Below, piece after piece: positions 1 to 64,000 of a stretch of 64,000 bases of DNA. Both the position numbers and the translations under genes were made by a program. The stretch's first letter is position 1. Each line of letters opens with the position of its first letter. The notes under the pieces are model-generated. The model saw only the letters and a list, made by a program, of their open reading frames with translations. It was not told the origin of the DNA and did not search any database. Origin of the DNA: Aquella oligotrophica (GTDB taxonomy: Bacteria; Pseudomonadota; Gammaproteobacteria; Burkholderiales; UBA11063); assembly GCF_002892535.1 (NCBI RefSeq), contig NZ_CP024847.1, forward strand, positions 1,178,001 through 1,242,000, in the 5' to 3' direction.

Positions 1-77
1 TTGGTGATCAGCTATTGTGGGGTGCTGCTGAGCCTTTACGCCGGATGGTAAATATTTTAGTAAGTCGCTATGCGTAG
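1..77 (+). CDS. asd: Aspartate-semialdehyde dehydrogenase, C-terminal end (partial)
   Basis: Reading from base 3, the frame gives GDQLLWGAAEPLRRM followed by VNILVSRYA and a TAG stop at 75-77. This matches the conserved C-terminus of bacterial aspartate-semialdehyde dehydrogenase, the enzyme that makes L-aspartate semialdehyde for lysine, threonine, methionine and diaminopimelate synthesis. The rest of the gene lies outside the window. The stop overlaps the start of the fimV-like gene by eight bases, and asd-fimV-truA is a known gene order in Pseudomonas-like genomes, which supports the call. Confidence 0.85.
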   Translation, partial: GDQLLWGAAEPLRRMVNILVSRYA

Positions 78-2283
78 ATTTATATTACTTGTATTAGCTA
101 GCTTGATGTATATTTCATCAAGCTATGCTGATTTAGGTGATATTAAGGTAAATTCCTATCTCAGCCAACGCTTTGATGCTGTTGTTCCACTTACAAATAT
201 GCCAAAAGATACTGATTATAATAATTTGCATCTGGGCTTGGCAAACAGTAAAAAATTTAAAGAGTACGGGATTAATTTTAATCCTGAATTAGGAAGTTTT
301 GTATTTCAGATAATAACTAATTCCAAAGCGCCATACGTAAAAATTACTTCTAGTAAGTTAATTAATTCTCCAGTTTTAAGTTTCCTGTTACACTATCGCA
401 TAAATAATGATGACTTCTATCGTCAATATACGGTTTTGCTAGATCCTGTAGATTATACTTCTACAACCCAAGCAAAACAAGATAATAAATTGATAGTTGT
501 CAGGGATAATCAAACTAGTCATCGAGTAGGTTCAAACGAGAAGCCGATTCCAATCTATTCTAAAGTAGCTACAACAAATATACAGAAGCCGTCTTTCCAA
601 ATGGATTTGAGCAATCCATCCTTACAGGCAAGCTTAGCCAGATTCAATCAGGAGTCAATGCTATATACTACGGTTACAAATGATAGTTTATATAATATTG
701 CAAAATTTAATCAGGCTATCTATCCTAAAGCGCAGTTAACTATAAATCAGATACTAATTGCTTTAGGAATGGAAAATTATCATTTAATGCATAATGCTGA
801 ATACTTGTATGAGTCAAATGTTTTAATTAAGATACCTTTAGCGAAGAATATCAGCTTAATTCCTGCAAATCTTGCTGATGCTTATTTATTGGATGTTAGT
901 CTTTCTAATGATCAAAAATTTGGGATTTTAAAAGCAATAGCCAGCAAATACAATAGAGCCGTAAATATTGAGTCTGCAGAATTGTTTGTTGTGAGACAGC
1001 TTGATAAAAAAACTGTTATCAATAATCTAAATTCTTCACAGAATATTAGGCTTCATTCTCAACATAAGGATATTAAACCTGCGACAAAACCTGCTGATGA
1101 CGGTCTATTGTCATTTATTCTTGCTAACTCACTCTACTTATTCGGTGGGCTAGTTATTGTTCTTATTCTTGTTGTGCTTAGAAAACGTTATCCGGATATT
1201 TCACTTAAAGATCTATTAAATAGACTTAAACGTAAACGGATACGTAAGAAATTAGATGCAGAGGAAGATCCAAATAGTGATGACAATATTTATGGTGATT
1301 TGAATAAATTTTCTCATCATCGAACATTATCGCGACATCAATTTGAGGCATTTGATCAACAAAATGAAGGAGTAGAACCTCAAGCTTCGCCGTTGCCAGA
1401 TGTTAATCAACAGATAGCGACAGAAAAAGAAGTGATTACTAAACAAGCTTCTTCAGATGAAAACGCAAAGCTACCAGCTACCCCTAAATCGGAGTTTAAG
1501 GTAGATCATGAGTTATTGGAGACTCTTGAAAAGATTTTATTGATGGATCCTAGTCGTGATGATATAAGATATAAGCTATTTGAGTTATATCTTATGGATG
1601 GAAAAGTCGATAAAGCCAGTAAGATATTTTATGCGCTTGATCATAATCTTGAGATTGATGATGTACTAAGGCAGCATATTGAGATTATATGTCAGAAATA
1701 TGATTTTATGCCTATTCCTGAATCGGAGCTTACGGATAATGCTGAGAATCTTGTGCCTCCTGAGAGCAAAGCAGAAAATCTTATTTCATCAGAGTCTTCA
1801 CCATTGACGGATGTAGATAATTATATTCAGGAAGTGGCACATACAGATCATGATCTAAATCAATCAGCTGAGGAAACCAACCGGGTTGTTGACTTTATTT
1901 CTTTTGCTCCGATACAGAATACACCAGATCCTGATGAAGTAGTTAGCTTTTCTCAGGAGCGGATGCTTGATTTTTCTGTAGTTGATTTTAAACCGTTAAC
2001 AGAACCAGTTGTTGAAATGGATTCAATAGATGAGAATCACAGTATTTCAATTTCTGCTGAAAATCCAATTAGTAGTTTAATTCCGGAAGAGGCTGAATCG
2101 ATAATTATTTCAGAAGATAATACCTTAGATGAAAAATTGAATCTAGCAAGAATGTATTTTCATATAGAAGAATCTGATAAAGCCAAAGATATTATCCGTC
2201 AAATTTTGGATAGTCCGGCGTTATCTGATAATTTAAGGGAAGAGGTAAATAAATTAAGGCTAGAGATGGGGCTCAATGGCTAA
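70..2283 (+). CDS. fimV: FimV-like peptidoglycan-binding / TPR membrane protein
   Basis: This 737-residue protein has a signal peptide (about 1-20), a periplasmic part with a LysM-like segment (about 196-275), one transmembrane helix (about 346-371, LLSFILANSLYLFGGLVIV), a basic stretch after it, and a long acidic cytoplasmic tail. The tail holds a TPR-like unit near 481-525 and the C-terminal FimV helical repeat at about 687-737 (DEKLNLARMYFHIEESDKAK). In Pseudomonas and Neisseria relatives, FimV/TspA proteins bind peptidoglycan and organise polar type IV pilus or secretion machinery. The ATG overlaps the end of asd, and the 3' end overlaps truA by eight bases, so the three genes are probably co-transcribed. 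The acidic middle is low-complexity and poorly conserved, as is normal for the family. Confidence 0.85.
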   Translation: MRRFILLVLASLMYISSSYADLGDIKVNSYLSQRFDAVVPLTNMPKDTDYNNLHLGLANSKKFKEYGINFNPELGSFVFQIITNSKAPYVKITSSKLINSPVLSFLLHYRINNDDFYRQYTVLLDPVDYTSTTQAKQDNKLIVVRDNQTSHRVGSNEKPIPIYSKVATTNIQKPSFQMDLSNPSLQASLARFNQESMLYTTVTNDSLYNIAKFNQAIYPKAQLTINQILIALGMENYHLMHNAEYLYESNVLIKIPLAKNISLIPANLADAYLLDVSLSNDQKFGILKAIASKYNRAVNIESAELFVVRQLDKKTVINNLNSSQNIRLHSQHKDIKPATKPADDGLLSFILANSLYLFGGLVIVLILVVLRKRYPDISLKDLLNRLKRKRIRKKLDAEEDPNSDDNIYGDLNKFSHHRTLSRHQFEAFDQQNEGVEPQASPLPDVNQQIATEKEVITKQASSDENAKLPATPKSEFKVDHELLETLEKILLMDPSRDDIRYKLFELYLMDGKVDKASKIFYALDHNLEIDDVLRQHIEIICQKYDFMPIPESELTDNAENLVPPESKAENLISSESSPLTDVDNYIQEVAHTDHDLNQSAEETNRVVDFISFAPIQNTPDPDEVVSFSQERMLDFSVVDFKPLTEPVVEMDSIDENHSISISAENPISSLIPEEAESIIISEDNTLDEKLNLARMYFHIEESDKAKDIIRQILDSPALSDNLREEVNKLRLEMGLNG

Positions 2284-3073
2284 ATATGCCTTATTACTTG
2301 AATATAATGGCTCAGATTTTCATGGCTGGCAGATTCAGGCTAATACCCGAACTATACAGGGTTGTCTTGAGTATGCTTTAAGTAAATTTGCTAATGAACC
2401 AGTAAAAACCATAACAGCCGGACGAACTGATACTGGAGTCCATGCTCTTAACCAAGTAGTACATTTTACAAGTAATGCTAAGCGTAATCTGTGTGGCTGG
2501 ATAAATGGCGTTAATGCAAACTTGCCTGCCTCAATTTGTGTAAAGCAAGTAGCTATGGTTGAAGATGATTTTGATGCCAGATTTAGTGCATTGAGTCGGA
2601 CTTATCACTACTATCTACTTAACCAACCGCTAGCTTCGTCTATTTTTGAGAAACTTATTGGCTGGTATCATCGAGAACTTGATTTAGATGCTATGCAAAA
2701 AGCTATACAACAGCTAATCGGAAAACAGGACTTTTCCTCATTTCGGGCAGCAAACTGTCAGGCTTCATCTCCAGTTAGAGATATGATTGCAGCTGAAATT
2801 GAGAAATCTGGTAATATTTTGAGATTTACGTTTAGAGCAAATGCATTTTTGTACCATATGGTTAGAAACATAGTTGGTGCGCTAGTTTATGTTGGTAACG
2901 GACGTCTTAGTCAGGATGAATTTACCGATTTAATTGCTGCTAAAAATCGGGCTAAAGCACCACCAACATTTATGCCGGATGGCTTATATTTGGCGCATGT
3001 TGATTATGCTAATAACATCTTTAATGAAAACGAGTCTGGAATGTGGCTATTTGGTGGGAATTCTTCAGATTAA
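2276..3073 (+). CDS. truA: tRNA pseudouridine(38-40) synthase TruA
   Basis: TruA isomerises uridine to pseudouridine at positions 38-40 of the tRNA anticodon arm. The 265-residue length is typical. The catalytic motif AGRTDTGVHALNQVVHF is present with the nucleophile Asp52, and the family block FRANAFLYHMVRNIVGALV lies near 190-205. The gene starts inside the last codons of fimV (8-base overlap), so translational coupling is likely. Nothing unusual was seen. Confidence 0.97.
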   Translation: MAKYALLLEYNGSDFHGWQIQANTRTIQGCLEYALSKFANEPVKTITAGRTDTGVHALNQVVHFTSNAKRNLCGWINGVNANLPASICVKQVAMVEDDFDARFSALSRTYHYYLLNQPLASSIFEKLIGWYHRELDLDAMQKAIQQLIGKQDFSSFRAANCQASSPVRDMIAAEIEKSGNILRFTFRANAFLYHMVRNIVGALVYVGNGRLSQDEFTDLIAAKNRAKAPPTFMPDGLYLAHVDYANNIFNENESGMWLFGGNSSD

Positions 3074-3124
3074 TTTCTAACTTATGCTTGATCAAATAAC
3101 AAATTAATATATTGGGATATAATA

Positions 3125-3427
3125 ATGTTTTATCAAAAACATGTGTTTTTTTGTACAAATCAGAAAGAAAATGGTAGTGGTTGTGGAAATTTGGCTAGTG
3201 ATAGTGGATTTGCCTTTGCCAAATTATACTTGCAGTCCCTTGATTTATGGGGTGAAGGAAAGTACCGGGCTTCAAAATCAGGCTGCCTTGGGCGTTGTAA
3301 ACAAGGTCCTTTGTGTGTTGTGTACCCGGATGGTATTTGGTATTCCTATGTTGATGAGGATGATGTAAGAGAAATAATCGATAGTCATTTATTGCAGGGG
3401 AATGTTGTTGAACGTCTCAAATTATAG
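3125..3427 (+). CDS. Thioredoxin-like (2Fe-2S) ferredoxin domain protein
   Basis: This 100-residue soluble protein has four cysteines spaced like the thioredoxin-fold [2Fe-2S] ferredoxins: Cys10, Cys20, Cys54 and Cys58 (contexts FFCTN, GCGN, GCLGRC), plus an extra Cys64 in GPLCVVYPDG. The family is small, carries one cluster and is thought to act in electron transfer; the physiological partner is unknown. It lies 51 bases after truA in the same direction and may belong to the same transcript. An overlapping alternative frame at 3141-3368 is a shadow of this gene. Confidence 0.8.
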   Translation: MFYQKHVFFCTNQKENGSGCGNLASDSGFAFAKLYLQSLDLWGEGKYRASKSGCLGRCKQGPLCVVYPDGIWYSYVDEDDVREIIDSHLLQGNVVERLKL

Positions 3428-3497
3428 ATACTTAACCTAAAATTAAGAACGACTAAAATCAGATAATTATATTTTTAAGCATGGTTGGATAATAGGG

Positions 3498-6281
3498 ATG
3501 AAGTTTGTAAGCGTACTGAAAAAAAAAGTTTTATCATTTTTTGATAATCGGTTTACCAATCGTCGGCAGTTTCATGGGGATGCCAACCATCTGGATGAAG
3601 AATATCCAGTTGATTTAAATCAGGCACCAGCTACAATTACCCAAAATTTAATTACATTTTCCTATCTTTCCAATGCGGAAGCATTACTTACCTTGGGTTC
3701 TGACCTTGGTGGGCTTACCCCGTATGAGGTTGAATATAAGCTTTCACAATTCGGGCATAATGAGATTGACAAACAGGAAGAATTATCTTGGTATAAACAT
3801 CTGTGGCTAAGTTATAAAAACCCTTTTAATCTCCTTTTAACCCTTCTTGCCATTGTTTCTTTTTTTACCGATGATATGAAGGGGGCAACCGTAATTAGTT
3901 CAATGGTGGTGATCTCAACTATTCTTCGTTTCGTGCAGGAACGTCGTTCAAATAACGCTGCTGATAAATTAAAAGAAATGGTAAGTACTACTGCCACTGT
4001 TATTCGCCAAGAAGATGACGATGAAGAAGACGATGAACACATTGCAGAACTTGAAAAACAAATTATGGCAAGTAATCCGGCACAGATGGAAAACCGGGTT
4101 GAAGTTCCAATAAAAAATCTGGTTCCGGGTGATGTAATTACACTATCTGCAGGAGACATGATCCCCGCAGATGTCAGAATTCTGACTGCCAAAGATTTGT
4201 TTATTTCTCAAGCGGCTTTAACAGGTGAATCTTTACCAGTTGAGAAATTTGCAGCTCAATCCAAGGAGAATATCAAGGATGTTTTGGAGCTTGAAAATAT
4301 TGCTTACATGGGTACCAATGTAGTTAGTGGTTCAGCACTAGCTGTTGTTTTGACTACTGGTAAAAATACTTTCTTTGGTTCGCTTGCAGATAAGGTTATT
4401 GCTGAAGATGCTGCTGAAACTTCATTCCAGAAAGGAGTAAACCGGGTAAGCTGGCTTCTGATTTATTTTATGCTTATTATGTCTCCGATTGTATTTCTGA
4501 TAAATGGTATAAGTACTCATGCCTGGCGTGATGCAGCATTATTTTCCTTATCCATTGCCGTTGGGCTAACTCCGGAAATGTTGCCGATGATTGTTACTTC
4601 TACCCTTGCCAAGGGGGCAGTATTCATGTCGCGGCGGAAGGTAATTGTCAAGCGGCTTGATGCTATTCAGAATTTTGGCGCAATGGATATTTTGTGCACC
4701 GATAAAACTGGCACACTAACCCAAGATAAGATTTGTCTTGAAAAGCATACTGATATTTTTGGTGATGATTATGATGATGTTCTTGAATACGCTTATTTAA
4801 ATAGCTATTATCAAACTGGGTTAAAAAATCTGCTTGATGTTGCAGTTTTGGAACGAGCTAATTTTGGTGATATACCATTACTGGTAAAGAAGTATTCCAA
4901 GGTTGATGAAGTTCCATTTGATTTTCAGCGCCGTCGGATGTCGGTTGTGGTTGCAGATACAACTGGTGGAAATTTGTTAATCTGTAAGGGTGCTGTTGAG
5001 GAAATGCTTACTTGTTGTACCCATGCCGAACATGATGGTCAGGTCATGCCATTAACCAATGAATTATTGAATAAATTGCGCTCTGTTACCGCTGAACTTA
5101 ATGCAGATGGATTGCGTGTTGTTGCTGTTGCCAAAAAAAACTATCCTGAAGCAAAAGGGAATTATTCAGTTAATGATGAAAAAGAAATGATTCTTGTTGG
5201 TTATGTTGCATTTCTTGATCCACCAAAAGAGACTACTCAACCGGCAATTGAAGCCCTTAACCGCCTAGGAATTGCGGTTAAAATTCTGACTGGTGATAAT
5301 GAGCTTGTTACTGCTAAGGTATGCCGTGAAGTTGGTCTTGATGTTGAAGGTTTATTGCTTGGTTCTGACATTGATAATCTTTCTGATGGAGAATTAACTG
5401 TTATTGCTAAAAATACTACCGTATTTGCAAAACTTACACCAAGCCACAAAGAGCGTATTGTTGATATTTTACGAGCCAGTGGTCATGTGGTTGGTTTTAT
5501 GGGTGATGGAATTAATGATGCGCCTGCTTTACGGGCTGCAGATATTGGAATATCAGTAGATACAGCAGTTGATATCGCCAAGGAAGCCGCAGATATTATT
5601 CTTCTTGAAAAAAGTTTAATGGTGCTTGAGCAAGGTGTAGAAGAGGGGCGAAAAACTTTTGCCAATATGCTGAAATATATTAAAATGACTGCTAGCTCCA
5701 ATTTTGGTAATGCCTTTTCAGTTTTGATCGCCTCAGCATTTATTCCATTTTTGCCTATGCTACCAGTTCAGCTATTATTGCAGAATCTTATCTATGATAT
5801 TTCGCAAACTGTGATACCATTTGATAATGTTGATCGTGAATTTGTTATGCAGCCACAGCGTTGGGATCCAGTAGATTTGCGCCGATTTATGATTTTTTTT
5901 GGTCCAATAAGTTCTCTTTTTGACGTTTTGACATTTTTTGTCCTTTGGCATTTCTTTGGTGCTAATAGTCCAGATCATCAGAGTTTATTTCAAAGTGGCT
6001 GGTTCCTTGAAGGGTTACTCACTCAAACCTTGATTGTACACATGATTCGGACAAGGAAAATTCCATTCTTGCAAAGCACTGCTGCTTGGCCAATATTGTT
6101 AATGACAACTTGTGCGGTCGCGCTTGGAATTATAATTCCGATGTCATCAATTGCTCATATGGTTGGCATGCAAGCATTACCTGGTTCTTATTTTGTCTTT
6201 TTGGTGCTTGCGATTGCTGGATATATGATTCTTACCCAATCGCTTAAAGGAGTTTATGTTCGTAAATACGGCTGGCAATAA
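3498..6281 (+). CDS. mgtA: Magnesium-translocating P-type ATPase
   Basis: This is a P3B-type ATPase of 927 residues that imports Mg2+ across the inner membrane. The actuator motif TGES lies near 242, the phosphorylation motif is DKTGTLT with Asp402, and the hinge motif GDGINDAPALRAADIGIS lies near 669, followed by the MgtA-type membrane helices including NFGNAFSVLIASAF and LLLQNLIYDISQ. An acidic insertion (QEDDDEEDDEHI, about residues 172-183) sits in the actuator domain. The intergenic region before it is only 70 bases, so there is no room for a long Mg2+-sensing leader of the Salmonella type. It is probably monocistronic, with the tRNA cluster downstream. Confidence 0.95.
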   Translation: MKFVSVLKKKVLSFFDNRFTNRRQFHGDANHLDEEYPVDLNQAPATITQNLITFSYLSNAEALLTLGSDLGGLTPYEVEYKLSQFGHNEIDKQEELSWYKHLWLSYKNPFNLLLTLLAIVSFFTDDMKGATVISSMVVISTILRFVQERRSNNAADKLKEMVSTTATVIRQEDDDEEDDEHIAELEKQIMASNPAQMENRVEVPIKNLVPGDVITLSAGDMIPADVRILTAKDLFISQAALTGESLPVEKFAAQSKENIKDVLELENIAYMGTNVVSGSALAVVLTTGKNTFFGSLADKVIAEDAAETSFQKGVNRVSWLLIYFMLIMSPIVFLINGISTHAWRDAALFSLSIAVGLTPEMLPMIVTSTLAKGAVFMSRRKVIVKRLDAIQNFGAMDILCTDKTGTLTQDKICLEKHTDIFGDDYDDVLEYAYLNSYYQTGLKNLLDVAVLERANFGDIPLLVKKYSKVDEVPFDFQRRRMSVVVADTTGGNLLICKGAVEEMLTCCTHAEHDGQVMPLTNELLNKLRSVTAELNADGLRVVAVAKKNYPEAKGNYSVNDEKEMILVGYVAFLDPPKETTQPAIEALNRLGIAVKILTGDNELVTAKVCREVGLDVEGLLLGSDIDNLSDGELTVIAKNTTVFAKLTPSHKERIVDILRASGHVVGFMGDGINDAPALRAADIGISVDTAVDIAKEAADIILLEKSLMVLEQGVEEGRKTFANMLKYIKMTASSNFGNAFSVLIASAFIPFLPMLPVQLLLQNLIYDISQTVIPFDNVDREFVMQPQRWDPVDLRRFMIFFGPISSLFDVLTFFVLWHFFGANSPDHQSLFQSGWFLEGLLTQTLIVHMIRTRKIPFLQSTAAWPILLMTTCAVALGIIIPMSSIAHMVGMQALPGSYFVFLVLAIAGYMILTQSLKGVYVRKYGWQ

Positions 6282-6354
6282 AATGAACCAAAAATAAAAG
6301 TGGATTTAAAATAATTGTTTAGTTGGTTGATGCCCTGTTTTTAGTATAAATAGT

Positions 6355-6384
6355 TTGACATAAGCTGAAACCTTGTGGCATAAT
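6355..6384 (+). promoter_or_regulatory. Sigma70-type promoter of the tRNA cluster
   Basis: A perfect -35 box TTGACA (6355-6360) is followed after 18 bases by CATAAT (6379-6384), about 36 bases ahead of the first tRNA. This is the only strong promoter seen before the four tRNAs, so they are probably one transcript. Confidence 0.8.
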
Positions 6385-6419
6385 GTGTACCTCGACAAGA
6401 TCAGCAATAAATTAAAAAT

Positions 6420-6495
<76 letters not shown>

Positions 6496-6522
6496 AGATT
6501 TTGTTAAGTAAATATAGTATGT

Positions 6523-6598
<76 letters not shown>

Positions 6599-6622
6599 TA
6601 AATTAGAGCCTATATATACTGT

Positions 6623-6696
6623 GGCGGGATAGCAGAGTGGTTATGCAGCGGCCTGCAAAGCCGTGGACGCCGGTTCGATTCCGACTCCCGCCTCCA
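6623..6696 (+). tRNA. tRNA-Cys (anticodon GCA)
   Basis: A 74-base tRNA with acceptor stem GGCGGGA/TCCCGCC, anticodon loop CTGCAAA (anticodon GCA), T loop GTTCGATTC and an encoded CCA. It lies 24 bases after the second tRNA-Gly. Confidence 0.96.
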
Positions 6697-6717
6697 ATTC
6701 AGAATAATGGTGTTAAT

Positions 6718-6808
6718 GCCGCGGTGGCGAAACAGGTAGACGCAAGGGACTTAAAATCCCTCGGGATATACAACTCCCGTGCCGGTTCGATTCCGGCCCG
6801 CGGCACCA
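6718..6808 (+). tRNA. tRNA-Leu (anticodon TAA)
   Basis: A 91-base class II tRNA with a long variable arm, acceptor stem GCCGCGG/CCGCGGC, anticodon loop CTTAAAA (anticodon TAA) and an encoded CCA. The Gly-Cys-Leu order is a common proteobacterial tRNA cluster. Confidence 0.96.
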
Positions 6809-6909
6809 TTTCCAGTGATCAAAAATAAATCCAGTCAAGTATTTAATTTAAGTAGTCAATATTTTATAGAATCGTTTATAATTATTCTCTAATATTAGCA
6901 TGAAGATTT

Positions 6910-7362
6910 ATGATTAAATTTAGTTATTTACGTGGCAAGCATAGAGATTATCAGCCATCCCGATCCTGTTTGGGCAAACTTGTTCGAACTTCTCTCCAGC
7001 ATGATTTTTCAATTGTTCAGCTATCTATTAGTATAGTTGGGTTAGCCGATTCACAGCAACTTAATCTCTCATATCGTAATAAAGATAAACCAACTAACGT
7101 GATTTCACTTGAGTATCCGGAAAATCGCGAGCAGTTTAATATGTTAACCGGAGAGCTTTTTTTGTGTGATGAAATTATCATAAATGAGGCACAAGAACAA
7201 GATAAAGAAATTCTTGACCACTATTACCATATGATAATTCATGGACTCTTGCATCTTCAGGGATATGACCATATCTTGGATACAGATGCAGAAGTGATGG
7301 AGTCACTAGAAATAAAGATATTAGACCAATTTGGTATCAGAAACCCCTACCTTGAAAGATAA
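6910..7362 (+). CDS. ybeY: rRNA maturation RNase YbeY
   Basis: This 150-residue endoribonuclease works in 16S rRNA 3'-end maturation and ribosome quality control. The zinc-binding signature HGLLHLQGYDH is intact (His111, His115, His121), and the upstream block NKDKPTNVISLEYP fits the family's (K/D)xPTDVLSFP region. It is followed two bases later by the corC-like gene and then lnt, the common ybeY-ybeX-lnt operon of proteobacteria. Confidence 0.95.
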   Translation: MIKFSYLRGKHRDYQPSRSCLGKLVRTSLQHDFSIVQLSISIVGLADSQQLNLSYRNKDKPTNVISLEYPENREQFNMLTGELFLCDEIIINEAQEQDKEILDHYYHMIIHGLLHLQGYDHILDTDAEVMESLEIKILDQFGIRNPYLER

Positions 7363-7364
7363 AT

Positions 7365-8174
7365 ATGAAGTTATTTGATAAAAAAGTATGGCAGGAATTT
7401 TTTGCTGCACCGATAAATAATCGTAAAGACTTGTTTGAGGTGATAAAAAAAGCGGCAAACTCAAATGTTTTTGATAAAGATAGCCTTCCTTTAATAGAGG
7501 CTGTTTTACAATTTGGTGATATGCGAGCTAAGGATATTTTGCTTCCACGTCATGAAGTTGATATAATTGATTTAAATAATCCAATCGAGGATATTATTCG
7601 TTTGATAATTGATACCGGGCATTCCCGATTTCCGGTGATTGATGGGGATGTGAATGATATCGTGGGGATTTTCCATAGTAAGGACATTGTTGGTTATATT
7701 GCTAATCCTGAAGAGTTTGATCTGCGTTCTTTGCTTCGTCAGCCAATGTTTATTCCAGACATGAAGCCACTAGACAGCCTTCTGTATGAAATGCGAGTTA
7801 AGCATAGTCATATGGCAATTGTGGTCGATGAATTTACTAATATTTCTGGGATTGTTACACTTGAAATGATAGTAGAACAGATTGTAGGTGAAATTGATGA
7901 TGAGCATGACTCAATTGATGGCGAACACTCTATAGTTGAACTCTCAAATGGGGTTTTTCGGATTAAAGGTCACTGTGGTCTGGAGCAGTTTAATAATATG
8001 TCGGGCTTATTTTGGTCTGATAATAAAGTTGAAAGTGTGGGGGGGTTTGTTGCTAAGAAACTTGGGCGGATTCCACAGACTAATGAAAAATTGTTACTAG
8101 AAGGGTGTCAGGTTGAGATTGTCAATGCTGATAGTCGTAAAATAAATACTTTAGTAATTCACGTGGTCAGTTGA
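7365..8174 (+). CDS. corC: CorC/YbeX-type CBS domain protein (Mg/Co efflux associated)
   Basis: This 269-residue cytoplasmic protein has two CBS domains (about 65-185, with the SRFPVIDGDVNDIVGIFHSKD and HMAIVVDEFTNISGIVTLEM type motifs) and a C-terminal CorC/HlyC transporter-associated domain (about 195-268). In Escherichia coli YbeX/CorC is linked to Mg2+ and Co2+ homeostasis and ribosome metabolism. It sits between ybeY and lnt with gaps of two and three bases, which supports one operon. There is no membrane-spanning DUF21 domain, as expected for CorC rather than the larger CorB-like proteins. Confidence 0.92.
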   Translation: MKLFDKKVWQEFFAAPINNRKDLFEVIKKAANSNVFDKDSLPLIEAVLQFGDMRAKDILLPRHEVDIIDLNNPIEDIIRLIIDTGHSRFPVIDGDVNDIVGIFHSKDIVGYIANPEEFDLRSLLRQPMFIPDMKPLDSLLYEMRVKHSHMAIVVDEFTNISGIVTLEMIVEQIVGEIDDEHDSIDGEHSIVELSNGVFRIKGHCGLEQFNNMSGLFWSDNKVESVGGFVAKKLGRIPQTNEKLLLEGCQVEIVNADSRKINTLVIHVVS

Positions 8175-8177
8175 TTC

Positions 8178-9770
8178 ATGAAGGTTAAACAATCTTTAAT
8201 TTATTTGGCACTTATCATAACAGGTGCTTTCACAGTGCTAGCTTTTGCACCAGCTAATCATGGTTTATGCCTGATTATTGCCTTACTTGGACTATTGGCA
8301 TATATAGAATACTCAATAGCCACTCATGAACTACATTCAAATCTGCTTTTGGGGGCTTATTGCTTTGGTTTTGGTCTCTTTGTCGCACAGCTCTACTGGT
8401 TTTTTTCATCCATTTATTATGTAATTGGTGCACCCTTAATTGTAGCGATTCTAGCTATTTTTATCTGTAATGGTTATCTGGCATTATATGTGCTTCTTTC
8501 TGTTTGGCTATATAAGCGTTTACGCACGCCATTTAGCGAATTTAATTACATTATATTATTCCCTTCGGTATGGGTATTGGGTGAGTGGCTTCGTGGCTGG
8601 ATTTTCACTGGCTTCTCTTGGTGTGATATTGCTTATGCGCAAGTGGATAATTCACTAATGCAGGGATATTTTCCGGTAATTGGGAGTTATGGTATTTCTT
8701 GGCTTACCATGAGTATCGTTGGTTTTATCTTCATGATTATTCAAAACCGACATAATTTGCTTGCTGGTAATAGGCAGAAGATTAATTTAGCCCAAAGAGC
8801 TGCGATTATATATTTTGCTTTAATTGCAATTGCTGGTTATTTTTTACATGGCAAACAATATACCGAGAAATATGGTAAGCCAGTTAAAATTGCGATGATA
8901 CAGGGAAATATTGCTCAAAGTCAAAAATGGAGTAGTAAGGAAATTTTAAATACCTTGGGTATCTACTCCAGTCTTATTGCTAAAGCTAAGGCAGACATTG
9001 TTCTTTTGCCAGAAACAGCTTTTGTGGTATATAGCAATTTTTTGCCACAACATTATCTAGCTGATATTGTCCATTTTGCTGAATCAAATGGTGCTGAATT
9101 GGTAATTGGGATGCCTAAAGTTATAGATAAAAAAGGCAATTATGTAAATGCAGCTGTAGTTGTAACCGATCCTAAAGAAAAATATTATGCCAAGTCACAT
9201 CTGGTTCCTTATGGTGAATACACACCTTTTGCTGGAGCCTTTAGCTGGTTTTATTCATTGATTCAGTTGCCGATGGTTGGATTTAGCAGTGGTGGTGAAA
9301 ATCAGCCGCCATTGGTGATAGCAAACCAAAAGGTCGCATTTAATATCTGTTATGAAAATGGTTTTGGCAGTGAGTTAATTGAGGCAGCAAAACGCTCTAC
9401 CTTAATGATTAATATCAGCGATATGGTTTGGTATGGAACAACGATAGCCAAAGACCTACATTTGCAATTATCTCAAGCAAGGGCAATGGAGAATCAGCGC
9501 TATTTTATTCAGGAGACGAATACTGGCTTGACTGCAATTATTGATCCGTTTGGCAAGGTGATAGCTAGATTACCTGAATTTAAGCGGATGATTATGACTG
9601 ATTCTGTTAATGGCATGATCGGTACTACTCCATATCAAAAATATGGTAATTATCCGGTAATAATGCTATGCGGTTTAATTATATTATTGGGATTTATCAT
9701 TAATAAATTTTATTTTTCTCGAATTATTGTAACAAAGGATATTAAAAATGAAGAAAGTATTAATAACTAG
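8178..9770 (+). CDS. lnt: Apolipoprotein N-acyltransferase
   Basis: Lnt adds the third acyl chain to the N-terminal Cys of lipoproteins in the inner membrane. The 530-residue protein has N-terminal membrane helices (about 1-215), a nitrilase-like periplasmic domain (about 230-490) and a last helix near the C-terminus. The catalytic triad is visible: Glu279 (LLPETAF), Lys339 (KSHLVPYGEY) and Cys391 (FNICYENGF). It closes the ybeY-corC-lnt operon, and its last 23 bases overlap a small secreted-peptide gene. A second, diverged Lnt is encoded nearby at 9948-11474. This one is the likely housekeeping copy because of its conserved context. Confidence 0.95.
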   Translation: MKVKQSLIYLALIITGAFTVLAFAPANHGLCLIIALLGLLAYIEYSIATHELHSNLLLGAYCFGFGLFVAQLYWFFSSIYYVIGAPLIVAILAIFICNGYLALYVLLSVWLYKRLRTPFSEFNYIILFPSVWVLGEWLRGWIFTGFSWCDIAYAQVDNSLMQGYFPVIGSYGISWLTMSIVGFIFMIIQNRHNLLAGNRQKINLAQRAAIIYFALIAIAGYFLHGKQYTEKYGKPVKIAMIQGNIAQSQKWSSKEILNTLGIYSSLIAKAKADIVLLPETAFVVYSNFLPQHYLADIVHFAESNGAELVIGMPKVIDKKGNYVNAAVVVTDPKEKYYAKSHLVPYGEYTPFAGAFSWFYSLIQLPMVGFSSGGENQPPLVIANQKVAFNICYENGFGSELIEAAKRSTLMINISDMVWYGTTIAKDLHLQLSQARAMENQRYFIQETNTGLTAIIDPFGKVIARLPEFKRMIMTDSVNGMIGTTPYQKYGNYPVIMLCGLIILLGFIINKFYFSRIIVTKDIKNEESINN

Positions 9771-9942
9771 TCTATGTGTTATGTTTTCATTTAGTTTTGC
9801 TAGTGAAGTGAGCCAAGCTGCTGATCAGCAAGCTATGCAGGATTGTCTAAAAACAAAAACTCAGGCAGAATGTAATCTAGCAAATAAAGCAGCCAAGAAG
9901 GCTGCAACGGATGCTAAAAATAAAGAAACTACTGGTCAATAA
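9748..9942 (+). CDS. Small secreted two-cysteine peptide, unknown function
   Basis: This 64-residue product starts with a clear signal peptide (MKKVLITSLCVMFSFSFASE). The short mature part has two Cys in DCLKTKTQAECN and a Lys/Ala-rich tail (AKKAATDAKNKETTGQ). The start is supported by an AAAGGA ribosome site a few bases upstream. It overlaps the last 23 bases of lnt, so it is probably translated from the lnt transcript. I do not recognise a family. The two Cys, nine residues apart, could form one disulphide in the periplasm. It could be a periplasmic or excreted small protein. Confidence 0.7.
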   Translation: MKKVLITSLCVMFSFSFASEVSQAADQQAMQDCLKTKTQAECNLANKAAKKAATDAKNKETTGQ

Positions 9943-9947
9943 AGAAA

Positions 9948-11474
9948 TTAGATAAAGAAAATAACACCGATGATTAATAGGGAAATTATCCAAATTGGGT
10001 AATTCCCAACTACTTGGAATGGTGTTATGCCAATATATCCCTGAATAGTGCCAGTTAATGTGCCTGCAACGAATGGTGTAATACTACTTTCTATTTCACC
10101 TTTTGGATTTATTATCGCAGTATCGCCAGTATTCCCATCTTGCAGGAAGTAACGTTGTGTTTCTAGTGCTCGTCCTTGCGAGAATTGAAGAAAATCATCC
10201 TTCATTCCAGTTTCACCATACCAAGATAAATCAGACTGATTAAGTATAATGGTCGCATCTTTTGTACTATTAGCGACAAAATCATTTATGGTATTTTCAT
10301 AACAGATATTAAAAGCAAATTTTTGCCCCTTGATTTCAGCCGGTGCTTGTTTATTTGTTCCCGCACTATAATTACTTAATTGGTCGGTAACAGCACTAAC
10401 CAATGGTTCCATAAATGTATCTTTAAGTGGGTTATATTCACCGAAAGGAACTAGATTATGTTTAATATACACTGGATTTTCAAGGTCACTCAATTTTAAT
10501 GTTCCGGTATATTTAGTGTTTTGGTTAATATGAATTGAGCTACCAAATAGAATCTCAGCATTATTAATGGCGGCAATAGTTTTTAATTGTTCTAGATATC
10601 CAGGGGTTAGGGAATGGTAGTTGGTACCAAATACGGTTTCTGGCAAGACATAAATGTCCGCATGATTACTTGTTAATAATTCGCTTGAAACAGTTTCTAT
10701 TTCATATAGTGTTTGAAGCGAGTAGTTTTTACTGGAAAAGATACTGGGTTGAAGTAGGGCAATTGTTAATGGCGTACCTGAGGGTTTAGTATAATTAATT
10801 TGCCCGAGTATCGTAGAGCCTCCAAGAAAGATAAAAATACCAATTAATAGCCGGATTACGTTTTTTTGGTTAATCCGAAATAGCAAATATGCAATAGCTC
10901 CTGATAGCGAAAGAATAATCCAAGAAACACTATATACACCAAGGAAAGGAAACCATCCTCGCAATAAGGAATTATTAACTTGTGTGTAGCCAAGAGCATA
11001 CCATGAACGGGGGAAAAACCAGCCACGCATTAGTTCGGTTATCACCCATAATGAAGGCAGCAGTAAGAGTAAATTAAACCATTGCCAGCGAGTCTTATAG
11101 CGACTATAGATTAAAGCAATTATTCCTATATATAAAGATGTGTATAAACAGATTATTGACGTTAAAAGATATGAAAGAAGATAGCCACAACCAAGTTGTA
11201 ATCTAAAATAATAACTAAACCAATAGCCAATAAATGCAATCACAGCCCCTAGATAAAAAGTATAACCATACCAGAAGCTTGATCGATTTCCTCGCTTTTC
11301 TAGAAAATAACAGAAAATAGTCATAGTAATAAAAATCAGGAAGCTAATTGCATGTGGTGGAAATGCTAGATTTGCAGTCATCCCGAGTAGTAGTATCAAT
11401 AAATAATACAATAAAGTTCTTATGAGTTTATTTGAATTAAGAATTGATTTTATCCGATTTATAAAATGTGGCAT
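9948..11474 (-). CDS. Second apolipoprotein N-acyltransferase-like protein (Lnt paralogue)
   Basis: This 508-residue membrane protein has the Lnt architecture: N-terminal helices, then a nitrilase-like domain. The catalytic elements are retained in VLPETVFG (Glu), KHNLVPFGEYNPL (Lys) and FNICYENTINDF (Cys). It is clearly diverged from the lnt at 8178-9770, and unlike that gene it lies just five bases after a carotenoid oxygenase gene under a TetR-type regulator. It may be a specialised acyltransferase acting on particular lipoproteins or on another amine substrate, or a backup Lnt. The intact triad argues against a pseudogene. Its 3' end converges with the small secreted-peptide gene, five bases apart. 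Confidence 0.85.
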   Translation of the reverse strand: MPHFINRIKSILNSNKLIRTLLYYLLILLLGMTANLAFPPHAISFLIFITMTIFCYFLEKRGNRSSFWYGYTFYLGAVIAFIGYWFSYYFRLQLGCGYLLSYLLTSIICLYTSLYIGIIALIYSRYKTRWQWFNLLLLLPSLWVITELMRGWFFPRSWYALGYTQVNNSLLRGWFPFLGVYSVSWIILSLSGAIAYLLFRINQKNVIRLLIGIFIFLGGSTILGQINYTKPSGTPLTIALLQPSIFSSKNYSLQTLYEIETVSSELLTSNHADIYVLPETVFGTNYHSLTPGYLEQLKTIAAINNAEILFGSSIHINQNTKYTGTLKLSDLENPVYIKHNLVPFGEYNPLKDTFMEPLVSAVTDQLSNYSAGTNKQAPAEIKGQKFAFNICYENTINDFVANSTKDATIILNQSDLSWYGETGMKDDFLQFSQGRALETQRYFLQDGNTGDTAIINPKGEIESSITPFVAGTLTGTIQGYIGITPFQVVGNYPIWIISLLIIGVIFFI

Positions 11475-11479
11475 ATGGC

Positions 11480-12934
11480 TTAAAATTTATTCGTATTATA
11501 AAAATTTCCATGTAGTGTGAATGGAATATGGCATGGCAAGTCAAATCTGACTATTTCGGTCATATCATGAGCATTTAAAAATAGCAGAAAACTAAGATGT
11601 CTATTTGCATCGTAGACATTAACCATGATTATGCCATCATCTTCATCATTCGATGTTGGATTTTTAATAAAAATTGGCTCTGATGGGTAACACTCTGCTT
11701 GATGCCATACTTTTATATCTTTTGTAAAATTAATATTTTGTTTTATTAGTCCATTAAAAAAGTCGTTAGGGCGGGACTCATCTCTATATACTCCCCAAAC
11801 ATAATTGTATATCCGATTATGGTATTTCCTGTTAATATATGGAAATTCTATATTAGTTGTTGTTATTACCTTGTGGCTTACTGCCATTTTATCTAAATTT
11901 AGGGTATAGCGTTTGATCGCGGTTGAAATATCCATGCTATTTTTGGCAAGGTTTTGCAGATAAAATTTATTATATGGGTTATCTTCAAGGTTTTCATATG
12001 TAATTAAGTCAATGATTAGCTGCTGTTCTTCGGTTTCATAGCTATTTATTCCATGAAGGAAAATAAATGCTGTTGTTGGGATGTATTTAATATTTCCAGA
12101 TTTTCGTTCTATTACTATAAATTCGCTGGTACAGTTTTTATTATATTCAAGAGAGTCATTAAAGGGGTTGGTTAATAATCTTGCCGCAGATGTTTGTATT
12201 GGTCCTGCATAAAGAATTACATAATTTTCTGTCACGAAGAAACTATGGTTATAGAATAAATAAGGCTTACTAAATTCTGCAAGCTGCTCGCGCAAGATAC
12301 TTGAATCATTCCTATCCAGAGTAGTTATTTTATATATCTTGTATTTTATCTGGCGTGGTGCAATCTCAATCAGGAGGTTAAATAATTCACCATTTTTTGC
12401 ATCATAGACTGGATGTGCTGTGGTCATTTGTCCTTTGAGGGAGTCCTTATATTTTGTTTTACCAGTAGTTGTAAGTGATATTGGATTAACAGAAAGATTA
12501 TTATTAACTTCAGTCATTGCAATGAAATCGTCTTTAATTTTTACTATATTAACATTGCAGCTTGGGTTTAATATATCTTTTCCTGACATCATACTAATGA
12601 GATTTTTGATTTTATCGAAGATACCTAATGGTGCTCTGGTGGCAAATTCATCATGGATCATTTTGCCTCTTTGATGAGCATTATACTGGGAAGATTTAAT
12701 AAATGAATTGGAAAATAGTATTTCTGTATCAGTGATTTCAAACTTATATAGCATTGCCAAACCATCAAACCAGTGTTTGACATTTGTTTTACCAATGCTG
12801 AAGTGTGCCGGACCAATTTTTAATAATGTTCCTCTTAGCCAATCTGGCAGGCTATTAGGATTACCAATTTTGAATTTTGTATATTCTTTATCAAGACTGG
12901 TAAATCCTCTGGCAAAATTATAGCTATTTTTCAT
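11480..12934 (-). CDS. Carotenoid oxygenase family protein (RPE65/CCD type)
   Basis: This 484-residue protein is a predicted non-haem iron dioxygenase that cleaves a C=C bond in carotenoids, apocarotenoids or stilbene-like compounds. All four iron-ligand His are visible: His174 (TTAHPVYD), His230 (YNHSFF), His294 (FLHGINSYE) and His475 (LHGNFY). The N-terminal family block GTLLKIGPAHFSIG followed by HWFDGLAMLYKFEI is also present. There is no signal peptide. It is sandwiched between a TetR regulator (50-base gap) and the Lnt paralogue (5-base gap), probably one operon. No carotenoid biosynthesis or rhodopsin gene is in the window, so the substrate cannot be named. Confidence 0.88.
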   Translation of the reverse strand: MKNSYNFARGFTSLDKEYTKFKIGNPNSLPDWLRGTLLKIGPAHFSIGKTNVKHWFDGLAMLYKFEITDTEILFSNSFIKSSQYNAHQRGKMIHDEFATRAPLGIFDKIKNLISMMSGKDILNPSCNVNIVKIKDDFIAMTEVNNNLSVNPISLTTTGKTKYKDSLKGQMTTAHPVYDAKNGELFNLLIEIAPRQIKYKIYKITTLDRNDSSILREQLAEFSKPYLFYNHSFFVTENYVILYAGPIQTSAARLLTNPFNDSLEYNKNCTSEFIVIERKSGNIKYIPTTAFIFLHGINSYETEEQQLIIDLITYENLEDNPYNKFYLQNLAKNSMDISTAIKRYTLNLDKMAVSHKVITTTNIEFPYINRKYHNRIYNYVWGVYRDESRPNDFFNGLIKQNINFTKDIKVWHQAECYPSEPIFIKNPTSNDEDDGIIMVNVYDANRHLSFLLFLNAHDMTEIVRFDLPCHIPFTLHGNFYNTNKF

Positions 12935-12984
12935 TTCATTCTTTTATCAAGCTTTAGTGTAAAACAATAAATCAAATTTAACTA

Positions 12985-13611
12985 TTATTTTAACAACTGC
13001 TCGCAGCCATTTATAATCAGTTTTGCTCCAAATGAAAAGGACTCTTCATGATTATAGCCTTTATAGAGATCAAAAAATCTTTTTATATTTTTAAAGGATG
13101 GATTAATATTTTGTGGCAGGCTTGGATGCTCACGATTAATCTGTGCTGATTTATATTCAAATTCAACATGTCCAAGTATAAACATGCGCATGATTCTGCC
13201 GATATATGCGGAATCTTTGAGACTAAAGCCATAACCTTGCATTTTAATCAGATACTTCTCAAAGGTTTCTCTGGATTCATCGGAATTTGACTCATAAGAA
13301 GCAAAAAGCTCAAAAAGAAATGGATTATTAAGGAAGAACTGCCGCATATTTCGCATTAAATGTAATAAATACTCTTGCCAACTATCATCATCAGGGTTTA
13401 GCGTTCCCATTAAATGATTGGCATTAAATGCATAAGCTTGTAGCATGATAATTAGATCAGCTTTATTTTTCATATGGACATAAAGGGATGGGGCTTTGAT
13501 GCCAAGTCTGGTTGCCAGATTGCGCATGCTTAATTTACTAAGCCCGTCTTCCTTGATTATTTTTAGTGATTCTTTACAAATTAATTCTTTGGTAATATTT
13601 TTTGATGCCAC
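12985..13611 (-). CDS. TetR/AcrR family transcriptional regulator
   Basis: This 208-residue protein has an N-terminal TetR helix-turn-helix (about 10-55, with LSMRNLATRLGIKAPSLYVH) and a ligand-binding helical domain of the TetR_C type. It is first in line ahead of the carotenoid oxygenase and the Lnt paralogue on the minus strand, so it probably autoregulates and controls these two genes in response to a small hydrophobic ligand. That last point is inferred from position only. Confidence 0.88.
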   Translation of the reverse strand: MASKNITKELICKESLKIIKEDGLSKLSMRNLATRLGIKAPSLYVHMKNKADLIIMLQAYAFNANHLMGTLNPDDDSWQEYLLHLMRNMRQFFLNNPFLFELFASYESNSDESRETFEKYLIKMQGYGFSLKDSAYIGRIMRMFILGHVEFEYKSAQINREHPSLPQNINPSFKNIKRFFDLYKGYNHEESFSFGAKLIINGCEQLLK

Positions 13612-13631
13612 CAGTTACCCCTCATGATTTG

Positions 13632-13668
13632 GCAAATAAAAAGCCGATGTATGTTATTTACATCGGCT
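13632..13668 (-). terminator. Rho-independent terminator of the YdcH-like gene
   Basis: A perfect 10-base stem AGCCGATGTA/TACATCGGCT (13642-13651 and 13659-13668) with a 7-base loop is followed on the minus strand by TTTTTATTTG. It separates the YdcH-like gene from the downstream TetR operon. Confidence 0.85.
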
Positions 13669-13680
13669 ATAACAGAGTTA

Positions 13681-13935
13681 TTAGTTACGAGTATTTTTAT
13701 GATTATTCATCATGTTATATAGTTCATCTTTAAGTAACACACGTTCTTTTTTTACTTTCTCTAGCTCGAAGTCGCTCATTACTTCCTGTTCATGATCAAC
13801 TTTGTGAACTAGAGTATCTAGTTCTTCATATTTTTTTAAAATATGCTGAAAATGATGATCATTCATTTTTAATTCATGAAATGATTCTTTTAGTTCAGGA
13901 AAGCTTTCTGTTAAATTCTGATTTGGTGTTCTCAT
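13681..13935 (-). CDS. YdcH-like (DUF465) small coiled-coil protein
   Basis: This 84-residue, highly charged helical protein matches the YdcH/DUF465 pattern: a short N-terminal region, then a long antiparallel coiled coil (FPELKESFHELKMNDHHFQ, HKVDHEQEVMSDFELEKVK, RVLLKDELYNMM). The function of the family is unknown. It is monocistronic, ending at a strong terminator. Confidence 0.85.
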   Translation of the reverse strand: MRTPNQNLTESFPELKESFHELKMNDHHFQHILKKYEELDTLVHKVDHEQEVMSDFELEKVKKERVLLKDELYNMMNNHKNTRN

Positions 13936-14015
13936 CCAATGCGTCCTATTAAAGTTAAACAGATCTTAATTATAACATATTTAATAAGGGTATTATAAGT
14001 TTGCCATATAAATTT

Positions 14016-15548
14016 TTATAGTGCTAATAATTCATCTAAAAAATCATTAATACCTTGATCTCCTGCTATCGTTTGTTTGAAAACTCCTGCATCTTCAAGT
14101 ACCAGACAGAATTTGTCACCAACCTCATTTTTTAGGATTTGCGAAAGATTTTGATTGGCAAAATTGTTATATTTGGCATATAGTTCAGTCAACCAGTTTT
14201 CATGTTTTAACATTTTGTCGTCGTATAAGAGTTCAATTGAAGCAAGGTTTTTGTCATTCATTTCAAGAAAACGCGACATTTCCTCCAGTTCATAGTCGAG
14301 CCTTCCTGGTAAGATTGCTAGCCCCATGGCTTCAATTAGCCCAATGTTTTCTTTCTTAATGTGATGTAGATTTTCGTGTGGATGAAAAATCCCATCAGGA
14401 TGAGAGGAGTTTGTTCTATTATTACGGAGCATTAAGTATAGCTGGTAGTTATCGTTATCTATTTTTCTAAGTACTGGTGTGATTGCGTTATGTCTTACCC
14501 CTGTTTCTGAAAAGGCAATTATACCTAGTTCAGGCATTGAAAAATGATACCAGTGTTTGATTATTTTTGCAGTAAGTATTTGAAGGTTGCTACGTTTTCC
14601 ATTTAGGCGCAGGGTACTAACAGGCCAGTTAAGGTATTCAATCTCAACATTATCAATCTTGCGGCTAAATCTTACACCGGATTTTTCAATCGGAAATACA
14701 TAATTTCCTGCTTGGAAATGATCATGGTTAAGAATCGAACCACCAACAATCGGAATATCGCTATTTGAACCAATCAGATAATGTGGAACCTGATCAACAA
14801 AGTCAAATAATGAGTTAATAGTATTTTGATCGATAAGCATAGGCTTATGATTTTTATTGATTATAATTGAATGTTCTGGATAATAGGCATATGGTGAAAA
14901 TTGAAAATACCATTTTTGCTGATTTAAATCCAGCTCCAGTATTCTATGATTGTGGCGAGCTGGCTTACTGCTAGTACCAGCAAAACCTTCGTTTTCTATG
15001 CAGAGTAAGCATTGTGGATAGGCACTATCTGATTTTGGCTGTGATTTAAGTTTGGCAATTTCTTTGGGGTCTTTTTCTGGTTTTGATAGGTTAATGGTTA
15101 TCTCAAGATTTCCATACTTGCTTTCGCTTGTCCAGCTTTTATTACGCTTAACTGCTGCTACTTTTATATAATCGCTATTACAGCTAAAGTTGTAGTACCA
15201 CTCTAATGCATTTATAATGCCATCCGTAGATTTTATCTGGTTAAATTTGTTTTCGACGCTACTTGGTGGTGGAAGCATTATATTAATTATCTTGCAGATT
15301 TGTTGTTCTTCAGTTTCACCAATCCTGTTTTTAATACGCTCCTCAAGTTTAGCCAGAATCAAGCTGGCACATTCAGCTGGAGTAATTTCATCATTTCTGG
15401 AGCTTATGCTATACGAATTTAGTGGGGTAAGATCAAACAAATCACAGTATTGATTACGTAGGTAGATTCTATCTCTTGGCTCAAATAATGCCATTTGTTC
15501 GCCGCAATCAAGTAACCTTTCTACCAAATTTAATAATTCGTTTTCCAT
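14016..15548 (-). CDS. galT: UDP-glucose--hexose-1-phosphate uridylyltransferase, class II
   Basis: GalT transfers UMP between UDP-glucose and galactose-1-phosphate in the Leloir pathway. The 510-residue size and the motif GGSILNHDHFQAGNY fit the class II GalT best known from Bacillus and other Firmicutes, not the roughly 350-residue enzyme of enteric bacteria. The start chosen is the ATG at 15548, preceded by an AGGA ribosome site. The frame stays open up to 15677, but that upstream stretch lies within galM. It is the last gene of a galK-galM-galT operon, 13 bases after galM. Confidence 0.92.
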   Translation of the reverse strand: MENELLNLVERLLDCGEQMALFEPRDRIYLRNQYCDLFDLTPLNSYSISSRNDEITPAECASLILAKLEERIKNRIGETEEQQICKIINIMLPPPSSVENKFNQIKSTDGIINALEWYYNFSCNSDYIKVAAVKRNKSWTSESKYGNLEITINLSKPEKDPKEIAKLKSQPKSDSAYPQCLLCIENEGFAGTSSKPARHNHRILELDLNQQKWYFQFSPYAYYPEHSIIINKNHKPMLIDQNTINSLFDFVDQVPHYLIGSNSDIPIVGGSILNHDHFQAGNYVFPIEKSGVRFSRKIDNVEIEYLNWPVSTLRLNGKRSNLQILTAKIIKHWYHFSMPELGIIAFSETGVRHNAITPVLRKIDNDNYQLYLMLRNNRTNSSHPDGIFHPHENLHHIKKENIGLIEAMGLAILPGRLDYELEEMSRFLEMNDKNLASIELLYDDKMLKHENWLTELYAKYNNFANQNLSQILKNEVGDKFCLVLEDAGVFKQTIAGDQGINDFLDELLAL

Positions 15549-15561
15549 GATAATTCCTGAT

Positions 15562-16539
15562 TTAAAATAGACCAAATTGCCATGTATTATAACTGGAATA
15601 AGTCTTCTCTGGTGTATAGATGACACTTTCGCGGTATTTTTCCCAGTTAATGGCATCTGGCATTGCTTGAGTTTCAAGGCATATTCCGCTATGCTTTAGA
15701 TGATTTGCTGTATAAACTACGCAAACTGCTTGATCTGTTTCAATTCTGAGAATACGCCTACTTACTGGATCTGTGAGGGTTATTTTGTTATTCTTTAAAA
15801 TAAACGGATGGTCAAGTCCGTTAGCTATCTCTAACTGTGGATGCTCCTGATTGATAATATTGGCAATTGTCGTACCAGATTGTAAATCAAACGGAGTATT
15901 TTTAACTGAGGTGATAACTTTGGATACTATTCCACTGGCATCAACTTCAGCAAAATAATCTGCATCTAGCATTAACTCTTGACGTAGTGGATTACTTCCC
16001 GAAGTTAAATCAAAGTAGCTATGGTTGGTAAGGTTAATAATAGTAGGGGAGTCAGTTATTGCACTATATTTGATAGTTAGCTGGTAGGTTTCTTCAATTA
16101 AATACTCTACTACGAAATTAATATTTCCCGGGAAACCTGATTCACCATCCTTACTATGATATGTCAGGCGTAAGCCTTTTTCGAGTATGGCTACATTCCA
16201 GAATTGTTTATCGAGTCCATTGGGTCCACCATGTAAATTATGTTTGCCATTATTCGCTGCTAGACGATAGGTTTTACCTGCAAGATTAAACTCTGCATTG
16301 GCAATTCTACCCGCAAAATGCCCGGTAATTGCACCAAAATGCCCAGGGTTTTCCGGATTAAACTCTGGATGTTTCAGGACTATATTTTCTATTTTTCCCG
16401 ATTTGTTGGGTATAAATATTCCATTAATGATTCCGCCATAATTAAGAATATTTACCTGAAATCCATTCTCGGCTATAAGTTGATATTCTATTACATCAGT
16501 GTTATTGTGTCTGGCGATTATATTTTGTCTTATTTGCAT
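15562..16539 (-). CDS. galM: Galactose mutarotase (aldose 1-epimerase)
   Basis: This 325-residue protein interconverts the alpha and beta anomers of galactose, feeding alpha-galactose to GalK. The family motifs are visible: GHFAGRIANAEF and NNGKHNLHGGPNGLDKQFW near 75-115, NLTNHSYFDL with the catalytic His near 170, and GICLETQAMPDAIN with the catalytic Glu near 290. It starts three bases after galK, so the two are co-translated within the gal operon. Confidence 0.95.
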   Translation of the reverse strand: MQIRQNIIARHNNTDVIEYQLIAENGFQVNILNYGGIINGIFIPNKSGKIENIVLKHPEFNPENPGHFGAITGHFAGRIANAEFNLAGKTYRLAANNGKHNLHGGPNGLDKQFWNVAILEKGLRLTYHSKDGESGFPGNINFVVEYLIEETYQLTIKYSAITDSPTIINLTNHSYFDLTSGSNPLRQELMLDADYFAEVDASGIVSKVITSVKNTPFDLQSGTTIANIINQEHPQLEIANGLDHPFILKNNKITLTDPVSRRILRIETDQAVCVVYTANHLKHSGICLETQAMPDAINWEKYRESVIYTPEKTYSSYNTWQFGLF

Positions 16540-16542
16540 CGT

Positions 16543-17727
16543 TTATTCCAAGGCTATTTCTCTGGCACCAGCATCTGGATTTACCAGGTAAAAGTCAGGA
16601 GTTATACCTGTTGCTGCCTGATATTTGGTGCTTACTTCCTTAATGAAGCTATCCACCTGATTTTCGATAACTAGATTTACCGTGCAACCACCAAAACCAG
16701 CACCAGTCATGCGTGCGCCTATGCATCCCGGATGTTGCCACGCTGCAATTACAAGGCTATCTAACTCTTTGCCGGTTACTTCATAATCATCACGTAATGA
16801 CATATGTGATTCGCACATTAATCTGCCAAAATCAATAAGCGTATTTTTACCCAGTGCGGCTACTGCATTTAAGGTACGCTCGTTTTCACTAACGGCATGG
16901 CGAGCACGTTTGTAGATTGTCTTGTTTTTGATTAATTGTTTATTGGCTTCTAGTATTGCCAAATCAATTTCACCAAGGCTTTTTATTTTTAGTTTAGTTT
17001 GTAATAATTTCAGGGCGGTTTGGCATTCCTGAAGGCGTTCATTATATTTGGAATCGGCTAATCCCCGCCGTTTATTGGTATTGGCAATAATCAAACGATA
17101 GCCGTCAATATTAAGTGGTGCGTATTGGTAGTTTAGCGTATTGCAGTCTAGTAATATCGCTTGGTTCTTTTTGCCCATGGCTGATGCAAACTGATCCATT
17201 ATTCCGCAACTTACCCCAATATACTTGTTCTCAGCTTTTTGCCCAAGTTTGGCTATTTTAATTGGGTCAAAATTGGCAGTATATAACTGATTTAACATTG
17301 TACCAGTTACTATTTCTATCGAGGCAGACGAGGATAATCCTGCGCCATTGGGGATATTACCAAAATATAGTATATCAAAACCATGCTCAAGCTTGATTTT
17401 CTCTGCTTTAAACTGGCGGATTACGCCTTTAGGATAGTTTACCCAGTCATGTTCTTTGTTAAATGCCAGATTAGCTAGGTTAATTTTTATTATTCCCAGA
17501 TCCGGAAAATTATCCGAATAAAAGCGGCATATTTTATCACTACGTGGTGCGACTATAGCATAGGTACCAATATCCAATGCGCAGGGGAATACATAACCGC
17601 CATTGTAATCGGTGTGTTCGCCAATCAGGTTTACTCGCCCAGGAGCAAAGAATAATTGTGGCTTATGCTGATTATCATAGAGAGAACTAAATTTTATAAT
17701 TAAGCTTGTTATCAGATTATGATTCAT
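16543..17727 (-). CDS. galK: Galactokinase
   Basis: This 394-residue GHMP-family kinase phosphorylates galactose at C1. The sugar-binding signature GRVNLIGEHTDYNGGYVFP is near the N-terminus, the ATP loop GAGLSSSASIE near 130, and the third motif GARMTGAGFGGCTVN near 335. It is the first gene of galK-galM-galT. No galE or gal regulator is seen in the window. A TATAAT on the minus strand at 17743-17748 could be its -10 box, but no good -35 is visible. Confidence 0.96.
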   Translation of the reverse strand: MNHNLITSLIIKFSSLYDNQHKPQLFFAPGRVNLIGEHTDYNGGYVFPCALDIGTYAIVAPRSDKICRFYSDNFPDLGIIKINLANLAFNKEHDWVNYPKGVIRQFKAEKIKLEHGFDILYFGNIPNGAGLSSSASIEIVTGTMLNQLYTANFDPIKIAKLGQKAENKYIGVSCGIMDQFASAMGKKNQAILLDCNTLNYQYAPLNIDGYRLIIANTNKRRGLADSKYNERLQECQTALKLLQTKLKIKSLGEIDLAILEANKQLIKNKTIYKRARHAVSENERTLNAVAALGKNTLIDFGRLMCESHMSLRDDYEVTGKELDSLVIAAWQHPGCIGARMTGAGFGGCTVNLVIENQVDSFIKEVSTKYQAATGITPDFYLVNPDAGAREIALE

Positions 17728-17907
17728 TTTGACCCTATTTATATTATATTTTGCTAGATTAAATTCTTTTAAATGAAAATCGGTGGATTATTAGTTTAAT
17801 ACATTATTATACATTTTAAGTACTAGCAGATAATTGATTTATCAGGTAAATATGATGAAGTAAACTGAGATTAGTAAACGGTATCTAGTTATTAAAGAAA
17901 TGAGGTT

Positions 17908-17942
17908 GTATTAAAAAGCCTAGAGCTGGCACTCTAGGCTTT
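17908..17942 (-). terminator. Rho-independent terminator of dnaK
   Basis: An 11-base stem AAAGCCTAGAG/CTCTAGGCTTT (17915-17925 and 17932-17942) with a 6-base loop is followed on the minus strand by TTTTTAATAC. It lies about 55 bases past the dnaK stop and also separates dnaK from galK. Confidence 0.85.
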
Positions 17943-17997
17943 AAATAAGTAGGCTATTTTTAGTGAATATCATAGCTACAAAAATATCAGTTAATAA

Positions 17998-19926
17998 TTA
18001 TTTTTTATCATTAACTTCAGTATACTCAGCATCGATAACATCATCTTTAGGTTTTGCGCCTTCAGCTGCTTGTTGTTCAGCCCCAGCTCCGCCACCTTGT
18101 TGATTTTGCATATCAGCATACATCATTTCACCGATTTTTTGTGATGCAGTCATCAATTCCTGAGTTTTAGCTTCGATATTTTCTTTGTCATCAGTCTTAA
18201 CTGCTTCTTCAACCGCAGCTACTGCAGCTTCAATCTTAGCTTTCTCATCTGCTGATACTTTATCACCATAATCAGCCAATGACTTCTTAACCGAATGAAC
18301 CATAGCATCTGCATGATTACGCGCAGTAACCAATTCAGCAGCTTTTTTATCTTCTTCTGCGTGAGCTTCAGCATCCTGAACCATTTTTTGGATCTCTTCT
18401 TCAGATAAACCAGAGCTAGCCTGAATAGTGATTTTATTTTCTTTACCAGTAGCTTTATCTTTAGCTGATACATGCAAGATACCATTTGCATCGATATCAA
18501 AAGTTACCTCGATTTGTGGTGTTCCACGTGGTGCTGGAGCAATTCCACCTAGGTTAAATTGACCTAATGATTTATTACCTGCAACTACCTGGCGCTCACC
18601 TTGCAATACATGAATTGTAACTTCTGGTTGATTATCCGCAGCAGTTGAAAACACTTGTGATGCTTTAGTTGGGATAGTAGTATTTTTATTGATTAGTTTA
18701 GTCATCACACCACCCATAGTTTCGATACCTAGAGATAATGGCGTAACATCTAACAATAATACATCTTTACGATCACCAGCCAATACAGCACCCTGAATAG
18801 CAGCACCAACAGCAACCGCTTCATCCGGATTCACATCTTTACGTGGCTCTTTACCGAAGAATTCCTTAACTTTATCTTGTACGCGTGGCATACGAGTCTG
18901 ACCACCAACCAAAATCACATCATCAATCTGGCTAGCTGACAAACCAGCATCTTTAAGTGCAACACGGCAAGGCTCAATCGTACGCTCAACTAATTCTTCT
19001 ACCAATGATTCAAATTTAGCACGAGTAATTTTCATCACCAAATGCTTAGGACCAGCAGCATCCATAGTAATGTATGGCAGATTAATTTCTGTTTGTGTAC
19101 TAGAAGAAAGCTCAATTTTTGCCTTCTCAGCAGCTTCTTTCAGACGCTGTAAAGCCATTACATCTTTTTTAAGGTCAATACCTTGTTCTTTTTGGAATTC
19201 AGTAATGATATGATCAATCAAACGTTGGTCAAAATCTTCACCACCAAGGAAGGTATCACCATTAGTTGATAATACTTCAAACTGGCTCTCACCGTCAACA
19301 TCAGCGATCTCAATGATTGATACATCAAAAGTACCACCACCCAAATCATAAACTGCGATTTTACGATCTTTACCCTCTTTTTTAGCTAGACCAAATGCTA
19401 ACGCAGCTGCTGTTGGCTCATTGATAATACGTTTTACATCAAGACCCGCAATACGGCCTGCATCTTTAGTTGCTTGACGCTGACTATCGTTAAAATAAGC
19501 TGGTACAGTAATTACCGCTTCAGTAACTGCCTCACCAAGATAATCTTCGGCAGTTTTTTTCATTTTTTTCAAAACTTCAGCTGAAATTTGTGGTGGAGCA
19601 AGTTCTTTATCATTAACTTTAACCCAAGCATCACCATTGGCAGCTTTTACAATGCTATATGGCATTAAATCGATGTCTTTTTGTACTTCTTTTTCTTCAA
19701 AGCGACGACCAATCAAACGTTTAGATGCATAAATAGTATTTTTTGGATTAGTCACTGCTTGACGTTTAGCTGGCGCACCGACCAAAGTTTCGCCATCAGT
19801 ATAAGCAATAATTGATGGAGTGGTTCGCGCACCTTCAGAATTTTCAATAACTTTAGGTTGTCCATTTTCTACAATCGCCACACAAGAATTGGTTGTTCCC
19901 AAATCAATCCCAATAATTTTACCCAT
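17998..19926 (-). CDS. dnaK: Molecular chaperone DnaK (Hsp70)
   Basis: This 642-residue Hsp70 has the N-terminal ATPase signature [17 protein letters not shown], the [11 protein letters not shown] and [11 protein letters not shown] motifs, the substrate-binding domain (about 390-510) and a C-terminal lid with a Gly/Gln/Ala-rich linker ending in [15 protein letters not shown]. Its partner grpE is 108 bases upstream in the same direction. dnaJ, often next to dnaK, is not seen in the window. Frames inside this gene on other registers are shadows. Confidence 0.98.
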
Positions 19927-19983
19927 TTTAGTTCCTCTTTTCTAGAATTTATTTTGCCATCACTGGCTTTGTCTTAATTATCA

Positions 19984-20011
19984 AAATAAGGTTAATTAAC
20001 AATATTTCAAG
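19984..20011 (-). promoter_or_regulatory. Sigma32-like heat-shock promoter of dnaK
   Basis: On the minus strand CTTGAAA (20005-20011) is followed after 13 bases by CCTTATTT (19984-19991), resembling the sigma32 consensus CTTGAAA-N11-16-CCCCATNT. It lies between grpE and dnaK, so dnaK can be expressed separately. Confidence 0.55.
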
Positions 20012-20034
20012 TAGTATTTTTACTTTTTTTCAAA

Positions 20035-20601
20035 TTATTTTGCAACGCTAACCATAGCCGCACGCAAAACCCGCCCATTTAGCATATAGCCTTTTTGCAT
20101 AACAGCAACAATCGTATTTGGTTCTTGATCATGCTCTTCCACCACATTCATTGCCTGATGTAAATTTGCATCTAGCTTCTCTTTTGGCTGTGGATTGATT
20201 TCTTTAACTTGATGCGATTCAAATACTTTCACTAATTGTTGCAAAGTTAGATCAACACCCATTTTTAGCATTTCAAAATTACCTGACTGATCTTTAAGCG
20301 CCATTTCAAGATAATCTTTTACCGTTATAATCTCTTTGGCAAAATTGCTAATCGCATAATCCCGAGCTTTTTTAATTTCATCCTGACTACGGCGTTGCGT
20401 ATTTTGCATCTCCGCTACTAAACGTAAATTATTATCCTTTAATTCAGAAATTTCTGCCTCAAGCTTAGCCACTTGATCAATTTCTTCTTTTACGATCTCT
20501 TCTAAATTTTCGGTTATATTCTCAGTAGTTTCAGATTTTACTGATGAATCAATATCTTCTTCATTAGTCTGATTGTGGTTTTGCTGATTATTATTTTCCA
20601 T
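20035..20601 (-). CDS. grpE: Nucleotide exchange factor GrpE
   Basis: GrpE releases ADP from DnaK and also works as a thermosensor. The 188-residue protein has an acidic disordered N-terminus, a long coiled coil (about 35-90) and the beta-wing head with the family motif near VEEHDQEPNTIVAVMQKGYM, followed by GRVLRAAMVSVAK at the C-terminus. It precedes dnaK on the minus strand. Confidence 0.95.
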   Translation of the reverse strand: MENNNQQNHNQTNEEDIDSSVKSETTENITENLEEIVKEEIDQVAKLEAEISELKDNNLRLVAEMQNTQRRSQDEIKKARDYAISNFAKEIITVKDYLEMALKDQSGNFEMLKMGVDLTLQQLVKVFESHQVKEINPQPKEKLDANLHQAMNVVEEHDQEPNTIVAVMQKGYMLNGRVLRAAMVSVAK

Positions 20602-20639
20602 AACTATAGTTCCCTATATAAATTTGTTACCTGAATGGA

Positions 20640-20668
20640 TATATAGGATTATCATTAATTTTTTCAAG
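20640..20668 (-). promoter_or_regulatory. Sigma32-like heat-shock promoter of grpE
   Basis: On the minus strand CTTGAAA (20662-20668) and CCTATATA (20640-20647) are separated by 14 bases, in good agreement with the sigma32 pattern, about 40 bases upstream of the grpE ATG. Confidence 0.55.
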
Positions 20669-20759
20669 TTATTTGCCGTAAAATATTACTGAATAATTTT
20701 AAAACCGACTGCAATTATTGCTAAAATACCGCCAATTAAATATTTTAGGACATCAATCG

Positions 20760-22016
20760 ATGAATCAAGAAGAACGGCGTATAGTTGGCTTATCTGCCCT
20801 TGGCGGAATGCTCGAGCTATATGATTTTGCAATTTACGGCACATTTGCCATTTACTTTTCTCATAAATTTTTCCCAAGTGGTAATCAATATACAACCTTA
20901 CTTGAAACTTATATGGTTTTTTTACTTGGCTTTATCCTACGCCCAATTGGTGGTATTATATTTAGCCATATTGGTGATGAACACGGACGCAAAAAAGTAC
21001 TGGTTTATACCATTTTGATTATGGGTATTTCCTCATTAGGTATCGCGTTATTGCCAACATATGAGCAAATCGGCATGGGTGCACCATTACTTTTACTTTT
21101 GATGCGATTATTGCAAGGATTAGCAGTTGGTGGTGAGCTACCAACAACATTTGTTTATATTAGTGAATCAATGTCATCCAAAAGACTGCTTGCTTTTGGC
21201 ATAACTATGGCTGGAGTATTTAGTGGTTATTTATTTGCTGCGATTATTAACTTTATAATGACCAAAACATTTAGTAAAGAGGCGCTTAATGATTATGCAT
21301 GGCGACTACCATTTGCTATTGGTGGTATAGTTTGTTTTGTTAGTTATCATATTCGTAAAACCTTACGTGAAACCAAAGCCTTCCAAGAAGTAATGAATAA
21401 ACCCAAGCTTCCGGTAGTTTATCTTATAAAAAATTTCAAACCACAGATAATTGCTGGAATTTTTTTCTCAGCGACCCAGCAAGTATTTTCAATAGTAGGG
21501 ATTATCTATATGCCAAGCTATATGAATGCTATCTTAAAGCTAGATACTGCCTACATTAGTAATCTTTTACCCTGTGCGCTGATTGCAACTGTAATTATAA
21601 TTGCGGCTGTTGGAATTTATTTTAATAAGCTACAAAATGTCTATAAATTAATGCTAACTAGTCTAATCTTGAATCTACTTATCGTCCCGGTAGTTTTTTT
21701 CCTCATCAGTTCAAAACTACATATAGTAAGTGGTTATATTATCTTAATGGCATTGCACGGTTTAATTGGTTTGATGATTCCGTTATACATCACTTTACTA
21801 TTCCCGACTAATATTCGCTTAAGCGGAGTTGCCTTATGCTATAACGTATCAGTAGCCACATTTGGTGGTACAGCACCGATAATTATCACGACTTTATTAA
21901 AAGAAACTAGCCTCATTTATTTAGTCCCAGTTGCTTATATATTGATATTTGTGGGGTTAAGCATTTTCTTTACTATAGCAACTAAAAAGGTTGCTGTAGA
22001 AAACATGATGAGTTAA
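20760..22016 (+). CDS. MFS transporter, metabolite:H+ symporter (ProP-like) type
   Basis: This 418-residue inner-membrane protein with about 12 hydrophobic segments resembles the MHS family of the major facilitator superfamily (ProP, KgtP, ShiA). The typical N-terminal block LYDFAIYGTFAIYFSHKFFP and the loop LRPIGGIIFSHIGDEHGRKK are present. The start chosen is the ATG at 20760 (MNQEERR), with AGGA about nine bases upstream; a start 14 codons earlier is possible but extends into the divergent promoter region. Substrates of the family include betaine, dicarboxylates and shikimate; which one applies cannot be said. Confidence 0.85.
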   Translation: MNQEERRIVGLSALGGMLELYDFAIYGTFAIYFSHKFFPSGNQYTTLLETYMVFLLGFILRPIGGIIFSHIGDEHGRKKVLVYTILIMGISSLGIALLPTYEQIGMGAPLLLLLMRLLQGLAVGGELPTTFVYISESMSSKRLLAFGITMAGVFSGYLFAAIINFIMTKTFSKEALNDYAWRLPFAIGGIVCFVSYHIRKTLRETKAFQEVMNKPKLPVVYLIKNFKPQIIAGIFFSATQQVFSIVGIIYMPSYMNAILKLDTAYISNLLPCALIATVIIIAAVGIYFNKLQNVYKLMLTSLILNLLIVPVVFFLISSKLHIVSGYIILMALHGLIGLMIPLYITLLFPTNIRLSGVALCYNVSVATFGGTAPIIITTLLKETSLIYLVPVAYILIFVGLSIFFTIATKKVAVENMMS

Positions 22017-22053
22017 ATTTCTAACCTAATTTAATCAAATTATATATTAAAGT

Positions 22054-23268
22054 ATGAAATACAATATACGCCGCTGGAATCCAATCCTGATCGCTATTCC
22101 AGATATCGGGATTGGTTTAATGTGGGGCTCACTAAGTAATGTGGTAGCCTTTTATGGTTATTTATATACCAACTCAGCCGAAGAACTAGCGAAAATATAT
22201 TCAGTTGCTGCAATTATTGGTGCTGTCACACAAGTTATTGTCGGCATTTTAAGTGATAAAACTAAGCACAGATGGGGCAGGCGAACTCCTTGGCTAGTAT
22301 ATGGCATGATACTTGCGGCTATAAGCATATCTCTTTGGCCACTTGCTACTAGTTTTAATATGTTTTTAGTGTTATCTGGTATTAGCTGTATGCTAGTTAA
22401 TGTTGCTCAATGTGCTTACTATACTATGGTGATGGAAGTTGTTGACAAAGATCAGATTGGTTATGCCAATACTCTATCAAGAACCAGCGCTACACTAGGT
22501 ATGTTCTTGATGGGGTGGCTTGCTGGCTTTTTATGGGATGCCAGACACCCATCATATACTTTTTTTACAATGGCAGCAATAATTCTTCTCTCAACAATTT
22601 TGATAGTTCCAGTACTTATCAAAGAACGCCCTGAAAACTATACGCAAAGTGAACCCTACAGATTTACGTTAGACTTCTTACGAAATAAAGAAATACTTAA
22701 GTTATTCATAATTACATTTCTATTTTTTGGTTCCAATACTTTGGTGGTACAAATGGCAACCTCGCTATTTGCCAAAAGTTATCAGTTTAGTGAGCATACG
22801 GTTGGAAAACTTGGGATGTTTCAAGCTTTTGCCAGCCTTTGTTTTGGCTTTACCGCATTTAAACTAATTGATGCTTTTAATCGTAAGCATATACTGCTAT
22901 TTTCTACTTTTGGTTTAGCGGCTACTTTTATTTTACTAGCTGTGTTCTTATCAAGTAGCAGCAATTCGTTTATTCTATATGGTGGTATTTTTATTTATGG
23001 CTTATTCTTTATTGCGGGTAAGGTTTGTATATACACAGTTTTATCGATGATCGCTCCAGAAAATAAACTTGGGGAATATATCGGTTTATTGAATTTCTGT
23101 ATCGCTTTGCCTCAATTTTTCTTTTCTATTTTTTTTGGTTATATGATAGATGCAGGATACTATAAATTACTCCTGCCTTTCGCTGCATTTTTGTACTTTT
23201 GTGCATTTGTTTTTGCTATTACCATGAAGCTTGCATCAACTAAAATTCACAAAGGGAAAGTATCATGA
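22054..23268 (+). CDS. MFS transporter, GPH/sugar-cation symporter-like
   Basis: This 404-residue membrane protein of about 12 helices resembles GPH and related sugar transporters: the opening GIGLMWGSLSNVVAFYG and the loop GILSDKTKHRWGRRTPWLVYG are family-like. It lies 37 bases after the MHS-type transporter on the same strand. A sugar or glycoside substrate is inferred only from family membership. The stop abuts the stop of the converging MAPEG gene. Confidence 0.8.
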   Translation: MKYNIRRWNPILIAIPDIGIGLMWGSLSNVVAFYGYLYTNSAEELAKIYSVAAIIGAVTQVIVGILSDKTKHRWGRRTPWLVYGMILAAISISLWPLATSFNMFLVLSGISCMLVNVAQCAYYTMVMEVVDKDQIGYANTLSRTSATLGMFLMGWLAGFLWDARHPSYTFFTMAAIILLSTILIVPVLIKERPENYTQSEPYRFTLDFLRNKEILKLFIITFLFFGSNTLVVQMATSLFAKSYQFSEHTVGKLGMFQAFASLCFGFTAFKLIDAFNRKHILLFSTFGLAATFILLAVFLSSSSNSFILYGGIFIYGLFFIAGKVCIYTVLSMIAPENKLGEYIGLLNFCIALPQFFFSIFFGYMIDAGYYKLLLPFAAFLYFCAFVFAITMKLASTKIHKGKVS

Positions 23269-23676
23269 TTAATTTTGGCTAAATGAAGTGAAAATGGCAA
23301 TCATTGAAACACTAATTATACAGCCAAATGTAGTTACCATCCCGAGCACTCGCCAGATTGGATTAGCGGTAATTTTTCCATCAACATATTTTTCAGCTTT
23401 TAACAAACTATAGGCATGAAAGATGCGCGCAATAACAAAAAGCACCCCCAATATATTGATAGTCAAAAATGAAGTACCATTTTTCTCAATCATGTAAAGC
23501 AAAATCAAGAAAAATGGCGTATATTCAGCAAAATTACCTTGTGCACGAATTTTTCGTTTGATAATTAAATCATCATCACCTAGTGCGATTTTCAATTTTC
23601 TACGACTGACTACAATATTTATTGATAAGACAACAAACATTAATCCTAAAATACCAGCATAAAATAAACTAGTCAT
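23269..23676 (-). CDS. MAPEG family membrane protein
   Basis: This 135-residue protein with four predicted membrane helices fits the bacterial MAPEG family (membrane-associated proteins in eicosanoid and glutathione metabolism). The conserved parts are KRKIRAQGNFAEYTPFFLIL, with the Asn/Glu motif, and ARIFHAYSLL. Bacterial members may have glutathione-related activity, but most are uncharacterised. It is eight bases after the unknown gene at 23685-24116 on the same strand and probably shares its transcript. Confidence 0.85.
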   Translation of the reverse strand: MTSLFYAGILGLMFVVLSINIVVSRRKLKIALGDDDLIIKRKIRAQGNFAEYTPFFLILLYMIEKNGTSFLTINILGVLFVIARIFHAYSLLKAEKYVDGKITANPIWRVLGMVTTFGCIISVSMIAIFTSFSQN

Positions 23677-23684
23677 TATTAACC

Positions 23685-24116
23685 CTATTTCACGTGGATC
23701 TGATTAAAGTTTTCAAGAGGATATTCAGTACCCTTGATATATTTTTTATCGGTATGTATAATTGATAAAAGCTCTGAATATCTGCTACCAATTCGGCTTA
23801 GATTAAGTAGCTCAATAAGGTTATCTGGATCTTCCTTCATTATTGGTAAATTTATAATTTCTGAATGTAGCTCAACACTACGATTACATAATTGATGCAA
23901 TTCAGCCAGATTTTCATCGATATTCTCACTGTCAAGGATTTTCTCAATTGCCTTATTATCTTTTACCAATAGCTGTAATTTACATAGCGCAACTTCGACA
24001 ACGTCAAGTAAATGTTGACTTAATGAACGACAAATCGGTAAATAACTTTTTCCATTTTTTACAATTTTTATCATATCACTAAAACCAAGCTCAGCATTTA
24101 ATAAATTTCGCGACAT
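23685..24116 (-). CDS. Hypothetical helical cytoplasmic protein
   Basis: This 143-residue protein has no signal peptide or membrane segment and appears all-helical (SLSQHLLDVVEVALCKLQLL, LHQLCNRSVELHSEIINL). The start is backed by an AAGGAA ribosome site. I do not recognise a family. It precedes the MAPEG gene by eight bases. Confidence 0.65.
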   Translation of the reverse strand: MSRNLLNAELGFSDMIKIVKNGKSYLPICRSLSQHLLDVVEVALCKLQLLVKDNKAIEKILDSENIDENLAELHQLCNRSVELHSEIINLPIMKEDPDNLIELLNLSRIGSRYSELLSIIHTDKKYIKGTEYPLENFNQIHVK

Positions 24117-24241
24117 TTTCGATTCCTTTTTACATGATTTATAATCAATTATAATAGCATAAAGTAGAATATTCTAAGCCAATCTTTTTCTCAATATGAT
24201 AGAATAAGAACTTACCATTCACAAGTATAAAGGAAGCCCAA

Positions 24242-24349
24242 ATGAAATTGGCATTTGATAGTTTTCAAGCCATCAATATGTTTGAGTTACCCTTTCATAA
24301 GCTCCAGGCTCTTCAATTTAAACTTTCTGATTTTCGATGTTGTAGATAA
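24242..24349 (+). CDS. Possible 35-residue small protein
   Basis: An ATG preceded by AAAGGAAG about six bases upstream opens a 35-codon frame reading MKLAFDSFQAINMFELPFHK, then a basic C-terminus ending RCCR. It fills most of an otherwise empty 280-base gap. Amphipathic, with two adjacent Cys near the end. It could be a genuine small protein, a leader peptide for the TauE-like gene 60 bases downstream, or the remnant of a longer gene. No family was recognised. Confidence 0.35.
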   Translation: MKLAFDSFQAINMFELPFHKLQALQFKLSDFRCCR

Positions 24350-24408
24350 TAAATAATCTCACTTTAGGCATTATTTTATTTCGTTAATTACAAACATTGG
24401 ATATCAAC

Positions 24409-25269
24409 ATGAATTCTTTTGACATATTAAAAGCTATCGCTATTTTGCTTTCTATCGCAATTATAATCTGGTTTATCAAATTCTACACTAAAGAAACCCT
24501 AACTAAAATAGAGCAAATTAAAATATTCATTATAGGCTTTGTTTCTAATCTGCTTGACACCGTAGGAATAGGCAGCTTTGCAGTTATTGTCGCTATGCGT
24601 AGGCTTTTAGGTGTGATGCCTGATGATGTTAAATTAATTGGTAGCATGAATATTCAGGCAATGATCACGGCTTTGGTTCAAATGTTGATCTTTCTTCATT
24701 ACATAAAACTAGATATCATAACATTACTAGTTGCGGTAATTATGATAGCACTTGGTGGTTTTTTATCTGGATTGTTGGTTGTGAGCGTTGATAAAAAGAT
24801 TGTTCATCTGGTTATGCTATCAGCTTTTGCATTTACAGGTGTTTTACTCCTTTTATCTCAACTCCACATCCTAGAGATAAGTGGTGGTGACGATGCAATT
24901 CGTGGTGTTAAGCTAGTAATTTTTGCAGTATTTATGCTAGCGGCAGGATGTTTGCCGGCTTTTGGCGTTGGCTACTATTCTTTAGTTAAAACCAGTATTT
25001 TTCTTTTTGGTGTAAATCCAATTATAGCCTTTCCGATCATGGCAAGTGCTAGTGCATATCAAATGCCAGTTACTTCATTTACTTTTATCGCTAAAAAGAA
25101 ATTTTATTCAAAAAGCACTATAATCATGATTTTTTCCGGAGTATTAGGCGTTTTTATTGCTGCACCACTAATTAGCAAAGTTGATCCATATACCTTAAAA
25201 TGGATTTTACTTGGTATTGTAGTTTACAATGTTGTAACATTGGCAAAGGCATCAAAACAGCCAGAATGA
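24409..25269 (+). CDS. TauE/SafE family sulfite/sulfonate exporter-like protein
   Basis: This roughly 286-residue inner-membrane protein of about eight helices has the two internal half-repeats of the TauE/SafE family, with SNLLDTVGIGSFAVIVAMRR near the N-terminus and ACLPAF-like GCLPAFGVGYYSLVKTSIFL in the second half. The family exports or imports sulfur-containing organic anions. The start used is the ATG at 24409; a TTG four codons earlier is also in frame, and neither has a strong ribosome site. Confidence 0.8.
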   Translation: MNSFDILKAIAILLSIAIIIWFIKFYTKETLTKIEQIKIFIIGFVSNLLDTVGIGSFAVIVAMRRLLGVMPDDVKLIGSMNIQAMITALVQMLIFLHYIKLDIITLLVAVIMIALGGFLSGLLVVSVDKKIVHLVMLSAFAFTGVLLLLSQLHILEISGGDDAIRGVKLVIFAVFMLAAGCLPAFGVGYYSLVKTSIFLFGVNPIIAFPIMASASAYQMPVTSFTFIAKKKFYSKSTIIMIFSGVLGVFIAAPLISKVDPYTLKWILLGIVVYNVVTLAKASKQPE

Positions 25270-25374
25270 TAAATTATTAAAATTTATATATAATGTTTTT
25301 TAAAAAAAATTAGATTTAATTGATTGATCTACTTACCCTATGTAAATTGCGCTGCAAAATTTTGTAAATTTTTG

Positions 25375-25403
25375 TTGCAAAATCAAGGCTTATGACATAT
25401 AAT
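25375..25403 (+). promoter_or_regulatory. Sigma70-type promoter of tRNA-Leu(TAG)
   Basis: TTGCAA (25375-25380) and a perfect TATAAT (25398-25403) are separated by 17 bases, about 17 bases before the tRNA. Confidence 0.8.
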
Positions 25404-25419
25404 ACGTATCTCACCTAAA

Positions 25420-25504
25420 GCGGAAGTGGCGAAATTGGTAGACGCACTGGATTTAGGTTCCAGCGCCGCGAGGCGTAAGAGTTCGAGTCTCTTCTTCCGC
25501 ACCA
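25420..25504 (+). tRNA. tRNA-Leu (anticodon TAG)
   Basis: An 85-base class II tRNA with acceptor stem GCGGAAG/CTTCCGC, anticodon stem-loop CTGGA-TTTAGGT-TCCAG (anticodon TAG), a long variable arm and an encoded CCA. The following 177 bases up to the IS element contain no gene that I can see. Confidence 0.96.
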
Positions 25505-25708
25505 TTAAATATCATATCAAATAATATTACATTTAAACAAATTACTATCCCAGCTGTAACTTGTACCACAGCTATACTTAATTCTTTAATCTAGGCATGA
25601 TCCTTATTATTAATATATCATTGCATAAATGTATATTGTAAGTTTAAAATCAATGTATTAATAAAACTTAAAGCACCACTCTGATCTGCTCCCCAAATAG
25701 TGGACAGA

Positions 25709-26536
25709 TTATAAAAAGCCTCTGGTAGATTCAAAATGGTTTCGATATTCAATCGGAGCCATTTTTCTTAATTTGCGCTGTATTCTATCATTATTATAAA
25801 AATAGATATACTCATCAATTAATAATTTTAATTCTTCGTAAGTACTTATTTGCTCTAAATAAATACTCTCACTTTTCAAATGTCCAAAGAAACTCTCAAT
25901 ACATGCATTATCCAAACAATTACCTCTCCTGGACATGCTCTTTGTTATACCTAGTGATTTTAATAAAGATGTGTAGGCAATAGATGTGTACTGTGAACCT
26001 TGATCACTATGTAGAATAAGCTGATCATTACTCATACTTGGGAATGCTCGTTTGATAGTCTCTATTACTAGCGGATTATCATTGTATTTACTTAGCTCAT
26101 ATGATTTTACTTCATTGTTAAATAAATCATAAATTACGGAGAGATAATAATTTACTCCTCTAACCTTTAAATAAGTAATATCAGTAACTAATTTTCTATT
26201 AGGTAAATTGCTTTGAAACTTCCGGTTTAGAATATTAGCTGCCAGTAAATTTTCATTTCCAAAAAAATTACGCTTCTTTCTAATCCTAGACTTTAGGCCA
26301 AGTTTGCGCATTAAGCGTAAAACCTTCTTATAACTTATTACCATACCTTGCTTTGATGTTAAAGTATCACGTATTCTACGGTAACCATAGCGACCTTTAC
26401 TTTTAATGTAGATAGCTTTGATACTATCCATTACCATAGTTTCTGTTAACACAGCTTTATTACGGTTGGCTAATAAATATTTGTAATATCCGCTCCGGGA
26501 TACACCAAAAAATTTGCAAGCAGATATAATAGACAA
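25709..26536 (-). CDS. IS3-family transposase OrfB (DDE domain)
   Basis: This 275-residue catalytic protein carries the DDE residues in LVTDITYLKV, LHSDQGSQYTS and NCLDNACIESFFGHLKSE, with the IS3 N-terminal HTH_21-like block KSKGRYGYRRIRDTL. The TTG codon at 26536 can serve as its start (MSIISACKFFG), but the frame runs open upstream into orfA, so the real product is probably OrfAB made by -1 frameshifting at the A6G run at 26617-26623. Confidence 0.93.
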   Translation of the reverse strand: MSIISACKFFGVSRSGYYKYLLANRNKAVLTETMVMDSIKAIYIKSKGRYGYRRIRDTLTSKQGMVISYKKVLRLMRKLGLKSRIRKKRNFFGNENLLAANILNRKFQSNLPNRKLVTDITYLKVRGVNYYLSVIYDLFNNEVKSYELSKYNDNPLVIETIKRAFPSMSNDQLILHSDQGSQYTSIAYTSLLKSLGITKSMSRRGNCLDNACIESFFGHLKSESIYLEQISTYEELKLLIDEYIYFYNNDRIQRKLRKMAPIEYRNHFESTRGFL

Positions 26537-26583
26537 ACCAGATGTAGAAATATAGCTCTCAATAACACTAAAAGACAGAGATT

Positions 26584-26925
26584 TTATTTTTCCTGTTTGT
26601 CTCTTAGCTCCTTCAACTTTTTTAGTAGAAATAGCTCTCCTTTTAGCCTCATATTTTCATGACGCAACGCCTCAACTTCTGAATTAAATCTTTCTTTCTT
26701 TGGTCGGCCGTGAGAGCTATGGTTGTTATGCTTGCCACGACCATCTTCTAAACCTGAAGCACCATAAAGTCGAAACTTCCTTATCCAATCTTTTATTATG
26801 CTTATCTCTAATTCATATTCTACAGAAAGTTGGGGACCTGTTTTACCCTCATTTAGATACTTATTAACAATAAGCAATTTAAATTCTCGGGTATATGTTT
26901 TGCGATGTTTATTTTGTGTGTACAT
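26584..26925 (-). CDS. IS3-family transposase OrfA (helix-turn-helix)
   Basis: This 113-residue DNA-binding protein has an N-terminal HTH (REFKLLIVNKYLNEG, VEYELEISIIKDWIRKFRL), a basic linker, and a C-terminal leucine-zipper-like coil (EVEALRHENMRLKGELFLLK). The zipper ends near the slippery site that fuses it with OrfB. Confidence 0.9.
   Translation of the reverse strand: MYTQNKHRKTYTREFKLLIVNKYLNEGKTGPQLSVEYELEISIIKDWIRKFRLYGASGLEDGRGKHNNHSSHGRPKKERFNSEVEALRHENMRLKGELFLLKKLKELRDKQEK
26617..26623 (-). other. Programmed -1 frameshift site of the IS3 element
   Basis: The minus-strand heptamer A-AAA-AAG near the end of orfA is the classic IS3-family slippery site. Slipping -1 here leads into an open frame (KKVEGAKRQTGKIKS) that continues without a stop into orfB. 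Confidence 0.7.
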
Positions 26926-27149
26926 AAAAAAACTCCCTACGAGTAGTTAAGTATAAAGGGCTTTCTTTATACTTGTCTACTTTATAGGGAGCAGATCAGT
27001 AATGGTGCTTTTTTATTACTAATGTCATTTTTTGCTGATAGCTTCTGTCAAAAACGTATACCTTGCTTGCGTAAATAGCTATATCGATAATTAGTAATAA
27101 ATTGGTATTATTCTAGATATTATAAGAAATATATTTCCAAGGGCTGAAC

Positions 27150-28450
27150 ATGAAAAATACTAAGTTAAATATTGTACTTCTATCTGCATTACTTGCTGCA
27201 TGTAATGGTGGTGGTACCTCTACAGGAGCATCTCCTGCAAATAATAATGCTCTGTCATTCAGTACCAATAGTATGCAAATGCTCACAGGCGGTAAAGTTA
27301 GGACTGTAGAATTACAGGCTAAAAATATTGATTCAAATGTAACAGTAGATTTACAGACAAGTAACTCTAATATTCATCTGAATTCGAATATCTGCATATT
27401 TTCTCCTGCTAATCATAAATGTGAGATTACTATTGTCTCAGGTGAAAATGAAGGTAACTATACGGTTACGGCTAAAACATCAAATGGGGAAACATCAAAA
27501 CCGCTTAATGTAAACATTTATAAAATGGGTGCAATTGAGGCTGACTCCAATTCTTTGATTTTAAAACCCAAAAGTACCAATACGGTAGATATTTCGCTAA
27601 AGAATATTGATGGCAATTACCCCAGTCATAAATTAGTATTTAAAGCTCCACAAGAATTGGTGCTAGACAAATCTGAATGCATAATTTCAGGAAGCCAACC
27701 TCACTGTAAATTGGCTGTAACCAGCCTAAATCAGGAAGGTAATTATATTATTAGTTACCAGACTGTTAACACAGCCACAAACAAAAGCATTTCCGGTTAT
27801 TCTGCAGCTCCAATTAAAGTAAGTGTTAGTAATAATGATGCCCCAACGCCAACACCTGGGTTTAAACCACAAATTGAGTTTAGCAATTCAAGTATAAATA
27901 TGGTTAATGGCGAAACTACAGAAGCAACATTGAAGCTGGTAAATTATGCATCGGCGGATAAATCATATAATGTAGATTTTCTTGCACCAAATAATGTTAC
28001 AATTATAAATCAGTCAGATTGCGAATTAAATAATGATCATAGTACCTGCACAGTTCAATTTGAAGCTAAACAATCAGGCGATACACAATTAAAAGCATTT
28101 TCAGATGGATTAACTATTGCACCGGCTAATGTACATGTACATCCTCCAGGAGTTGTTATGTTTAATAATAATGCAACACCCTTTGAGTGGTTAAGTGGTG
28201 GAGACCGATTTAATCATGTTAGACTTAAATTGGAACCAAATAGTCCTTATGACCAGGTTACAGTTAATCTGGACCCAGAACATCTAATGGAATTATCGAC
28301 TAATACATGTACATTATCCAATGAGAATAAAGAATGTGACATAGTTATAAAAAACCCCCTATCGGTAAGACAACTCCTTTAAAAACTGTTGGTAGTAATA
28401 AGGAATATATAATGCCAACCCTTATGGTACATAGAGATTCAGTAAATTAG
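27150..28450 (+). pseudogene. Secreted lipoprotein with Ig-like repeats, frameshifted near its 3' end
   Basis: The product begins with a lipoprotein signal (LLSALLAACNGGG) and has three or four similar beta-rich units of about 95-110 residues, each with a Cys pair spaced like SNICIFSPANHKCEITIVSG, SECIISGSQPHCKLAVTS and SDCELNNDHSTCTVQFEA. In the present sequence it stops at 28380-28382 (410 residues). One base more in the A6C5 run at 28349-28359 would restore a frame reading PIGKTTPLKTVGSNKEYIM on to a TAG at 28448-28450, directly in front of a terminator. That fit suggests the original gene ended there. Whether this is a mutation, phase variation or a sequencing error is open. Function unknown; probably cell-surface. 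Confidence 0.65.
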
Positions 28451-28452
28451 AA

Positions 28453-28481
28453 AAGCTGCCACATGGCAGCTTCTTTTATTG
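28453..28481 (+). terminator. Rho-independent terminator after the lipoprotein
   Basis: Stem AAGCTGCC/GGCAGCTT with a 4-base loop, then TCTTTTATT. It lies three bases past the restored-frame stop of the preceding lipoprotein. Confidence 0.75.
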
Positions 28482-28512
28482 AAATAATAGAAACATAGCT
28501 AACCCGAAATGG

Positions 28513-28738
28513 TTATATAAACGCTAGAGTAATAGCTTTTTTTAGATGGCTACACTTTTTTATCAACTTTGTGATGTTTTGCTTGAGATTTGCCCAGAGC
28601 TTCTCAATTGGATTTAAATCAGGTGAATATGGAGCCAAATAACTCTATGAATTCTTTGAGGTCAGCCTCTTTGCGTTCTTTGTACTTTGGCTCTTTTTTT
28701 ATATGTGATTTTTCATTCTGGCTAACGTATCATAAAAG
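28513..28738 (-). pseudogene. Remnant of an IS630-family transposase
   Basis: On the minus strand a short frame reads LAPYSPDLNPIEKLWANLKQ, the C-terminal signature of IS630/Tc1-like DDE transposases, and ends at a TAA at 28513-28515. Just upstream a different frame reads KKEPKYKERKEADLKEFIEL, which resembles the end of the first orf of such elements. The middle of the transposase is missing, so this is a deletion remnant and cannot be functional. It fills part of the gene-free stretch after 28450. Confidence 0.7.
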
Positions 28739-28739
28739 G

Positions 28740-29106
28740 TTGACATTGCAAGCGCTGGTGCAACTGCATCGCGTATTGATGATGATAATGTACTGGACAA
28801 ATTATACAGCAACCTAGAGCATTAAAACAGGTTTGTAATATTGAAAAGTTTCAAGTTCGCAAAAGTCATGCAATACGGAATCATATTTACCGTGCGCTGC
28901 GTACCTTGTGCAAACTATAAATACTGAAAGCTAAACAGGTGATTACAAATTTGTGTCAAATCCAGTGGCAACTATTTTATGAAGATAAATGCATAGCCAC
29001 ATTACCCTGTCAATGCGTAACTTCTATAAGAGTAATTCCTGATTGGAATTATAATAGTCTGTTCAAGATTAATTAAGAGCCTGTTTGTTAAGCTATATTA
29101 TTTAAA
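28740..29106 (+). other. Gene-poor stretch with possible further transposase debris
   Basis: No intact gene is visible. Short plus-strand pieces such as QVRKSHAIRNHIYRALRTLC (ending at a stop at 28918-28920) look like a degraded transposase or other decayed gene, but I cannot assign a family. The palindromic repeat at 29028-29049 lies at its right side. Confidence 0.3.
29028..29049 (+). repeat. Left copy of a 22-base palindromic direct repeat
   Basis: AAGAGTAATTCCTGATTGGAAT contains the inverted repeat ATTCC-N5-GGAAT. A near-copy (three differences or fewer) in the same orientation is at 32803-32824, so the two flank the block of three minus-strand secreted-protein genes. Confidence 0.6.
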
Positions 29107-29124
29107 TTGAGAAAACCATCAAGA

Positions 29125-30807
29125 CTAAAGTGGAAATTTCATAACTGTAACTTTATTAGAGTTTGCACCATCTTTATATGCAACATATGGAAGGTTAGTG
29201 GATGGATCAAATGCTATACATTGATATTCACTTTGGCCAGCAGAAAATCCTGCGTTACCAACATTTACCCAGTTTGTACCGTTAAAGGTCATTACTGTTG
29301 CCTTATTAGAGTTTATATCATCCCTATAAGCGACATATGGTTGATTATTTGAAGGATTAAAAACTATACTTGGCGTTGATATGGAACCAGCAGAAAACCC
29401 TGCATTGCCGACATTTACCCAGTCTGTACCGTTAAAGGTCATTACTGTTGCCTTATTAGAGTTTTCTCTATCTACATAAACAACGTATGGTTGATAATTT
29501 GAATGGTTAAAAGTTATACTAATATCGCTAACAACTCCTGTAGAAAATCTTGAACTACCAACTGTTATCCAGTTGCCAGCACTATCAAACTTCATTACTG
29601 TTGCTTTATTAGAGTTTGCAGCATCACTATAAACAACATACGGTTGATTAGTTGATGGGTTGAATGCCAAATCAACCCAGTCGGATTGACCGGCGGAAAA
29701 TCCTGCATTACCTACATTTTCCCAACTTATGCCATTAAATGCCATTACTGTTACCTTAGAATTTTGACTATTGTCTCGGTATGCTACATATGGCTGATTA
29801 TTAGATAGATTAAACGCTATACTTGAGTAATTAGTACTACCAGCAGAAAATCCTGCGCTACCCACACTAAACCATTGAGGAGGCTGAGTTGTTACGGTTA
29901 CTATATAATTTTTGGTACTACGATCAGCTGCATGAACGGTATAAGTTACTGGGTTTGTAAAATCATTGGGAGTCACTGTGCTGGTTTGAATCGTACTACC
30001 AATTGATACACTTTCCCCGCTTGTACTAAATGTTGCAATTAATGCTGTTACATCGGTTCCAAACGGAACTGTTACGGCTATATTAGTTCCAGTTATTACA
30101 CCTGCATAACCATTTAATGAAAATGTTTCAATGTTTTTGGCCGAATTTGATGCTACTGTTACGGTTACTATGTAATCTTTGGTACTACCGTCAGCTGCAT
30201 GAACGGTATAAGTTACTGGGTTTGTAAAATCATTGGGAGTCAGTGTGCTGGTTTGAATCGTACTACCAATTGATATACTTTCTCCGCTTGTGCTGAATGT
30301 TGCAATTAATGCTGTTACATCGGTTCCAAATGGAACTGTTACGGCTATATTAGTTCCAGTTATTACCCCAGTATTACCATTTAGGGAATATGCTACAATA
30401 TCTTTTGATGTATTTGGGGCTATTACTACAGTTACTGTATAATTCTGGATTGTACCATTTGCAGCTGTTACTGTGTATCTTACCGGATTTGTAAAATTAT
30501 TTGCCGTCTGACCGCTTGTTTGAAGGCTTCCATTTATTGTTACAAATTTTCCGTTAGTAGCAAATGTTGCTGTTAATGCAGTTACATTAGTTCCGTAAGG
30601 CATTGTCACTGTTATATGAGTACCCGATATTACCCCACTGACAGGACCACGTGGACTAGATATTGAGTATGACGTTATTGCATTTAAGTTTGAAGGTTCC
30701 GTATTTCCATAACCGCCATTGTTTGAACAGGCTGTTATTAGTAGAACTATATTAAAAATTAATAAGTACTTTAAACCATTATATACTGATTTAAAAATAT
30801 TATACAT
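29125..30807 (-). CDS. Lipoprotein with cadherin-like DUF5018-type repeats and propeller-like repeats
   Basis: This 560-residue protein has a lipoprotein signal (LLITACSNNGG, Cys27), three tandem domains of about 85 residues (roughly 44-128, 136-218, 219-304) with the pattern GTNIAVTVPFGTDVTALIAT and NDFTNPVTYTVHAADGSTK, then about five units of 50-55 residues reading like NVGNAGFSAGS, FNPSNNQPYVAYRD and NKATVMTFNGTNW. The first kind resembles DUF5018-type surface domains; the second resembles blades of a beta-propeller. Repeats two and three are nearly identical in DNA, indicating recent internal duplication. It is probably anchored to the outer membrane and may bind a surface ligand. Confidence 0.75.
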   Translation of the reverse strand: MYNIFKSVYNGLKYLLIFNIVLLITACSNNGGYGNTEPSNLNAITSYSISSPRGPVSGVISGTHITVTMPYGTNVTALTATFATNGKFVTINGSLQTSGQTANNFTNPVRYTVTAANGTIQNYTVTVVIAPNTSKDIVAYSLNGNTGVITGTNIAVTVPFGTDVTALIATFSTSGESISIGSTIQTSTLTPNDFTNPVTYTVHAADGSTKDYIVTVTVASNSAKNIETFSLNGYAGVITGTNIAVTVPFGTDVTALIATFSTSGESVSIGSTIQTSTVTPNDFTNPVTYTVHAADRSTKNYIVTVTTQPPQWFSVGSAGFSAGSTNYSSIAFNLSNNQPYVAYRDNSQNSKVTVMAFNGISWENVGNAGFSAGQSDWVDLAFNPSTNQPYVVYSDAANSNKATVMKFDSAGNWITVGSSRFSTGVVSDISITFNHSNYQPYVVYVDRENSNKATVMTFNGTDWVNVGNAGFSAGSISTPSIVFNPSNNQPYVAYRDDINSNKATVMTFNGTNWVNVGNAGFSAGQSEYQCIAFDPSTNLPYVAYKDGANSNKVTVMKFPL

Positions 30808-30837
30808 TTGCTTCCCCTTGTGTTTTTATGTATTTTC

Positions 30838-30898
30838 TATTTACACCTACTAAGTTTTGAGTTAAACATCAAATAGTTTGTATTTGTAGGTGTAAATT
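30838..30898. repeat. Long-spaced inverted repeat
   Basis: TTTACACCTAC (about 30840-30850) and GTAGGTGTAAA (about 30886-30896) are exact complements with some 35 bases between them. It lies directly upstream of the 29125-30807 lipoprotein gene. It may be a regulatory or processing site; no IS-like features were seen. The rest of the roughly 300-base gap up to 31105 holds nothing I can name. Confidence 0.55.
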
Positions 30899-31105
30899 TA
30901 GAAAATGCTCAGTTGGTTTCTGCCTTCATGTGAGATATTCAATTTTATTAGTTGATAAAGTCTATGTTTTTTGCACTCATGGCTCTAAATATATCTATAA
31001 CCCCAAGTAAGCCCTCTTTTGATAGATTATTTATTTAGATACAAAGAATTCAATTTAACGACAGAACTCTTTAATCATAAGTGCAAATACTATATTTTCA
31101 AATTC

Positions 31106-31849
31106 TTACCATAAAGGATCAGTATTAGTTGGACATTTTCCATCAAGCTTATTGCCATAGAAATCCATCACCTGAAATTCATTAGAGTTACCATTAACAG
31201 AGCCAATATAATATGTTTTTTTACCGCTAGGTGCTTTGTTATCATTTTCACTTGTTTCAACCAGTAATCCATAGTTACATTTTTCATTAACTATGGACGC
31301 GGTAGTGCCAATCCACCAAGTGTTATAGAATGAATAATGATTTTGAGCGAGATAGAACGACTTAGTTACTTGATTTCCTTCTTGGTCTTTTCCTATAATT
31401 GGAAAATTATTAATGGATAGAGTAGTTTCAATGTAGAAATTTAACTCAGAAAATTCTGTACCTGTTAAACCAGCAGAATACCCCCAGTTAGATGAGGTAT
31501 TATTGAGTTTATCTTTAAATGACTTAGCAACTTGCGTACTTGCTTTTCTACCAGATTTGAATACTATATCAAAATTATTATTATAGATAAATTTATCGCC
31601 ATATTTTTCCCTACCTAAACTCACAGTCAATCCATCTTCTTTAGGTTGTCCAGCAGTTACCTCACTATTGTTGTATTCTATAGAAATTTTAATATCTAAT
31701 GGTGTTTTAAAATATACATGATTATCATGCATTGTTGTTGCCCAGCTAGTGGTAGACGCTATGCTCGCAAAAGCTAATATCATTAATTTTTTATATCCTG
31801 AAATCGTTACAGGAATATTTTTTTTAGATGGGTTTGCTTGTTTTTTCAT
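31106..31849 (-). CDS. Hypothetical secreted protein
   Basis: This 247-residue protein has an N-terminal extension followed by a hydrophobic signal (LMILAFASIASTTSWATT) and a beta-rich mature part with only two Cys (EKCNYG and GKCPTN). An AAGGAA ribosome site precedes the ATG. No family was recognised. It lies in the same direction as the lipoproteins on either side, between the 22-base direct repeats. Confidence 0.65.
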   Translation of the reverse strand: MKKQANPSKKNIPVTISGYKKLMILAFASIASTTSWATTMHDNHVYFKTPLDIKISIEYNNSEVTAGQPKEDGLTVSLGREKYGDKFIYNNNFDIVFKSGRKASTQVAKSFKDKLNNTSSNWGYSAGLTGTEFSELNFYIETTLSINNFPIIGKDQEGNQVTKSFYLAQNHYSFYNTWWIGTTASIVNEKCNYGLLVETSENDNKAPSGKKTYYIGSVNGNSNEFQVMDFYGNKLDGKCPTNTDPLW

Positions 31850-31925
31850 TTAATTCCTTTTTTATTAAATAGTTAAAAAGACTATAGTCATTGGTGGGGT
31901 CTAATATAATGTTTATTATTCAAGG

Positions 31926-32609
31926 TTATTGAGATACTTTATAAATAGTTATATTGCCGGGAGTATATGAGAAAGCTGCCTGATGTTGACCTGGAGTAAG
32001 TAAATATTCATAACCGGTAGAACCTTCTTCACATGGTAAAAAAGTATTTTTTGTATCTCCTTGTAATTTATTATATTGGAAATATGCGGTATCATAACTG
32101 GTACCAATATACTGTTTAATGGTACATATATGATATTGCCCTTCATCTATAAAACCAATTTGCAGATTTTTGATGGCAAAAAATGTATAATCATCTTTTA
32201 ATAAATTACAATTTTTTCTATCTAAGGCTGCAAATGGTCCGCTAATTTGAAGGTTTAATTCTTTCCCATTATTAGCAGGTGTTACTTTAGTTAATGAAAA
32301 GTTACTATTACTAGGACATACGATATTTGGTGCTATAACTGTAGGGCTTTGCCCAGCATTATTAATATTGGCGAAAATAATTTTTATATTTACATTCTTT
32401 GTCAAGGCCTTGCTGGTTAATGAAGGACTATCTGTAGAAAGAATAGAATCATAATATGGGTCTGGATTTTCATTGACAACGCTTTCTGCCTTGAATTGAT
32501 TTGTAGTGGATGTACTACCAAGGGTTTCACCAATTCCTCCATTATTACAAGCAGATATTAATAAACTAAATCCACTTATTAACAATAAATTTAAAGTTAA
32601 TTTTTTCAT
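31926..32609 (-). CDS. Hypothetical lipoprotein
   Basis: The start chosen is the ATG at 32609, seven bases after an AAAGGA site; an earlier in-frame ATG at 32636 is less likely. The 227-residue product has a lipoprotein signal ending LLISACNNGG and a mature domain with CPSNSNFSLTKVTP, NCLLKDDYTFFA-like and HICTIKQYIG segments containing four or more Cys. Likely outer-membrane anchored. Function unknown. Confidence 0.65.
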   Translation of the reverse strand: MKKLTLNLLLISGFSLLISACNNGGIGETLGSTSTTNQFKAESVVNENPDPYYDSILSTDSPSLTSKALTKNVNIKIIFANINNAGQSPTVIAPNIVCPSNSNFSLTKVTPANNGKELNLQISGPFAALDRKNCNLLKDDYTFFAIKNLQIGFIDEGQYHICTIKQYIGTSYDTAYFQYNKLQGDTKNTFLPCEEGSTGYEYLLTPGQHQAAFSYTPGNITIYKVSQ

Positions 32610-32802
32610 TTTTTTCCTTTTCAATGTTATTTTCATGACTTGAGAGATTTATAGAAGCTTTCCCGTTATTACATCTACTAAGATAAGTCATAGCTATTAG
32701 TAAATTTTATTTACCTGATCATTTAATTCAAATGAATTCAGTAAATTTACCCAGCGAGAATTATACGGTAATGAGTTTCATCAAATTTCTATGCTTTGGA
32801 AT

Positions 32803-32824
32803 AAGAGTAATTCCTAATCGGAAT
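32803..32824 (+). repeat. Right copy of a 22-base palindromic direct repeat
   Basis: AAGAGTAATTCCTAATCGGAAT keeps the ATTCC-N5-GGAAT palindrome of the copy at 29028-29049. It lies in the gap between the lipoprotein genes and the UPF0149 gene. Confidence 0.6.
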
Positions 32825-32894
32825 GATAAAGCTGCTTTTATAATATGTTATGATACGGGATATACTTTTAAAATAATAGTAAGTAAAGGATAAT

Positions 32895-33650
32895 ATGAAA
32901 CCAACAAAAAATGTTGATTACGCAAAATTAGATACCGAATTAAAAACCTATTGTTATGCTGGTTATGATATTCATTTTCTGCACGGGTGGTTTTGTGCTT
33001 ATCTTTCTGCACCAAGTGACAGCGAGGAGGACTTACTTATTCCTGATTATTTGATTGTTGACGAAGATAAGATTAAGGATGAGGTGGTATTTAGTAAGAC
33101 CGTTGATAATTTAGTCGAACTATATTCGCTAATGGCAGATTCTTTATATGAACAGAATAAGCCGATTAAACCGTTAATTGATATAAATAAATCAGCTTTC
33201 TTTGATCCACTATTATTTGATGCTAATCATAAAATTAATCTAATCAAATGGCTATATGGTTATTTGGCTGGATTTGTTGTAATTGGTTTGGATGTTTCAG
33301 AAGTGATTCCAGATGATAAGCTTCTAGATGAGAAGTTTTTTCCAGCGCTATTTACCTTATGTATTGCATTATTTGCACTGGATAGGGAAATAGCTCAGGT
33401 CGATAAAGTTGATGAGGCATTTAAAGTTGATTATAAAGAGCTATTGGAAGATCTAAAAGCTATGTGGGAAAGCGAAGACAATGAAGCTGATGTAGATGAG
33501 CAGATTGCTAATGCTATTGAGTATTTAGATCTTATGGATGTGAATGCAGCACTTAATGATATTTTTTATGTGGTTAGACGAAGCGATGAAATTAAAAATG
33601 CGAGTGCGGATTCTGGTAAACTTTTAAATAAATTGATAACTAAACATTAA
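32895..33650 (+). CDS. UPF0149 (YecA/YgfB) family protein
   Basis: This 251-residue acidic cytoplasmic protein has the UPF0149 landmarks: HFLHGWFCAYLSAPSDSEED near the N-terminus, WLYGYLAGFVVIGLDVSEV in the middle, and an acidic helical C-terminal part. It starts after AAAGGA. The family is poorly understood; YgfB is linked to ampicillin and alginate regulation in Pseudomonas. There is no zinc-binding SEC-C tail of the YecA kind. Confidence 0.8.
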   Translation: MKPTKNVDYAKLDTELKTYCYAGYDIHFLHGWFCAYLSAPSDSEEDLLIPDYLIVDEDKIKDEVVFSKTVDNLVELYSLMADSLYEQNKPIKPLIDINKSAFFDPLLFDANHKINLIKWLYGYLAGFVVIGLDVSEVIPDDKLLDEKFFPALFTLCIALFALDREIAQVDKVDEAFKVDYKELLEDLKAMWESEDNEADVDEQIANAIEYLDLMDVNAALNDIFYVVRRSDEIKNASADSGKLLNKLITKH

Positions 33651-33809
33651 CTTAATTATCAATTTTTTGTTACAATCGGTTCTATACTTAAATTATATAT
33701 TTGGATAATTCTTTAGTTATTATTGAAGCCAATAATCTAGTTGAGTATGATTTTATTATGCCATGCGGCATAGTTATTTCTTGTTAAATTTTAGTTTGGT
33801 GTTATTTAT

Positions 33810-34570
33810 ATGCGTGAAATTAGAACCTGGCTCAGGTTTGCTGCGGTCATTTGGGGAATGATATATGTTATATCATTATCGTTTATATTGTATCCAATTG
33901 TTTCTCACGCCTTCTGGCGTAAATGGATCCATAAACATTGGGCAAGGTATATGGTTTGGGCTGTTGGTGCAAAGCTTGAAATTAATACTACGCTTGGCAA
34001 AAATTATATTCAGCCAAATACAATGTTTGCGCAAAATCATATTTCTTGGCTTGATACGCTAGTTATGTCTAGTGTTCACTGCGTAAACTATGTTGGCAAA
34101 GTTGAAATGCTAAAATGGGGGCTAATCCGTAATGTAATCAAATCGGGTGGTACAGTTTTTATTAACCGCAAAAATAAGCGCGAGTTAGTTACTGCAAATA
34201 AAAAGATTGCTGCGGTCCTTGCTGATGGTTGGGGATGGGCTTATTTCCAGAAGGAACAACTAGTGATGGGACGCAAATTCTGCCATTTCATGCTTCAATC
34301 TTTGAAGCGGCAATGATTGCTAAAAGCCGCGTGGTTCCTGCTGTATTGCGTTATCGTCATGCTAAAGGTGGGCTTGCTACCGAAGTTACCTTTGCTGGTA
34401 AGGGTTGGATGGAAACAGTGATGAATACCTTGCGTCTTGATGACTTGGTTATTAAAATTGATGTTCTTGAGCCTGTTAATGCTATTGATTTTCCTGATCG
34501 GGAAAGCCTTTCGCAGTATATGTATGCAAAAATAAGTGATTTTTACCATAGTGATTTAAAAGCCAATTAA
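33810..34570 (+). pseudogene. plsC: 1-acyl-sn-glycerol-3-phosphate acyltransferase, frameshifted
   Basis: Two overlapping frames together encode a normal PlsC-type acyltransferase that makes phosphatidic acid. The first (33810-34316) carries the N-terminal helix and motif I NHISWLDT, and GGTVFINRKNKRE; the second continues with motif III FPEGTTSDGTQILPF and the C-terminal half. The join lies at GGTTGGGGATGG (34227-34238): one extra G in the run would give DGWGMGLFPEGTT in a single frame of about 254 residues. So the gene lacks one base. It could be a true pseudogene, a phase-variable G-run (short for that), or a consensus error. All catalytic motifs are otherwise intact. Confidence 0.85.
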
Positions 34571-34602
34571 GAGATGGATGACTTTAAGATTAGGAAGAAA
34601 TA

Positions 34603-35262
34603 ATGATCGATAAAAAATTGATACTTGATGCTTACAATTGGAGACATGCTTGTAAAGAGTTTGATTCTACAAAGAAAATTACTCAAAAAGATCTGGAGTT
34701 TTTATTAAATACCATTAGTTTATCGCCGTCTTCATTTGGTTTACAACCATATGAAGTTTTTGTAATTGCAAACCAGGATATTCTGAAAGAGCTTCATCCT
34801 CATATGTGGGGTGCGCAAAAACAGCTGTTTACCGCTAGTCAAATAGTAATGTTTGCGACAAAAAAAGATGTTACCATTGATGATGAATATTTTGAACATA
34901 TTTTGGTTGATGTTCAGGACACTCCGTCCGAGATGCTTGAATTTAGACGAAGTTTGATTGATACCCATCAGCATAAAGAACTGCGAATTAATGAGGATGA
35001 GCGTTATTTGTCAGACTGGGCTGCCAAGCAGGCGTATATTGCATTGGGGAATCTGATGACTGCTGCTGCGTTAATTGAAATTGACTCTTGTCCGGTGGAG
35101 GGATTTGTTAAAGAATCGGTTACAGAGATATTAAAAAGGCATAATATCTTAAATGCTAATCTTGACGTTGCTGTTTTTTGTTGTCTTGGTTACCGTCTAA
35201 ACCCGCCAGCACGACCTAAGACCAGAAAATCGATTAATGAACTAGTTCATTTTATTAACTAG
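34603..35262 (+). CDS. Nitroreductase family NAD(P)H-dependent oxidoreductase
   Basis: This 219-residue flavoprotein resembles NfsB-type nitroreductases: YNWRHACKEFDSTKKIT at the N-terminus (FMN phosphate-binding Arg/His region), SLSPSSFGLQPYEVFVIAN, and QAYIALGNLMTAAALIEIDS. It reduces nitroaromatics, quinones or flavins using NAD(P)H. AGGAAG precedes the start. The next gene, a lipoprotein, follows by about ten bases. Confidence 0.9.
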   Translation: MIDKKLILDAYNWRHACKEFDSTKKITQKDLEFLLNTISLSPSSFGLQPYEVFVIANQDILKELHPHMWGAQKQLFTASQIVMFATKKDVTIDDEYFEHILVDVQDTPSEMLEFRRSLIDTHQHKELRINEDERYLSDWAAKQAYIALGNLMTAAALIEIDSCPVEGFVKESVTEILKRHNILNANLDVAVFCCLGYRLNPPARPKTRKSINELVHFIN

Positions 35263-35273
35263 GTTTTATTTTG

Positions 35274-35624
35274 ATGCGCGAATATTTTTTAATTGCAGCT
35301 AGTATCTGTTTCTTGACTGCCTGCTCCAAAGACGGTGACAAACTTGTTGGTACTTGGATTAGTGAAAGTGGCGACACCGTGATGACGATTACTCCAGGCT
35401 CTTTATGGATAGATTATAAAATTAGCGTTACTGGTAATGATGGTTATCTAAATAATGCTTGTAAAACAGTGGTTTTATATAGCAACAATGGATTTAACTG
35501 TTACGGCTTTCCAGATCAAACAGCACGGATAATGTATCAATCAAATTTACAGCCAGAGAGTGATCTACTTGTCGCAACTAGCACTATAGATGGTAACTTT
35601 GTTAATTATCATAGATTTCACTAG
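35274..35624 (+). CDS. Small hypothetical lipoprotein
   Basis: This 116-residue product has a lipobox CFLTACSKDG and a mature domain starting KLVGTWISESGDTVMTITPG, a pattern seen in several lipocalin-like or META/DUF small lipoproteins. Two Cys, in NNACKT and FNCYGF, may form a disulphide. The ATG at 35274 is used rather than the adjacent TTG. Exact family not recognised. Confidence 0.65.
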   Translation: MREYFLIAASICFLTACSKDGDKLVGTWISESGDTVMTITPGSLWIDYKISVTGNDGYLNNACKTVVLYSNNGFNCYGFPDQTARIMYQSNLQPESDLLVATSTIDGNFVNYHRFH

Positions 35625-35630
35625 ACATAT

Positions 35631-36542
35631 ATGATTACAGTAAAAGAAAATTATATTGATGTCCCGGGAGGGAAAATTTGGTCTCAAATAATTTCTCCAG
35701 ATGCTGCCAAAGAAAATCTGACAATAGTTTTTCTGCATGGCGGTCCGGGTAGTACTCATGATAAGCTTAAATGGGGCTTAAATTCGCTTGCTGATAAATA
35801 TACCCTGATATTTTATGATCAGCTTGGCGGTGGTAAATCAGCCTTGTCTGATTCAGGTAATAAATCGGATTTGTGGACAATTGAGCGATTTGTTGCTGAA
35901 CTAGACCGTCTTATTCGCTTCTATAATCTAGATAAATTTATTTTATTTGGAACTTCGTGGGGTGCAAGTCTTGCGCTTGAATATTATTTTAGTAATTCCG
36001 TCGTAAAAAAGCCAGCTGCTTTAGTAATTAATAGTCCACTCGTCAGCACTAAAATGTGGATGGAAGATGCTAATCGCTTAAAACAGGCAATGCCAGTCGA
36101 GATTTATCAAACAATGCTTGAGTGCGAGAAAAGTGGAGACACGTTAAGTGCGAAATATCAAGAGGCAATGCAAGCATTTTATGATAAACATTTGTTGCAA
36201 CCGTCATTTTTAAATGAAGAGCAACGGACATTAATTAAAGATACTGCTAAGTTATTTAATGAAGAAGCTTATTTACAGATGTGGGGACCAAGTGAGTTTT
36301 ATGCAACAGGCACCCTAGTTGATTACGATCGTTATGAAGATTTAGCTAAGATTGATATTCCCGTGTTATTCTCCTGTGGCGAATATGATGAGGCAACTCC
36401 CGAGAGTTTGTATAAATTTCACCAGAAATTACCCGGCTCATATTATGAAGTGATGGCGGGGTGTAGTCATCAAGCTTACTTTGAGAAACCAGAGGAATTC
36501 TGTCAAAGGCTGAAGCCGTTTTTAGAAAAGCTTCCCAGCTAA
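35631..36542 (+). CDS. Proline iminopeptidase-like alpha/beta hydrolase
   Basis: This 303-residue serine hydrolase has the S33 peptidase pattern: oxyanion motif VFLHGGPGSTHDKLKWGL, nucleophile elbow FGTSWGA with Ser109, acid region CGEYDEATPES and catalytic His in GCSHQAYFEKPEEF. Family members remove N-terminal proline or hydrolyse other small amides and esters. There is no signal peptide, so it is probably cytoplasmic. It is six bases from the preceding lipoprotein and may be co-transcribed. Confidence 0.85.
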   Translation: MITVKENYIDVPGGKIWSQIISPDAAKENLTIVFLHGGPGSTHDKLKWGLNSLADKYTLIFYDQLGGGKSALSDSGNKSDLWTIERFVAELDRLIRFYNLDKFILFGTSWGASLALEYYFSNSVVKKPAALVINSPLVSTKMWMEDANRLKQAMPVEIYQTMLECEKSGDTLSAKYQEAMQAFYDKHLLQPSFLNEEQRTLIKDTAKLFNEEAYLQMWGPSEFYATGTLVDYDRYEDLAKIDIPVLFSCGEYDEATPESLYKFHQKLPGSYYEVMAGCSHQAYFEKPEEFCQRLKPFLEKLPS

Positions 36543-36559
36543 TAAAGTTTATTGAGAAA

Positions 36560-36588
36560 TTGCAATTTCCCTGATTTTATGCTATAAT
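36560..36588 (+). promoter_or_regulatory. Sigma70-type promoter of rpmH
   Basis: TTGCAA (36560-36565) and TATAAT (36583-36588) with 17 bases between, about 33 bases before the rpmH ATG. Confidence 0.7.
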
Positions 36589-36620
36589 CCGCAACTTATT
36601 TTGCTAAAGGAATACCAAAG

Positions 36621-36755
36621 ATGAAACGTACATTTCAACCATCAGTTACTAAACGTAAACGTACTCATGGATTTTTAGTTCGTATGAAAACTAAGGCTGG
36701 TCGTGCAATTATTAATGCGCGCCGTGCTAAAGGTAGAAAAAGTTTAGCTGTTTAA
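36621..36755 (+). CDS. rpmH: 50S ribosomal protein L34
   Basis: A 44-residue basic protein ([20 protein letters not shown], then [20 protein letters not shown] and SLAV), the complete L34 sequence, with GGAATA upstream. It heads the conserved rpmH-rnpA-yidD-yidC block. Confidence 0.98.
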
Positions 36756-36778
36756 TTCCACATTAATATTGGTAGTGG

Positions 36779-37123
36779 ATGAATTGCTTTACTAAAGAGC
36801 ACCGACTAAGAAAAGCGGATGAATTTTCATCCGTTTTTGCATTTCGCAAGGTTCGGGTTGGTAAGTATTTTAAATTACATTATATGCCAAATAGTTTTGA
36901 ACACTCAAGGCTTGGTTTTATGGTTAGTAAAAAAGTTGCTAAACGAGCCAATCAGCGAAATTATATGAAGAGATTTATTCGAGAGTTTTTCAGAACTTCT
37001 CAATCAGGCTGGGGTGGGGTTGATCTTATCGTAAGAGTTCAGAAAAAATTTACTCAAAATGAATGGCTACTGGTAACTGATGAGTTAAAGTCGCTTACCA
37101 AGCAGTTCATAAAGCCATGCTAA
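36779..37123 (+). CDS. rnpA: Ribonuclease P protein component
   Basis: This 114-residue basic protein partners the RNase P RNA to mature tRNA 5' ends. The RNR motif is in KVAKRANQRNYMKRFIREFF, and the N-terminal FTKEHRLRKADEFSSVF is typical. It starts 23 bases after rpmH, and its end overlaps yidD by seven bases. Confidence 0.95.
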   Translation: MNCFTKEHRLRKADEFSSVFAFRKVRVGKYFKLHYMPNSFEHSRLGFMVSKKVAKRANQRNYMKRFIREFFRTSQSGWGGVDLIVRVQKKFTQNEWLLVTDELKSLTKQFIKPC

Positions 37124-37329
37124 TCCGACTTGCTATTTTTCTTATCCGTGCTTATCAGCTTTTAATCAGTTCATGGCTACCACCAACCTGTCGCTTTACC
37201 CCTAGTTGCTCTAACTATGCAATAGTTGCATTTACTAGGTATGGTATAATCAGGGGCTTTATTTTATCTTTACGTCGTATTTCTCGTTGCCATCCATGGG
37301 GTGGTAGTGGGCATGATCCTGTGCCCTAG
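37117..37329 (+). CDS. yidD: Membrane protein insertion efficiency factor YidD
   Basis: A 70-residue protein with an N-terminal amphipathic or membrane helix and the YidD signature WLPPTCRFTPSCSNYAIVAF, then GIIRGFILSLRRISRCHPWG and GSGHDPVP. It assists YidC-dependent insertion. It overlaps rnpA and is 17 bases ahead of yidC. Confidence 0.95.
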   Translation: MLIRLAIFLIRAYQLLISSWLPPTCRFTPSCSNYAIVAFTRYGIIRGFILSLRRISRCHPWGGSGHDPVP

Positions 37330-37346
37330 AGTTTTTAAGGAAGTTT

Positions 37347-38993
37347 ATGGATACGCGTCGTTTAATACTTTTTGTTGCTTTATCTTTAGGGCTTATGCTT
37401 GCCTGGGAAAAATTTTTCCCGCAAAAGCCAAATCCGGCTCAAACCCAATCAGTTTCGGCTTCTGCTGATATTCCTGCTGCTACAAGTAGTAGTAATAATG
37501 TTGTTTCAGATGGTTCATTTAATCTGGCGAGTGACAAAACAATAACTGTTACCACTGATTTAATGAAGGTGAATATTAGTACTATGGGTGGCGACATCCG
37601 TGAAGTAGATTTATTAAAGTATTCTGATTATGATGATACTTCAAAACCATACCAGTTGTTGTTAAATCAGAAAAATCGTGTCTTTATTGCTCAGACTGGT
37701 TTGATAAGCTCTAATCAAGATCTAAAATTACCAACACATAAATCTTTATTCAGTGCTGATAAAGATAACTATACCTTGGCAAGTGGACAGGATAGTGTTT
37801 CTGTTACTCTGAAAGCAGATGCTGGCAATGACATTGTTATTTATAAAACTTATACTTTCAAGCGAGACAGTTACGTAATTGATACCAGCTATCAGATTAC
37901 TAATAATAGTGCAAATGCTTTAAATAATATATCTGCCTACTGGCGTTTCCTGCGTGATGAGCAGGCTCCAAGTGGTGAAACTAAATTTGTTCACACATTT
38001 ACTGGACCAGTTTACTATACTACTGATGCTAAATTTAATGCGGTTAAATTCGATAACCTAGTAAAAAATGATGTTGATTATCCGCAAAATGTTAATAATG
38101 GTTGGATAGGGTTTACTGAACACTATTTTACGTCTTTGTGGTTATTAAACCCATATAATCATCCAGCAGTTTGTATTAATGGGGTTGCTTGTCGGTTTAA
38201 TTTGAAAACTGTTGATGATGGTAAGCTTGCATCGGCAGGATTAATGACTGATTTACCTGCGATTCAGGCTCATACCTCATATTCTGTATCAGTGCCAATG
38301 TATGTTGGACCGCAGGAATATAAAGCAATGGCTACTGCTGCACCTGAATTGGAACGGACTAAAGATTATGGTTGGGTATATATCTTTGCTACACCATTAT
38401 TCTGGTTATTAGTTCATATTTATGAATATGTTAAAAACTGGGGTTGGGCAATTATCCTTCTAACAGTTTTTGTTAAAGTTGTTTTATTCCCACTAACTAG
38501 AGCTAGCTATAAATCAATGGCAAAAATGAAAGCTTTGGCACCAAGAATGGAAAAGCTGAAGGCTCAGTACGGTGATGATAAAGTTAAGCTTCAACAATCC
38601 ATGATGGCGATGTATCGTGAAGAAAAGGTGAATCCGGTTGGTGGTTGTTTGCCAATGCTATTGCAGATTCCAGTATTTATTGGTCTATACTGGGCATTAC
38701 TTGGTTCTGTTGAATTACGTCAAGCGCATTTTCTATGGATAAATGACTTGAGTCGCCCAGACCCATACTTTATTTTGCCAGTAGTACTTGCAGGGACAAT
38801 GTTTTTACAGACATTCCTAAATCCGCCAGCGGCTGATCCGGTGCAAGCGAAGATGATGCGCATTATGCCACTAGCATTTAGTGTTATGTTCTTCTTCTTC
38901 CCGGCAGGGTTAGTTGTTTATTGGTTAGTTAATAATGTACTATCAATGGGGCAGCAATGGTATGTAAATACACATGTTGTGACTAAGAAGTAA
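37347..38993 (+). CDS. yidC: Membrane protein insertase YidC
   Basis: This 548-residue insertase has an N-terminal anchor (RRLILFVALSLGLMLAWEKF), a large periplasmic beta domain (about 60-330) and the conserved five-helix insertase core (about 345-545), including PLTRASYKSMAKMKALAPRM, NPVGGCLPMLLQIPVFIGLY and the C-terminal LVVYWLVNNVLSMGQQWY. It inserts inner-membrane proteins with or without Sec. AAGGAAG precedes the start. A strong terminator closes the block; mnmE, often next, is not here. Confidence 0.98.
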   Translation: MDTRRLILFVALSLGLMLAWEKFFPQKPNPAQTQSVSASADIPAATSSSNNVVSDGSFNLASDKTITVTTDLMKVNISTMGGDIREVDLLKYSDYDDTSKPYQLLLNQKNRVFIAQTGLISSNQDLKLPTHKSLFSADKDNYTLASGQDSVSVTLKADAGNDIVIYKTYTFKRDSYVIDTSYQITNNSANALNNISAYWRFLRDEQAPSGETKFVHTFTGPVYYTTDAKFNAVKFDNLVKNDVDYPQNVNNGWIGFTEHYFTSLWLLNPYNHPAVCINGVACRFNLKTVDDGKLASAGLMTDLPAIQAHTSYSVSVPMYVGPQEYKAMATAAPELERTKDYGWVYIFATPLFWLLVHIYEYVKNWGWAIILLTVFVKVVLFPLTRASYKSMAKMKALAPRMEKLKAQYGDDKVKLQQSMMAMYREEKVNPVGGCLPMLLQIPVFIGLYWALLGSVELRQAHFLWINDLSRPDPYFILPVVLAGTMFLQTFLNPPAADPVQAKMMRIMPLAFSVMFFFFPAGLVVYWLVNNVLSMGQQWYVNTHVVTKK

Positions 38994-39011
38994 GTGATAT
39001 TATAAATAAAA

Positions 39012-39044
39012 AAAGGCTGTAGTTTACTACAGCCTTTTTGTTTT
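39012..39044 (+). terminator. Rho-independent terminator of yidC operon
   Basis: An 11-base stem AAAGGCTGTAG/CTACAGCCTTT (39012-39022 and 39027-39037) with a 4-base loop TTTA, followed by TTGTTTTTTT. Confidence 0.92.
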
Positions 39045-39132
39045 TTTAAGGATAAGTTATTTGTAATTATATCTGAAGTAACTAAGGCATTTTGCAACAG
39101 AGGTATTGTGAAATATTAAGAAGCAATTACAA

Positions 39133-39654
39133 TTACTTATCTGCTTTAGTTGGAATAACGCCGCATGCCATCCGGCTACCGCCACCGCCAAGTGCTGCTG
39201 GAGTATCAGAATAATTATCTCCACCGTGATGTATCATCAAGCTATGTCCAAGAATATCTTTGACGGTTAGTTTTGGTGCCACAACGGGGACAGCAACAGT
39301 TCCATCATCATTAATATAAATTGCTGGTAAATCACCTAGATGCCCATCAGGACTATAAGGTCCCAGATGATGTTTAGTTTGTTTGGGGTCTAGATGTCCG
39401 CCAGCCGCCATTCCATTTTTGGCACAGGATGGATTTTCATGAACATGAAATCCATGTGAACCAGGAGTTATTTCCGGGGTTAAGTTGTGTAGTTGAAATG
39501 TGAATTGCAAACCATATTTAGTATCAGTTGCAACTACATTACCAACTATAGTTTGTGATTCATTGGTAAGTGTCATCGGTATAGTTACCGTAGCAGCATT
39601 GGCAAATGATACCCCTAATGTAGCTGCAGCTAATAGATAAACTAATTTTTTCAT
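39133..39654 (-). CDS. sodC: Cu,Zn superoxide dismutase, periplasmic
   Basis: This 173-residue periplasmic enzyme disproportionates superoxide. A signal peptide (about 1-20) is followed by the metal ligands in [31 protein letters not shown] and [15 protein letters not shown], plus the conserved [12 protein letters not shown] end with the disulphide Cys. It faces away from yidC and is separately transcribed. Confidence 0.95.
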
Positions 39655-39780
39655 TATATTTTTCCCAAAAAATAATTATAAGGTGAATTATATCATTAGA
39701 TATTATGGCATAATTAATTAAGCAGCAAGATTGTCGTGATAAAATTACCTACTAGAAAATAAATATTGATGAGGATATTG

Positions 39781-40146
39781 ATGGCTAAATACTTTCGCTT
39801 TATATTAATAATGGTTTTCTTTCTTTTGACTGTAGCATGTGAACAAAAAAAAGTAGAGAAGAAAATAGAGGTTAATCCTGAGATTATGGGGATGTGGAAA
39901 AGTGATGATGGTTGTCAGTTGATTCTCGAGAAAAATGGCGATGATATTATGCTAGTTAAATTTTCAACTGCAAATGCATCGGATGTTGGCTATACTAATT
40001 TACAGCTAAAGGCTTATAAAGAAAGTATTATGACTAAATTCAAGCCAGTAGAGAGCAGTATTCATTTGAATATTTCATTTCTTGAGGGGGTAGTTATGGT
40101 CGAACAGTATTGTAAACAGCCATTACATAAAGTAGATAATTACTAA
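39781..40146 (+). CDS. Small hypothetical lipoprotein
   Basis: This 121-residue product has a lipoprotein signal FFLLTVACEQKK and a small mature domain starting VNPEIMGMWKSDDGCQLILE. The ATG at 39781 is chosen because GAGG sits six bases upstream; earlier in-frame starts begin at 39766. The sequence is followed by 23 bases and then the beta-lactamase-like gene, so an operon is possible. Function unknown. Confidence 0.6.
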   Translation: MAKYFRFILIMVFFLLTVACEQKKVEKKIEVNPEIMGMWKSDDGCQLILEKNGDDIMLVKFSTANASDVGYTNLQLKAYKESIMTKFKPVESSIHLNISFLEGVVMVEQYCKQPLHKVDNY

Positions 40147-40169
40147 TTATAAAAAGAGAGAGTTTTTAT

Positions 40170-41672
40170 ATGAAAAAAGCTGGCTTATTATTATCAGCTA
40201 TGTTATTTTGTGCTAATTCATCGTTTGCAGTAGACAAGGCTTTATCTGGGGTTGTTGTCAATCCATTCGAAAAACAACTTGAGCATGGGTTACGAGGTTA
40301 TTATGTAATAAAAGGGCAGACAGAGTCTGCTTCATTGCTCTCTACGATGGAACGTTATAAAATTCCAGGGGTTAGTATTGCGGCAATTCATGATGGTAGA
40401 TATATTTTAGTAAAGGCTTATGGATATAAAGATAGCTCTACGCGCCAACCTCTAACTTCAAATGATCTGTTGCAGGCAGCATCAATGAGTAAGCCAATAA
40501 CTATTGTTGCTGCACTCAAATTAGCTAGTCAGGGAAAACTTGATCTTGATGCAAATATTAATAATTATATGACAGATAAATGGCGGCTCGGGGATAATCA
40601 ATATACTAAACCTCAGCCAGTTACTGCCAGACTACTAATGGCTCATCTTGGCGGTATAAATGTTGCTGGTTTTCCTGGAATTGATCGCTCGGTTAGCAAA
40701 TTACCAACAATTATTGATGTTCTAAATGGTAAAAAACCATATGTTACGACCGAAGCTGTTAAAGTTGTTGATACTCCTGGTAGCAAATTTGCCTATTCAG
40801 GGGGTGGTATCAGTATTCTACAACTTGCAATAATGAATATTACCGGACAGGACTTTGCTAGCTGGATGAAGAGTGAAGTTTTTGAGCCATTTGCCATGCA
40901 GCATAGTACCTTTCTCCAACCGCTACCTGAGTCATATCAGAGTATTGCTAGTAGTGGACATGATAAAAATGGTCTGGTATATAAAGGGCGTTACCATAAC
41001 TATCCAGAACAGGCGGCTGCTGGATTATGGACGACTCCTGTTGAGTTAATAGGTATAATAAACCATTTAAAAATGGCATATTATGGGCATTGTTCTCCAC
41101 TAAGTATAGAATCTGGATTTTTTAGCCAGATGTTTACGCAGCAGAAACCTTCGCCATTTGGGTTGGGGTTTATGTTAGAGAGTACACCTGATGTATTTAC
41201 TTTTGGTCATGATGGAGTAAATGATGGCTTTCAGTCTAAAATGATTGCTTTTGTGACGCCTCACGGAAGCAAGGCCAAGCTTCTTGATGATGCGCTTATC
41301 GTTATGACGAATTCGGATAATGGACATTACGTTCTTGATTCAGTTGTGAATGCTTTTACTGATGTCTATGGTATTAATTATCATCCGCCAATTCAGATAA
41401 GTCCACAAGCATTACCAAAAGATATAAATAAATATCTAGTTTCATTTTCTTTTGCTAATTATCCTAAAAATATTCATAGAGTGATAGCTGAAAATGGTAA
41501 GCTTTATCTAAACTGGTTTCAAGATGGTTATACTGAAGTTCTTTATAGCCTAGGAAATAATACATTTGTCACTTTAAGTGGCTATAAATTAGTTTATTCA
41601 TGGCACGGTAACAAATTATCTTTGGTTGTTACATATCAGAATAACCCATCTGACAGTGCAATTATTAATTAA
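40170..41672 (+). CDS. Secreted serine hydrolase of the class C beta-lactamase / penicillin-binding family (S12)
   Basis: This 500-residue protein has a signal peptide (about 1-20) and an S12 serine hydrolase domain. The SxxK motif is SMSKP with Ser105 and Lys108, the YxN position is YSGGG at Tyr209 (YSG variant), and the HxG-like triad appears in TFGHDGVNDGF. A C-terminal domain (about 405-500) follows, as in many esterase or D-aminopeptidase members. Being periplasmic, it may act on peptidoglycan peptides, esters or beta-lactams; true resistance activity should not be assumed. Confidence 0.85.
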   Translation: MKKAGLLLSAMLFCANSSFAVDKALSGVVVNPFEKQLEHGLRGYYVIKGQTESASLLSTMERYKIPGVSIAAIHDGRYILVKAYGYKDSSTRQPLTSNDLLQAASMSKPITIVAALKLASQGKLDLDANINNYMTDKWRLGDNQYTKPQPVTARLLMAHLGGINVAGFPGIDRSVSKLPTIIDVLNGKKPYVTTEAVKVVDTPGSKFAYSGGGISILQLAIMNITGQDFASWMKSEVFEPFAMQHSTFLQPLPESYQSIASSGHDKNGLVYKGRYHNYPEQAAAGLWTTPVELIGIINHLKMAYYGHCSPLSIESGFFSQMFTQQKPSPFGLGFMLESTPDVFTFGHDGVNDGFQSKMIAFVTPHGSKAKLLDDALIVMTNSDNGHYVLDSVVNAFTDVYGINYHPPIQISPQALPKDINKYLVSFSFANYPKNIHRVIAENGKLYLNWFQDGYTEVLYSLGNNTFVTLSGYKLVYSWHGNKLSLVVTYQNNPSDSAIIN

Positions 41673-41699
41673 TTTATCACAAAAATGGAGTTATTTATA

Positions 41700-42065
41700 A
41701 TGGGAGCAATGACGATTATAGATATAGCAACCTCGTTCTCAACCGGGAAGTTTAATCTGACTTATGATTTTATTGCTCCAGAAGCAGAATGGGAGATAGT
41801 TGGAGAGTCTCTATTTTCAGGTAGGGAGCAAATTATTGCAAATTGTGAAAAAGTATGCTCCTATTTTAATACTGTGACGACTAATTTTAAAGTAGCTAAT
41901 ATACTGGTAGATGGTGATAAGGTTGTTATAAATGGAACCGCTGAGTTTTTTAAAAATGATCAGTTGATTTCATTTATTTCTGCCTGTGATTTTTATCAGT
42001 TTAGTGAGCAAAAGCAGCTAGTAAAAATAACTTCATATTGTATTACTAGAAACTATTTAGGTTGA
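41700..42065 (+). CDS. NTF2/SnoaL-like small protein
   Basis: This 121-residue protein (from the ATG at 41700, with GGAG nine bases upstream) has the SnoaL/NTF2-like pattern: FSTGKFNLTYDFIAPEAEWE, FSGREQIIANCEKVCSYF and a beta-rich end VINGTAEFFKND. Such folds act as isomerases, hydrolases or binding proteins. It converges with the PAS-LuxR gene, and their 3' ends overlap by nine bases. Confidence 0.65.
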   Translation: MGAMTIIDIATSFSTGKFNLTYDFIAPEAEWEIVGESLFSGREQIIANCEKVCSYFNTVTTNFKVANILVDGDKVVINGTAEFFKNDQLISFISACDFYQFSEQKQLVKITSYCITRNYLG

Positions 42066-42785
42066 ATGATCAAAGACCGTGTAATCAGTTATTTCAATAC
42101 AAAATCCGTCACGCAGAATATTATTTGGCACAAAACGATAGTAGCCTAAATCGATTAGTTTGTCGTAAAGTGCTTTCCGTCCAAAAACGGAGAATTTTGG
42201 AATTAATTGGGATTTGAATACTTGGTCAATTGCATTCTTGGATATTGTTTTTTCCTCAATTTTAGAGATTATTTCGGCGATCGTATTGCTATCTAGGTTC
42301 AATAGAAATAAAAATACTACCTGTTTTTCCCGGTTTGTTAATTTGATCTGATAGTCAAATTTATCAATTAATGCAATACCTTTGGTATAGTATTTAGATA
42401 GAATAAACCAGATATTAAGAGTGTCAACTAGTTTACTACTACTATATAAGGCAACAATGTTATCTGTTTTTGGATTGATAATCGGTGCATAAGTTATAGT
42501 TAAAAATCTTGATTGTCTATTTTGGGCGGTATCCATTAATAGATACTTTACCAAAGATTTTTTCTCAATGGCTTTATCTTGCAGTGTAACTACCTCAGGT
42601 TTATGAAGGTGCGCGACTACTTCATTATCACTAATACCAATGTGTTTTGCAAACTCGGATTTATACAGTATTTCCTTTTCAAGACTTAATATTCCACCTA
42701 AAAAATCCCCCGTGGATTCACTTATTAACTTGAAATAGCTAATATATTGGTTGAGAAATTCCTGGTCTGTTTGTTCTAGCATCAT
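42057..42785 (-). CDS. PAS-LuxR type transcriptional regulator
   Basis: This 242-residue regulator has an N-terminal PAS-like sensor (about 20-120, FLGGILSLEKEILYKSEFAK and FLTITYAPIINPKTDNIVAL) and a LuxR/GerE helix-turn-helix (about 150-215, KLTNREKQVVFLFLLNLDSN). It is transcribed away from an RND-free tripartite efflux operon that starts at 43018, so it probably controls that operon. A second regulator with the same layout is at 53717-54523. Confidence 0.7.
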   Translation of the reverse strand: MMLEQTDQEFLNQYISYFKLISESTGDFLGGILSLEKEILYKSEFAKHIGISDNEVVAHLHKPEVVTLQDKAIEKKSLVKYLLMDTAQNRQSRFLTITYAPIINPKTDNIVALYSSSKLVDTLNIWFILSKYYTKGIALIDKFDYQIKLTNREKQVVFLFLLNLDSNTIAEIISKIEEKTISKNAIDQVFKSQLIPKFSVFGRKALYDKLIDLGYYRFVPNNILRDGFCIEITDYTVFDHST

Positions 42786-42890
42786 CTTACTCAGAGAAAT
42801 AAAGGCTAGTAGTTTAACATAATATTCATGTAAATATTCTTGTTGTACATGGTTTATTTACTTCATATTTAGTTATATAATGTGTCAATG

Positions 42891-42954
42891 CTAAGTAAAA
42901 ATGTAGTTGTTAAGAACCTTTTAGTTAACATAAAATCACGCTTCTATTTATCCG
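42891..42954 (+). repeat. Promoter-like repeat R1 upstream of the efflux operon
   Basis: CTAAGTAAAAATGTAGTTGTT is shared with R2 at 48465-48526, and the following 40 bases (AATC.CGCT..TAT core) are also similar. Each contains a TTGTT-16/17-ATA(A/G)AA promoter-like pair. It lies in the gap between the PAS-LuxR gene and the MFS gene. Confidence 0.6.
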
Positions 42955-43017
42955 CTATGATACAATAAAATCTACTAAATTAGTTGGGTTATCTGCATAT
43001 ACAAAGGGTTATTTTAT

Positions 43018-44532
43018 ATGAAAAAATGGTTCTGGCTTGAGCCTAGGTCCATAGTTGCAATTGCAGTCTGTTTGCTGGCATTAGCAGAAATTGTTGATTT
43101 GACGATTGTGGCAGTTGCGATTCCTCACATTATGGGCGCATTGGGCTGTAATATTCAGGAAGTATCGCTGGTAACTACTAGTTATATTGTTGCTGCTGCC
43201 GTATTTATTATGACAACTGGATTTGTTAGTTCGAGATTGGGTAGCAAAAAAACAATTTTATTATCTACATTTGTCTTTGGATTATCTTCTATTCTTTGCG
43301 GATTTGCCAGTAGTCTTAATGAGATGGTTATTTTTAGGCTAATTCAAGGGATTGGCGGCGCATTTTTACCTTCAATGGCTCAGGGCTATATCGTTGGTAA
43401 CTTTGATGAAGAAGAGCAACCAAAGATGATGAGCATTATGACGTTGACTGTAGTTTTAGGACCAATAATAGGTCCGCTTGCTGGTGGTTATCTGGTAAAT
43501 GCTTATAGCTGGCGGTGTATCTTCTTTGTTAATGTACCAATTTGCTTGGTTGCCTTTCTAATCGTATTTTTCTGGATGAAAGAAACACTAACTGAAAAAG
43601 TCAGTTTTGATTCAATAAGTTTTGCATTTATGGCAATTGGCTTTGGCTCACTTGAGTACTTCATCGATGAAGGAAATAATCTTAACTGGTTCAATTCTCA
43701 TAAAATGGTAATCTGTTTATGTGTTGGACTGGTTTTTATAACTTTTTTCATCTGGCGTGGGGTATTGGGGCATTCTGTAGTCAGCTTCAAACTTTTTAAA
43801 AACTCTAATTTTGTAATATCTTGTGCAATTGTATTTTTATTTATGGTTGCGGTAACTACCGGAATGGCTTTTTATGCTACGTTTTTACAACAAGGTTATA
43901 GTTTTCCGGTTGATATAGCTGGGTACATAACTGCGCCACGTGGTGTATTTGCTGTTGTTGGTGGAGTTCTTGGCAGTATCTTATGTAATAAGTTTGATAA
44001 ACGATTAGTTCTTATTTGTGGTTTACTTCTATTTAGCTTGGGTTGCCATTTAGAAACTCGTTTTGGTACTAATTGGAGCTTACATACTCAGCTATTAACC
44101 TGTGCAATTATTGGTCTTAGTATGTCAATGACTTTTACTCCATTATTGCAGGTTGCATTTACTGGAGTAACTGAAGCATTAAGTAATGATGCTAGTGGGG
44201 TATTTAATTTTTTCAGAAATATTGGCAACTCGGTTGGAACTTCAATCGCTTCAACCCTTCTCAGTCGGAATGAGCAAACTTCATGGAATGATTTATCTAG
44301 TCATTTGAAACCTTTTAGTAATGCCGTACAGCAGTTACAAAATGGATTATTTCAGGGGATGTCAATTCAAAAACAGATTACTATTTTTTCTGGGCAAGTA
44401 CAAGCTCAGGCATTCCTGATCGCAAATATAAATCTTTTCTACCTTGGATGCATTATGGCATTGTCACTTTGTTTGCTACCAATGTTTTTAGCTAAGCCAC
44501 CCAAAGGAATTATTAAAGTTCATGCTCACTAA
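43018..44532 (+). CDS. MFS multidrug efflux pump, DHA2 (EmrB/QacA) family
   Basis: This 504-residue inner-membrane protein with 14 likely helices has DHA2 motifs: EIVDLTIVAVAIPHIMGALG near the N-terminus, GSKKTILLSTFVFGLSS, and the motif C region MTLTVVLGPIIGPLAGGYLV. It probably forms an EmrB-type drug:H+ antiporter with the HlyD-like adaptor (44592) and outer-membrane factor (45594) that follow. The PAS-LuxR gene diverges from it. Confidence 0.93.
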   Translation: MKKWFWLEPRSIVAIAVCLLALAEIVDLTIVAVAIPHIMGALGCNIQEVSLVTTSYIVAAAVFIMTTGFVSSRLGSKKTILLSTFVFGLSSILCGFASSLNEMVIFRLIQGIGGAFLPSMAQGYIVGNFDEEEQPKMMSIMTLTVVLGPIIGPLAGGYLVNAYSWRCIFFVNVPICLVAFLIVFFWMKETLTEKVSFDSISFAFMAIGFGSLEYFIDEGNNLNWFNSHKMVICLCVGLVFITFFIWRGVLGHSVVSFKLFKNSNFVISCAIVFLFMVAVTTGMAFYATFLQQGYSFPVDIAGYITAPRGVFAVVGGVLGSILCNKFDKRLVLICGLLLFSLGCHLETRFGTNWSLHTQLLTCAIIGLSMSMTFTPLLQVAFTGVTEALSNDASGVFNFFRNIGNSVGTSIASTLLSRNEQTSWNDLSSHLKPFSNAVQQLQNGLFQGMSIQKQITIFSGQVQAQAFLIANINLFYLGCIMALSLCLLPMFLAKPPKGIIKVHAH

Positions 44533-44591
44533 TAGAAGAAAAATTATATTTCTGCAAAATTATTTCTGAAAAACTGATAGGATAAAAATAA

Positions 44592-45572
44592 ATGGATAAG
44601 CAAAAAATTAGCATTATTATTCGTGGTTTATTACTAATTGCTGTAGTTAGTGGTGGGGTATATTGGTATTTTCAACACTCTGAAAAATATCCATCAACTG
44701 ATGATGGTTATGTGAATGCCAATTTGGTTAATGTAGCACCCAAGGTCAGCGGCTACGTTGAAGAAATTTTGGTTAAAAATAACCAGTTTGTTCATAAAGG
44801 TGATGTGTTATTTCGCATTGCGCCAACTGATTATAGTGTTCAATTAGATCAACAGCAGCAGGCGTTACAATATGCAGTTCAGCTGGCTAATAATGCCAAA
44901 GCCCAGATTAGTACTGCGGTAGCTAATGTGGCAAGTGCTAAAGTCAATTATGCCAATGCGGCAGAGCAGGTTAAACGTTATACCGAGATGAATCGGCAAA
45001 ACGCAGCTTCTACCCAGAATTTACAATCTTATCAAACCCAGTTTGCTCAAGCAAAAGCTCAGTTAATTCAGGCAGAAAATACGTTAGAACAATATAAGAT
45101 TCAAGTTGAAGCTGCTAATGCTCAAGTTGGTCAGGCTAAAGCCCAAGTTGCCAATGCCAGAAATAATGTTGGTTATACTGACGTAGTTTCTTCGGTTAAT
45201 GGCTTTGTTTCCAATATGTATTTAACCAAGGGGCAGTATGTTGCTGTTGGGCAGCAGGTTTTTGGGCTGGTTGATAATGATAGCTGGTGGATTGATGCTA
45301 ATTTTAAAGAAACCGATATTGAACGAGTAAAAGAAGGACAGCCAGTTGATGTTAATCTTGATTTATATAAACATGCACATTATAAAGGTGTTGTCCAAAG
45401 TATAAGCTATGCTAGTGGGACTACTTTTTCATTACTTCCGCCACAAAATGCGACAGGGAATTGGGTTAAGGTTACTCAGAGATTTACAATTCGGATTAAG
45501 GTAGAAAATAATCCTAAATTTCCGTTACGAGTCGGGGCTAGTGCCGATGTTCAAATTGATACAACCAAGTAA
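44592..45572 (+). CDS. HlyD/EmrA-type periplasmic adaptor
   Basis: This 326-residue membrane-fusion protein has an N-terminal anchor (SIIIRGLLLIAVVSGGVYWY), the biotinyl-lipoyl halves (KVSGYVEEILVKNNQFVHKG), a long coiled-coil hairpin rich in Ala/Gln/Asn (about 80-195), and the beta-barrel domain. The coiled coil should dock to the outer-membrane factor downstream. It is 60 bases after the MFS gene, with AGGATAA before its start. Confidence 0.93.
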   Translation: MDKQKISIIIRGLLLIAVVSGGVYWYFQHSEKYPSTDDGYVNANLVNVAPKVSGYVEEILVKNNQFVHKGDVLFRIAPTDYSVQLDQQQQALQYAVQLANNAKAQISTAVANVASAKVNYANAAEQVKRYTEMNRQNAASTQNLQSYQTQFAQAKAQLIQAENTLEQYKIQVEAANAQVGQAKAQVANARNNVGYTDVVSSVNGFVSNMYLTKGQYVAVGQQVFGLVDNDSWWIDANFKETDIERVKEGQPVDVNLDLYKHAHYKGVVQSISYASGTTFSLLPPQNATGNWVKVTQRFTIRIKVENNPKFPLRVGASADVQIDTTK

Positions 45573-45593
45573 TAATAAGAAACGGAAATTGGT

Positions 45594-47066
45594 ATGACAA
45601 AAATTTCAGTAATTAGCCTAACTACTCTGGCTATGGTACTTGGTGGTTGTGGCATATTTTCTCCAGAATATCATCAGCCTAAGATAGATACCCCGGTATC
45701 AACAAAAAATGGAACTATGATTGAATCAAGCAATATCGACTTTAGTCAATTGGAGTGGTGGAAAAAGCTAAATGATCCGGTTTTAAACCAATTAATTGTA
45801 TTGGCTTTTGCTAATAATGCACAAATTCAGGTAGCTCAGGGGAATATAATGAAAGCCGAGGCAAGCCTGAAGGCGGCACAATACGCATGGATTCCGACTC
45901 TAAGCGCTCTTGGTGGTGGGTTTGCTGGAAATACTTGGGCGAGCAGTTTAACTCCACAAGGTGCGCTGGCTGCTAGTCCGGCAGCTCAGTCCGGGAATAT
46001 AGCAAATATGAATTTTAGTGGACTTTATGGTGGCTTTGTCCCTTCTTATAGCTTTAATGTATTTGCCAATATCAATCAGGCTAAACTAGCCAAAGCTAGC
46101 CTAGACATGCAAAAAGCCTTATATAATGCAACTCGATTAACCATTATTGGTCAGGTAAGTGGTGGTTATTTTACCTTGCTGGCGCAGAAAAAACAGCTAG
46201 CTCTTCAGGAGCAAATGATTGCAGATCTAATGGAGTTACGCCGACTCGAAATGATTCAGGTAAATAATGGTGCGGCTGATTTGGGTAATATCACCAGTTA
46301 TGATCAAGAAATTAGCAGTAATCAGGCGAAATTGCCAAAAATTAAAAATTCGATTTCGCAAACTGAAAATGCGTTAAGGGTTTTAATTAATGAAAATCCA
46401 GGTATAATAGTTACGAATGGTTCAATTGATAAACTGGTAACTGATAATCTAATCCCAGCCAATATTCCTTCTTCGGTATTAAAAAATCGCCCAGATGTTA
46501 TTCAGGCGGAAGATAGCTTAAAAATGGCTAATGCAAATGTTGGATTGGCAAATTCTCAGTTTTTTCCAACCATTAGTCTAACCGGGTTTGCTGGTGGGGC
46601 ATCCGAGGCATTAAGTAATTTATTTAATCTTGGTACTGGTTTCTGGATGGGGAGTGCATTAGTTAGTATGCCAGTTATTAATGCCAGTACTTACGAGCGG
46701 GTAAATGTAGAAAAAGGTGGATATTATGCCGGGTATTATAGTTATATGCAAACTGTTAAATCGGCCTTTCAAAATGTTGATAATAGCCTAACTAATAAAG
46801 AAAATATGGATAAAATCTATGCTGAAACTCTTAAATCATATAAAGCAGCAAATGATAACTATAAAATAAACCAAATTCAGTTTAAGGCGGGTAATTCTGC
46901 GCTGAATAATGTTATTAAGTCAAAATTAAATCTGGATAATGCTAGTTTGGGGTTACTACAGGCAAAATCGCAGCAACTCGATGCTTTGGTACAGGTTTAT
47001 CAGGCATTGGCTGTCGGTTATGCTGCTGAGAGTGAATTAAGTAAACCGAAGGTATTAGCAGATTAA
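45594..47066 (+). CDS. Outer-membrane efflux lipoprotein (NodT/OprM family)
   Basis: This 490-residue TolC-like channel has a lipoprotein signal (LAMVLGGCGIF, Cys19) and the two-fold OEP repeats with helical stretches near 90-260 and 280-480. The NodT hallmarks ALRVLINENPG and LKNRPDVIQAEDSLKMANAN are present. With the two genes before it, this makes a complete tripartite efflux pump. Confidence 0.95.
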   Translation: MTKISVISLTTLAMVLGGCGIFSPEYHQPKIDTPVSTKNGTMIESSNIDFSQLEWWKKLNDPVLNQLIVLAFANNAQIQVAQGNIMKAEASLKAAQYAWIPTLSALGGGFAGNTWASSLTPQGALAASPAAQSGNIANMNFSGLYGGFVPSYSFNVFANINQAKLAKASLDMQKALYNATRLTIIGQVSGGYFTLLAQKKQLALQEQMIADLMELRRLEMIQVNNGAADLGNITSYDQEISSNQAKLPKIKNSISQTENALRVLINENPGIIVTNGSIDKLVTDNLIPANIPSSVLKNRPDVIQAEDSLKMANANVGLANSQFFPTISLTGFAGGASEALSNLFNLGTGFWMGSALVSMPVINASTYERVNVEKGGYYAGYYSYMQTVKSAFQNVDNSLTNKENMDKIYAETLKSYKAANDNYKINQIQFKAGNSALNNVIKSKLNLDNASLGLLQAKSQQLDALVQVYQALAVGYAAESELSKPKVLAD

Positions 47067-47257
47067 TCTGCCATATGTTGCTATATGTTCGATTGGTAAA
47101 TAGAATAATTAAGTGGTTTTCCATGTGGATTAGCTGAATTTAGATTGAAATGAAATAAGCTTTTATAGATATTAGGCAGTTAGTCTGAGTTTTAAGATTT
47201 GGATTGAGGTTTGATTATTTAAGTTTTTAAATTGCATTTATTAAAGGATCAATAATT

Positions 47258-48379
47258 ATGAAAAAATTATTAACAGCAATATGTTTTACTAGTGCGATTT
47301 TTAATATGTCAGGCGCTAATGCATGTACAACTCTTATTATTAAAGACAATCAGGGTGGGGTGTATCAAGGAAGAACAATGGAATTTGGTGATGGACTACC
47401 ACAAATGTATTTGAATTATTATCCAGTAGGTAGTAAATTTGTAGCAAGTGCCCCAGCAGGTAAAAAACCATTAAGTTATACAGCTAAGTATGCGGTACTT
47501 GAAGCCGTTGCGCAAATAGATAAAACTAATCAAAAGACAGCAGTGGATGGAATTAACAGCCAAGGTTTAACCGTAACGGTAAATGCGTTTGGACTAAGTA
47601 AAGGAACTGATACTAAAAATACGTCAAATATTATTGATGCTGATAGTCTTGGGCAATGGATATTATCCCAATTCTCTTCAGTTGACGAAGTTAAATCTGC
47701 AATTGTTAAGCAATCAATTTGGTTTGAACCAACACTTCTAATGGGATTAAAATTTCCTCTCCATATAGCAGTATTTGATCGATCTGGAAAGGGAATTGTA
47801 ATTGAATTTATAAATGGCAAATTAGTGGTAAATGATAATCCGGTTGGTGTAATGACTAATGCCCCAGAATTTACTTGGCATTTAACTAACTTAAATAATT
47901 ATACTTCGTTAAGCAATGTTGGTAATGGAACTGCAAAATGGAATGGTGAGACTCTTCACCAATTTGATACCGGGGGTAATACCCTAGGTTTACCTGATGA
48001 TGACTCAAGTACTGGAAGATTTGTCAGAGCAGCATTTTACTCTAATTTTGCAACCAAGCCAGATCCAGCGAATGGAGTAGCAACCTTAGGTAAAATCATG
48101 AATAAATTTGATCGTATTAAAGGCGTAACTGAAACTAATACTGCAAGTACGGAAGCGTTAGCGAATCCAAGTAGTACTAAATCATACCCATCTGAGTGGA
48201 CGGTTTTTACTACATTACGTGATCTAAATAATACTACCTACTATATCCGAACTGAAAGTAGCTTAAATTATGCACAATTTAATTTAAATACTATTAAAAA
48301 TAATCCGAAGCCTTTCAGTCTTCCATTTAGTGATCTATATAAACCCGATGTAGTTAAACAAATCACGAGTAGCAATTGA
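47258..48379 (+). CDS. Linear amide C-N hydrolase, choloylglycine hydrolase / penicillin V acylase family
   Basis: This 373-residue Ntn-hydrolase has a signal peptide ending right before Cys23 (GANACTTLIIKD), which would become the N-terminal catalytic nucleophile after cleavage, as in the C59 family. The family regions QGRTMEFGDGLPQMYLNYYP and GINSQGLTVTVNAFG are present, with the later NxxR-like stretch RTESSLNYAQFNLN. Secreted members cleave bile-acid or N-acyl homoserine lactone amides; the substrate is unknown here. The 3' end of this gene is duplicated at 49325 onwards. Confidence 0.88.
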   Translation: MKKLLTAICFTSAIFNMSGANACTTLIIKDNQGGVYQGRTMEFGDGLPQMYLNYYPVGSKFVASAPAGKKPLSYTAKYAVLEAVAQIDKTNQKTAVDGINSQGLTVTVNAFGLSKGTDTKNTSNIIDADSLGQWILSQFSSVDEVKSAIVKQSIWFEPTLLMGLKFPLHIAVFDRSGKGIVIEFINGKLVVNDNPVGVMTNAPEFTWHLTNLNNYTSLSNVGNGTAKWNGETLHQFDTGGNTLGLPDDDSSTGRFVRAAFYSNFATKPDPANGVATLGKIMNKFDRIKGVTETNTASTEALANPSSTKSYPSEWTVFTTLRDLNNTTYYIRTESSLNYAQFNLNTIKNNPKPFSLPFSDLYKPDVVKQITSSN

Positions 48380-48466
48380 TTCTAAATCATAACTGAGAGT
48401 TTTACTACAAAGCTAGTTATCTGTAAATGAGGTGAAGTTAGGAAGCTATTGCGTGAAAAAATTACT
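48227..48466 (+). repeat. Left long direct repeat around marC (end of C59 gene plus spacer)
   Basis: The last 150 bases of the C59 gene and the following spacer, ending GTGAAAAAATTACT, are repeated at 49325-49523 with high identity in the first 115 bases (for example GTCTTCCATTTAGTGATCTA) and more divergence after. The second copy leads straight into the porin start codon, so the ancestral order was probably C59 gene - spacer - porin, and marC arrived between duplicated halves. Confidence 0.75.
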
Positions 48467-48526
48467 AAGTAAAAATGTAGTTGTTCAGATACCTCTAACT
48501 CATATAGAATCGTGCTCTTATCTATC
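48465..48526 (+). repeat. Promoter-like repeat R2 upstream of marC
   Basis: CTAAGTAAAAATGTAGTTGTT matches R1 (42891) base for base, then the similarity continues with changes. It includes a TTGTTC-16-TATAGA promoter-like pair. It sits between the left direct repeat and marC. Confidence 0.6.
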
Positions 48527-48661
48527 AGTAATTGACTAGTTGCCAAAAACATGATAAATAGGTATTATATGTTTAGATCAATAAAACATTTTATTTGTTT
48601 ATATGCTGGTTAGATTTACGGAGAATTAGTAGGGGTAAACTATATTCTGAAGGAAATATAA

Positions 48662-49303
48662 ATGTTTGAAAATTCATATCAACACTATTTACTGGGCTTA
48701 ATTGCAGTAGCAAATAATATTTCTGCATTAGCACCATTTATTGCATTAACTTCCGGGCTAGATAAAATAATTATCCGTCGCTTAGTCGTTGTAAGTAGCT
48801 TGAGTACGTTTATTATTATGATGGTTTCAATGTTTTGTGGTACTATGCTCTTGGAGTTTTTTGGAATATCAATTAGCGCATTCCAGATAGCTGGAGGTAT
48901 TCTTTTATGTGGTACTGGCACTAGTATGCTAAATGCAAAAAGCTCAAACGACGTTAGTGGCAAACAGATAATGCACTCTCAAATCGAATACTCCAAATAT
49001 GTGTCAGCAGCTATTGTGCCAATTGCTCTTCCATTAACTGCCGGTGCTGGAACTATTTCTACAATAACTTTATTTACTGAGATGGCAAAGAAAAGCCACA
49101 CCATGCCAGAATTATTTGTTGCCATTCTGAGTATTACAGTAGTTGTTTTTATCTGCTTTTATTTTGCAAATAATGTAGTCAAAATTCTTGGGGATATTGG
49201 GATGAGCGTATTAATTAAAGTAATGGGATTATTTACACTTGCTATAGGCGTTCAATTTATTATTACAGGTGTTTCTACTGTCTATAAAGGCTTAGTTACC
49301 TAA
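48662..49303 (+). CDS. MarC family membrane protein
   Basis: This 213-residue protein with six predicted helices matches MarC (UPF0056): GLIAVANNISALAPFIALTS and ISAFQIAGGILLCGTGTSML. AAGGAAATATA precedes the start. MarC proteins were once linked to multiple antibiotic resistance, but their function is not established. The gene lies between two long direct repeats, and a decayed inverted copy of it is at 52482-52680. Confidence 0.9.
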   Translation: MFENSYQHYLLGLIAVANNISALAPFIALTSGLDKIIIRRLVVVSSLSTFIIMMVSMFCGTMLLEFFGISISAFQIAGGILLCGTGTSMLNAKSSNDVSGKQIMHSQIEYSKYVSAAIVPIALPLTAGAGTISTITLFTEMAKKSHTMPELFVAILSITVVVFICFYFANNVVKILGDIGMSVLIKVMGLFTLAIGVQFIITGVSTVYKGLVT

Positions 49304-49324
49304 TAGTATTATTCATTTAAACAA

Positions 49325-49523
49325 AATAATACTACCTACTGTATCCAAACTGAAAGTAGTTTAAATTATGCACAATTTAATTTAAATACTCTAAAAAAAT
49401 AATCCGAAGCCTTTCAGTCTTCCATTTAGTGATCTATATAAATCAGAGCTGATAACTTTGCGATAGAGTCAGTTGTCTGTAGATGATGTAAAGAGAAGGA
49501 AGCTATTGAGTGAAAAAATTACT
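49325..49523 (+). repeat. Right long direct repeat around marC
   Basis: Begins AATAATACTACCTACT and repeats the end of the C59 gene, now non-coding, down to the porin start region GTGAAAAAATTACT. About 40 bases shorter than the left copy because of a deletion in the middle. Confidence 0.75.
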
Positions 49524-50928
49524 CTATCCGCTATTAGTTTGTACAAGTTTTTCAATATTTGCCGATGAAAATGAATCTGGAGTTGAAAATATAAATGCAA
49601 GTTATATTAGATCAGATAATTATATTCAAAACCCTTATCGTTCAATAGTTAGTGGTGGCGGAACTCGAAACCTAAATGAAAGTCAAATTCAAGAGCATAA
49701 TTTTGCAGAAAAATTGTTTTATGATGGGACATGGAACCTAGAGGCGGGGGCGTCGGCGCAATATACTGGTGTTGGTGCAGGCTACCCAAATTATGCATAT
49801 GGATTGAATCTCTTTGGGCAGACTGGTAGAGTTGGTGGATTTTCCGCTGGTGGTGTATTTACTGCGATGAATCCTTTTTTTGCTGCGCAGATGAATGGCT
49901 CGAATACTAATGCTGCGCCTTTTTTACCATCGAATGAGCAGGTTACTGTTTCGGAAGCTTATCTTGAATATCAGCATGGTAATGTCATTCAAGTCGATGC
50001 TGGTTATATCGGGATAAATAATAGTCCTTGGTTATCTGAGAATTATTATGCAAATGTAATGTCTCCTGGCACAACATATCAAGGGCTTTTAGTGAATATG
50101 TATCCAGGAGGTGGTTGGTTATTAACTGCACTAACTTTCAATGGTGCACAGATTGTCAGTGAAACCGGATTTACCCCATATACCTTTTATAATAAAGGAT
50201 ATGACTATTTAGGTGGTACTATTGTTAATAATAATCCTTCAGTGACTTCTTCTGGAACAGCTGCTTTGGGGGCAAACTATACTGGCTGGAATAATCAGTA
50301 TAATCTGCGTATCTGGGGATATCAATTTAATAACTATGGTACATTACTCTATGCTGATAACAGTATAAAATTTCAGCCAAGTAAAGCATTATCTTTTAGC
50401 CTTGCCGCACAGGCAGGAACAGATAATCAGCTGGCAAACGGAAGTAACGCCATGACTAATGATAGTTTGGGGCAGATTTCGAGTAATTTTGTTGGGTTAC
50501 AAGGCGGGGTTAACTATGATTGGTTTGGCTTCAGCATTGGATATAATAATGTTTGGGGACCAAACTCTGCTTATGGTAATGGAGCAATTGTTACCCCATA
50601 CACCTATGGCTTTGCTACCGATCCACTATATTCCACGCCCTATATGTCAGGATTGGCAGACTTGGGGACTGCTGGTTCGGCATATAAACTGAGTCCAAGT
50701 TTTACCTTTCTTAATGGTTGTCTTTCTTTTTCTACCGCCTATACGATATTTAATACTTCTATTGCCGAATGGAATGGAACTCAAGAGTACGATTTTACTG
50801 CAACATACAATATTCCAGAGATTAAAGGACTGACTTTATTTGGTGTTTATGCTTATCAGCAGGTGCCAGATATTAATACTAGTGGGAATAGCTATATAAC
50901 ACAGATATATGTTAGCTATTTATATTAA
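49510..50928 (+). CDS. Outer-membrane porin-like beta-barrel protein
   Basis: This 472-residue protein starts at a GTG with GAAGGAAG upstream. It has a signal peptide (about 1-18) and an aromatic-rich, Gly-rich barrel sequence with alternating strands (WNLEAGASAQYTGVGAGYPN, GGVNYDWFGFSIGYNNVW) and a C-terminal strand ending in Tyr (ITQIYVSYLY). This suits a large outer-membrane porin or an OprD/OmpL-like channel. Its substrate is not evident. The M20 hydrolase follows 53 bases later. Confidence 0.78.
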   Translation: MKKLLYPLLVCTSFSIFADENESGVENINASYIRSDNYIQNPYRSIVSGGGTRNLNESQIQEHNFAEKLFYDGTWNLEAGASAQYTGVGAGYPNYAYGLNLFGQTGRVGGFSAGGVFTAMNPFFAAQMNGSNTNAAPFLPSNEQVTVSEAYLEYQHGNVIQVDAGYIGINNSPWLSENYYANVMSPGTTYQGLLVNMYPGGGWLLTALTFNGAQIVSETGFTPYTFYNKGYDYLGGTIVNNNPSVTSSGTAALGANYTGWNNQYNLRIWGYQFNNYGTLLYADNSIKFQPSKALSFSLAAQAGTDNQLANGSNAMTNDSLGQISSNFVGLQGGVNYDWFGFSIGYNNVWGPNSAYGNGAIVTPYTYGFATDPLYSTPYMSGLADLGTAGSAYKLSPSFTFLNGCLSFSTAYTIFNTSIAEWNGTQEYDFTATYNIPEIKGLTLFGVYAYQQVPDINTSGNSYITQIYVSYLY

Positions 50929-50981
50929 TATTATACAAGATAATCAAAAATTAGTGTTTTTTATATAAAGGAGCTTATAAG

Positions 50982-52385
50982 ATGATTAATATGGATTTAT
51001 TAAATGAGGTTAACTCACTTGAAAATAAAGTATGGGACTTGGCATACAGAATGTGGGAATTAAGTGAATTAAGCTTGGAGGAAGAGCAAAGTTCTAAGCT
51101 TACTGCTAATTATCTGGCAGATAATGACTTTATTCTTAGCGATCATGGTATTGGTGGATTAGATTATGCGTGGGTTGCTACTTGGGGTAGTGGAAAGCCA
51201 GTACTCGGAATTACAGTTGAGTTTGATGCATTACCAGGGCTAGGTAATGAGATAATAACGAATAAGATGCCAAGAAAGGATGGAAATCCCAATGGACATG
51301 GTTGCGGACATAATTTAATTGGTGCTGGAGCAATATGTGCTGCAGTTGCGTTAAAAAGATATTTACAAAAAAATAATATTAATGCAACAATCAAGGTTTT
51401 TGGTTGCCCAGCTGAAGAGGTACTAACTGGTAAAAACTATATGGCGAGAGCTGGGGCTTTTGATACCCTTGATGCCTGCTTACATTGGCACCCACTAAAT
51501 AAAACCATGCCATTTAATATAAATACACCTGCACTGACTAACTTGAGAGTGGAATTTTTTGGTAAAACCAGCCACTCTGGTCTTGCACCATGGGATGGGC
51601 GTAGTGCTGCTCATGCGGCAGAAATATTTGTGCATGGCATAAATGCGATGCGCGAACACATTCTTCCCGAGTCTAGGGTTCAATACCTTATTGAGAAGTC
51701 CGGTGAAGCAGTAAATGTAGTTTCTGATTATGCAAGAATAAATGTTGGATATCGTGGACCAAATGCAAAGAATGTTTTGAAGTATATGGAGTGGATGAGA
51801 GATATTGCTAAGGGGGCTGCTCTCGCAACCCAAACTAAAGAGGCGTTTACTAATTTGGCTGGTGCTTATGATCTTTTACCAAATCAGGTCATGGCAGATC
51901 GGGTTATGCACTATTTAACTCAATTAGGTGCACCAGATTGGACCGAAGAAGAGCAGGCTTTTGCTAAGCAAATGCAAGAGTCGGAAGGTTATGAACAAGT
52001 TGGTTTATCAACCGAAATTGCTCCAGATCCCAAGGGTACTAATTTTGGTGGTGCAACCGATGTGGGGGATATCAGCTATATTACACCAACATCGGGTGTA
52101 GCAATTGCGTGTTGGCCAACTGGTTTTGCTCCACATACTTGGGCAGCTACAGCATGTAATGGTATGACTATTGGTCGCAAGGGTATGATGCGTGCAGCTC
52201 AGGTGCTGGCACTTACTGGGCTTGACCTTATTGCTGAAAGTGATTTCTTGACTGCTGCTAAAATGGAGTTTTTAGAGCGTACCAATGGTTGGAAATATCA
52301 ATCATTATGTCAATCGGACATTCCACCTTTAGCAGCTGAGCATTCGCATCATATCGATACACACGATGCAATTCATCATATGTAA
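50982..52385 (+). CDS. M20 family amidohydrolase, AbgB-like
   Basis: This 467-residue zinc metalloenzyme hydrolyses an N-acyl amino acid or aminobenzoyl-glutamate type amide. The metal-binding region includes LGITVEFDALPGLGNEI, GHGCGHNLIGAGA, CPAEEVLTGKNYMARAGAF and HWHPLNKTMP, and the C-terminal His in FAPHTWAATACNG. It shows AbgB-like length. AAAGGAG precedes the start. Cytoplasmic (no signal peptide), it may use products brought in by the porin next to it and made by the C59 hydrolase upstream; that link is inference. Confidence 0.88.
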   Translation: MINMDLLNEVNSLENKVWDLAYRMWELSELSLEEEQSSKLTANYLADNDFILSDHGIGGLDYAWVATWGSGKPVLGITVEFDALPGLGNEIITNKMPRKDGNPNGHGCGHNLIGAGAICAAVALKRYLQKNNINATIKVFGCPAEEVLTGKNYMARAGAFDTLDACLHWHPLNKTMPFNINTPALTNLRVEFFGKTSHSGLAPWDGRSAAHAAEIFVHGINAMREHILPESRVQYLIEKSGEAVNVVSDYARINVGYRGPNAKNVLKYMEWMRDIAKGAALATQTKEAFTNLAGAYDLLPNQVMADRVMHYLTQLGAPDWTEEEQAFAKQMQESEGYEQVGLSTEIAPDPKGTNFGGATDVGDISYITPTSGVAIACWPTGFAPHTWAATACNGMTIGRKGMMRAAQVLALTGLDLIAESDFLTAAKMEFLERTNGWKYQSLCQSDIPPLAAEHSHHIDTHDAIHHM

Positions 52386-52406
52386 AATTTTTAATTTATA
52401 TTAACA

Positions 52407-52450
52407 GATATAGCAACGCCAGTAATATTTATTTCTGGCGTTGCTATATC
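52407..52450 (+). terminator. Strong 16-base hairpin after the M20 gene
   Basis: A perfect 16-base stem GATATAGCAACGCCAG (52407-52422) and its complement (52435-52450) with a 12-base loop sits 22 bases past the M20 stop. There is no T-tract behind it, so it may be an RNA stability element or a rho-assisted terminator rather than a classic one. Confidence 0.6.
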
Positions 52451-52481
52451 AATCAAATTCTGTTTAAATAAATGATATTAT

Positions 52482-52680
52482 GAAGTAACTAAGCCTTTAT
52501 AGACAGTAGAAACATCTGAATAATAAGTTGAGCTCCTATGGCAAGCGGAAATAATCCCACTACTTTGCTGGCACATATTTGGAGTATTCGATTTTGGAAT
52601 GCATTATCAACTGTTTGCTACTAACCCCATTTAAGCTTTTTGCATTTAGTATGCTGGTGCTAATACCACATAAAAGAATA
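52482..52680 (-). pseudogene. Decayed inverted copy of marC
   Basis: On the minus strand the sequence reads like marC in pieces: ATTCTTTTATGTGGTA, CATACTAAATGCAAAAAGCT, ATCGAATACTCCAAATATGT and, at the end, TTTCTACTGTCTATAAAGGC. Compared with the intact gene (48662-49303) the first half and an internal part are missing and the reading frame is broken. Together with the hairpin and the terminator it fills the 414-base gap between the M20 gene and the OM barrel gene. Confidence 0.75.
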
Positions 52681-52719
52681 ATGTAACCTATATTCTAAGA
52701 GTGCTGCTAGCTTGGAATA

Positions 52720-52758
52720 GAAATAAAACAAGGCAGGTGAAGTTTTGGTCTGCCTTGT
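52720..52758 (-). terminator. Rho-independent terminator of the OM barrel gene
   Basis: Stem ACAAGGCAG/CTGCCTTGT (52728-52736 and 52750-52758) followed on the minus strand by TTTTATTTC. Confidence 0.75.
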
Positions 52759-52799
52759 TTACTTCTTGGTATGGATATTAATATTTTGCTATCGTATTA

Positions 52800-53390
52800 T
52801 TACATCCGTACTTCAAGACCAAGAGTAGTAATATTGGTATTACCAAAACCGCCGTTATTGCCGCCACCAACTACAATTACGCCAGAGTCTTCAATATAAA
52901 TTCCAAAACGTTTAGAGAGGTTAAATTGCATTCCGGCACCATAATAGGGACCAACATTAACCGGGGTAATCATGCTCATATTTTGCATATTCATTCCCAT
53001 CATCATTGAATTGCTCGTTGCTGTTCCTTGCCCAGCATTTACACCTAGACCTAACTTGCCATATAGATTGAATGCGTCTGCTAAAGGTAAAATTCCTTTG
53101 GCTGCCAAATGAAAGGTATTAATCATAGCTCCGTTATTTTGATAATTACCACTTGGTAACATATCCATTCCTAATTCTACGCCTAAGCCTGGCTTATAAT
53201 AAAATCCCATCGTCATGGCATTTAGTGCTAATGAACCAGTGCCCCAGTTACCAGCCGTGCCATAACCTAGCCCGAAATCCATATACATCATATTATCCAT
53301 GTTCATCATATCTGACATATAGGTACCATTATTATCCGCAAAGGTTGAGAATGAAGATAGTAACAATAAGCTCCCCAGCAATTTTTTCAT
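52800..53390 (-). CDS. Small outer-membrane beta-barrel protein, Met-rich
   Basis: This 196-residue protein has a signal peptide (about 1-18, MKKLLGSLLLLSSFSTFA), an OmpA/OmpX-like eight-strand pattern with alternating aromatic and Gly residues, and a C-terminal strand ending VRM. Two Met-rich stretches are unusual, SDMMNMDNMMYMDF and NSMMMGMNMQNMSMI, which could lie in loops; they might bind copper, but that is speculation. AAGGAATAAT precedes the start. Confidence 0.75.
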   Translation of the reverse strand: MKKLLGSLLLLSSFSTFADNNGTYMSDMMNMDNMMYMDFGLGYGTAGNWGTGSLALNAMTMGFYYKPGLGVELGMDMLPSGNYQNNGAMINTFHLAAKGILPLADAFNLYGKLGLGVNAGQGTATSNSMMMGMNMQNMSMITPVNVGPYYGAGMQFNLSKRFGIYIEDSGVIVVGGGNNGGFGNTNITTLGLEVRM

Positions 53391-53716
53391 ATTATTCCTT
53401 CTATATTATTAAATTTTAAACCCGTTAGGGTACTGGGATTTTACATTACAAATTTTACGACTAAAAGATAAATTTGAAGCTTGATGGCAAAAAATTATTA
53501 ATTTAAGTTATTTGCTAATATAGTTTTTTTGATGGGTGATGTCTTTTTATGGTTTTGTATTGATTGAAAATAATATGTATAATTACAGTTGGTTATGTAT
53601 TGTGGGTGGAGGTAAGTAAAAAGGATGAGATTAATCATTTTCTAGGCAAGAAATATTGTGCTGCAAAAAAGCAACATTTTTGAGGGCGTAGGTTTTTTTA
53701 GAATACTTATGTTTTT
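53391..53716. other. Intergenic region with an orphan promoter-like pair
   Basis: This 326-base gap between two minus-strand genes has no gene I can see. On the plus strand TTGTAT (53555-53560) and TATAAT (53578-53583) are 17 bases apart, followed by about 100 bases ending in a weak stem GCTGC/GCAAC and TTTTT near 53676-53682. A small RNA is possible but weakly supported. Confidence 0.25.
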
Positions 53717-54523
53717 TTAAGAAGTTTTTTGCAGCTTTTTATTAACTTCTTCATCAAGAATCAATACCAGAGGGCGTAATAAGCTTTTAGGTGGTGACTG
53801 AAAACAATTCATTTCCTGAATTTTCTCAATTACTTGACGAGTGCTTGATCCTATAATGCCAAGCTTTGGGCAGATTTGATCACTGATCACTTTTGCTATT
53901 GTTCCTCTGCCGATTTGTAAAATATCAGCAATTTGATATTGGGAGAACCCAATTGTCAGTAAATATGCAATTTCCAGCTCACGAGGTGCGAATATCTGTA
54001 AAACATCATTCATTTCTGCTTCAGTTAATTTAATCAATTTGTTATTATCATGTGTTTTAAATTGTTCAAAATAATCATTAATGCCAAAAAGTTTATGTGT
54101 TGAATAGTATATTTGGATAGCTATTACTTCTTCGTTTGGGTTAAATAGTGGAATTAGTGTACATAGATACGATTCATAAATACTTCTATAGGGGATCATT
54201 TCAACAAAGCTTACGACAACCTTTTCTTTTACTACCAATAATTCCAGCTTATACAGCAAATTAAAATAATCTTGAATTTGATCTATGATTTGTGAGTCTG
54301 TGATTCCCATTTTTGTGCGAATAATTTTGGTGTAGGTGCTGTTGTAACTCATACCTATTACATCTTCCCATTTATCAAAGCCTGCTGATTTTGCCAATGT
54401 ATTTGTTGAGCATAAAATGCAACCATTTATGTCTTTTATTGCTGAATAGATATTTTGATTAATAAGAGGGCGAAAATTATTTATTATCACATCATTTAAA
54501 TAGTTTTGCATATGCTTTTCCAC
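53717..54523 (-). CDS. PAS-LuxR type transcriptional regulator (second copy)
   Basis: This 268-residue regulator has a PAS-like N-terminal part (about 15-145, YSAIKDINGCILCSTNTLAK and FVEMIPYRSIYESYLCTLIP) and a LuxR HTH (about 175-240, FAPRELEIAYLLTIGFSQYQ followed by IADILQIGRGTIAKVI). It diverges from the giant lipoprotein gene at 54721, whose promoter region contains the shared element also found before the LPMO gene, so it is the best candidate regulator of that regulon. Confidence 0.72.
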   Translation of the reverse strand: MEKHMQNYLNDVIINNFRPLINQNIYSAIKDINGCILCSTNTLAKSAGFDKWEDVIGMSYNSTYTKIIRTKMGITDSQIIDQIQDYFNLLYKLELLVVKEKVVVSFVEMIPYRSIYESYLCTLIPLFNPNEEVIAIQIYYSTHKLFGINDYFEQFKTHDNNKLIKLTEAEMNDVLQIFAPRELEIAYLLTIGFSQYQIADILQIGRGTIAKVISDQICPKLGIIGSSTRQVIEKIQEMNCFQSPPKSLLRPLVLILDEEVNKKLQKTS

Positions 54524-54585
54524 TAATACACAGTAGTTATTATCAAATATGAGAAAGATTTTGTACGATCTTATATGCTACAAAA

Positions 54586-54647
54586 TTTGTTAGGCACTAT
54601 CCCCACCAAAATAGTTGGTTAAATAATAATTTGGTAACAATTATACT
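54586..54647 (+). promoter_or_regulatory. Conserved promoter element A upstream of the giant lipoprotein
   Basis: TTTGTTAGGCACTAT is followed by CCCCACCAAAATAGTTGGTT (54601-54620) and, 21 bases later, TATACT (54642-54647). A near-identical element with the same 21-base spacing to its TATAAT is at 60610-60673. The inner palindrome ACCAA-AATAG-TTGGT is a likely operator. A second -10-like TATAAT is present at 54684-54689, so the start site is uncertain. Confidence 0.65.
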
Positions 54648-54720
54648 ACAGGCTGCAAAAATAAGAAATAGAAGTTGTTTTTGTATAATGTTTAAATTAT
54701 TTAACCACAAGGAGAAGGTT

Positions 54721-57534
54721 GTGAAAATATCAAACCGTATTAATAAGCTGTATGGTGTACTTATTGCATCAGGTAGCTTATCATTAGTTGCGTGTAATAG
54801 TGGTACAACAGGTACTAGCCAAGGTACAAATGCAGCTTCAAATGAAGTTGTACATGCTAAAGCGTCAAAAGCAATTATTGCCGCGAATAACTGTTTAATT
54901 CCTACCGTGTCAGGTAGTGGGCAGGTTAATGGTTCAGGAACTGTTGTAGTTGAAGTAACTAATAAGTGTAGCCAAAATCAGACCGTTGATGGGCATACTA
55001 TCCAGTTTGCAACGCAGGATGTTAAAGGTAATTATGCTGAGATTAATGACTGGACATCAACTAGTAACAGTAATTTATTCCCAATTAGCTTGAACCAGCA
55101 AAATATTCTTGAAAACTATATTAGTACTAGTAAAGTATTAAAACCAAATGAAAGTATCAAGTTTAGTAGTACACGTATTTATACTACCAATAATAATAAA
55201 TTTGACATCGCGAAAGCTCAGGCAACTGCTGCCATTGATGGTGTAATCCCATCGAAAGAACCAGAAACTGCTGCAATGACAGTTAAGGTTGATACTGCAG
55301 GGGCTGAGTGTACTAAGGCAACTAAAAATAAACCATCTAGCTGTGATGGGATTAATGTGGATGTTGCTGATGCGACTGGTAATGTTGTGGCAACATTTGC
55401 AATGCCAGTTGAAGGTGGTGAAAAGGTTGTGGATGGGCTTAATGTTGATCAGAAATATAGCGTAAGTGCAACTCCACTAGCTTCAGAAAGTATCAGCTAT
55501 GCACCAACTTCAGATGTTACTATTGCTAAAAATAAGAAAAATGAAGTGGGTGTAAAATATACTAAAGTTGCTGCGGTTACTACTGGTAGTCTAGTGATTA
55601 ATGTTCCTCAAGTACTAGAAACATATACTGGCGTGATTGATGTTTTGGTTGTCAAAAATGGTGCTGACGTTGTAGCTCAATATCACTTGAAGCAGGGCAC
55701 TCTTTCGCCTAAACTTGATTTGCCAGTTAGTGATGAAAATAATACTTATGAAGTGAAACTTGCTCGTGGTATTGCTGACCCAGTTAATGGTAAATATTTC
55801 AATCAAGCACCAAATAATATAAAAGCTGTAGCGATCAAAAAAGGAAAAGAAACTACCTTTAACCTTGCTTTTAAAGCTGTTGCTAATAAAGATCTGAAAA
55901 AAGTTACCCTAGATGTTAAAGGTTTAACTTCAGGTCAAACTGCCAAAATTTCTTTTGATGATGCAGCTCACTCATATAATTATTCAGGTGACAGTGTGTT
56001 ATCAAACGGTCAGAAACAGTATATGGCTGAAAGTGGTCTAGTTTTTGCTATCGGTGGTGTTAGTGATACTGCGGTAGTGAATTATGGTCCAGTAGTAATT
56101 GATAAAGCAGTAAAAGCTACTCTTGATTTTGGTAAGGTTGAGCCACAGCCAAATCCTGAGCCTACACCTGAGCCAGTACCGGGTAAACCAGGTGAATATT
56201 CATGGAGTTTGTTCCTTAAAGGTCCACAACTTCTAGATAAAGATGGATCATATCCTTATTTACCATGGGAAGAAATTCGTGCCGCTGATGGACCTAACGA
56301 TTTTTATGGTATGAGTGTATCTTCAGATGGCAAGCTTGCAGCATTAGCTATGGCAGATAACACAATTAAGGTTTATGATATGGAAACCCAAACTGTTAAA
56401 TATGACCTTGGTATGCCTAAATTCAAGCTTTATGATAATGTTGATATGCTAAATGGTAGTATATCAGTTAAATGGAATGGTACGAATAAACCACAGGTAG
56501 TTTACTTTTCGCGTTCTGGTGGAGTAGCTTACTTTGATGGAAGTAAATGGAGCATTCTTTCTGATATTGCTGAATACGATGCTATAGATTACTTTGGTGA
56601 TTCAGTAAAAGAAACTCTTGGGCAGTGGAAAAATGGTGGATTTAATGGATTTGAAGTTGACTGGTCTGGTGCAACTCCAAGAATCGCAATTGCCATCGAA
56701 GAGTTTGATACTGTAAAACCACGTAGTCAGAAATTTGGTTCTCTTTATGTCTATGAAAATGGTAAATGGAAACAAGTCGTAAAAACTACCGCTGATGTCC
56801 AACTGCTTAGTCTTGCTCCGGCTAGTAATGGTTTAAAAGCTCTATATGACGTTAATGAAACCCAAACCCTAGGGCATCCGGTTTATTATTATAATAATGG
56901 CAATGTTAAGAAAATTGCATCTTCGTGGTCTACTGCATATGGTCAGGGTGGTCGTACTGTTGATACTGATTGGAGTCAGGGTGATCCACGTATCATTTAT
57001 CAGGATGAAAATACTGTTAAATTACTAAATACCAAGAATAATAGCAGTAAAGTACTATATCAGTTCCAGCATGATTTTGAACTTAAGGGACCTTTATCTG
57101 TAAGTCATATTAATAGTCAGTGGAATGCCAATGATGCCAAAATAAAAACAGTTTTTGCTATGCAAAATGGTGCAGTTGAATACTATGGCGATGGCAAATT
57201 AACCGAGTTATCTGCTCCGATAAGAGGGTGGGATTTTGGTTCAACAATAAGTGGTGATTTGGCTGTCAGCTGGAATTCTGGGACTACTTTCCCTGAAGTA
57301 TTTGTCGGCAAAGGTGGTAACTTCTATGGTGATGTGAAGCTTATGGCAAATAATGGTGGTAGCACTATGTCAGCGGTTACTATTAACTATAACTCTAAAA
57401 AATATACAGCCATTGGCTATAATAAAGTGATTTGGAATAGCAATGGTACTGCGGGTAAAATTGTTGCTCAGATCTCAACTGGTGTTGTAAATGGTCATGC
57501 ACAGTACCCATTTGTGGTTGGTACTGCCAAATAA
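54721..57534 (+). CDS. Giant secreted lipoprotein, paralogue A, with C-terminal propeller-like domain
   Basis: This 937-residue lipoprotein starts at GTG 54721, six bases after AAGGAGAAGG; an in-frame upstream start at 54631 is less likely. The signal ends SLSLVACNSG. An N-terminal domain with CLIPTVSGSGQ and TNKCSQNQTVDGHTI is followed by Ig-like beta domains and a linker EPQPNPEPTPEPVPGKPGEY (about 510). The C-terminal part (about 520-937) has repeats with the WS(G/Q)xxPR motif (EVDWSGATPRIAIAIE, DTDWSQGDPRIIYQDE), likely a beta-propeller. It is closely related to the next lipoprotein. It may bind or process extracellular polysaccharide together with the LPMO; no catalytic motif was recognised. 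Confidence 0.8.
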   Translation: MKISNRINKLYGVLIASGSLSLVACNSGTTGTSQGTNAASNEVVHAKASKAIIAANNCLIPTVSGSGQVNGSGTVVVEVTNKCSQNQTVDGHTIQFATQDVKGNYAEINDWTSTSNSNLFPISLNQQNILENYISTSKVLKPNESIKFSSTRIYTTNNNKFDIAKAQATAAIDGVIPSKEPETAAMTVKVDTAGAECTKATKNKPSSCDGINVDVADATGNVVATFAMPVEGGEKVVDGLNVDQKYSVSATPLASESISYAPTSDVTIAKNKKNEVGVKYTKVAAVTTGSLVINVPQVLETYTGVIDVLVVKNGADVVAQYHLKQGTLSPKLDLPVSDENNTYEVKLARGIADPVNGKYFNQAPNNIKAVAIKKGKETTFNLAFKAVANKDLKKVTLDVKGLTSGQTAKISFDDAAHSYNYSGDSVLSNGQKQYMAESGLVFAIGGVSDTAVVNYGPVVIDKAVKATLDFGKVEPQPNPEPTPEPVPGKPGEYSWSLFLKGPQLLDKDGSYPYLPWEEIRAADGPNDFYGMSVSSDGKLAALAMADNTIKVYDMETQTVKYDLGMPKFKLYDNVDMLNGSISVKWNGTNKPQVVYFSRSGGVAYFDGSKWSILSDIAEYDAIDYFGDSVKETLGQWKNGGFNGFEVDWSGATPRIAIAIEEFDTVKPRSQKFGSLYVYENGKWKQVVKTTADVQLLSLAPASNGLKALYDVNETQTLGHPVYYYNNGNVKKIASSWSTAYGQGGRTVDTDWSQGDPRIIYQDENTVKLLNTKNNSSKVLYQFQHDFELKGPLSVSHINSQWNANDAKIKTVFAMQNGAVEYYGDGKLTELSAPIRGWDFGSTISGDLAVSWNSGTTFPEVFVGKGGNFYGDVKLMANNGGSTMSAVTINYNSKKYTAIGYNKVIWNSNGTAGKIVAQISTGVVNGHAQYPFVVGTAK

Positions 57535-57604
57535 TTTCTAATCATGCATTGCTACCTTAATGTGGCTTTGCATAATTCATTTTTTTCTTAGGTTTCTGCC
57601 TCTT

Positions 57605-57636
57605 GGCCACTGCTTATTCGGTGGCCTCTTTTTTTA
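57605..57636 (+). terminator. Rho-independent terminator after lipoprotein A
   Basis: Stem GGCCACTG/CGGTGGCC (57605-57612, 57619-57626) with a 6-base loop and TCTTTTTTTATT. It closes lipoprotein A, so lipoprotein B has its own promoter. Confidence 0.85.
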
Positions 57637-57795
57637 TTCTTTTTCATCACAAATATCAAATCAGCTAATGCTCTTCATTCCGTCAAAACTGTATAGGTAG
57701 ATTGCCGATATGGCTATATCGGTGGATTATCAATGGTTGTTATTATAACGTTATGGAAGATTTTAATTAGTAACTAATCATCAAGGAGATATTTT

Positions 57796-60501
57796 ATGAA
57801 AACTAATCAATTAAAAAAACTATCAGCAATTTTAATAGCTGGAGGTAGTTTATCATTAGCAGCATGCAATGGCGGCTCATCGGCTTCTGGTGCTGGAAAT
57901 CAGATTAATGGTGGCGCTGATCGTCAGGCAAAATCTCTTCATTCAGCAGCTAAAAAACCAATTTTTACTCAATCAAAATGTTTGAGTGCGGCTTTCTCGG
58001 ATACAACTGGTTCAGGTCAATCTGGGCATACATTATTAACTGTAACTAATAATTGTGGCGTAAATGTGACTATGGATAAACATCCTATCGTATTTAGTGG
58101 TGTGGATAATCATGGTGAAAATGTCGCTTTTGGTTACCATGGTAGTGGTGGGGTAGTGCATGAGAAAGACAACTGGAATGGTAGTACTGCCAGATTGATG
58201 GATGGTGAGTATTTTGGTGAAATTCCGGCAAGTGGAGAGTTTCATGGCTTGAGCCTTCCTGCTGGTAATAAAGTAGTATATGATGTGCCAGTTTTGGCAG
58301 ATCCCGGTGCTAAATTTGATCAGAATGCAGCAAATCAGAGTATGTATGTTTTAGATGCTGATGCTCCAGTGGAAAAAGCTGATGGTGTTATGTTTATCAA
58401 TATAGATACAACAAAGGCTGGTTGCAACCTTAAAACAGATAGTTGTGCTGGTTTACAGGTGAGTATCAATGATTTGGAAGGCAAATCAGTTCAGTCTTTT
58501 GTAGTACCTAAAGAATATTTGGGGCAGGAATACACCCAACCAGTTGATGGATTATATAATAATCAGAAATATACAGTTAATGTATTGCCTCTTGAAAATA
58601 CAAAAACTGTAGTTAGCCCAAAAACAATTACTCTTAATGCAGAAGACCTTACGAAAGACGTTGTAACAGTTAAAGTTACTAAAGATAATTCGGTAAAAAC
58701 TGGTACAGTTAAGATTACTTTGCCATCAGTACTAGATAGCTATACTGGTACATTACACGTAGATGTAATCAATACTAAGGCTCATAATGAGGTTGTGGCA
58801 GGTGCTGATATCAAACAGGGTAAATCGTTTAATGTCAAATTACCGATTAGCGATGCAGCACATGAGTATGTGGTTAAAACTTCTACAGGTTTGGCAGATC
58901 TGGCACAAAATAAATACTTTGTAGAGGACAGTGAAAATAAAGTAGAAGTTAAAACTGGCAATTCGAATGCTTTCATGATTCCAATGGTAGAAGCTAAACA
59001 TGAAACTCACCCATTGACAGTTAAAGTTACTGGTCTTGCTAATGGTGATAATGCTAATGTTAATTTTCAGGATTTGGGCAATAAGTATAGCTATGTAAGT
59101 ACTCAGTTAAGCACTAGTGCAAAATACCAAGTTGAAACAGGTCTTACTTTGGGGATTAGTGCTAGTGTTCCAAAAGGTAAAACTGAGTATGCTAATGGCG
59201 TAGTAGTAAAATCAGTAGCACCAAAAGTTAAAAACGTGAGTATTGAATTTCATCAAGGCAAAAATCCACAAGTTGAGCCAGTTATTAAGCCGACAAACCA
59301 GTATAAATGGGCTAAAACTGCTGGAGGAGATTCATCTGCAGTTTCAGCATCGCCAGATGGTTCAAAGGCAGTTATAACTGGTTTTGATGGTCAAATTAAG
59401 CTTCTTGATATTAAATCAAACAAAATGACCAACTTGGGCTATAAAGATATTCATCCTCTTATGGGTAATGTAAATCAACGAGTTGATGTTAACTGGTCAA
59501 ATGGTACACCACATATAGTAGTGGTATGGGGAGCAAACGTACAGTATTATGATGGGGTTACTTGGAAATCATTACCAAATATTCCGTATAGTGTAAATTC
59601 AAGACTGGATATGTCTGAGATTTCTGTGGATTGGTCAAATACCACGCCAAGAATTGCAATTGCTTCTACACATTATGATTTAAATAATCTTAAACCTTAT
59701 GGCGAAGTGTATTTATATAACTCAGCTGAGGCTTCTGCAAGATGGGAGCAAATTTACTCAGCTAATCATGAAGTGGGTGAAATTAGTCTGGCACCAGGTA
59801 GTGATAAAGTAATCTTTTATGTACATGCAGAGTACTATGGTACATCGAGCTTAATGTATTATAACAATGGTTCTATCCATGCAATTGCTGATGTAACGGG
59901 TCATATCTTCCAGGCAGATTGGTCTAAAGATGAACCAAGAGTCGTATATAGCGGTAATCAGAGTGTACAACTTTTAAATGTGGGAACAAATAAGACTACA
60001 ACTTTGTATAAGTTTAATGCTAATGATTACCAAGATGGACCTTTAGATATGTCTCAGGTTTCTGTGAAGTGGGAAGCCAATGATGCCAATATTAAAGCAG
60101 TAATAGCTATGGATAATGGTGCGGTTGAATATACTGCTAATGGTCGTACAACTGAGTTATTTGGTGCAGTTGCTGGTTGGAATGAAAATGGAGTTCATAC
60201 TGAAGAAACTGATCCGAATAATCCATTTGCCAGACAGATTAGCAATATGCAAGTTAATTGGAATAGTAATGGGATGATTCCAAGCATTGTCTTAACTCGT
60301 ATGGTTAATGAAACAGACTCTTATGGTTGGTATACTGGTAACTTCCATCCTGAACTATATGCTTATAACAATCTAGATGGTAGCTGGTATAGTGTTAGCA
60401 CTAATATTGATAGCCAGGCTCTGTCAGTAGTATGGGGTTCATCAGGATTTGCTGATAAGATTCTTGTTAACTCTCCGTTACAGATTGCTACTTTAAAATA
60501 A
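57796..60501 (+). CDS. Giant secreted lipoprotein, paralogue B
   Basis: This 901-residue lipoprotein has the same architecture as the protein before it: signal ending SLSLAACNGG, N-terminal domain with KCLSAAFSDTTGSGQ and TNNCGVNVTMDKHPIV, middle beta domains, and a C-terminal half with the WSNxTP repeats (DVNWSNGTPHIVVVWG, SVDWSNTTPRIAIAST, QADWSKDEPRVVYSGN), a likely beta-propeller. AAGGAG precedes the ATG. A palindrome CCGATAT-GGCT-ATATCGG lies about 80 bases upstream (57703-57720). No known enzyme motif is visible; a role in surface binding is inferred from location next to the LPMO. Confidence 0.8.
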   Translation: MKTNQLKKLSAILIAGGSLSLAACNGGSSASGAGNQINGGADRQAKSLHSAAKKPIFTQSKCLSAAFSDTTGSGQSGHTLLTVTNNCGVNVTMDKHPIVFSGVDNHGENVAFGYHGSGGVVHEKDNWNGSTARLMDGEYFGEIPASGEFHGLSLPAGNKVVYDVPVLADPGAKFDQNAANQSMYVLDADAPVEKADGVMFINIDTTKAGCNLKTDSCAGLQVSINDLEGKSVQSFVVPKEYLGQEYTQPVDGLYNNQKYTVNVLPLENTKTVVSPKTITLNAEDLTKDVVTVKVTKDNSVKTGTVKITLPSVLDSYTGTLHVDVINTKAHNEVVAGADIKQGKSFNVKLPISDAAHEYVVKTSTGLADLAQNKYFVEDSENKVEVKTGNSNAFMIPMVEAKHETHPLTVKVTGLANGDNANVNFQDLGNKYSYVSTQLSTSAKYQVETGLTLGISASVPKGKTEYANGVVVKSVAPKVKNVSIEFHQGKNPQVEPVIKPTNQYKWAKTAGGDSSAVSASPDGSKAVITGFDGQIKLLDIKSNKMTNLGYKDIHPLMGNVNQRVDVNWSNGTPHIVVVWGANVQYYDGVTWKSLPNIPYSVNSRLDMSEISVDWSNTTPRIAIASTHYDLNNLKPYGEVYLYNSAEASARWEQIYSANHEVGEISLAPGSDKVIFYVHAEYYGTSSLMYYNNGSIHAIADVTGHIFQADWSKDEPRVVYSGNQSVQLLNVGTNKTTTLYKFNANDYQDGPLDMSQVSVKWEANDANIKAVIAMDNGAVEYTANGRTTELFGAVAGWNENGVHTEETDPNNPFARQISNMQVNWNSNGMIPSIVLTRMVNETDSYGWYTGNFHPELYAYNNLDGSWYSVSTNIDSQALSVVWGSSGFADKILVNSPLQIATLK

Positions 60502-60609
60502 GTAAGAGTGGTTCTTAGTGAGGCAGTATTCGATATGAGTGCTGTCTTGCACATGTTTTTAGTTTTATATGTTTTAAGTTACGATATTATTGATTAGTTA
60601 TCATATCTA

Positions 60610-60673
60610 TTTGGTTAGGTGTGATTCCCCACCAAAATGGTTGGTTAAAATAAATCAATAATATGGTTATAAT
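60610..60673 (+). promoter_or_regulatory. Conserved promoter element B upstream of the LPMO gene
   Basis: TTTGGTTAGGTGTGATT leads into CCCCACCAAAATGGTTGGTT (60627-60646), 19 of 20 bases identical to element A, and 21 bases later TATAAT (60668-60673). The matching architecture strongly suggests a common transcription factor. Confidence 0.68.
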
Positions 60674-60708
60674 TTGTTCTCAATTTTGAAATTTAGGAAG
60701 GTATTTAT

Positions 60709-62409
60709 ATGAAAAAACTTTTACTTTTAGTCCTTGGTGCTACTGCTGGAGCACAGGTGTTTGCTCATGGTTGGCAAACTTATCCATTATCACGTACAGA
60801 ATATCAGAAACTGCAAGGGATGGCACCAGTGGTATGGGAACCGCAATCAGTAGCCGCAAATTTGACTGGCGGTGGCGGTAGTGATTATGATGGAATCCTT
60901 AATTATTATAACGGTGGTGCATTAGGTTTCTTCAAGGCTTTTCATCCGGCACAAGGGCGTAATATTTGTAGTCAAGGTGGACGTTGGAGTTCGTTGGATA
61001 CACCAGTTCCTGAAGCGCATATGACTACAGTAAATTATGGACAAGATTTACAATTTAAATGGACTTATACAGCATGGCATCAACCAAGTAATATGTTTGT
61101 ATTTATTACTAACTATAAGGGTACACAATATAATGCTAATCCAACTTGGAGTGATTTAACCTTACTATGCTCTGTGCCAATTTCTACCAAATCAGATACT
61201 GGTAGCTGGAAATGTAAATTGCCAACGATTCAAGGTGCTGAAAAACAGGTTCTTGTAACTGTATGGCAACGTCAAGATGCGGCAGGTGAAAACTTTATTT
61301 CGTGTTCTGATGTGAAATTTAAAGGTGGTACACCAATCAAACCTGAAGAAATCTGGTCGCCAATTACAACTAATGCAGAACCTTGGATACAAAAATTAGG
61401 TGCTGTAGGTGCTGGTCAATTAGTTACTTTTGAATTATATCAGAAAAATAAAGCTGGAGTTACTAGTACATTAGCAACTTATTCTTTATCTGTAACTAAA
61501 AATAATAAAGATACTTGGGATAGTATCCTTGCGAAAAAAATTAATGAAGATACTACAATTACTCAGGTGGTTGCAGTTGGTAAATTAAATGCCAAGGAAG
61601 GTACTGTAACTTACGATTCGGCAGATCAAACTCAAGATTTTGTTTATCTAAATAATACTCTTGCTGATCCAACCATGACTTATAGTTACAAGATTAGTAA
61701 AAAGAAAGATCCTAATCCAGTAGTTAATCAATGGACTCCTACAGGTCAGGAATTAAAGTTCTGGCTAGGCAATGGAAATATCAAAGCCGGTGATAAGTTA
61801 TTATTCTCTTTGAATATTGCTGGTGTTGAACAGACTATTGAGCCAGTTGAAATCAAAACTGCAGCAAATGTTAAAAATGTTGAAAAATTGATGGTTCAGG
61901 CAATTAATAAACATGTATTTAATGATGGGCTTAAAGTTAAAGCTGGTGTTTTAGAAGGAACTCAGGTTAAGTTTGTTGATGGTGGTGCTAATCGGGTTTA
62001 TATCCATAAGGCTTCTGATGATACAACTTATTCATCTTATGTAATTCGTAATGGTACAACTCCAATTTCCAAATATAAAATCTATCCAGATGGAATTGGT
62101 TCTTACAAATCTGGTGAGATTGTAATGGATGGTAGTAATGGTAAGATGTATTCATGTAAGTATGTTTCATGGTGTAACTCAAAAGCATATCCATTAAACT
62201 CTGATGCTTGGATGGTATATGATCCAAAACCAGCTCCAGTTGGTTATGAGACATATAAAGAAGGAACTACTTATTCAAAAAATCAGGTAGTTGCTGGTAC
62301 TGATGGTAACTTATATGAGTGTATCCAGCCGGGTTGGTGTAGTGGTGCAGCTTGGGCATATGCTCCAGGAACAGGTACTGCATGGACGCAAGCGTGGGCT
62401 AAAAAGTAA
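60709..62409 (+). CDS. gbpA: GbpA-like lytic polysaccharide monooxygenase (AA10) with two C-terminal carbohydrate-binding modules
   Basis: This 566-residue secreted protein has a signal peptide ending right before His20 (VFAHGWQTYPLSR), giving the N-terminal His of the copper histidine brace, with the second His at His124 (TAWHQPSNMF). The AA10 domain covers about 20-205, followed by GbpA-like middle domains (about 225-450). Two CBM5/12-like modules sit at the end (about 452-505, DGSNGKMYSCKYVSWCN; and about 512-565, GTDGNLYECIQPGWCSG). It would oxidise crystalline chitin or cellulose and help attach to chitin. AGGAAGG precedes the start, with promoter element B upstream. Confidence 0.92.
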   Translation: MKKLLLLVLGATAGAQVFAHGWQTYPLSRTEYQKLQGMAPVVWEPQSVAANLTGGGGSDYDGILNYYNGGALGFFKAFHPAQGRNICSQGGRWSSLDTPVPEAHMTTVNYGQDLQFKWTYTAWHQPSNMFVFITNYKGTQYNANPTWSDLTLLCSVPISTKSDTGSWKCKLPTIQGAEKQVLVTVWQRQDAAGENFISCSDVKFKGGTPIKPEEIWSPITTNAEPWIQKLGAVGAGQLVTFELYQKNKAGVTSTLATYSLSVTKNNKDTWDSILAKKINEDTTITQVVAVGKLNAKEGTVTYDSADQTQDFVYLNNTLADPTMTYSYKISKKKDPNPVVNQWTPTGQELKFWLGNGNIKAGDKLLFSLNIAGVEQTIEPVEIKTAANVKNVEKLMVQAINKHVFNDGLKVKAGVLEGTQVKFVDGGANRVYIHKASDDTTYSSYVIRNGTTPISKYKIYPDGIGSYKSGEIVMDGSNGKMYSCKYVSWCNSKAYPLNSDAWMVYDPKPAPVGYETYKEGTTYSKNQVVAGTDGNLYECIQPGWCSGAAWAYAPGTGTAWTQAWAKK

Positions 62410-62421
62410 TACGTATTATCT

Positions 62422-62452
62422 TAATAAAGGGTGGTAGTTGTTATCGCCCTTT
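62422..62452 (+). terminator. Weak terminator-like hairpin after the LPMO gene
   Basis: AAAGGGTG and CGCCCTTT can pair around a 12-base loop; the T-tract is poor, so the hairpin may only slow transcription. Confidence 0.35.
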
Positions 62453-62470
62453 ATGTAAAGAATAATAGTT

Positions 62471-62500
62471 TTGACAAACTGTTTCAATCTGATTTATACT
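62471..62500 (+). promoter_or_regulatory. Near-consensus promoter of the Cys-rich peptide
   Basis: A perfect TTGACA (62471-62476) and TATACT (62495-62500) with 18 bases between, 54 bases ahead of the ATG. This is one of the strongest promoters in the window. Confidence 0.85.
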
Positions 62501-62554
62501 GTAGCTTTATTTTAATAATTTATTAACTGATAATTATTGTTGGAGTATTTTTAT

Positions 62555-62701
62555 ATGTCTACAATTCAAAAAATTTTGGCGTTACAAGCACTAAATGCAT
62601 GTAAAAAAGAATCATGTATGGGTGGTGGTGGCGGTTCATGCAGCAAAGGTAAATGTAGCGGTAGTTGTTCAAGCAAAAGTAATTGCAACCACATTGGTTA
62701 A
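62555..62701 (+). CDS. Cys/Gly-rich 48-residue peptide
   Basis: The product reads MSTIQKILALQALNACKKES, then CMGGGGGSCSKGKCSGSCSS and KSNCNHIG. It has six Cys (16, 21, 29, 34, 38, 44) and a hydrophobic N-terminal helix-like leader (IQKILALQAL). GGAG lies nine bases upstream, with a near-consensus promoter before it and a terminator behind it. The Gly/Cys pattern could bind metal or be a precursor of a modified peptide, but no known family was recognised. The next gene encodes a GRDP-like protein, a family I associate with Cys/Gly-rich tails. It is a real gene by expression signals; its role is unknown. Confidence 0.75.
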   Translation: MSTIQKILALQALNACKKESCMGGGGGSCSKGKCSGSCSSKSNCNHIG

Positions 62702-62726
62702 TTTGCTAAAAATAATTTGCTATATG

Positions 62727-62758
62727 GCTGATGGAGATTCTTCATCAGCATTTTTTTT
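62727..62758 (+). terminator. Internal terminator between peptide and GRDP-like gene
   Basis: Stem GCTGATG/CATCAGC with a 9-base loop and eight T. It lies 25 bases past the peptide stop and just before the GRDP-like start, so most transcripts should end here and the downstream genes would rely on read-through or an unseen promoter. Confidence 0.85.
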
Positions 62759-62763
62759 GGATA

Positions 62764-63243
62764 ATGAGAATGAGATTACCTGAAAAATCTGTCATTGATA
62801 GTTGGGAGAATACGCCAACTATTTACCGTTTAATGCATGAAAATCGCTGGAGTAGACAAATTGCCAAGCAATGGTTTACTGATTTTATGCGCTGGCTTTA
62901 TACCTCACATCGGAGTGAGCTTGAAAATGGTAAATATTTTATGATGGATAATTTACATTATTTGGATGATGTTTGGCATGCCTATATTTTAAGTACGCGT
63001 GATTATTTTAAAATGAGTAGGGAGCTATTTGATGTGGAATACATTCATCATAATCCGGAAAACCCCTTCTTAGCAAGTCCGATGCCGGATGATGTCACTG
63101 CTTATCAAATGAATATGCTCCTTGAGGACTGGGGTGAGGAATATATCGACCGGGTATGGAATTATGGTGCGGATATGTATGATATTGTTGCTGCTGCCGA
63201 AACAGCTAAATCAGAGGCTAAAAATAATGAGGCAAATGTATAA
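62764..63243 (+). CDS. Glycine-rich-domain-protein-like (GRDP-like) protein
   Basis: This 159-residue protein contains a GRDP-like motif: NLHYLDDVWHAYILSTRDYF, then ELFDVEYIHHNPENPF, matching the (L/V)DxxWHxxILxTRxY and HHxP pattern of PF07173-type proteins. No signal peptide. An ATG at 62731 lies inside the terminator stem, so the ATG at 62764 (or 62770) is preferred. Function unknown in bacteria; the presence of a Cys/Gly-rich peptide upstream may be meaningful. Its 3' end overlaps the next gene. Confidence 0.7.
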   Translation: MRMRLPEKSVIDSWENTPTIYRLMHENRWSRQIAKQWFTDFMRWLYTSHRSELENGKYFMMDNLHYLDDVWHAYILSTRDYFKMSRELFDVEYIHHNPENPFLASPMPDDVTAYQMNMLLEDWGEEYIDRVWNYGADMYDIVAAAETAKSEAKNNEANV

Positions 63244-63790
63244 AAGCTTTTTTATAACTCTAGTACTGTGTTTTTTGCTAAAACCAGCATTAGCAGTTTC
63301 ATCGGTAGAAAAACAGCAAGTTTTAGCTTCAATGAATAATTTTTTGCGAGTTTTGGATAATAATGAGTCATGGAATAAATTGACTCCATATATTGATTTT
63401 CCTGATGCAGGAGTACCTGATTGTGGGATGTTTATCGAAAGCTATCATTCACATTTATTAATGATTAATGATACCAGAGCTAGTGTTCGGGTTCAGTTTA
63501 ATGTCGCTGGCGAGTTTGCTGGGTTAAATTATTATCGTTATCCCCAGTCAATAAAAAGAGAGGTAACTTATCGGTTGGTATATACTAATCGTTCGTGGTC
63601 AGTGATAGATGAATCCGAGGTAACAAGTTATATTCCATCCTTTAATGGCACTTCTTCGTGGAAAGTACGTACAGCTGATATTGCTTTTATGAATATTCGT
63701 TTTATTGACTGGCATATGAGATATTATTCGCCACATACGACAGATCGGATTAAAACTGCGTTTCCTCCACAACATTGTTGGGTTAGGTAG
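63227..63790 (+). CDS. Hypothetical secreted protein
   Basis: This 187-residue product has a signal peptide (SFFITLVLCFLLKPALAVSS) and a globular part with two Cys (VPDCGMF and QHCWVR). It starts at 63227 or nine bases later, within the end of the GRDP-like gene, so the two are translationally coupled. An upstream in-frame ATG at 63122 lies deep in that gene and is not used. Family not recognised; it is likely periplasmic and functionally linked to the GRDP-like protein. Confidence 0.65.
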   Translation: MRQMYKSFFITLVLCFLLKPALAVSSVEKQQVLASMNNFLRVLDNNESWNKLTPYIDFPDAGVPDCGMFIESYHSHLLMINDTRASVRVQFNVAGEFAGLNYYRYPQSIKREVTYRLVYTNRSWSVIDESEVTSYIPSFNGTSSWKVRTADIAFMNIRFIDWHMRYYSPHTTDRIKTAFPPQHCWVR

Positions 63791-63827
63791 TGCTTATATT
63801 AGTGTCAGTTATTTGTAAGGGTGGGGT

Positions 63828-64000
63828 ATGGAAATAGAATATCAGTTAAATAAAAAACTGGAATCAGTTAAGCCTGAATATAAAGGTAATTTGAAGAAAA
63901 ATGGTAGATTTCTTAACTATCAGAAGGTTGCTGCACCAAAATTAAAAGATATCCTGCGTTGGAAAACTTCAAAAAACCCACAAATGGAAGAAAAGCGTGC
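63828..64000 (+). CDS. N-terminal part of a possible metallo-beta-lactamase-fold hydrolase (partial)
   Basis: The frame begins MEIEYQLNKKLESVKPEYKG and continues with KKNGRFLNYQKVAAPKLKDI and LRWKTSKNPQMEEKRA to the window end. The FLNYQKVAAPKLKDILRW stretch is like the N-terminus of MBL-fold RomA/NAPE-PLD-like hydrolases, but the metal-binding motif lies beyond the window, so the call is weak. AAGGGTGGGG precedes the ATG. It follows the secreted protein by 37 bases and could be part of the same operon. Confidence 0.4.
   Translation, partial: MEIEYQLNKKLESVKPEYKGNLKKNGRFLNYQKVAAPKLKDILRWKTSKNPQMEEKR

Follow-up and report, generated by a model that had tools for sequence, protein, structure and literature searches.

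An apparent insertion of marC between two copies of a hydrolase-porin junction in Aquella oligotrophica, behind a promoter segment like that of the neighbouring efflux operon

In Aquella oligotrophica P08T, an ancestral pair consisting of a C59-type hydrolase gene and a porin gene appears to have been split by an 857-nt unit made up of a promoter segment and marC, and the 241-nt junction of the pair appears to have been duplicated in the process. A double template switch during replication may have placed the promoter-marC unit between the two genes, and marC may thereby share a regulon with the efflux operon upstream; this combined reading is held with moderate confidence, and we infer the direction of the event, its mechanism and the regulation from comparison of sequences. 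The window, that is, the whole stretch of DNA analysed (64,000 nucleotides), covers positions 1178001-1242000 of a single-contig genome of 2,820,660 bases. P08T is described as a betaproteobacterium from tap water (PMC6612550), and the words efflux, marC, porin, duplication and transposase do not occur in the main text of that description. The genes that surround the site are the following.

43018-44532, plus strand: EmrB/DHA2-type MFS efflux pump (TIGR00711, E=3e-99, above cut-off)
44592-45572, plus strand: EmrA-type periplasmic adaptor (TIGR00998, E=9.6e-75, under the curated cut-off; HlyD Pfam domains)
45594-47066, plus strand: NodT/TolC-type outer-membrane efflux channel (TIGR01845 above cut-off; PF02321)
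47258-48379, plus strand: C59-type (choloylglycine hydrolase family) hydrolase gene, intact (PF02275, E=9.4e-51)
49510-50928, plus strand: porin gene, OprD/Occ-like predicted fold, intact (AlphaFold2 and Foldseek)

By their profile matches, the genes upstream of the C59 gene are an EmrAB-TolC-type set. The C59 protein carries the CBAH domain (PF02275, 173.7 bits against a cut-off of 20.4) and stays under the NCBIfam equivalog cut-offs for bile salt hydrolase and penicillin V amidase, which makes this a family-level assignment. The porin has no Pfam match, and six members of its family searched at E values up to 1 gave one stray hit only; a profile of six porins against PDB sequences likewise found no convincing match, the best (E=0.018) being an acyl-ACP synthetase. 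An earlier structural model of the porin was set aside (pLDDT 42.7). An AlphaFold2 model built from 19 sequences (mean pLDDT 71.9) has as its best PDB match OccK1/OpdK (3sys; Foldseek E=1.6e-19, TMt 0.76, 15% identity), a predicted outer-membrane beta-barrel of the Occ fold. Since the predicted model matches OprD/Occ porins in the PDB, the name porin given in the initial annotation of the sequence is borne out.

The duplicated junction and its single-copy counterpart

The stretch that leads from the C59 gene into the porin gene is present twice in P08T, as copies referred to here as R1 and R2.

48226-48466 (241 nt), plus strand: R1, comprising C59 gene sequence (last 154 nt), the spacer and porin ORF sequence (first 14 nt)
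49324-49523 (200 nt), plus strand: R2, comprising a C59 remnant with a 43-nt deletion, a diverged spacer and the porin start
48453-48539, plus strand: orphan 28-codon ORF in which the porin start is fused to insert sequence

The two copies lie 857 nt apart, with marC (48662-49303) within the gap, and R2 is placed after marC and continues straight into the porin gene. The initial annotation had claimed that the C59 end and the spacer recur beyond marC and that the second copy runs into the porin start. Both claims are confirmed: the best local alignment of R1 with the 2.5 kb downstream of it (48467-51000) scores 218, whereas 200 dinucleotide-preserving shuffles gave a maximum of 30. The C59-derived part of the repeat is 95% identical over 119 columns and the remainder 78% over 85 columns; relative to R1, R2 has the 43-nt deletion over the C59 stop and two 1-nt insertions. 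An assembly artefact in P08T was rejected because R1 and R2 differ by 5-22%, and the same range fits the earlier view that the event is not very recent.

The initial annotation omitted that R1 too holds the porin ORF's first 14 nt (GTG at 48453), and the repeat therefore covers the whole ancestral intergenic region together with the edges of both genes. Since the insertion would have duplicated this junction, the 3' end of the C59 gene is kept in R1 and the leader and start of the porin gene in R2. Both neighbours are whole in sequence, the C59 stop lying in R1 and the porin leader and start in R2, and the survival of the event may reflect that both stayed intact. A scan of the whole window for repeats of at least 45 nt (seed 14) found three other sets of direct repeats: a tandem array at about 29.1-30.4 kb, two identical tRNA-Gly genes and a pair of promoter segments described below; the inverted pairs were pieces of marC only. 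The array, at 29134-30423, is built of tandem units of about 150 nt together with two tandem 267-nt units (90% identical), and the tRNA-Gly(gcc) genes stand in tandem at 6419-6696 and are followed by tRNA-Cys.

The C59 protein was searched in 41 genomes (P08T, 22 of the same genus and 18 of the order), and matches at E<=0.001 were present in 10 of them, P08T counted. A close C59 gene occurs outside P08T only in the sister genome G019, at 97% identity over its full length, and the next best match is at 38%. The junction could thus be examined in one of the 22 same-genus relatives, G019, a metagenome-assembled genome (MAG) that is 81% complete and holds the locus on contig C21 (24,652 nt). There the C59 gene (12190-13311) is followed directly by the porin ORF, whose start is listed at 13364, or lies at 13382 by comparison with the window, and whose end is at 14803, with one copy of the junction between them. 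Homology between the window and this contig covers 42066-48461 and picks up again at 49324. On either side of the P08T insert there is thus a copy of a sequence that the one empty-site genome has once, and as the C59 and porin genes stand side by side in G019, the marC arrangement looks like an ordinary gene insertion. This supports the reading in the initial annotation of a duplication-associated insertion of marC into a C59-porin pair. The annotation had proposed to look for a relative with the C59 gene adjoining the porin gene, and one such genome is now at hand; the case that it named as contrary, a relative in which marC is in place and the second repeat is missing, did not come up in the one genome examinable at the site.

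No close marC was found in the G019 MAG, 81% complete, where the sole MarC-family match is 30% identical and lies on another contig; a collapse of the repeats in that assembly is unlikely, given that a separate close marC is absent from it. Upstream of the junction, P08T and G019 are collinear except for an insertion of about 2.5 kb at positions 4518-6981 of the G019 contig. Downstream of the porin gene, from 50935 to about 62.5 kb, only two short DNA matches to G019 (<100 nt, 76%) were obtained. The block of about 11 kb at 50935-62500 encodes an M20 amidohydrolase, an OmpA-like protein, a regulator and two long proteins that by eye appear related.

The inserted unit, its promoter segment and the divergent regulator

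The inserted unit and the elements with which it was compared are as follows.

48467-49323 (857 nt), plus strand: inserted segment X, comprising a promoter segment, marC and 20 nt of marC 3' flank; absent from the G019 junction
48662-49303, plus strand: marC, MarC/NAAT family integral membrane protein (PF01914, TIGR00427)
48465-48526, plus strand: promoter-like segment, by homology, with which the insert opens; box at 48465-48485 (its first two bases in R1)
42891-42952, plus strand: efflux-operon promoter segment, homologous to the opening stretch of the insert; 21-nt box at 42891-42911
42057-42785, minus strand: divergent regulator gene beside the efflux operon, LuxR-like by eye; unmatched in Pfam and NCBIfam

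marC is the only ORF of at least 100 aa in X. Its product is, by profile, a member of the MarC/NAAT family: PF01914 (E=2.6e-40) spans residues 5-207 of 213 and profile positions 3-202 of 203, a domain of whole length, and TIGR00427 scores 120.4 bits against a cut-off of 99.2, while the protein falls under the equivalog cut-offs of YchE, MarC and YhgN. The marC genes of two relatives, G006 and G017, sit elsewhere than at a C59-porin junction, the latter near other genes. In G006 (contig C5, 6544-8610), marC is 79% identical in protein; it faces a porin-like gene of this porin family (48%) in convergent orientation and, as judged by eye, has a set of efflux genes nearby.

The promoter region of the efflux operon lies 5.6 kb upstream of the start of the marC insert. 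Aligned without gaps, 48465-48526 and 42891-42952 are identical at 47 of 62 positions, and at 26 of 41 outside the box. The same segment of the insert matches the promoter regions of the pump genes in G019 and G022 at 46/62 and 38/62 positions, respectively, and that of an HD-domain gene in G019 at 43/62. All five ungapped rows agree in 32 of 62 columns, and 13 of these are among the 41 columns that lie beyond the 21-nt box; five unrelated sequences should agree in about 0.3 columns there, although the three pump promoters among the rows are orthologous and hence non-independent. At up to 3 mismatches, the box CTAAGTAAAAATGTAGTTGTT has two sites in the P08T genome (control hits 0). In 23 genus genomes it has 14 matches in 9 genomes at that threshold, against 11 for the reversed-pattern control; five matches have 0-1 mismatch (two in P08T, two in G019 and one in G022), and the nine with 3 mismatches are meaningless as a class because the reversed control gave 11. 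Weaker variants of the dyad occur near the next-best homologues of the regulator, with 3 mismatches in G011 and 4 in G014, and at up to 5 mismatches the box is absent from the homologue loci of G002 and G003, the G002 contig starting too near the regulator for coverage. A sigma-70 scan gave 6 promoter-like sites where shuffled sequences gave a mean of 7.8, and it is not used as evidence of a promoter.

The closest relatives of the divergent regulator are found in G019 (83%) and G022 (75%), followed by one at 42%, and the set of genomes in which the box precedes the pump gene coincides with the set that has a close copy of the regulator: P08T, G019 and G022. Searched at E<=0.001, the regulator has 37 matches in the P08T genome, itself counted, an expanded regulator family of LuxR-like appearance by eye. 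Putatively, the box is bound by the divergent regulator. The marC unit has a promoter segment of the efflux-operon type, so that shared control is probable, and marC is probably co-controlled with the efflux operon by that regulator.

The G019 insertion at 4518-6981 consists of a glyoxalase-family gene, with an 82% match elsewhere in P08T, and the HD-domain gene, beside the same regulator. The HD-domain gene has an exact promoter box upstream and no match among those listed for P08T, which is without the block at this site. It is a rather doubtful proposition, worth stating all the same, that box-bearing genes were added independently beside one regulator in the two sister lineages, marC in P08T and the HD-domain gene in G019. 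If that were true, small promoter-gene units would accrete round a local regulator, at least once with duplications that spare the neighbours, and no mobile element would be needed for an efflux regulon to expand.

Origin of the insertion

A candidate for the source of the inserted marC lies about 3.1 kb downstream in the window, and one part of R2 has an unusual divergence.

52457-52680, minus strand: decayed inverted copy of marC with an internal deletion and a 3' flank common to the inserted marC (85-86% in two pieces)
49441-49523, plus strand: patch over the porin leader and start, strongly diverged relative to R1 and G019

In a piecewise alignment, the remnant and the inserted marC are identical at 164 of 183 coding sites (90%), and at the same 183 sites the inserted marC is 76% identical to the marC of G006 and 73% to that of G017. 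The 3' flank of marC is common to insert and remnant up to the R2 joint, within 4 nt. The remnant, whose surroundings are also missing from G019, is without the 5' part of marC and an internal stretch, and can be regarded as a candidate local template for the insert; its 5' part being lost, the comparison with the insert covers the remaining coding sequence and the 3' flank, and copying from remnant to insert is the presumed direction.

Under template switching, the likeliest route, a replication fork copying the C59 gene, the spacer and the porin start would have changed templates on reaching the porin start and taken up marC, possibly from the now decayed inverted copy, before going back upstream inside the C59 gene, where it would have recopied the junction. 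Two template switches would be expected to produce the order R1-X-R2, with X inverted relative to the local copy. The left and right joints may each have 2-4 nt of microhomology, which is weak in AT-rich DNA. In E. coli, template switching has been described to insert nearby sequence at junctions of a few matching base pairs (PMC3161906). Against template switching, the empty site rests on one MAG, G019, 81% complete. In addition, about a quarter of the sites in the R2 spacer depart from R1 and G019 while the adjoining C59 remnant differs little, an unevenness for which one simple event does not account.

The three sequences were compared at positions ungapped in R1, R2 and G019. Six sites group R1 and R2 against G019 (two in the C59 part and four in the porin start), two group R2 and G019 against R1, and 21 group R1 and G019 against R2 (four in the C59 part and 17 in the spacer). 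The six shared variants are compatible with a duplication in the P08T lineage after its split from G019; they fall short of proof because no outgroup with the locus was found. The 17 changes peculiar to R2 among the 70 ungapped spacer sites lie mostly in the porin leader, and 49424-49523 matches G019 at 76 of 100 positions, the other 100-nt bins of 49324-50923 giving 91-100. The patch is off a simple clock; it may have been recombined, have changed quickly once the insertion was in place, or indicate an older event. A gene-conversion origin of the R2 leader, with another porin gene as donor, was rejected within the window and the compared loci: blastn of the R2 spacer there gave convincing matches to R1 and G019 only, and the remaining matches were of 14-35 nt, the best (E=0.002) being to the porin starts of G002 and G011.

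The main rival to template switching is recombination of the transformation type, which we regard as possible but somewhat improbable. An incoming fragment with marC and C59-porin sequence would have been joined through homology on one side and by illegitimate recombination on the opposite side, or a circle would have entered by a single crossover, and R1 and R2 would be the recipient and donor versions. Such an origin explains the uneven divergence of R2 better than template switching does, as a donor-derived patch at 49441-49523, and homology-facilitated illegitimate recombination is on record for three species with natural competence (PMC3240628). The C59 part of R2, however, is nearly as near to G019 as that of R1 (108/114 and 111/114 ungapped sites identical, respectively), and the C59 end and marC occur together only in P08T (DNA search with 48100-49700 in 23 genus genomes, 15 candidates scored in each); the local marC remnant, moreover, makes an outside donor unnecessary. 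The divergence of the spacer, far greater between R1 and R2 (18/70 ungapped sites) than between R1 and G019 (1/70), speaks for an arrangement that predates the split of P08T and G019, with later loss of marC from G019 by homologous deletion between the repeats. This is unlikely, as the crossover must then fall at the extreme 3' end of the repeat, because G019 sides with R1 against R2 through 48452 and then continues with the porin. All six variants shared by R1 and R2 would also have to be changes in G019, and divergence in the C59 part is similar in the two comparisons (5/114 for R1-R2 and 3/114 for R1-G019).

Two flanking copies with sharp ends, and the different box-bearing gene with an HD domain beside the same regulator in G019, might suggest a mobile cassette or transposon that carried marC and left the repeats as an unusually long target-site duplication. 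Such a cassette is very improbable. No inverted repeats of at least 20 nt bounding X were found by program, and none were evident by eye in the printed ends; X holds marC only, and no transposase or integrase was noticed by eye among ORFs of at least 110 aa between 34 kb and the window end. To our knowledge, a duplication of 200-241 nt fits no transposon family. Small tandem duplications are common, and a junction duplicated in tandem could have received the promoter-marC unit in a later step exactly between the copies. That sequence of events is hardly credible, as the insertion must strike the joint of the duplication exactly, and a direct joint between two repeat copies is not seen in G019, the one relative with the locus.

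Relation to known systems

The marC insertion of P08T can be regarded as an ordinary, known kind of event with an unusually complete record, to which the present analysis contributes an empty site for comparison, a candidate template and a promoter segment in common with the efflux operon. It provides a before-and-after pair for the gain of a gene with no mobile element in sight: empty site, insert, duplication and decaying candidate template. The promoter segment suggests how marC joined the efflux regulon, and it links a MarC-family protein to an EmrAB-TolC-type system through a promoter sequence that can be tested. Homology-facilitated illegitimate recombination can leave a duplicated stretch. 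As in the cases described for that process, DNA would have been inserted using homology at one end; unlike them, no donor is identified for the P08T insert and a local marC copy is present (PMC3240628). The inserted gene is like the MarC/YchE (NAAT, 2.A.95) proteins in belonging to the family by Pfam and NCBIfam, and whereas E. coli MarC is described near marRAB, marC of P08T stands behind a promoter segment that an EmrAB-TolC-type operon also has (PMC12003319). The arrangement resembles the template-switch (MMBIR) rearrangements described in E. coli in its local duplication, nearby insert, inverted switches and few-base junction matches (PMC3161906). Those events, however, involve kilobases and were selected in the laboratory, whereas here a 241-nt duplication and an 857-nt insert emerge from a comparison of two genomes.
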